In this document: one piece after another, positions 1 through 21,592 of the stretch
Numbering within the stretch: position 1 is the stretch's first letter
Layout of the letters: each line of letters begins with the position of its first letter
IMG/VR virus record: IMGVR_UViG_3300036859_000590
Coordinates: 1-21,592 of that record
DNA: 21,592 nucleotides
Reading direction: 5' to 3' (one strand)
Source of the DNA: a virus
Translations under genes and position numbers: made by a program
Notes under the pieces: model-generated
What the model was told of the DNA's origin: nothing
Seen by the model: the letters and a program-made list of their open reading frames with translations, nothing else
The model's database searches: none

Positions 1-320
1 CTCCGTATCCGTCTCCGTCTCCGTATCCGTCTCCGGCTCCGTATCCGTATCCGTATCCGTCTCCGTATCCGTATCCGTCTCCGTCTCCGTATCCGTCTCC
101 GGCTCCGGCTCCGGCTCCGTATCCGTATCCGTCTCCGTCTCCGTCTCCGGCTCCGGCTCCGTATCCGTATCCGTCTCCGTCTCCGTATCCGTATCCGTCT
201 CCGTATCCGTATCCGTCTCCGTATCCGTATCCGTCTCCGTATCCGTATCCGTCTCCGTATCCGTATCCGTCTCCGTATCCGTATCCGTATCCGTATCCGT
301 ATCCGTATCCGTATCCGTCT
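1..320. repeat. Hexanucleotide tandem array (CTCCGT/ATCCGT/CTCCGG)
   Basis: About 53 consecutive 6-bp units fill the first 320 bases with no interruption. Only positions 1 (A or C) and 6 (T or G) of the unit vary, giving three unit types: ATCCGT, CTCCGT and CTCCGG. From 181 to 288 the units form a regular higher-order 18-bp repeat, CTCCGTATCCGTATCCGT. The last 42 bases (277-318) are seven ATCCGT units, and CTCCGG units occur only in the left 180 bp. None of the six frames contains a stop inside the array. Read on the minus strand in one frame it gives Gly (always GGA) alternating with Tyr (TAC), Asp (GAC) or Ala (GCC). On the plus strand one frame gives Pro alternating with Tyr, Ser or Ala. 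The array touches the window edge, so its true length is unknown. Confidence 0.98.
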
Positions 321-358
321 ATATCTTCTGGTTTGATGAACAGATCGGCTAAACCCAC
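1..358 (-). CDS. Possible Gly-X dipeptide-repeat protein, 3' end outside window
   Basis: A minus-strand frame opens with GTG at 358-356, preceded by GGGAGA (371-366) at a 7-nt spacing, which is a good ribosome binding site. The predicted start is MGLADLFIKPEDID, followed directly by about 105 residues of (Gly-Tyr/Gly-Asp/Gly-Ala) encoded by the hexanucleotide array. The frame stays open to position 1. It lies 62 bp downstream of rusA in the same orientation, so it could be the next gene of the leftward operon. Nothing beyond the repeat is visible, so no function can be given. Gly/Tyr-rich low-complexity stretches occur in structural and phase-separating proteins, but that is only an analogy. 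The array could instead be non-coding, with the open frame a consequence of the repeat unit lacking stops. Confidence 0.4.
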   Translation of the reverse strand, partial: MGLADLFIKPEDIDGYGYGYGYGYGYGYGDGYGYGDGYGYGDGYGYGDGYGYGDGYGYGDGDGYGYGAGAGDGDGDGYGYGAGAGAGDGYGDGDGYGYGDGYGYGYGAGDGYGDGDGYG

Positions 359-420
359 GGCTCTTTCTCCCACTGTTTCACAGACTCTTCACTGCATTCA
401 ATGATACTAGTGATTATACA

Positions 421-939
421 TTAAAACGGGCAAGCTTGAGATAAAAACTCTAGTATCTCGGGAGATAGCCGATCTTGCCATAGTCGTCTGCGGTGACGCA
501 ACAAGATAACTTCGATATATGGTGGCATATCTGGTTCGATAATTATTTCTTTATCTACACGTTTGATTTGTCGATCATTTTTATATGCTACGCCTTGCAT
601 GCCATCCCAAATCGATTTCTCTATGTTGTCGATATCGCCTTGATGGTCGTTGATAAATCGGAGGTTCAAAATAGCGTATAGTTCGCAGTTGTATGGCTCC
701 ACAAGCGGATGCTGTAATGCGGTTGCTTCACGGATCAGGGATTCATAAGCTCGCGTTTTTGCTGGTGTCATGTGCCAGGTTGTTTTACCCGTGAATACGG
801 AGCGCTGGCGCTCTTTAGGTTGTGCGTATATTTCAAATGTATATACGCTAGGGCTTAGAGGTCCGACGCTGACGAGTTTTGACGGTGGCGGCCGTTTTGC
901 GCTTTGCTTCTGGGGTTTTTGCTTTGATGAGCTGCTCAT
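421..939 (-). CDS. rusA: RusA-family Holliday junction resolvase
   Basis: A 172-residue protein. RusA enzymes are small dimeric endonucleases that cut four-way DNA junctions. In phages they typically resolve recombination or replication intermediates before packaging. The family signature is visible as GDIDN (residues 101-105), then K108, D112 and GVAYKNDRQI (116-125). Asp102, Asp104 and Asp122 are the expected metal-binding acidic residues, and Lys108 matches the conserved lysine after the D-x-D-N motif. Residues 1-30 are a basic, Ser/Pro-rich tail not typical of the roughly 120-residue RusA core. ATG at 939 was chosen because it is the last start before the conserved domain; it lacks a clear Shine-Dalgarno and lies inside the preceding gene (92-nt overlap), suggesting translational coupling. 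The frame is open further upstream but reads like a shadow of that gene. Confidence 0.85.
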   Translation of the reverse strand: MSSSSKQKPQKQSAKRPPPSKLVSVGPLSPSVYTFEIYAQPKERQRSVFTGKTTWHMTPAKTRAYESLIREATALQHPLVEPYNCELYAILNLRFINDHQGDIDNIEKSIWDGMQGVAYKNDRQIKRVDKEIIIEPDMPPYIEVILLRHRRRLWQDRLSPEILEFLSQACPF

Positions 940-1381
940 AGATATATTTTCGGCATAGAGATAATGCCAACCAGCTGTCTGGACCGAGAATACCACCGTA
1001 CTGCACACGAAGCAACGATAAATCCAAGCTGAGTTCTTTTGCCTTGGCGGGCAGATCATTCCATTGATCGGCATCAGGTAAGCCATGCAGGTATTCATTT
1101 AACGTATAATCACAGGCATCTTGCTGCTTGATTGAGATGCCATTGTCTAGCGACCAGAGCGATCCATTGCCATCGGCAATGCAAGGCACAGCTTCAGGGC
1201 TAGACCATCGTTCATGAATAGGTCGCGGGCCGGCTAATAACAGTGTTCGACAGTGGGCGCGGTATTGCTGCCACTGCACGGTAAATGTATCCCATGCGTC
1301 TGATTCGGCAATTGGCTCGGCTCCAATTGACTGGAGCCGAGTGTTATAGCGGCAAATGATATCGGTAATTGTTAATCCCAT
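848..1381 (-). CDS. Hypothetical protein
   Basis: About 177 residues, not recognised. The central part is mixed hydrophilic sequence. The C-terminus (roughly the last 30 residues) is strongly basic and Lys/Arg/Thr-rich, which could contact nucleic acid. ATG at 1381 is used; a GTG nine bases upstream (1390) is the alternative, and neither has a well-spaced Shine-Dalgarno. The start overlaps the end of the upstream Cys-rich gene (stop at 1374-1372), and the 3' end overlaps the start of rusA by 92 nt, so the three genes look co-translated. Its place in a replication/recombination-type cluster hints at DNA metabolism, but that is inference from context only. Confidence 0.65.
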   Translation of the reverse strand: MGLTITDIICRYNTRLQSIGAEPIAESDAWDTFTVQWQQYRAHCRTLLLAGPRPIHERWSSPEAVPCIADGNGSLWSLDNGISIKQQDACDYTLNEYLHGLPDADQWNDLPAKAKELSLDLSLLRVQYGGILGPDSWLALSLCRKYIYEQLIKAKTPEAKRKTAATVKTRQRRTSKP

Positions 1382-1707
1382 CCTCGGCACCCGTCATACC
1401 AGCTGTCATACTCGTTTTGTGGCAAGTGTTGGAAAAACGGCAAATCGACATAATTGGACGATATATCACCACTACTGGGAGCTAGGTGCCCGCACGTACA
1501 ACGCGCTTGACGGCCGGTTAGTCCAGGGCGAATAACAGCTGGATTATCAGCATCACAGGCGCTGCAAAACCAACCAACACCAGTCTTGTGATACCGCTCC
1601 CACGAGTGCTGATGGTGCTTGGCTACATTGGCACCACAACACGTGAGCACGGCAACGCAAATACAGTCACCATTTAAAATCGTGCATTTAGAAAGCGTAG
1701 TCATCAT
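1372..1707 (-). CDS. Cys-rich putative zinc-ribbon protein
   Basis: A 111-residue protein with at least ten cysteines. The clearest metal-binding pattern is FCSAC (C48-x2-C51) followed by CTC (C70-x-C72), compatible with one zinc ribbon. The N-terminal third carries additional Cys (C8, C15, C17, C23, C24) and the histidines of HHQH (31-34). The ATG at 1707 has GAGG at a 6-nt spacing and lies within the 3' end of the upstream gene (20-nt overlap). The 3' end overlaps the next gene. No specific family was recognised. Small zinc-binding proteins in phage early regions often act as DNA-binding or host-protein-modulating factors, but the target here is unknown. Confidence 0.65.
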   Translation of the reverse strand: MMTTLSKCTILNGDCICVAVLTCCGANVAKHHQHSWERYHKTGVGWFCSACDADNPAVIRPGLTGRQARCTCGHLAPSSGDISSNYVDLPFFQHLPQNEYDSWYDGCRGWD

Positions 1708-1993
1708 GCAATTCCTCTAAGATCTGGTGCTTACCATTGCCATTACTGTTACGACCGTGTTTATCGGCCGCTAGCATCTCCGCTTTGCGTTGACGAAAAC
1801 CAGCCAGGCCGCGGGCATAGCGATTATTTCTGGGAATATACCATTCGGGATCAAGCTCAACGCCGAGCGCCTGGGCAGTGCAATTGACCATAATTGCCGC
1901 CCAGGTTTCATGCGTTTTCATTCTGCGCTTAGCCATTGCTTCTAAGAGAGCTTCTGGCACGCAGCAATTAACTCGCCATTGTGTGGTAGGCAT
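1688..1993 (-). CDS. Hypothetical protein, possibly helical DNA-binding
   Basis: A 101-residue hydrophilic protein. The N-terminal half (VPEALLEAMAKRRMKTHETW at about 12-31) reads like the helices of a small ribbon-helix-helix or HTH-like domain, following a short strand-like TTQWRVNCCV. The C-terminal third is Lys/Arg/Asn/Gly-rich and probably flexible. The assignment is a fold guess, not a recognised match. The ATG at 1993 lacks its own Shine-Dalgarno but follows, by 3 nt, the stop of a 12-codon ORF that has one (1997-2035), so translation is probably coupled. The 130 bp upstream hold a tandem TGATATCAGGA repeat that could be a regulatory site for this leftward group. Confidence 0.6.
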   Translation of the reverse strand: MPTTQWRVNCCVPEALLEAMAKRRMKTHETWAAIMVNCTAQALGVELDPEWYIPRNNRYARGLAGFRQRKAEMLAADKHGRNSNGNGKHQILEELHDDYAF

Positions 1994-1996
1994 GGC

Positions 1997-2035
1997 TTAT
2001 TCGAATAAACAGTAGTAGCCGACGTGTTGTTTCAT
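1997..2035 (-). CDS. 12-residue leader peptide ORF
   Basis: An ATG at 2035 preceded by GAGG at a 9-nt spacing opens a 12-codon frame (MKQHVGYYCLFE) ending in TAA at 1999-1997. The next gene starts only 3 nt later, at 1993, and has no Shine-Dalgarno of its own. The arrangement suggests a leader ORF that loads ribosomes for re-initiation or regulates the downstream gene. The peptide is too short to judge by composition. The alternative is that the ATG is fortuitous. Confidence 0.4.
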   Translation of the reverse strand: MKQHVGYYCLFE

Positions 2036-2077
2036 GGCTATATACCTCGTAGTGGTGTCGCAACAATCAGCATACGG

Positions 2078-2100
2078 CTGATATCAGGATGATATCAGGA
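2078..2100. promoter_or_regulatory. Tandem TGATATCAGGA repeat, possible operator
   Basis: TGATATCAGGA occurs twice head to tail at 2079-2089 and 2090-2100, each copy containing the palindrome TGATATCA. The first copy is part of a perfect 10-bp palindrome, CTGATATCAG (2078-2087). The pair sits between the minus-strand gene ending at 2123 and the leader ORF starting at 2035. This is where an internal promoter or operator for the 421-1993 group would be expected. The protein that might bind is unknown. Confidence 0.45.
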
Positions 2101-2122
2101 AATTGAGATAGCGTCAACAGAT

Positions 2123-2545
2123 TCACTGATATTCAGATAAACCGTGTTTCAGGCGTATGTCGTTGTAGCGGCCAGCCCAACCGCTGTTCAAGAATGCCTC
2201 AATGGCGGCCACGCGATCATTATATATGGCCACCTGGGTGGATAGTTGGTAGTGGGCCTGCTCGGTTAGGCGCAGTTGTTCGATGAGCTCGGAGAGTTTT
2301 TGCATGAGCTCATCGATGCCAGGTGAGAGCTCCACAACAGGCGGTGTGACCGGTGTTAATTTCTCGGTAAGCACAGCGATTTTAGCGCAGTCGAGGCAAA
2401 TGGGGCCGGTTTTGCGGTCATTATCATAGAGTCTGGGGCTATTAGATGTGTTGTGCCTGGCGCAAGAATTACAGGAGAACGGCTTGCCTTTACGCATAAA
2501 GCCATAACGTTCTTGATTATCGAGGAAGCGTGTTTGTTCAACCAT
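2123..2545 (-). CDS. Zinc-finger plus coiled-coil hypothetical protein
   Basis: A 140-residue protein with two visible parts. Residues 25-53 carry two CxxC pairs (C25-x2-C28 and C50-x2-C53) separated by about 20 residues, the layout of a small treble-clef or zinc-ribbon finger. Residues 75-120 are predicted helical with heptad-like hydrophobics (IDELMQKLSELIEQLRL), consistent with a coiled coil for self-association. The ATG at 2545 has no Shine-Dalgarno. It is the first gene leftward of the 950-bp repeat-rich region and so probably the first gene of the leftward transcript. Family and function were not recognised; a DNA-binding regulator is one possibility. Confidence 0.65.
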   Translation of the reverse strand: MVEQTRFLDNQERYGFMRKGKPFSCNSCARHNTSNSPRLYDNDRKTGPICLDCAKIAVLTEKLTPVTPPVVELSPGIDELMQKLSELIEQLRLTEQAHYQLSTQVAIYNDRVAAIEAFLNSGWAGRYNDIRLKHGLSEYQ

Positions 2546-2573
2546 GGTTTTTAACAGTTGGCAGGAAGAAAAT

Positions 2574-2595
2574 AGCTAAAAACTAGCTAAAAACT
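2574..2595. repeat. Tandem 11-bp repeat AGCTAAAAACT
   Basis: AGCTAAAAACT is present twice head to tail (2574-2584 and 2585-2595), followed by a partial third copy (AGTT). It lies 29 bp upstream of the minus-strand start at 2545, in the position of a promoter or operator for the leftward genes. No convincing -35/-10 pair was found there. Confidence 0.85.
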
Positions 2596-2686
2596 AGTTA
2601 TTCTCTCAGTAAAATCACTGAATGTCACGAAAATTCGCGCGGATATCTGATAACAGCTGCAATAACTTTAGCGCGTCCACGCACAT

Positions 2687-2725
2687 GACCCATCCCACTT
2701 AGCCTACGGCGGTGTGGGGTGGGTC
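2687..2725 (+). terminator. Hairpin, possible rho-independent terminator
   Basis: GACCCATCCCAC (2687-2698) pairs with GTGGGGTGGGTC (2714-2725) over 12 positions including one G-U in RNA, with a 15-nt loop. Only a weak T tract (CTTTGAGCGTTT) follows on the plus strand and none on the minus strand. It may be a weak terminator, or a cruciform element of the control region. No plus-strand gene upstream needs a terminator here. Confidence 0.4.
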
Positions 2726-2911
2726 TTTGAGCGTTTCTCGTACAGTATCAATAGCTAATATCTAGTAAAAATAGCATATCTGTCAAGTTAGATTTTAAGA
2801 AGTGTTAAGGAATGTAAAGCAGCTACAGAGCAAACCGAAGAAAAACAAGACAGGGACTGGAAAGCAACTGAAGCTAAAGAAGCTAAAACAAAAATCGGTG
2901 TTACACTGAGC

Positions 2912-3260
2912 GTTCAGTAAAGTGACTGACGTTGAGGTAAAAGAGAAGGGAGTACGGTCCCCTACTTCGCTCAAAACATAATCCTGGCTGGCATCTCAGT
3001 CGGTGTAACACCGACATTTATGGGGTACTTTCGAAAGGTTTTCTTCAGTCAAAGCACTGAATGTTCTACCCTTGTAGTGGTATGTTGTGTAGACATTAGA
3101 CTACTGTTTCAGTGGTTTCACTGAATGTTCTACCCCGCGTTATTGCAGTAACATACCCCACAAATATACTTATGGTGTACGAGTATAACCGGAAAACAAG
3201 CACTGGTGAGCATTTAGCTATGGTGTAACACTGGTGAGTTCAGTGAATTGACTGACGTTG
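2912..3260. repeat. Composite 23-bp repeat following two of the boxes
   Basis: A 23-bp segment ending in TGACTGACGTTG at 2912-2934 recurs at 3238-3260 with two mismatches. In both places it starts 5-6 bp after a GGTGTWACAC box, so the whole unit (2897-2934 and 3222-3260) is duplicated with the same internal order. This makes a chance match unlikely and suggests a duplicated binding or promoter module. Confidence 0.75.
3055..3135. repeat. Exact 17-bp direct repeat CACTGAATGTTCTACCC
   Basis: Identical copies lie at 3055-3071 and 3119-3135, 64 bp apart. A shorter CACTGAATGT also occurs at 2616-2625. The second copy overlaps an inverted repeat, TTCAGTG-GTTT-CACTGAA (3108-3125). It lies inside the candidate origin/control region. 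Confidence 0.85.
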
Positions 3261-3324
3261 TGTGGTGTTACAGTGTAGCTAGAACAGGGCGCCAGCGAGG
3301 CTTATAGGCGATCTGGTGTTACAC

Positions 3325-3386
3325 CCCGGGCCCGGGCACCCCCAATGGCAGCGATGGGACCCATGGGGGACCGTACCCCCTTCACA
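3325..3386. other. G+C-rich inverted-repeat block
   Basis: This contains the perfect palindrome CCCGGGCCCGGG. Next is an imperfect hairpin (CCCCCAATGG with CCATGGGGG, one bulged A), then a further GGGGG/CCCCC pair ending near 3380. It abuts the last GGTGTTACACC box and is followed by AT-rich DNA. The sharp shift in composition could mark an origin or a strong pause or termination structure. Confidence 0.5.
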
Positions 3387-3408
3387 GGCCAACACCTACT
3401 CGGAATCT

Positions 3409-3425
3409 TATATCAAGTTGATATA
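3409..3425. promoter_or_regulatory. Perfect palindrome TATATCAAGTTGATATA
   Basis: An 8-1-8 inverted repeat ends 12 bp before the -35 element of the promoter at 3438-3465. This is a good position for a dimeric regulator acting on the rightward transcript. It is also the most AT-rich stretch of the control region. The binding protein is unknown. Confidence 0.5.
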
Positions 3426-3437
3426 CAATCAACCCAC

Positions 3438-3465
3438 TGGACAACAACGCAACCGCTGGTAGAAT
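3438..3465 (+). promoter_or_regulatory. Sigma70-like promoter for the 3499-4453 genes
   Basis: TGGACA (3438-3443, five of six consensus) is separated by 16 bp from TAGAAT (3460-3465, five of six). The predicted transcription start is near 3472, and the first rightward gene starts at 3499. This spacing and match are good, and a palindrome lies just upstream. Confidence 0.6.
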
Positions 3466-3498
3466 CAGAACTCTAACGACCGCGGCGATGGATTGACA

Positions 3499-3879
3499 AT
3501 GTTCAGAGACCTAGAAACCGCAATTGAGGCACTGACTGATGCGTATGATAGTCTCTCAATTGAGATGGGGTGTGCTAGCGACACAATACAAGCTCAACCC
3601 GACTTACAAGAAGTTTTTCGCCTGGCACGCCTTGGTGCAGCTGTCGAAGCGATGCCGCCCAAAAGCCTTTTATCTCATTGTCATAATAAAGAAAACTTTG
3701 CTGACAACTGGATTTATTGCGTAGAACAAGAACGTAAGAAAATTGACGAATTTACAATTCCATGCCAATGCAGTTGCTGCACCGCACGTAAATCGTCCGT
3801 CTATCAAGTTATGCGCAAGGGAACAACAGCCGCAGAAACTCTTAATAGAGGTGCCCATGTACATCAACACAATCGCTGA
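3499..3879 (+). CDS. Hypothetical protein, first rightward gene
   Basis: A 126-residue protein, not recognised. The N-terminal 55 residues look helical (LETAIEALTDAYDSL, then LQEVFRLARLGAAVEAM). The middle contains a Cys-rich segment CQCSCC preceded by NWIYCVEQE, suggesting metal binding or disulfides, though the spacing fits no family I know. ATG 3499 was chosen; a TTG six bases upstream is in frame, but the nearby GGATTGACA makes the ATG start more natural. It follows the promoter at 3438-3465 and its 3' end overlaps the next gene by 23 nt. Confidence 0.6.
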   Translation: MFRDLETAIEALTDAYDSLSIEMGCASDTIQAQPDLQEVFRLARLGAAVEAMPPKSLLSHCHNKENFADNWIYCVEQERKKIDEFTIPCQCSCCTARKSSVYQVMRKGTTAAETLNRGAHVHQHNR

Positions 3880-3991
3880 ACTACGCCAAAAAGCACAAGA
3901 ACATCTGCTGGCCAACGAACAACTAGACACAGAGTTGCACTACATGCGCCTCGATGCCTATGTAACAGCCGTATTGTCACTGAACAAATGA
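3857..3991 (+). CDS. Small hypothetical protein (44 aa)
   Basis: A 44-residue, mostly helical, charged protein (TIAELRQKAQEHLLANEQLD) that could form a short coiled coil. ATG 3857 has AGAGG at a 6-nt spacing. The frame is open further upstream, but that part is out-of-frame sequence of the preceding gene. It begins inside the previous gene and ends 9 nt before the next, so it is probably co-transcribed and coupled. Confidence 0.55.
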   Translation: MYINTIAELRQKAQEHLLANEQLDTELHYMRLDAYVTAVLSLNK

Positions 3992-4000
3992 GAAGACGCA

Positions 4001-4453
4001 ATGGACGGCCAGCCCGTGTGGCTGGCGAGCATGAGCTATCGCAATAAGAGCGGACAATTTATCAACACCGCTAAGTGGAAAGACAGCATGCGGATTCTCA
4101 ATAAACGTCAGAAACCATCTGCCGTGCTGCAAGATATCATTGGTCCGTTGGGTGACGAATCAAAAGAACGCTGCTTCCGTATGAATATGACAATGTGCCT
4201 GCACAGAGCGGCGACGGACGAAGAGGTAAAATCGCTGCCAAAAACATGGCAGCAGCAATTGCCAGGGCTTGCCGGCGGGCCAATTGAAATACTGTGGAGT
4301 ACTGTTCCTATCTCTGACTCCGCCAGACCATGTCACGCACCAACACCTCTAGTGGCAATCAAAAATCGCCCGGACTTATTCATCCCGCAAGACTGCCATC
4401 AATGCCTGCCCTGTAAAGCAAGACTTGCACTCTGTGCAAATGTGGTATCATAA
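4001..4453 (+). CDS. Phage-type hypothetical protein with CxxCxxC motif
   Basis: A 150-residue protein. VWLASMSYRN (6-15), MNMTMCLHRA (61-70), then LAGGPIEILW and a C-terminal DCHQCLPC (C132, C135, C138) give the impression of a compact domain with a C-terminal metal site. I recognise the general look of small phage/prophage proteins of this sort but no characterised member. The ATG follows GAGAAG at about 6 nt. It is the last gene of the 3499-4453 group and is followed after about 120 bp by a strong terminator. Confidence 0.65.
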   Translation: MDGQPVWLASMSYRNKSGQFINTAKWKDSMRILNKRQKPSAVLQDIIGPLGDESKERCFRMNMTMCLHRAATDEEVKSLPKTWQQQLPGLAGGPIEILWSTVPISDSARPCHAPTPLVAIKNRPDLFIPQDCHQCLPCKARLALCANVVS

Positions 4454-4570
4454 TCAGCATGCCACACGAAGAAAACAGCTCTTTCAGTAACAGCACAGAA
4501 ATGGTGAACATAACTACGGGTCTCCCGGAAATGTCTCTTTAGCTGCCAAGGCTAAGTGAAAGATCTGGGA

Positions 4571-4605
4571 CGAAAGCCACCTCGAAAGCGGTGGCTTTCG
4601 TCTTT
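4571..4605 (+). terminator. Rho-independent terminator after 4001-4453
   Basis: CGAAAGCCACC (4571-4581) pairs perfectly with GGTGGCTTTCG (4590-4600). This is an 11-bp stem with an 8-nt loop, followed by TCTTT. It ends the rightward transcript from 3472. The 3' untranslated part between 4454 and 4570 also has two small helices (CGGG/CCCG at 4517-4527 and TTAGC/GCTAA at 4539-4555). Confidence 0.85.
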
Positions 4606-4654
4606 AGAAAAATACAGAAAAAATATACCCGGCACCTAAAAACAATACCAAACA

Positions 4655-4709
4655 ACACCGGGCCCCAAGTTATCGCAAGAGCCCGGTGTGCAACCTCAAG
4701 TGGTTGCAC
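4655..4709 (-). terminator. Double hairpin terminating the minus-strand zinc-ribbon gene
   Basis: Two stems lie just beyond the stop of the gene at 4715. GTGCAACC/GGTTGCAC (4688-4695 with 4702-4709) is 8 bp. ACACCGGGC/GCCCGGTGT (4655-4663 with 4681-4689) is 9 bp. Read on the minus strand, the second is followed by TGTTTGGTATTGTTTTT, a plausible U-rich tail. Together with the terminator at 4571-4605 it gives back-to-back convergent termination. Confidence 0.6.
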
Positions 4710-4714
4710 CTGGA

Positions 4715-5029
4715 TTATGCACCACTTTTATCTGGTGGTGACAAAATATCGGCATAAAAATGCCCCCTGCCACAACGAATACACTGTACATGATCTTGCA
4801 GTACACTAAAAAAACCATTCTCACATATACACCATAAAACAATTTCCTCTGTATTGGGTATGTATAATCCCCGGTATATCCCCTTATTCAAGCCACAACT
4901 CGGACACCGGAAAATATCTATATTAGGTGTTATAGGTGTTGTAGCTATCCACTCGTGGCCACAACCTACACACACAGCAGCACCGCTCCAGTGTGGTTGA
5001 TTGCTTGTGATATCGACTATCTCACCCAT
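4715..5029 (-). CDS. Small phage zinc-ribbon protein
   Basis: A 104-residue protein with four cysteine pairs: C20-x2-C23 (AVCVGCGHEW), C42-x2-C45 (RCPSCGLNKG), C67-x-C69 and C83-x2-C86. The opening MGEIVDITSNQPHWSG followed by the C-x2-C-GHEW ribbon resembles a widespread family of uncharacterised phage/bacterial zinc-ribbon proteins. Two ribbons are expected. ATG 5029 is chosen because it has GGAG at a 9-nt spacing and begins this conserved part; the frame extends upstream to 5164 but crosses the divergent gene's start. It is transcribed alone against its neighbours, from the 5030-5102 divergent region to the hairpins at 4655-4709. Target and function are unknown. Confidence 0.75.
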   Translation of the reverse strand: MGEIVDITSNQPHWSGAAVCVGCGHEWIATTPITPNIDIFRCPSCGLNKGIYRGLYIPNTEEIVLWCICENGFFSVLQDHVQCIRCGRGHFYADILSPPDKSGA

Positions 5030-5049
5030 ATATATATACTCCAGACTAC

Positions 5050-5077
5050 TAGACAACCGTAAATTTGCAAGTACAAT
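5050..5077 (+). promoter_or_regulatory. Sigma70-like promoter for 5103-5414
   Basis: TAGACA (5050-5055, five of six consensus) and TACAAT (5072-5077, five of six) are separated by 16 bp. The start would fall near 5084, 19 bp before the ATG at 5103. It lies in the 73-bp divergent gap with the zinc-ribbon gene. Confidence 0.6.
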
Positions 5078-5102
5078 AATTCCAGCGCCCGGAAATATTG
5101 CC

Positions 5103-5414
5103 ATGTCAAAATTACTACCGATCGGATTGTTTTTTATCTTGAGTGTTGCTGCCGTTGCCGCCAAACAACTGCCTGGTTTGTATTACGTTACCGCTGGGAC
5201 TCAGCCGACCAGCGCCGATTACAACGCGCTGGTTGAACATGTTCAAGAGCTAGAGCGCAAAGTCGCTGGAATGCAAAAACAAATCACTGGTCTGCACAGT
5301 AGATTACGCACGAAAGGTTCTGTCTCTGACGGCTTACTCGATCTTCTTAGGCACGAGGAGAAGGCAGAACTTTTGAGAAGCAAGGACGACGTAGTACACA
5401 TAGTTGATGACTAA
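5103..5414 (+). CDS. Small membrane-anchored or exported coiled-coil protein
   Basis: A 103-residue protein. Residues 4-20 (LLPIGLFFILSVAAVAA) form a hydrophobic segment after a single lysine, typical of a signal peptide or signal anchor, with possible cleavage after AVAA. Residues 38-70 have heptad-like spacing (YNALVEHVQELERKVAGMQKQ) and should form a coiled coil; the rest is charged. The layout would suit an inner-membrane spanin or other envelope protein, but no partner spanin with a lipobox is evident nearby, so this is only a suggestion. ATG 5103 was chosen because the hydrophobic segment starts there, with GGAAA upstream. A dedicated promoter (5050-5077) and a terminator (5564-5602) make it look like a single-gene transcript. 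Confidence 0.6.
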   Translation: MSKLLPIGLFFILSVAAVAAKQLPGLYYVTAGTQPTSADYNALVEHVQELERKVAGMQKQITGLHSRLRTKGSVSDGLLDLLRHEEKAELLRSKDDVVHIVDD

Positions 5415-5563
5415 AAACAAACACACAGAATTTGACCGCACATGGCCTCAGACGAATGGATATACTTCGAAAGTAAACCGACAAATGAACGAAACCATCT
5501 TCGATAATCTCACCTTCAATGTAAATCTCTTTGCTTCACTGCCAAAATGCACCGGGAAATTTC

Positions 5564-5602
5564 ACAGGACCACAGGCAGTGGCTGCCTGTGGTCCTGTTT
5601 CT
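5564..5602 (+). terminator. Strong rho-independent terminator
   Basis: A perfect 16-bp stem (5564-5579 with 5583-5598) closes a 3-nt TGG loop and is followed by TTTCT. It lies 150 bp after the stop of 5103-5414 and before the next gene at 5671. The frame that is open across it (from 5404) is therefore unlikely to be one gene. Confidence 0.85.
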
Positions 5603-5670
5603 GGAAAGCCTTTGGCTTCATAAACATTGGTCATTGTAACTGGAGTCATTCCAGGTATCCCGGAGAAAAA

Positions 5671-5904
5671 ATGTCCATAAATCGCCTCCTAACGGAGACC
5701 TTTGAGCTTTCAAAACAACATCATATTCTGAAAGAAAAGCTTCTCGCCGTAATTATCAAGTCTTACGATAACGGTGATTTTGTGCATGCTCTCAACCTCA
5801 TGTGGGAATTGATCGAGAAGCTGCCAAACAAAACCGGGACTGCTACACAATCGCAAGTGGTCATGCCTGCCAAAACCGGCAAACAGCCAGTATTAGTGGC
5901 ATGA
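5671..5904 (+). CDS. Small hypothetical protein (77 aa)
   Basis: A 77-residue protein, mostly helical in the first 55 residues (RLLTETFELSKQHHILKEKL, then MWELIEKLPN), with a basic, polar tail. Not recognised. ATG 5671 follows CGGAG at a 6-nt spacing. The frame is open upstream to 5404, but that part runs through a strong terminator hairpin and was left out. The stop overlaps the next start as ATGA. A short inverted repeat (CTGGA-5-TCCAG, 5640-5654) precedes it. Confidence 0.6.
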   Translation: MSINRLLTETFELSKQHHILKEKLLAVIIKSYDNGDFVHALNLMWELIEKLPNKTGTATQSQVVMPAKTGKQPVLVA

Positions 5905-6113
5905 TATCAACACCGCTTTATCTGCGTGATGGCACACCAGTTGGTGTTGATGTACTTTTGCCACCATCGCTTATCCCTTTTGAAGTCGTCGTCTGGGGTA
6001 CCCGCATCTTCGTTCGCAGCCTCGATGGCCAATACCACGAAGGTTGTCTATACACCGCTTACACGGAAAAAGAATGGAATGCTATCCTTACCCGCCACCA
6101 AGAACAACCATGA
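5901..6113 (+). CDS. Small hypothetical protein (70 aa)
   Basis: A 70-residue protein of mainly beta character (TPVGVDVLLPPSLIPFEVVV, then GTRIFVRSLDGQYHEGCLY), ending in a helix. It may be a small SH3-like or OB-like barrel, but no family is recognised. It starts at ATG 5901 within an ATGA overlap with the upstream stop, so translation is coupled. The next gene originally also began in an ATGA overlap (see the tandem duplication at 6110). Confidence 0.6.
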   Translation: MISTPLYLRDGTPVGVDVLLPPSLIPFEVVVWGTRIFVRSLDGQYHEGCLYTAYTEKEWNAILTRHQEQP

Positions 6114-6137
6114 CTGGACAACATGACTGGACAACAT
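6110..6137. repeat. 13-bp tandem duplication at a gene start
   Basis: ATGACTGGACAAC is present twice head to tail (6110-6122 and 6123-6135), with the period continuing for two bases. The first ATG overlaps the stop of the preceding gene (ATGA) but now leads to a 17-codon dead end. The second ATG begins the 67-residue frame. Deleting one copy restores the same protein starting at the ATGA overlap. Confidence 0.9.
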
Positions 6138-6326
6138 CTCTGGACTACTCACCCAATCTATGACGTGGTCATACACACATCAGGCTCGTTCTCTCTCGAT
6201 CGTTTTACTCGTCGTGAAGACGCTTATCTGGCGATGATCACTGCTGCAAACAACAACCACGCAGCCTGGTTGATTGTTAATGAAAAAGTTCGCGGCCGCA
6301 ATAAAGTCAAACTTGTGATTGAGTAA
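6123..6326 (+). CDS. Small hypothetical protein (67 aa)
   Basis: A 67-residue protein, possibly alternating strands and one helix (YDVVIHTSGSFSL, then REDAYLAMITAANNN, then AAWLIVNEKV, KVKLVIE). The beta-helix-beta pattern with a 'display value as the user typed it' look resembles small phage early proteins, but none is recognised. The start is the second ATG of a 13-bp duplication, 10 nt after the preceding stop, and there is no separate Shine-Dalgarno. The 3' end overlaps the convergent minus-strand gene 6307-6480 by 20 bp. Confidence 0.6.
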   Translation: MTGQHLWTTHPIYDVVIHTSGSFSLDRFTRREDAYLAMITAANNNHAAWLIVNEKVRGRNKVKLVIE

Positions 6327-6480
6327 GTCGCTCCCAAGCGTCAATCAATCGCCACTTGATCTGCCGTGCAGCCACGCTCCAATCACAAGCGCCATCGAGC
6401 AAATACCACGCTGCAATTAACAGCGACGCCGATACCCCTAATTGCATTGCCTTAACGGCGAGATATTGCATCATCTTCAT
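6307..6480 (-). CDS. Small single-pass membrane protein (57 aa)
   Basis: A 57-residue minus-strand protein with one hydrophobic segment, roughly residues 12-28 (MQLGVSASLLIAAWYLL), followed by a Trp-rich amphipathic and charged tail (WSVAARQIKWRLIDAWERL). ATG 6480 has GGAG at a 6-nt spacing, an excellent ribosome binding site located inside the upstream gene 6452-6631. Size and topology would suit a holin-like or inner-membrane regulatory peptide, but there is no sequence evidence for lysis function. It is the last gene of an overlapping leftward chain and converges on 6123-6326. Confidence 0.6.
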   Translation of the reverse strand: MKMMQYLAVKAMQLGVSASLLIAAWYLLDGACDWSVAARQIKWRLIDAWERLTQSQV

Positions 6481-6631
6481 GCTTTACTCCATGCAACGGA
6501 CACAACGGATTGGCTAACACCGTATCTTCAACCTCGCAGCAGCCATGCCCGCACCGGAATGTCTTGCAGCGACATACCACCGGCCCAAACAACACGGACA
6601 ATGCTTCTTCAATTTCTGATTTGCTTTTCAT
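6452..6631 (-). CDS. Small Cys-rich protein (59 aa)
   Basis: A 59-residue minus-strand protein. After a helical N-terminus (SKSEIEEALSVLFGPVV) come six Cys and two His in 30 residues (C20-R-C22, RCGHGCC at 26-32, CPLHG at 44-48). This is compatible with a small zinc-binding domain of a kind I do not recognise. ATG 6631 has GAGAAG at an 11-nt spacing, a weak site, but the start lies within the upstream mini-gene. The 3' end overlaps the membrane-protein gene by 29 nt and contains that gene's Shine-Dalgarno. Confidence 0.55.
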   Translation of the reverse strand: MKSKSEIEEALSVLFGPVVCRCKTFRCGHGCCEVEDTVLANPLCPLHGVKHEDDAISRR

Positions 6632-6713
6632 TCAAATAATCACTTCTCAAGTGTTGACTGTCTTTACCGTACTTGCGACAATTTATTTTGTCAATGAGGT
6701 TGGCTTTGCTCAT
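6609..6713 (-). CDS. Very small hypothetical protein (34 aa)
   Basis: A 34-residue hydrophilic, basic protein on the minus strand (begins MSKANLIDKINCRKYGKDSQ). Its ATG at 6713 overlaps the stop of the upstream frame as ATGA, and its 3' end overlaps the Cys-rich gene's start by 23 nt. These couplings, rather than composition, are the support. No domain is recognised. Confidence 0.4.
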   Translation of the reverse strand: MSKANLIDKINCRKYGKDSQHLRSDYLNEKQIRN

Positions 6714-6787
6714 ACGGTCGTGTGGCCGCGAGCGAGAGGGGCGGGATCGGTACAGGCTGGCTCTTTGTACTCTTCCATAAACCACAT
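6710..6787 (-). CDS. Possible mini-gene (25 aa) heading the leftward chain
   Basis: A 25-codon minus-strand frame from ATG 6787 (or the in-frame ATG at 6778), ending in an ATGA overlap with the next mini-gene. GAGG lies 2 nt before the first ATG and 11 nt before the second, so the second start would fit better and give 22 residues. There is nothing recognisable in the peptide. It may only be a leader that delivers ribosomes to the following genes. Confidence 0.3.
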   Translation of the reverse strand: MWFMEEYKEPACTDPAPLARGHTTV

Positions 6788-6964
6788 CGCCTCAGTCAAC
6801 TGCAAAAGATCCAAAGACGGCAGCCTTCAAAAGCTGTCGTTTTGCATTTCAGGGTGTCACGCACTTCAACACCATTGCACCGGGCCGTCAGACTCGGTGT
6901 TTTGGTATCATATGACTTGCTCGTTCAACTAAGCTATTGGTGGTGCAAGCAGCGTGCTTGGGGC

Positions 6965-6994
6965 CGTGCAAGCCTCTTGCACGCTTTCTCTTTT
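6965..6994 (+). terminator. Rho-independent terminator before 7012
   Basis: CGTGCAAG (6965-6972) pairs with CTTGCACG (6976-6983) around a 3-nt loop, followed by CTTTCTCTTTT. A second small stem (CAAGCA/TGCTTG) sits just upstream at about 6946-6960. A weaker hairpin with a T tract lies at 6816-6841. The 6788-7011 stretch otherwise shows no gene on either strand. The terminator would end rightward transcripts from the 5671-6326 genes. Confidence 0.65.
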
Positions 6995-7011
6995 GCACAT
7001 ACACTGTCTGC

Positions 7012-7281
7012 ATGATGACTGACAAACTGTATTGTTATAACCTACCACCAGCTGAAATGATCCTGGCTAGAGCCTTCTGGCGATCATTCAAATACAAACA
7101 CGATGCTAAACTCAATCTCTCTGGCTTCACCGAATCGCTTATCACAAAATTCATCGATCTAATGCTCGATGCTCATTGCCAGATCACAAGACACATTTCA
7201 ACAGCCAATCCAAAAACGCACGACTACTTGCTTATCTATCGCCCAGAAAACTACTGCCCAGAATACCCCTGGATAGATTGA
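7012..7281 (+). CDS. Hypothetical protein (89 aa)
   Basis: An 89-residue protein, helical in the middle (PPAEMILARAFWRSFKYK, then ITKFIDLMLDAHCQITRHI), with a C-terminal strand-like DYLLIYRPENYCPEYPWID. Not recognised. ATG 7012 (followed by a second ATG) has no Shine-Dalgarno and lies 18 bp after the terminator tail, so it could be translated from a leaderless or near-leaderless message. The frame is open upstream through the terminator, but that part is not credible protein. Confidence 0.6.
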   Translation: MMTDKLYCYNLPPAEMILARAFWRSFKYKHDAKLNLSGFTESLITKFIDLMLDAHCQITRHISTANPKTHDYLLIYRPENYCPEYPWID

Positions 7282-7453
7282 CATATTGGCTGGACCGCTT
7301 ACAATTCTCAGCATGAGCAGCAGACGACTCAGCCATATTGTCCATAAGCGCCTGAAACGTGTCGAACAAGTCAGACGTATTATAGTCAGCGCCTTCCAGG
7401 GGCGACCAATGACCCTGGAAGGCAGAAACACCATACAGCGGCTGCTGGCTCAT
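7232..7453 (-). CDS. Possible minus-strand gene (73 aa), competing with 7313-7558
   Basis: A 73-residue minus-strand frame beginning MSQQPLYGVSAFQGHWSP, with a balanced composition (TSDLFDTFQALMDNMAESSAA looks like a real helix). Against it, there is no Shine-Dalgarno, and it ends 50 nt inside the convergent 7012-7281 gene. The opposite frame has a very Arg/Leu/Ile-rich product, as antisense shadows often do. Either could be the real gene; composition favours this one, operon continuity the other. Confidence 0.4.
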   Translation of the reverse strand: MSQQPLYGVSAFQGHWSPLEGADYNTSDLFDTFQALMDNMAESSAAHAENCKRSSQYVNLSRGILGSSFLGDR

Positions 7454-7558
7454 CTGGATATCGCTTTGATACCATTGCAGCGGTCGGCTCGACCAAATGC
7501 AAAAACGAAAGCGTTCTATCGGAAATTGGTATTGGAGGGATGGGATCGAAATGAATAA
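7313..7558 (+). CDS. Possible basic protein (81 aa), competing with 7232-7453
   Basis: An 81-residue frame with about one in four residues Arg or Lys (SRRLSHIVHKRLKRVEQVRR). If real it could bind nucleic acid. It fills the space between 7281 and 7551 and its stop overlaps the next start by 8 nt, as is usual for the rightward genes here. There is no Shine-Dalgarno before ATG 7313, and its codons include many AGA, ATA and CGA, unlike the virion genes. It may be a shadow of the minus-strand frame. Confidence 0.35.
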   Translation: MSSRRLSHIVHKRLKRVEQVRRIIVSAFQGRPMTLEGRNTIQRLLAHLDIALIPLQRSARPNAKTKAFYRKLVLEGWDRNE

Positions 7559-7769
7559 ACGTGGCTTTGCATCACTATCCAAGGAGAAATTGCGTGCGAT
7601 TGCCTCTGCTGGTGGCATCGCTGCTCATGCAGCAGGTACGGCTCATAGATTCACATCAGAAGAGGCACAAGCCGCCGGCAAACTCGGTCGTAAGCTCGTT
7701 CGTGAGCGTAAATCCAATGCACAACAACAAACCGACAATACCACAATTCACCAATTACAGGACGCTTGA
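7551..7769 (+). CDS. KGG-motif (stress-induced/Con-10-like) small protein
   Basis: A 72-residue protein. Residues 4-48 match the KGG repeat family: RGFASLSKEKLRAIASAGG, then AAHAAGTAHRFTSEEAQAAG, that is, two repeats of the 'Ser/Glu-Glu-x-x-(x)-Ala-Gly-(x)-Gly' type. This is known from YciG-like and Con-10-like stress proteins of bacteria and fungi, which are small, hydrophilic and of poorly defined function. The last 20 residues are polar and low complexity. ATG 7551 has GGAGG about 13 nt upstream and a nearer GGGA. It overlaps the frame before it by 8 nt and the gene after it by 53 nt. A host-derived gene picked up by the phage is plausible. Confidence 0.75.
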   Translation: MNKRGFASLSKEKLRAIASAGGIAAHAAGTAHRFTSEEAQAAGKLGRKLVRERKSNAQQQTDNTTIHQLQDA

Positions 7770-8142
7770 AGCGGCGCTCCGCCAGCGAACCAGCGGCTAT
7801 CGACATGCGGGGTTCTTCATCACTGAGCGTGTTGATGGTATCGGCTGTACCTGTTTTTATTGCTCCAAAGAGCGTGCTATCTTGTTGAAATATGTTGAAG
7901 AAAAAGCCCAGCAAGAATACCGTCGCCAGGTTGATTATGACTGCCCGCAAGCTGCAGCCAGATTTCATAACGATGACTTTCACGCCGGGGCGCAAGCAGG
8001 TGCGTATTCTGCTACGACTAGCTGGGATATACCGCATCCCGATGAAATAATTAGTCAGCCAGAGAATGATCCCTGGCAGAAACCCGGTCAGATCTACAGA
8101 ATGCCGTTTGACTGGATTGCACCAGACAGTGATGAGGTATAG
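7717..8142 (+). CDS. Hypothetical protein with CxCxxC motif
   Basis: A 141-residue protein, not recognised. GIGCTCFYCSKER (C44, C46, C49) may bind a metal, but no second Cys pair is seen. A charged helix follows (ILLKYVEEKAQQEYRRQVDY), and the C-terminal 50 residues are acidic and rich in Pro, Asp and Trp. ATG 7717 with GAGCG upstream is chosen; it starts inside the KGG gene (53-nt overlap). The frame is open further upstream but shadows the KGG gene. It is followed after 2 nt by the next gene. Confidence 0.6.
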   Translation: MHNNKPTIPQFTNYRTLEAALRQRTSGYRHAGFFITERVDGIGCTCFYCSKERAILLKYVEEKAQQEYRRQVDYDCPQAAARFHNDDFHAGAQAGAYSATTSWDIPHPDEIISQPENDPWQKPGQIYRMPFDWIAPDSDEV

Positions 8143-8144
8143 CT

Positions 8145-8357
8145 ATGAGCGATACTGAAGCAAAAACAAAAGTCTTCGATGCTATTTGTCGTGGTATTGC
8201 CATGAGCGGTGTCTCTATTGGTGCGTCTGTTTTTCCAAATATTGCTGGCTGCGTCGAGGGCTTCTTGTTCGATCAAGAGTATCGTGGATTCGTTAGAGCT
8301 TATTGTGATGAAAGAGACGCAGCAGACAAAGCGGCTATCAGCAAGATCAAGAGCTGA
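8145..8357 (+). CDS. Small hypothetical protein (70 aa)
   Basis: A 70-residue protein. Residues 13-42 are moderately hydrophobic (AICRGIAMSGVSIGASVFPN), perhaps a membrane-associated helix, and the C-terminus is charged and helical (ERDAADKAAISKIKS). Not recognised. The start at 8145 has GAGG at 8 nt. It lies 2 nt after the previous stop and overlaps the next gene by 50 nt. Confidence 0.6.
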   Translation: MSDTEAKTKVFDAICRGIAMSGVSIGASVFPNIAGCVEGFLFDQEYRGFVRAYCDERDAADKAAISKIKS

Positions 8358-8514
8358 CCGATATATTGGTACACCTAGTAAATGTACCACCTGCGGATTG
8401 TTGGATGCCCGTAAGAGTGACTCCCGTAAACTATGTTTGCTATGCATCCTGAATACTGGAGCTAGTCGGGAGCTTAATGACGACTCAGAAGCGCTCGGCA
8501 TCGGCGATTCGTGA
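8308..8514 (+). CDS. Small zinc-finger-like protein (68 aa)
   Basis: A 68-residue protein with two CxxC pairs, C26-x2-C29 (KCTTCGLLDAR) and C43-x2-C46 (KLCLLC), 13 residues apart. This is the size of a single treble-clef or ribbon finger. The N-terminus is basic and the C-terminus acidic. ATG 8308 lies inside the preceding gene with only a weak AGAG upstream. The motif, not the start, carries the assignment. It is one of several CxxC mini-proteins in this window. Confidence 0.55.
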   Translation: MKETQQTKRLSARSRADRYIGTPSKCTTCGLLDARKSDSRKLCLLCILNTGASRELNDDSEALGIGDS

Positions 8515-8555
8515 TATAGTTGCATCTTGGTTCCGCAACACAGAAGGGAAAAACA

Positions 8556-8786
8556 ATGACACAAAAAACTGAAATCACTACGACATTGCACAATTGCACG
8601 GTGGCAGCGATCCAGAAGGTTGCATCAGAAGACAACACGCATTTTTCAATCAATATGTTCGACAAAGACAACTCCTTGATTGACAGCTTTAGCTATACAA
8701 GCGAAACTGCAGCTAATCAATACGCTGCTAGTTATGGTGCTACCAAGTTTGACGACAAGGGTTGGTGGCGGGCTCCAAAGTTATAG
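8556..8786 (+). CDS. Small hypothetical protein (76 aa)
   Basis: A 76-residue protein with strand-like segments (EITTTLHNCTVAAIQKV, then HFSINMFDKDNSLIDSFSYT) and a C-terminal SETAANQYAASYGATKFDDKG. It looks like a small alpha/beta domain. Not recognised. ATG 8556 follows GAAGGGA at about 6 nt, a good ribosome binding site. It is the last gene before the terminator at 8816-8857. Confidence 0.65.
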   Translation: MTQKTEITTTLHNCTVAAIQKVASEDNTHFSINMFDKDNSLIDSFSYTSETAANQYAASYGATKFDDKGWWRAPKL

Positions 8787-8815
8787 TACAATAGCGCCGG
8801 AAGCCGAAGCAAACC

Positions 8816-8857
8816 AAGAGCCACTGGTCTCTCTTTCCCCAGTGGCTCTTTTCTTTG
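8816..8857 (+). terminator. Strong rho-independent terminator
   Basis: AAGAGCCACTGG (8816-8827) pairs perfectly with CCAGTGGCTCTT (8839-8850), a 12-bp stem with an 11-nt loop, followed by TTCTTT. It separates the small-gene region from the virion module and directly abuts the next promoter. Confidence 0.9.
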
Positions 8858-8883
8858 ACAAATTGTCAAATATAGATTATATA
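8854..8883 (+). promoter_or_regulatory. Near-consensus promoter with overlapping palindromic operator
   Basis: TTGACA (8855-8860, perfect -35) is separated by exactly 17 bp from TATATA (8878-8883, five of six -10). The inverted repeat TTTGACA-AAT-TGTCAAA (8854-8870) overlaps the -35, the position of a repressor operator. It stands at the head of the virion module, so it is a likely late or regulated promoter. The predicted start is near 8890. Confidence 0.8.
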
Positions 8884-8902
8884 TCCAAGCAACAATAGAG
8901 GC

Positions 8903-9394
8903 TTGGTATGTGGCTTGAACATTGAGCGCTTCGCATGGATACCACCGGATGGCTTGTCCGACTGCCCGGAAAAGCGCTTTGTCCTTGCCTTCATTATTCA
9001 GACCATTCAAGACGCACAGAGTTATAGCAATGCCCCGGACAGCCATAAGATACGGCCTAGCTATATCGAGAGTATACAAATACATCGCCAATGGCTAGCA
9101 GAGCCACGTTTCAGCTGGTACTGCGAGCTTATGGGGTTGCCATCTCTCAAGGTAGCGGCTAACATAGTGGACGTGCTCGCTGGTAAACGCAAAGTCAATC
9201 CACGGGTGCTGCGCGTCGGGCGTACCTGGGAAGACTATGAGGCTTGCGGATTTGCCGCTGCACCTAGTAAGAGCGCCAAGTGCAACAAGCTCCGGTGGGC
9301 AAAAGACAAACAACATGACCAAGGCAATAACACTCCGAGAAATAGCGGCAAAATTTCGAAAAGAAACGGACGACTTTCTCCACGATCCGCCTAA
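8903..9394 (+). CDS. Hypothetical phage protein, first gene of the virion module
   Basis: About 163 residues. The stretch HRQWLAEPRFSWYCELMGLP (about 61-80) recalls a motif common in small uncharacterised phage proteins (WL-S-x-x-F-x-W-C-x-L-A-G). Function is unknown; a DNA-binding or terminase-associated role is possible. The last 45 residues are basic and low complexity and overlap the next gene by 80 nt. The start is uncertain: TTG 8903 and TTG 8915 are the in-frame options, while the ATG best placed for the AGAGG site (8897-8901) is at 8908 in another frame and gives only five codons. This may be a leader ORF or a sequence error. Confidence 0.5.
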   Translation: MVCGLNIERFAWIPPDGLSDCPEKRFVLAFIIQTIQDAQSYSNAPDSHKIRPSYIESIQIHRQWLAEPRFSWYCELMGLPSLKVAANIVDVLAGKRKVNPRVLRVGRTWEDYEACGFAAAPSKSAKCNKLRWAKDKQHDQGNNTPRNSGKISKRNGRLSPRSA

Positions 9395-9851
9395 TATCAC
9401 CGACTACAAAAGCTTTCGACTTTACTACAACAATCTGGCAAAATGTGTGATACGGGCAGAAGTCGATCCTCAATTCTCTTTTGCTACCAAGACCGCATCT
9501 ACGCTGGCTTACATCGGCACTGTGATTTTATTGAGTCTTGATAGAGAACTAAAAGAGAAGGGACACGCTGGGCCCCTGGAGGATAAATTCAACCAGATGG
9601 TGCAGCAAGGCGGCATCTCACTCACTCTGGAACAGGCGGCATTGGTGCTGAAGCAACAGGAGTCCAATTCTGCCATCCGGCTGCTTACCAAGTTTGCCGG
9701 CGAAAATAGCGTACCGCCGCCGTCAGTGCAAGTGACGGAAATCACAGATGCCGAAATGATCACACCGGTCTCTCGCCGGATATCTGCATTGTCCAAACGA
9801 GCCAAAGCCAAGGAGCATAAAACCGATAATGACCAGCATTACGCCTTTTGA
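9315..9851 (+). CDS. Hypothetical protein upstream of structural genes
   Basis: A 178-residue, largely helical protein. EIAAKFRKETDDFLHDPP is at the N-terminus, an Asn/Tyr/Phe region comes next, then SLTLEQAALVLKQQESNSAI in the middle and a basic C-terminus (SALSKRAKAKEHK). Position before the virion genes and an all-helical, basic-tailed character would suit a small terminase subunit. However, TerL is 8 kb away and no HTH is clear, so I leave it unassigned. ATG 9315 has no Shine-Dalgarno and lies inside the preceding gene. The 3' end overlaps the GNAT-like gene by 23 nt. Confidence 0.6.
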   Translation: MTKAITLREIAAKFRKETDDFLHDPPNITDYKSFRLYYNNLAKCVIRAEVDPQFSFATKTASTLAYIGTVILLSLDRELKEKGHAGPLEDKFNQMVQQGGISLTLEQAALVLKQQESNSAIRLLTKFAGENSVPPPSVQVTEITDAEMITPVSRRISALSKRAKAKEHKTDNDQHYAF

Positions 9852-10737
9852 GCCGCACTGCAAGCGGTATAGCGGCTTGCGATTGAGAAGCGCTTTTAGC
9901 CGGCATAATATCGAGATTGAAAACCTGGCGACATTGATTATCAGTCAGGCTCCTGGATTAGCTAAACTCTTACAAGACAATCCGTTCTTGGTCGATGATA
10001 CTTATCGCAATCTCACAGAGTCGTTATTCTGGTGCAAGGGCATCAGTGAAGGCGAAGTGGTTCTATGCCATCGCGGGGCGGCCGGCGCCTTGTGTGGCGC
10101 TGCTTTCATTCGCGATGTTCACTTTGGCGGCAGCGCTGAATTAAACTTTTTTGCGTTACAAGACATGGCCTATTCTTGTTTTGAAGAGGTCTTGGCTTAC
10201 ATGTTTCGCCCGCTCATGGGCGGCTTGGGCTGTCTGAATGTGCGTATGAGAATTCACCCACAAAATGAGCAGGCACGGGATTTAGCCACACAATTCAGCT
10301 TCGCTTCCAAGACCGTCTTAATAGCCGATGCTTGCTATCACGGAGACCCTTCTAATATGCTCTTGGTTGAATTACTCAACCCCACTGTCTTCTCGGCAGG
10401 CGAGGAAATAAGCAATGCCAGCGTCAATAGATCTGTACCCGTCAGCCCAGTTCAACCCGAACAGCTACACGATGGACCCGGGGGCGCCGGGGCTGATCAA
10501 GCCTACGGCGATGACAGCGGGGAGCCTGACTGGGATGCCGACGAGCTATTACGACATGAACTCCTGGGGCATACCGGGATACCAGCCACCGCCAGGGGGA
10601 CTGATGTCGATGGCTCAATGGGGCAGCCAGTTGGGCGGGATGGTGCCTCAGTCCCAGACAGCCCCGGAGATGACAGCCCAGGCCCTGGCGGCGAACCAGA
10701 TGTTACCGGAGAACCTGCGACTAGCGGCATCCGCTAA
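9829..10737 (+). CDS. GNAT-like acetyltransferase-fold phage protein
   Basis: A 302-residue frame. Residues 1-195 look like the GNAT-fold proteins that many podoviruses carry next to virion genes. GAAGALCGAAFIRDV (the cofactor-side strands), a central FFALQDMAYSCFEEVLAYMF helix, and IHPQNEQARDLATQFSFASK (the 'N-x-x-A...GF' part) are visible in the expected order. The roles of these phage proteins are largely unknown. Residues 196-302 are Gly/Pro/Asp-rich low complexity and coincide with a 323-nt out-of-frame overlap with the next gene. In the neighbouring frame a TAA at 10409-10411 would end the protein right after the GNAT domain, so a one-base indel, true or artefactual, may have extended it. 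AGGAG lies 13 nt before ATG 9829. Confidence 0.65.
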   Translation: MTSITPFEPHCKRYSGLRLRSAFSRHNIEIENLATLIISQAPGLAKLLQDNPFLVDDTYRNLTESLFWCKGISEGEVVLCHRGAAGALCGAAFIRDVHFGGSAELNFFALQDMAYSCFEEVLAYMFRPLMGGLGCLNVRMRIHPQNEQARDLATQFSFASKTVLIADACYHGDPSNMLLVELLNPTVFSAGEEISNASVNRSVPVSPVQPEQLHDGPGGAGADQAYGDDSGEPDWDADELLRHELLGHTGIPATARGTDVDGSMGQPVGRDGASVPDSPGDDSPGPGGEPDVTGEPATSGIR

Positions 10738-11266
10738 TCTCATCAGCCCGGATACCTTGCAACAATTTCGGCAAAACTGGCGGCAGCAATACGCCAATCC
10801 AGCCGAGGGACAATTGCAAAGCCAGCTCTATAGCTCTGGCCGTGCTGATTCAACATTTGGCGGCGCCCAGCTCGGGCAGTTGCAAGGCATGAATAACCTC
10901 AATGAGCTGCAGGCGGCACTGGGTTTTCAAAGCAATGCGCTTGAGAATTGGCTCAAGACCAGACAATCGTTCTTTGGTAACGAGGGACAGATGGCACAGA
11001 ATGCCAATCAAATGAACGTCAATCGAGGGCTTGGTGTTGCTCAAATGTCCGGCAACGCCTGGCAGTCTCAGGCTAATGCTCAGAACGAATACAACCTGAA
11101 TGCATATCGTTCGATGTTGCAGGCGCAGCAACAGCGTGAACAAAGCAACTTCCAAAATATGCAGTCCGTGAATGAAAACCGCTTGCGCAGCCAGCAAATA
11201 CAGATGCCGACTCGGACTAATTATGTCGGGATGGGAACTTATCCTGAACAGCACGCCTACTACTAG
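10415..11266 (+). CDS. Putative internal virion/ejection protein, Gln/Asn-rich
   Basis: A 283-residue protein with a Pro/Gly/Met-rich N-terminal 100 residues. A Gln/Asn/Ala-rich helical remainder follows (QLQGMNNLNELQAALGFQSN; AYRSMLQAQQQREQSNFQNM). This composition and its place in a run of similar genes are typical of podoviral internal core or DNA-ejection proteins, although no signature motif proves it. ATG 10415 has GAGG at a 9-nt spacing and follows an in-frame TAA by 3 nt, so the start is secure. Its first 323 nt overlap the C-terminal extension of the GNAT-like frame. It is followed after 10 nt by the next gene. Confidence 0.65.
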   Translation: MPASIDLYPSAQFNPNSYTMDPGAPGLIKPTAMTAGSLTGMPTSYYDMNSWGIPGYQPPPGGLMSMAQWGSQLGGMVPQSQTAPEMTAQALAANQMLPENLRLAASANLISPDTLQQFRQNWRQQYANPAEGQLQSQLYSSGRADSTFGGAQLGQLQGMNNLNELQAALGFQSNALENWLKTRQSFFGNEGQMAQNANQMNVNRGLGVAQMSGNAWQSQANAQNEYNLNAYRSMLQAQQQREQSNFQNMQSVNENRLRSQQIQMPTRTNYVGMGTYPEQHAYY

Positions 11267-11276
11267 CAGGTGATGC

Positions 11277-11909
11277 ATGTTTGACACATACGGCGATCTT
11301 GCAAATGCGTTAGCGCAAATTTCAACAATTCGCGCCCAGGATCTCGCGCAAAAACGCCAACAACAGGGGCCGGGGTTGCCCTGGACAGAAGCGTATCACA
11401 ACCAGATGGCGAAGATGTGGCAACATTGGGGTGGGCTAAATGGTGGCATGGGCGGCATTGGTGTGGCACCACAGATCCTGGACACGGAAGCTAATAAGAG
11501 ATGGATGCTATCGGCATTGCAAGACCCCCGCGGCTTTGGTCATGGCGCACCTGGCCCGCAATCGCTAAGAACACCAACACAACGGCCGCAAAGAGAAATA
11601 TATTCACCTGAGTATGTGCGGGATCTGAATCAACACGGTTATAACAGCAACACCGGCCTGCCGAGGAATTGGAGTAGCGTTACAGGTGCGCCAATGTATG
11701 TGCCGTCAACGCCACAGATGAGACCTGGTGATACCCGGGGAACGGCTTCAGCACCGCCTGTTAGCCCAATGATTCAAGAAGCTATTGACAGGCTGGCACA
11801 GTCACCGGAACATGCGGCAACTATTGTTAGCTACTTTAATCAAGCTGGCATGAATGACTCCGGTTATGGGTACAACAATGGTGGCATGAGCCCTTATATG
11901 GAGGAGTGA
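11277..11909 (+). CDS. Putative virion protein, Gly/Pro/Asn-rich
   Basis: A 210-residue protein with a helical N-terminus (LANALAQISTIRAQDLAQKR). A long Gly/Pro/Met/Asn-rich and probably extended middle follows, then a short helical C-terminus (MIQEAIDRLAQSPEHAATIV). No family is recognised; genome position and composition suggest a structural or ejection role. ATG 11277 has GCAGG at a 6-nt spacing. The stop is 3 nt before the next gene. Confidence 0.6.
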   Translation: MFDTYGDLANALAQISTIRAQDLAQKRQQQGPGLPWTEAYHNQMAKMWQHWGGLNGGMGGIGVAPQILDTEANKRWMLSALQDPRGFGHGAPGPQSLRTPTQRPQREIYSPEYVRDLNQHGYNSNTGLPRNWSSVTGAPMYVPSTPQMRPGDTRGTASAPPVSPMIQEAIDRLAQSPEHAATIVSYFNQAGMNDSGYGYNNGGMSPYMEE

Positions 11910-11912
11910 GCC

Positions 11913-13211
11913 ATGGACTGGGGAGATTTAACACGCTTTGCTCGCACTCCTGTTGGCAATTTGTATGACAACTATGATGTGCAAGGGGCAACTATAGCGA
12001 CAAACATGTTTCAGCCGCTATTGTCGAGGATTGACATGTCTAACGCCTTTAATTCGGGAACGACGATGACCCCGAATCCATTTGTGGCAGCAGCACAGTC
12101 AGCACAGCAAAATAGTCGTCGAGAATTTCATAATCTAGCAGATTCGGCCTCGGTGCCACAATCAAAAACCGCTTATAATGCCGGCGGATCGCGCTCTTTG
12201 ATGCAAGCGATTATGCATGGCACCGCTGGCGATATTGCATCAAAAGACTTCCAGACGTTAATCAGCAGTCTGGAGGAGTCCGCATCTAAAAGCCGCAGGG
12301 CGCTTGACGCCAAGCACCATCAAGACTTACGTGCGGCCGATGTCTTTACTAGGCTCTTGGGTGATGCCAGTCCAGAAGATGCTGACGCATTGGCGAATGC
12401 ATCACTGATAGAAAAGATGTTGAATGACAAAGCCGCAGCCTGGGATAAAGAAAACCCGCTGGCAGCAGATCCACGAGCCATACATCAAGCGGAGTTAAAC
12501 AGCAAGGGTATCCGTGAATACGGCTCGCCGCCAGATGGCAATTACATGAAGCTCGATAGTTGGCAGGCAATTGACCATGATAGAAAAGCCCAGCGCGAAG
12601 CTGCGCTGCAGCAAACGCGGGCCAATCTTGCAGCGGGCTTATTGAGTCATCTTGGTGCTGTGCAATCAGCTAAAGAACAAGAGGCGCTGCAAATGGTGAG
12701 TGCTGTTGCGGCAGCGCAGCAACAGAGACAGAAAGCTAATTTGTTGCTACAAGCGATGCCAGAGCAATTAAAGGCAGAACTAGCCAAGTCGCAGGCAGAA
12801 ACCGGGCATCTTAACGCTGTCAGTCAGTACAACCGCGCCCAGGCGCAAGCAGTCAATCCTAGTTTGCCTAAGCATCAGATGACAACAGCGTTGCTGAAAT
12901 ATCTTGCACAAAACCCAGAAGCGGCGGCCGAGCTGGATTTATCCGGCGTGTTTCATGCTGCTGGTGCCCGAGAGCTGCCATCAGACGACAGGTCGTGGGT
13001 AGATAAAGTGATGGGCAAGCCCCGTCCACGCAATGCAATACAGCAACCGCCAGAGGCTGGTGAGGCGTTAGCAGATGAAGATATGCCCACACCGCCTAAG
13101 CCCAACACGCCTATCAACGAAGATGCCTTCAAAGTTTTATGGCAGAAGCACGGCGGCGATAGAAATAAAACTAGAGCAGCGGCCCAGCAACTCGGCTGGA
13201 AAGTGAAGTGA
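11913..13211 (+). CDS. Putative internal virion/ejection protein
   Basis: A 432-residue, Ala/Gln-rich, largely helical protein. Helical runs include AQSAQQNSRREFHNLADSAS (about 62-81), and AALQQTRANLAAGLLSHLGA and QQQRQKANLLLQAMPEQLKA in the middle, with coiled-coil character. The C-terminal 28 residues (DAFKVLWQKHGGDRNKTRAA and on to GW) resemble the Fis-type 'GGNRTRAAxxLG' helix-turn-helix, unusual for a virion protein and possibly DNA-contacting. ATG 11913 follows GGAGGAG. It lies between two other putative ejection proteins and ends 4 nt before the next gene. Confidence 0.6.
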   Translation: MDWGDLTRFARTPVGNLYDNYDVQGATIATNMFQPLLSRIDMSNAFNSGTTMTPNPFVAAAQSAQQNSRREFHNLADSASVPQSKTAYNAGGSRSLMQAIMHGTAGDIASKDFQTLISSLEESASKSRRALDAKHHQDLRAADVFTRLLGDASPEDADALANASLIEKMLNDKAAAWDKENPLAADPRAIHQAELNSKGIREYGSPPDGNYMKLDSWQAIDHDRKAQREAALQQTRANLAAGLLSHLGAVQSAKEQEALQMVSAVAAAQQQRQKANLLLQAMPEQLKAELAKSQAETGHLNAVSQYNRAQAQAVNPSLPKHQMTTALLKYLAQNPEAAAELDLSGVFHAAGARELPSDDRSWVDKVMGKPRPRNAIQQPPEAGEALADEDMPTPPKPNTPINEDAFKVLWQKHGGDRNKTRAAAQQLGWKVK

Positions 13212-13215
13212 TATT

Positions 13216-16200
13216 GTGGCAGATCTGATTGATAAATTCGCTGATCAGATGCAAGCGGATTCAGCTGAATCTGACAATCGCGATCTGATTGATAAATTCG
13301 CTGATCAGATGCCGACTGCTGGTGCTGCCCAAGCTGCTGCCACCACACCGGCACAAACAAACGCCAAGCCTAATGGTTTTTGGCAGTGGTTACAAAACCT
13401 TGAGAATCGTACCGGCGAGATGGGCGCCAACATGATCACCGGCACGATTAAAGCCGGACAAGAGGTTGGTGCGGGATTATCCCGTGGCGACGTGATGGGT
13501 TTGGGCAATGCTGCCGTTCAGGGATTTGTGAAAGGTGGCGCCGGGTTAATCGATTTACTGGGCAATGCCGGATATGCGGCGCTTCAGGCTTCCGAGCCGC
13601 TGGCGTATGGACCTAATGGCATCAAGCCGATACAAGGCTCATTTGCATTAGCCCCGGCTTGGGAAAAATTTGTCACATCATCGCCGATCGGCAACGGTAT
13701 GTCGCAGTATCCTAATCTTGCAGGTGCTGGTGAATTTGCCGGGCAAGCCATGGCGCCAGCCATGAGATTGGCCCGCGCAGGCGCTGGTATTCCAGCGAAA
13801 TTGGCAGAAGCGGCACTGACAGGAGAGGCTTATGGAACGCTTGGAGATATCGCACAGAAACAAGTCGCTGGAGAGAATCAAAATATTTTTGCATCGCTCA
13901 ACGCTGGATTGCCTACTGGCATTATTGGTCTTGGCATGGGTGGTGCGCTCATGGGTGCCGGTGGCATTGGCCGCAAGGTTGCGCCCCGCGAAGTGCAACC
14001 GACTCCACCGGAATTGGTACAGAGCCAAATAGATGAATTATTTGCGCCACAGCAACCTAAGGCTAATGTTGAAGATGTTACGCGGCAGTTGTATGACGAA
14101 TTTCCGCCTCCAGATCCATCCAGTAAAGAGGCACGATTGCAAGCTGAGCTGGGACAGCTGAAGTCATTCTTTGAGGGTAAGACTTACGATGACTACAAGG
14201 CGTCGGAATTACCGCCGCTAGTGCAAGCTACCCTGGAGTCCATTAAGGATACTCAGATACCAGAGATCGATCAATATAAGCGCAAAATGAAAGCAGAAGG
14301 CGTAGATCTGGTGATTAATAAGACTCGTGCTCAAGCCGAGGATCTACGTGCTAAGAAGCGTGCTCAAGTCGAGTTGTCTAAACAGGAAGCGACGCCCTGG
14401 GAAGAGGTGGTTAAGCCAGCAGCGCCACCAGAGCCTGCAGTGACCGAGAAGCCACAAGAACGCCACTGGTCACATTACATCAAAGAACGAACAAACTTAG
14501 CGTCCCCACGACCAGAGGAGCTGTCGCCAGAGCCTTTAATTCCCGGTAATCGCATGTCGTGGAAACCACAAAGCCCAGAACACAAGGCGATTGTTCAAGG
14601 CGATATTGATACCATGCGTAAAGACGCACGTAATTATTACGTTAAGCAGCGCGTGAGTGAACGAGGGATCGAGCACCCGGATATTGAGGAGCGCATCACC
14701 AAAGAGCTAGCGCAATCCAAGAAAGACAATCCGACTGCTGAATATGCAGCTAGCGAATTGTCAGAGAAATATCGCCGGCATTACTTAAACGAGTTTGATA
14801 CTGCGTTCAATAAACAACTTGATGAGAATCCGGCGGGCATCAGGGAATGGCTGGCTAAGCACGATATATACAAGCGGCAGCATTTAGCCAAGCAATACGC
14901 CAAGAATGCCAAGACCAGCGATGAGATGATTGCTAAAATAGCGAAAAGTCCAGATGCACCGCTTGCCGAGCGTCTAGCCAAAACCGCAGGCTTTGACTCC
15001 TGGCATGATTTTGTTAAAGAAGAGTGGGGGCACGCACCAATCGGCGGGCTATTGTCAGAGGATAAATTCTTCGATCCGATTGCAAAGCTTGTCGGCGAGC
15101 ATGTGGCACCAGAGAAAATCAAAGCTGCCATGAAGCATTTTGAAGGCGAAGTCAGCCCGCAGTCTCTGGCTCGCATGTTTGGCATTCAGACCAATACCGA
15201 TATTGTCAGGCAATACGATAAGCCGTTGCACGAGAAGCGGATCAAAACGCTAGCGGATTTGGATCAAGTTAGCGTGGATGTAGAAGATTCGCGCACACAA
15301 GCAGGCAAAGACGCCTGGCGTGAAGCTATGAAGATGGCACCGGAGGAAATCGTTACAAGCGATAAACTCACTGCGCTATCAGACAGGCAGCGTGAATACC
15401 TGGTTGACTTCAAGCGCATTGCCGATGATTTCGTGGACAATACATTGAAGCCGCGCATTAAAGAGCTGGAGGCTGTCGGGCACAAAGCTGGCTGGTTTGG
15501 CAATGATCGTCTGTTGCGTATTCTCAAGGACGATTTACAGCAATTACGCCCACCTGCTACAGAAGACGGCTTGGCGATGAGATTGTTGCGTGAAGGGCGT
15601 GGTGGTTATTATCGCAGCATATTTTTAGGCAACCAAGAGATTGCCGGGTTGCACGCCATCGAAGCGGCGGCGGCAGGCTTCGCACACGATCCTGTTGCTG
15701 CTGCCGAGGCGCTTAAGTTATTTACTCGCGGACAAATCAACAAATTAGCCGGCAAGTACGATGTGGCGCATGACTTTGTCACAGCCTGGAAAACCAGAGG
15801 CATGGAGACGCATTTACAAGACAGTGAAGTCGGTAGCGTGCCGGTTATTGGCGGTGCCGTCAAAGGTATTGCCAAGTTCAACGACTCTGTAGTTAAGCAG
15901 ATTGAGAAGTTACCTGCTGGTGCAACGATAGTTGATGCCCTGCGAGCACAACTACCTGAGAAAGCCAAGATTCAGATTATTCGTACCGCCATGGCGGTAC
16001 GCCAGGCAAAAGAGATGAATTACCCCGGTGGTGCCGAGGGCTTGATGAGCGATCTGCTTATGCAAGCTCGACGTAAAGACATCCCGGCATCAAGGCAAGT
16101 CATGTTGGACAAGGTTAGAATCAATATGTTCAGCGATATGAACAGGTTGATTATGTATTCCCCGCTGGGCTTTTCTGAGCGGACGTTATTTCAACGCCAT

Positions 16201-16947
16201 GGCGATCTCGTCCAGATGTTTTTCCCTTTCACTCGCTCGGTTTTTCAACAAGCCCGACTCGTTCACAGCTATGGTGAGGATTTGATCAATGCAACTAATA
16301 AGCTGGCGAAGTCCCCGACTGATGCAGCTGGCTGGGGAGAGGTCGCGCAGGTCATACAACGTTCCGGTACCTTATTGGGCATTCTTGGGATATTTGCCGG
16401 TGCCAAGGCGTTGCCAAAAGAGGCGGATGAATGGCTGCGAGCCAATGGGTATAAACAAGAACGCAAGATGCTGCACCAGGCCCTTGAAGGGCTCCATTCG
16501 TTAAACCCGCTTGGGCAGCGAGTGGAGCACGTCCAGCCGCGCCTGAGTGCTTATGATATTGCGCACAATCAACCGATGTTTGAGAGCTGGATCAAGCAAT
16601 TCAATACTGCGTTTGATGAGAAGAAGAAGCCAGAACAGCGGCAAAAAGCGCTACTGGCAATCGCTTCCTTGGCACAGATTGATAATGTCTTTGGCCTATT
16701 CGGTACTCAAAAGATACACCGGTTTTTTAGAAAGATGGGCGAGGGCTTCAAAGGCTACTCGACTCGGTATGCTTTTTCAGAGCCGGAAGGCATTGGTGGC
16801 GAACAGCGCATGTTAGGCAAGCGCACATTTAACACCAATGCATTGGCTGAGTTCTTTGATTGGATGATACCAGGCACACCGAATAAGGTGTCTGACTTTG
16901 TCGAACAAAAGCAAGAACAGGACTGGCGTAAGCGGCATCGCAAGTAG
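13216..16947 (+). CDS. Giant virion protein, putative DNA-ejection protein (1243 aa)
   Basis: The largest gene of the window. Its size and position after two smaller helical virion proteins match the giant internal (gp16-like) proteins of podoviruses, which are ejected with the DNA. No lysozyme or transglycosylase domain is evident. Residues 3-12 and 23-32 repeat DLIDKFADQM. Residues about 70-260 are Gly/Ala-rich with amphipathic and hydrophobic stretches (GLGNAAVQGFVKGGAGLIDL; GLPTGIIGLGMGGALMGAGG), suited to membrane insertion. The centre is charged and helical. The C-terminus holds a conserved-looking SPLGFSERTLFQRHGDLVQM (about 982-1001) and another hydrophobic helix (LLGILGIFAGAKAL). The start is GTG 13216, the only one that includes the first repeat. 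It could alternatively be called a polyvalent protein. Confidence 0.7.
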   Translation: MADLIDKFADQMQADSAESDNRDLIDKFADQMPTAGAAQAAATTPAQTNAKPNGFWQWLQNLENRTGEMGANMITGTIKAGQEVGAGLSRGDVMGLGNAAVQGFVKGGAGLIDLLGNAGYAALQASEPLAYGPNGIKPIQGSFALAPAWEKFVTSSPIGNGMSQYPNLAGAGEFAGQAMAPAMRLARAGAGIPAKLAEAALTGEAYGTLGDIAQKQVAGENQNIFASLNAGLPTGIIGLGMGGALMGAGGIGRKVAPREVQPTPPELVQSQIDELFAPQQPKANVEDVTRQLYDEFPPPDPSSKEARLQAELGQLKSFFEGKTYDDYKASELPPLVQATLESIKDTQIPEIDQYKRKMKAEGVDLVINKTRAQAEDLRAKKRAQVELSKQEATPWEEVVKPAAPPEPAVTEKPQERHWSHYIKERTNLASPRPEELSPEPLIPGNRMSWKPQSPEHKAIVQGDIDTMRKDARNYYVKQRVSERGIEHPDIEERITKELAQSKKDNPTAEYAASELSEKYRRHYLNEFDTAFNKQLDENPAGIREWLAKHDIYKRQHLAKQYAKNAKTSDEMIAKIAKSPDAPLAERLAKTAGFDSWHDFVKEEWGHAPIGGLLSEDKFFDPIAKLVGEHVAPEKIKAAMKHFEGEVSPQSLARMFGIQTNTDIVRQYDKPLHEKRIKTLADLDQVSVDVEDSRTQAGKDAWREAMKMAPEEIVTSDKLTALSDRQREYLVDFKRIADDFVDNTLKPRIKELEAVGHKAGWFGNDRLLRILKDDLQQLRPPATEDGLAMRLLREGRGGYYRSIFLGNQEIAGLHAIEAAAAGFAHDPVAAAEALKLFTRGQINKLAGKYDVAHDFVTAWKTRGMETHLQDSEVGSVPVIGGAVKGIAKFNDSVVKQIEKLPAGATIVDALRAQLPEKAKIQIIRTAMAVRQAKEMNYPGGAEGLMSDLLMQARRKDIPASRQVMLDKVRINMFSDMNRLIMYSPLGFSERTLFQRHGDLVQMFFPFTRSVFQQARLVHSYGEDLINATNKLAKSPTDAAGWGEVAQVIQRSGTLLGILGIFAGAKALPKEADEWLRANGYKQERKMLHQALEGLHSLNPLGQRVEHVQPRLSAYDIAHNQPMFESWIKQFNTAFDEKKKPEQRQKALLAIASLAQIDNVFGLFGTQKIHRFFRKMGEGFKGYSTRYAFSEPEGIGGEQRMLGKRTFNTNALAEFFDWMIPGTPNKVSDFVEQKQEQDWRKRHRK
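13222..13312 (+). repeat. 31-bp in-frame direct repeat at the start of the giant gene
   Basis: Bases 13222-13252 recur identically at 13282-13312, exactly 60 bp (20 codons) apart, both encoding DLIDKFADQM. Each copy contains ATCTGAT and ATCAGAT as an inverted pair. Complete nucleotide identity, including wobble positions, points to a recent duplication. Confidence 0.95.
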
Positions 16948-17001
16948 GTTTTGTCCACGGTGGGGTAGGACAGCCAAGCGGCTCGGATTTTGCCGGGCCA
17001 C

Positions 17002-17029
17002 TTGTGCTTGGTAAAACTGCCCTTATAAT
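17002..17029 (+). promoter_or_regulatory. Putative promoter before the packaging genes
   Basis: A perfect TATAAT (17024-17029) follows, at 16 bp, a weak TTGTGC (17002-17007). It lies in the 116-bp gap between the giant virion gene and the 30-residue peptide gene. A start near 17036 would drive the TerL-portal operon. The -35 is poor (three of six), so the call rests mainly on the -10 and position. Confidence 0.5.
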
Positions 17030-17063
17030 GCAGATGTCATCACCTGCCTGCAGGAGCACAACC

Positions 17064-17156
17064 ATGGCGAAGAAGAAGAAAGAAACAATGAACCCGAAAC
17101 GCCCACCAGCAGCCGGAGCACCAGCAGGCAAAAATCCGCCCAGAGGTGGCAAATGA
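17064..17156 (+). CDS. 30-residue basic peptide
   Basis: A 30-residue peptide beginning MAKKKKETMNPKRPP, with 9 Lys/Arg, and Pro/Gly/Ala in most other positions. AGGAG at a 7-nt spacing precedes the ATG, and the stop overlaps the next start as ATGA. The ribosome binding site is among the best in the window, so translation is likely despite the small size. A Lys/Pro-rich disordered peptide could bind DNA or act as a capsid-associated minor protein, but no family is recognised. Confidence 0.65.
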   Translation: MAKKKKETMNPKRPPAAGAPAGKNPPRGGK

Positions 17157-17563
17157 ATGGCAAATCAATAGACATTTCTGGCTGGGGAGCTAGTCGCCGC
17201 TCTGTCAGATATAGACTGACTAATGATTGTTATGAGTTCGCGCTGTTGGTTGGCACGGCGATTGGCCCTGATGGTTCGGCGGAGGTAGTGATATTTGGTA
17301 AGAATAGAGTATCGCCATGGCAGATGTGGTCTAAGTATGGCGATAAAATCGGTCAATGGGAATTTGTGAATCCCGATCCTGATGTCCAGCAATTGCTGGA
17401 CATTCTTACAGGCAAGGTAAAGCCAGGGGCACCGCTGCCTGATTCGCAACCGGAGTTAGAGAAGGGCTTTGGTGCGGAGTTGCCGTTTGGCGATGTCGAT
17501 CCTGTGGATGACCAATCCGCTCGACCTGCAAGAAAAACTGCCGTTAAGAATTCCCGATTATGA
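17153..17563 (+). CDS. Hypothetical protein upstream of TerL
   Basis: A 136-residue protein. The N-terminal 90 residues look like a beta-rich domain (SVRYRLTNDCYEFALLVGTA; EVVIFGKNRVSPWQMWSKYG) ending with a helix (DVQQLLDILTG). The C-terminus is acidic and then basic low complexity. Position just before TerL would suit a small terminase, but no HTH is seen, so I do not call it one. AGAGG precedes the start at 7 nt. It overlaps the peptide gene by ATGA and TerL by 56 nt. Confidence 0.6.
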   Translation: MNGKSIDISGWGASRRSVRYRLTNDCYEFALLVGTAIGPDGSAEVVIFGKNRVSPWQMWSKYGDKIGQWEFVNPDPDVQQLLDILTGKVKPGAPLPDSQPELEKGFGAELPFGDVDPVDDQSARPARKTAVKNSRL

Positions 17564-19187
17564 CGGCTGGTTAGAGAAGCGGATAAAGCGCCTGCCTTCT
17601 TTCCTCTTACCAGGGGAGCAAGGCGAGCGTAATCGTCGTGCCGAGTACATGCTATGCAAGAATGACATCTTGCATTGGATTAAGTATTGGTGCTGGCTCT
17701 ACAACCCATGGAAGCCGCCTGAAAAGCAAGAGTTCCCATTTATTCCTTATGAGTTCCAAGAGGAACTCATACTCTATCTGCGCGATGCTATTGTCAGATG
17801 CAACGATCCAGATACGTTTGATCGCGAGAATGATGTTATCGAGAAGTGCCGCGAAATGGCGGGCTCTTGGTCGGTTTATATCACCGCTCTACACGACTTT
17901 CTTTTCTATAACGGCTCTTACCTCATCTTGTCGTGGAAGCGCGAGGAGGTTGATGAGCCGGGCAATATGGATACGCCATTTGAGAAGCTGCGCTTTCTCT
18001 TGCGTCGTCTACCCGAGTGGCAACGGCCAGCCGGCTGGAACTGGCGCGATCATAGCAATGTTGGTTTGCTAAAAAACCCGTGCGGTGGTTCCATTGGATC
18101 GGAATCCATGACCGCAGCGGCCGGTGCCGGCGGCCGTGTGCGGGCTGTAATCTTCGATGAATTCGGCAAGATTCAAGATGGCACGGATTACCCCGCCTGG
18201 CGCTCCACGTCAGGTACCAGCCGTTTGCGCATTGCCATTTCTACGCCAGAAGGTAGAAATAACAAATTTGGCCGTCTGGCAACCGGTGATGAGCAAGAAG
18301 AGCGTGTATTGATTTCACTCAACTGGTGGAAAGACCCCGTGAAGTCACAAGGGCTAACTTTCATCAACGGCAAGCCAACATCGAGATGGTATGAGGAACA
18401 GAAGGCAAAACTCGATCCTATCACGCTTGCCAGCCAGGTCGATATTAGCTACGACAATTCAGTTGGTGGCAAAATATTTGGCGATCTTTATAGCGAATGG
18501 CATCAAGTTAGAGACGGCAGTCTGTCACCCGTTATCGGTCAGCCAATTCTCATTTGCTTCGATCCTGGCGTTCACTTCTTCGTATCGTTCACGCAGTTCG
18601 ATCATCATGATCGTTATTTGGTATTGGACGAGTTGTATTTTGCCAATGCAGATATTGATTCGGTAGCAGAAGCAATTCAGCGGAAGCAGCGCCAGCGCTT
18701 CAGAGATTACAAGTTTGAGTACATTGGCGATCCTGCTGGCGGCTCTGTCAATACTTCTATGCATCGTCTTAAGTCGGAGTATTTGTATCTGTTGGAGACT
18801 TACGGCTGGCAAATCGAGTACAACTTCCAGGGTGCCAACAGGGCTGAATGGGTAGATAACCGTAATGCCGCTTTGAAGCGCTATCTAACACGCCATTGTC
18901 CGACGTTAAGCACCGCTGTTGCTCCATCACCTATGGTGCTGGTTGATGTCCGGCAATGTAAGCACATTCACGATGCATTGTCTGGTGGCTATCGCTATAA
19001 GAGCGACTATTCCGGTCAGCTAAGCCATCGCATTGATGCTAGGCATCCGCATGAAGACGCAGCGGATTGCACCACTTATCCCTTGATGTACAAGGGCATG
19101 TACGCGCATCGCAAAGAAAAGAAAGAGCGCCGGGAACGAACAGGTTTTCTTAATTGGCAAGATGTAGGAGATAGGACGTATGGCTAA
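17508..19187 (+). CDS. terL: Terminase large subunit
   Basis: A 559-residue packaging motor ATPase/nuclease. The ATPase domain shows a Walker A-like EKCREMAGSW (112-121), comparable to the 'KSRxMGxSW' of many phage terminases, and a Walker B AVIFDEFG (213-220, with D217 and E218). The coupling motif ISTPEGRNN follows at 244-252. The C-terminal nuclease domain has CFDPG (350-354), YIGDPAGGS (405-413) and HPHEDAADC (513-521), supplying the acidic metal ligands. The length is normal. ATG 17508 is used because homologous-looking sequence begins there; in-frame starts at 17469 and 17493 would add 13 or 5 residues, and none has a strong ribosome binding site. It overlaps the previous gene by 56 nt and portal by 8 nt. 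Confidence 0.85.
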   Translation: MTNPLDLQEKLPLRIPDYDGWLEKRIKRLPSFLLPGEQGERNRRAEYMLCKNDILHWIKYWCWLYNPWKPPEKQEFPFIPYEFQEELILYLRDAIVRCNDPDTFDRENDVIEKCREMAGSWSVYITALHDFLFYNGSYLILSWKREEVDEPGNMDTPFEKLRFLLRRLPEWQRPAGWNWRDHSNVGLLKNPCGGSIGSESMTAAAGAGGRVRAVIFDEFGKIQDGTDYPAWRSTSGTSRLRIAISTPEGRNNKFGRLATGDEQEERVLISLNWWKDPVKSQGLTFINGKPTSRWYEEQKAKLDPITLASQVDISYDNSVGGKIFGDLYSEWHQVRDGSLSPVIGQPILICFDPGVHFFVSFTQFDHHDRYLVLDELYFANADIDSVAEAIQRKQRQRFRDYKFEYIGDPAGGSVNTSMHRLKSEYLYLLETYGWQIEYNFQGANRAEWVDNRNAALKRYLTRHCPTLSTAVAPSPMVLVDVRQCKHIHDALSGGYRYKSDYSGQLSHRIDARHPHEDAADCTTYPLMYKGMYAHRKEKKERRERTGFLNWQDVGDRTYG

Positions 19188-21210
19188 CTTGATTTGGGAA
19201 ATGCCGGACATGCCGCCGCTTGACAGTGAGTACATGGATTCACTGGCGCGTTTCTTGATGAATGACATGTTGCCATATTGGAAAAACTCTCGACGATCAC
19301 TAGAGCGCCAGTGGCTTGAGAATGATCGCGGTTATCTGTGCGTCAGGCGTCTGCCCATGATGGAAGGTATGGATTATGTTGACGCCAGTCCATACGGCGA
19401 AGATGACATCTTTAATGGCGTCAACAACCTGTCACTGCGGCTATCACTAGCCTCTATGCCTAAAGACGAATCTTGGCTGACCGTGGTTGGCCGCAGTGGC
19501 GAACCACCACAACTTGTTAATGCCGTACAGGCACAACAGCTATGGATGCACCGCAAAGCTGGCACGCGCAAAGTCTTTAGCAAGCACTATAAGCAGCTGA
19601 TTGTCCGGGGCACAAGCTATCTGTACATGCGCTGGCATAAAGAAATGAAGTACAGGCGACTAGGTACACTGCAAGGTCGCAAACGGCTGCGCAAGCACTT
19701 CAAAGCGCTTGGACAAGACCAAAGCGTCATCAAACAAATCAATAGTGTGCGTGTGCCTACAGTCGAATTTGAGGGCCCCGTGGTGCGCGTGCTCGATTCG
19801 TATGACGTTTGGATGGACCCGGAAGCGGATCTGTTATGCGACCGCCGCCCAGGCATGATCATTGTCACGGCGTATCAACCCAGCGACCTGGAAGCGGCCA
19901 CCGATGACTTTGGCGAGAAGATGTTTGAGAACTACAAGGACATCTCGCCGATGAAAGCCAGTGATTTCTACTGGGGTACAGCGGAAGGCACCAGGCGCCT
20001 GCAGTCGCTAAATAATATGGGTGTGCGGCCGCAACAGCACACTACTGCTAGCGCAGACATCGTGCCGGTGTATACGTTCTACAAGCATTATTTCAAGTGG
20101 AATGACATGGAATTTCATGACACATACTTTCACGTTGCTCAAAGTACCGATGGTAAGCATCGCGTTATCCGCGTGGAAGAGAACCCGTCAGATGAAGGTC
20201 ACAGGTTGATTCTACAAGATACATTCATCAAGTTTTTTACCAACGTGGCTTATGGATTAAGCGGTGTGGAAAAGCTGCTGTCAGCATGGCATCAAAAGAA
20301 TTTCCTGGCAGCTATCATGTTGAATGCAGCAGCGGCGACTGCCTTTCCGGCGCAATTGATTGCGTCTGGTGTGTTTAAAGACGACCAGCCGTTCATGACA
20401 CCTGGCGCATTGAATGAAGTCGCCATGTCGGCTTTACAAGCAGGCGATGTAGTTAAGCCCATGCCCGTGCCTGAGCGCGGTCTGCAATTGTCGTTTGAGA
20501 ATATGGAATATTACAAGCGCAAGATCGGCGGCGGCTTCGAAGTCACTGGTGCCTATGGTAATGGCAGTCAGCAGGGTAATCGAGAGACGGCAACCTCGGT
20601 CAATTTCCGCGCTACCAATCAAGGCTTGGCAGTCGATGAACTCACCGAGGAATTTGGCGACACGCTGCAATCAATGTGTCAGTGGTCTTATGACATGAAT
20701 CAGCAGACGGCGGTGCCGGAAGAAGCCGGGCGCGGCCGTGACGGTGTGGTGCGCTTTGGCCGTATCGTTGGCAATAGCGTACAGCCAGGCGAGCTGAAAT
20801 TCGATGAATGGTTGCAACCCCGTTCTATTGAGGTGCTGGGGTTGCATGGTGTGGCCAATAAGCAGCAAGCCATCATGAACAAGAATGAGGCGCTGAAAGC
20901 AATTGGGCAGACGTCCCAATACCTGCCAAATGCCCCGGCGTTAACCGCCAAGGTGGTGCGCTCTCTATTTACTGATCTCAATATAGAAACTGATGATCAA
21001 GACTGGTTATCGCCGGCGGAAATTGCTATGCAAGATCCGGCTGCGCAAGCACTGGCACTGGAAAGCGGACTGCATAACCAGGAGCTAGTCAACATGGTCC
21101 TGTCCAAAGTGAATGGAGTATCCAATGGCCCGCAAAACAACCCAGGAGGCCCGGCTGCAGGGCAGCCGCCAAAACCCTCTAACGGTCGCCCAGTTCCGCG
21201 CAGCGCTTAG
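19180..21210 (+). CDS. Portal (head-tail connector) protein
   Basis: 676 residues, somewhat longer than T7-type connectors (about 535). The N-terminal part FNGVNNLSLRLSLASMPKDE and then FSKHYKQLIVRGTSYLYMRW have the usual pattern of podoviral head-tail connector proteins. Later SYDVWMDPEADL, NVAYGLSGVEKLLS and a stretch with GNRETATSVNFRATN (the 'R-x-x-A-T-x-x' stem/wing region) fit the same family. The portal forms the dodecameric DNA channel, with TerL docking on it. The C-terminal 32 residues are Pro/Gly/Asn-rich and overlap the next gene by 86 nt. AGGAG lies 9 nt before the ATG. TerL-portal order is canonical. Confidence 0.8.
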   Translation: MANLIWEMPDMPPLDSEYMDSLARFLMNDMLPYWKNSRRSLERQWLENDRGYLCVRRLPMMEGMDYVDASPYGEDDIFNGVNNLSLRLSLASMPKDESWLTVVGRSGEPPQLVNAVQAQQLWMHRKAGTRKVFSKHYKQLIVRGTSYLYMRWHKEMKYRRLGTLQGRKRLRKHFKALGQDQSVIKQINSVRVPTVEFEGPVVRVLDSYDVWMDPEADLLCDRRPGMIIVTAYQPSDLEAATDDFGEKMFENYKDISPMKASDFYWGTAEGTRRLQSLNNMGVRPQQHTTASADIVPVYTFYKHYFKWNDMEFHDTYFHVAQSTDGKHRVIRVEENPSDEGHRLILQDTFIKFFTNVAYGLSGVEKLLSAWHQKNFLAAIMLNAAAATAFPAQLIASGVFKDDQPFMTPGALNEVAMSALQAGDVVKPMPVPERGLQLSFENMEYYKRKIGGGFEVTGAYGNGSQQGNRETATSVNFRATNQGLAVDELTEEFGDTLQSMCQWSYDMNQQTAVPEEAGRGRDGVVRFGRIVGNSVQPGELKFDEWLQPRSIEVLGLHGVANKQQAIMNKNEALKAIGQTSQYLPNAPALTAKVVRSLFTDLNIETDDQDWLSPAEIAMQDPAAQALALESGLHNQELVNMVLSKVNGVSNGPQNNPGGPAAGQPPKPSNGRPVPRSA

Positions 21211-21484
21211 AGCCCTTACTGTCACGGATAGCTATGCCGTATTAAAACTCATGGCAGAAATGCTAGCTCACCAATACGGTGGCGCCGGCCTGCCAAACGG
21301 CTCAGCCGAGGCAAAAGAACGTTTTTACCAGGCGGCCATTATGCGGAGGGGGTTTGAGCTTCTCTGGGCAGAGGTGGACAAACAGGCTCAATTGACTGCA
21401 AGGGAGCCTTCGTGGGTTCAGCAGTTGATGGATGCCACCATCAATCAACCAAGAGAGGTTGAAACCGAAACAGAACAATTATGA
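21125..21484 (+). CDS. Hypothetical protein between portal and probable scaffold
   Basis: A 119-residue, mostly helical protein (LTVAQFRAALRALTVTDSYA; EAKERFYQAAIMRRGFELLW) with an acidic C-terminus. Not recognised. ATG 21125 has GGAG at a 6-nt spacing and is preferred over the ATG 12 bases upstream. It overlaps the end of portal by 86 nt and the next gene by ATGA. By position it is probably a small head-assembly or accessory protein. Confidence 0.6.
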   Translation: MARKTTQEARLQGSRQNPLTVAQFRAALRALTVTDSYAVLKLMAEMLAHQYGGAGLPNGSAEAKERFYQAAIMRRGFELLWAEVDKQAQLTAREPSWVQQLMDATINQPREVETETEQL

Positions 21485-21592
21485 CAATGGAAGACGGCGC
21501 ACAAGACGGAACGACAACCACACAAGCCTCGCCAGCGCCTGTAATCAATGAAGATCGTGTTGTTCAGAAACTCTATGAAAAAATTCAGGCGG
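21481..21592 (+). CDS. Probable scaffold-like protein, N-terminus only
   Basis: The frame starts at ATG 21481 (ATGA overlap with the preceding stop) and runs off the window after 37 residues. The visible part is acidic and Thr/Gln/Pro-rich, then turns helical (NEDRVVQKLYEKIQA). A gene after portal that starts with a disordered acidic tail is usually the scaffold, followed by the major capsid protein. This is inferred from order only. Confidence 0.5.
   Translation, partial: MTMEDGAQDGTTTTQASPAPVINEDRVVQKLYEKIQA

Follow-up and report, generated by a model that had tools for sequence, protein, structure and literature searches.

Does a long out-of-frame overlap between two neighbouring phage genes reflect two proteins encoded by the same DNA, or is one of the two frames open by accident, or through the gain or loss of a single base? 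This question is raised by the window analyzed here, the entire 21,592-base virus record IMGVR_UViG_3300036859_000590. In this window, the ORF of a GNAT-like gene (9829..10737, 302 aa, ATG start, stop TAA at 10735-10737) and that of the downstream gene, hereafter named virA (10415..11266, 283 aa, ATG start), share positions 10415..10737. Both lie on the + strand, as do the other features of this gene cluster given below, and virA is read in frame +1 relative to the GNAT-like frame. The 323-nt out-of-frame overlap had been claimed in an earlier sequence-only reading, and we confirmed both ORFs and their coordinates. As argued below, it is probably an old, maintained dual-coding overlap, in which the upstream product has a GNAT-like core followed by an acidic tail, and virA starts inside the upstream gene.

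The gene order around the overlap looks like the late module of an uncultivated podovirus-like, i.e. short-tailed-phage-like, phage, because a terminase, a portal or connector, and an intervening 1243-aa ORF are found downstream. Upstream, a gene at 9315..9851 shares 23 nt with the start of the GNAT-like gene; in the relative described below, the two share 13 nt. After virA come virB (11277..11909) and virC (11913..13211), for which a virion role is suggested by their place, as it is for virA by its place in the gene order. The 1243-aa protein (13216..16947) is, judging by place and size, a probable internal or ejection protein; its positional counterpart in the relative is an ORF of 1561 aa, and tblastn at E 0.01 gave no link between the two. 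The large terminase subunit gene, terL (17535..19187, the part used in the analysis, with a provisional start codon), matches PHROG 5989 (E 3.7e-9), and the portal or head-tail connector gene (19180..21210) matches PHROG 332 (E 2.2e-7). No tRNA or Rfam match was found across the window. Between 9000 and 11400, there were 2 promoter-like sites for 1.9 expected and 5 terminator-like sites for 2.6 expected (sd 1.7), and neither count was taken as evidence.

A relative carrying the same gene pair was reached through a portal alignment. This 47.6-kb record, IMGVR_UViG_3300048839_000532, has a portal and a TerL respectively 42% and 35% identical to those of the window, and its gene order matches (GNAT, virA, TerL, portal and the following genes). 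Its GNAT homologue is 28% identical over residues 46-186 (E 9.3e-11), and its virA homologue 39% identical over residues 37-250 (E 2.0e-24). The two genes adjoin there as well: their ORFs, at 870-1688 (272 aa) and 1450-2250 (266 aa) of locus L018, overlap by 239 nt, likewise in +1. The two genomes thus differ in the length of the overlap (239 versus 323 nt), and their aligned proteins are 26-43% identical. The virA start falls at residue 196 of the GNAT protein in the window and at residue 194 in the relative. In both, the motif GAGGAA (10402..10407 in the window) is found before the virA ATG, just past the GNAT core, where it serves as the putative Shine-Dalgarno sequence of virA and is also read as Glu-Glu by the GNAT-like gene. 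The stop codons of that gene occupy matching positions in the virA alignment: each consists of the final base of one virA codon plus the opening two bases of an Asn codon (N108 in the window, N80 in the relative). The register is thus shared by the only relative found to span the region (1 of 1), for two sequences in all. Two other sequences of this lineage end short of the overlap region: L020, with a portal 44% identical, and a 9.2-kb contig from a Phycisphaeraceae MAG, JADLAP010000300.1, which is 99.2% identical to the relative. The presence of this contig in the MAG may hint at the host of the lineage, or be a binning artefact.

The upstream protein can be divided into a core (residues 1-195, 9829..10413) and a tail (residues 196-302, 10414..10734). 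Its structure model, built from two sequences, has a mean pLDDT of only 37; with this low confidence, the order of strands and helices in the core (alpha1-alpha2-beta-beta-beta-alpha-beta-alpha-beta-beta) is that of the GNAT fold. In Foldseek searches, the best 50 of 942 matches with E <= 10 were all spermidine or other acetyltransferases (best E 2e-5), with a query TM of about 0.3 when normalised by the full length, tail included. The window protein itself had no Pfam or PHROG match, and the homologue from the relative gave sub-threshold matches to Pfam Acetyltransf_3 (18.1 bits, for a cut-off of 25.4) and to PHROG 4470, acyl-CoA N-acyltransferase (E 0.16). The label “GNAT-like” given by the sequence-only reading is thus supported by the fold search and by the sub-threshold matches of the homologue. 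In GNATs, the acetyl-CoA P-loop motif, [RQ]xxGx[GA], is located before the central helix. The window protein lacks it at the equivalent site, after the third strand and ahead of the next helix; its sole occurrence, QAPGLA at residue 40, is in the wrong place, and the homologue has none. The likelier reading is a non-catalytic, structural or virion-associated GNAT-fold protein instead of an active acetyltransferase; the core would then be catalytically dead. T7 gp13, which we take to belong to the acetyltransferase clan, may offer a parallel. As for the 107-residue tail, its composition bears out the earlier description as Gly/Pro/Asp-rich (G 17.8%, D 13.1%, P 12.2%), with a pI of 4.05. The model places a single short helix in it, at low confidence, and the tail is probably acidic and disordered or flexible. 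Between the window and the relative, the tails had no residue-level likeness, either in the aligned columns (BLOSUM score P 0.21, identities P 0.53) or in free alignment (P 0.20 to 0.53), and their role might require acidity and flexibility alone.

On the virA side, the conservation is uneven along the overlap. The protein is conserved in the relative from about residue 81 onward, so that the overlap ends within the beginning of the conserved region. Residues 81-107, which correspond to the last 27 codons of the overlap, were conserved with a z of 7.3 when compared to sequences keeping only the GNAT tail. For residues 1-80, conservation was not above that of shuffled sequence (P 0.32), and reached P 0.025 against sequences keeping only the GNAT tail. 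In composition, this N-terminal part looks like virA coding sequence in the relative (z 3.5), but not in the window (z -0.6). The virA arm overprinted on the tail is most likely flexible, Gly/Pro/Met-rich and variable.

We then asked whether the second frame could be open by chance. Briefly, 20,000 synonymous versions of the virA segment within the overlap were drawn, with its amino acids fixed and the codon usage of the virion genes of the contig. In the window, the GNAT frame stayed open in 0.6% of these synonymous re-draws (P 0.0061, or 0.012 with the codon usage of virA itself): no GNAT-frame stop occurs before the end, for a simulated mean of 4.0. The virA third positions, which are the first positions of the GNAT frame, contain 52% G, versus 33% in the simulations, and 7% T, versus 24%. 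The net acidity of the tail (acidic minus basic residues) is 15, for a simulated mean of -1.2, and a value as high was reached in less than 1 in 10,000 draws. As controls, stretches of the same length were taken from eight gene segments of the contig (n=284; these overlap each other and are not independent). The frame equivalent to that of the GNAT gene was open in 0 of the 284, and the overlap lay outside their whole range for third-position G (z 5.3, control maximum 2.77), third-position T (z -4.8, control minimum -2.93) and acidity (z 4.9, control maximum 2.27). In itself, the open GNAT frame of the relative is within what chance would give (P 0.28; 0.14 with the usage of virA itself; 21 of 379 control stretches open), and third-position G and T (z 1.7 and -0.5) are within the range of the 379 controls. 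Its acidity, with a z of 2.2 for a control mean of -0.72 and maximum of 2.13, departs in the same direction as in the window, more weakly. Constraint in the second frame beyond that imposed by the first is therefore found in the window by synonymous draws, and in the relative acidity alone stands out. In the simulations, a first stop at precisely the observed position had a probability of 0.0016 for the window and 0.040 for the relative. In the converse test, where the GNAT tail was fixed, an open virA frame was not surprising in either genome (P 0.12 in the window, 0.30 in the relative).

Codon usage was less telling. In the window, the GNAT frame had a codon log-likelihood (-0.103) no better than the means of out-of-frame controls (-0.104 and -0.132), and in the relative it was about one standard deviation above them (-0.095 versus -0.21 and -0.20). 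That of virA within the overlap was below the lowest in-frame control in both genomes. Dual coding would be expected to lower both scores, yet this does not in itself count as evidence for the GNAT frame. For the relative age of the frames, synonymous usage gave no order: within the overlap, each of the two deviates from the norm in either genome (z -2.5 to -3.7), but so does the third frame, to an equal or greater degree (-5.8 and -3.9), and one ordinary gene reaches -2.0. Overall, dual coding is best supported for the last 80 bases or so of the overlap, and its earlier part as dual-coding rests on open frames, starts and composition.

Different origins can be proposed for the open GNAT frame. 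The sequence-only reading had put forward a one-base indel near 10409, real or due to a sequencing error, that would have removed a GNAT stop and created a new C-terminal extension, on the grounds that a TAA at 10409..10411 sits one frame away. This TAA does exist in an adjacent frame, which is however that of virA itself, and it has no counterpart in the relative, where virA is preceded in its own frame by a TGA, the nearest upstream stop, at 48 nt from the start. Between 10390 and 10480, the window has no stop in the GNAT frame. A relative stopping at about 10411 was looked for, and the opposite was found in the one covering the region: the same register, a long overlap, no GNAT-frame stop at the end of the core, and a stop at the aligned codon. 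Since an indel in the window would not yield the same register in both genomes, we regard a recent event of this kind as highly improbable. The tail might also be a passive read-on, devoid of role, the stops being absent by chance from the coding of the virA N-terminus. The absence of residue conservation in the tail would fit such an origin, as would the 28% of draws in which the frame of the relative is open and the window GNAT-frame codon score, which resembles that of out-of-frame controls. Against it stand the P of 0.006 for the open frame in the window, the lean of both genomes towards acidic residues and the alignment of the two stops, and we hold it for improbable, though less so than the indel.

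A more serious challenge concerns the virA start, which the sequence-only reading had called secure. The good GAGGAA and the counterpart in the relative make 10415 the likely start, short of certain, given that Shine-Dalgarno-like matches as strong or stronger precede the ATGs at 10535, 10604 and 10610. If virA started at 10604 or 10610 (ATGs within 10604..10612, behind an AGGGGG run), positions 10415-10603 would code for the GNAT tail alone, and the true overlap would be 134 or 128 nt, i.e. about 130 nt. The matches at these two sites score -8.8 and -9.4, compared to -6.8 at 10415, and virA residues 1-80 are unconserved. The G and T skew at third positions is also strongest in codons 2-80 (G z of 5.2, versus 1.9 over the final 28 codons), which is what coding by the GNAT frame alone would produce there. 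The relative points the other way: it has no start or candidate near the aligned place, of 5 candidate starts, the single one with a good Shine-Dalgarno is 1450, which corresponds to 10415, and its N-terminal part is virA-like in composition. Moreover, in both genomes virA can be read without interruption from the first ATG. We consider a later start rather unlikely, while giving it more credit than the other alternatives.

Under the dual-coding reading, which we prefer, the first gene would be translated through to 10737, i.e. 107 codons past the core, giving an acidic, flexible tail. Ribosomes would also initiate at 10415, from the Shine-Dalgarno sequence of virA inside the first gene, and read virA in +1, so that both proteins would be made from these starts. 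The variable N-terminal arm of virA and the first part of its conserved region would be overprinted on the tail, two segments lax enough in sequence to be encoded together. Ribosomes translating the upstream gene would pass over the virA start, which may couple the two outputs. One could go further and imagine that the acidic tail is a functional partner of virA, for instance an anionic chaperone or a DNA-mimic arm that docks the GNAT-fold protein during core assembly; we offer this as a conjecture that is more doubtful than not by a wide measure. Were it true, the shared DNA would tie the expression of the two products together, and their evolution as well.

The arrangement recalls the internal virion protein cluster of T7, genes 13-14-15-16, where a smaller protein is likewise followed by a helical one and later by a protein of 1200-1500 aa. 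Unlike the GNAT/virA pair, T7 genes 13 (27307-27723) and 14 (27728-28318) do not overlap, and the window and relative proteins had no match to the T7 gp13 or gp14 families in Pfam and PHROGs. virA is predicted to be mainly helical, at low confidence, its structure model being too poor to interpret, and its only Pfam or PHROG hit was DOCK_N (E 0.059, 12.8 bits for a cut-off of 27). Transmembrane helices are predicted for T7 gp14 (PMC8954989). No 19-residue stretch of virA has a hydropathy above 1.6, and the same test finds none in T7 gp14 itself.

Long overlaps are already known as a kind, and are common. In one survey, overlaps in DNA viruses have a median length of 15.6 nt (IQR 8.5-61), with a value of 14 nt (IQR 8-26) for those in +1 (PMC8903798); by these figures, the 323 and 239 nt found here are far above the usual lengths. 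A second study gives 61% as the share of dsDNA virus reference genomes with annotated overlaps of more than 50 nt (PMC7017920). Low-complexity, probably disordered overprinted segments have been proposed for overlapping genes of eukaryotic viruses (PMC6195259). As in other long same-strand +1 overlaps of DNA viruses, the present pair consists of adjacent genes in the same direction, in different frames, with a low-complexity segment. Among the titles listed in literature searches, none dealt with this overlapping pair, which is not proof of absence. The pair thus adds a new, unusually long and apparently old example, with an overlap of 239-323 nt between two probable structural genes whose register is kept at 42% portal identity. 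It provides a usable test case of one low-complexity arm overprinted on another. Annotators tend to trim such upstream ORFs or to call them frameshift errors, and the GNAT/virA case cautions against both.

Further relatives of the pair were sought in several ways. The GNAT or virA protein as a single query gave none in IMG/VR, and the virA alignment recovered there only the already known contig. By tblastn against 50,697 phage records, the proteins of the window and of the relative revealed no GNAT or virA relatives. The 1243-aa protein had no relatives among phages and IMG/VR, nor did the portal, as a single-protein query, in IMG/VR and bacterial genomes. The GNAT and virA alignments each matched 0 of 14 distant records, and the virA alignment matched 0 of 392 genomes of the phylum of MAG G003 and 0 of 2 for L020 and the JADLAP010000300.1 contig (L021); none of these sets included a record known to match, so that little is proven by these counts. 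The portal alignment, run against sets of 392 and 397 genomes, gave 1 match in each, namely MAG G003, which is the centre of both sets. A portal-like gene was also seen in a 274-kb record named Microcystis phage MaAM05 (MW495066.1), where it is surrounded by aspS, proS, ftsH, lepA and other host-like genes; this record may be a bacterial chromosome with a prophage instead of a phage genome.

Some other features of the window deserve mention. A second sizeable +1 overlap is found at 21125-21210, where a gene starting at 21125, with GGAG before its start, shares 86 nt with the end of the portal gene; at the same place and in the same register, an ORF of the relative overlaps the portal by 50 nt (L007, 11961-12010). 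From 2600 to 9200, about 6.6 kb contain short ORFs only, on both strands and many with TTG or GTG starts. This region separates the late module from a leftward block that includes a RusA nuclease gene (421-1098, Pfam E 6.4e-13). Its 6 long frames do not exceed what a Markov null can produce (mean 2.2, maximum 7 in 300 draws), and a reassignment of TGA in it was rejected, several good genes ending in TGA. Finally, the start of the contig (2-318) consists of about 53 copies of the 6-base unit TCCGTA (90% matches), an array that is open in several frames and would encode Pro-Tyr-Pro-Ser or Tyr-Gly-Asp-Gly repeats.
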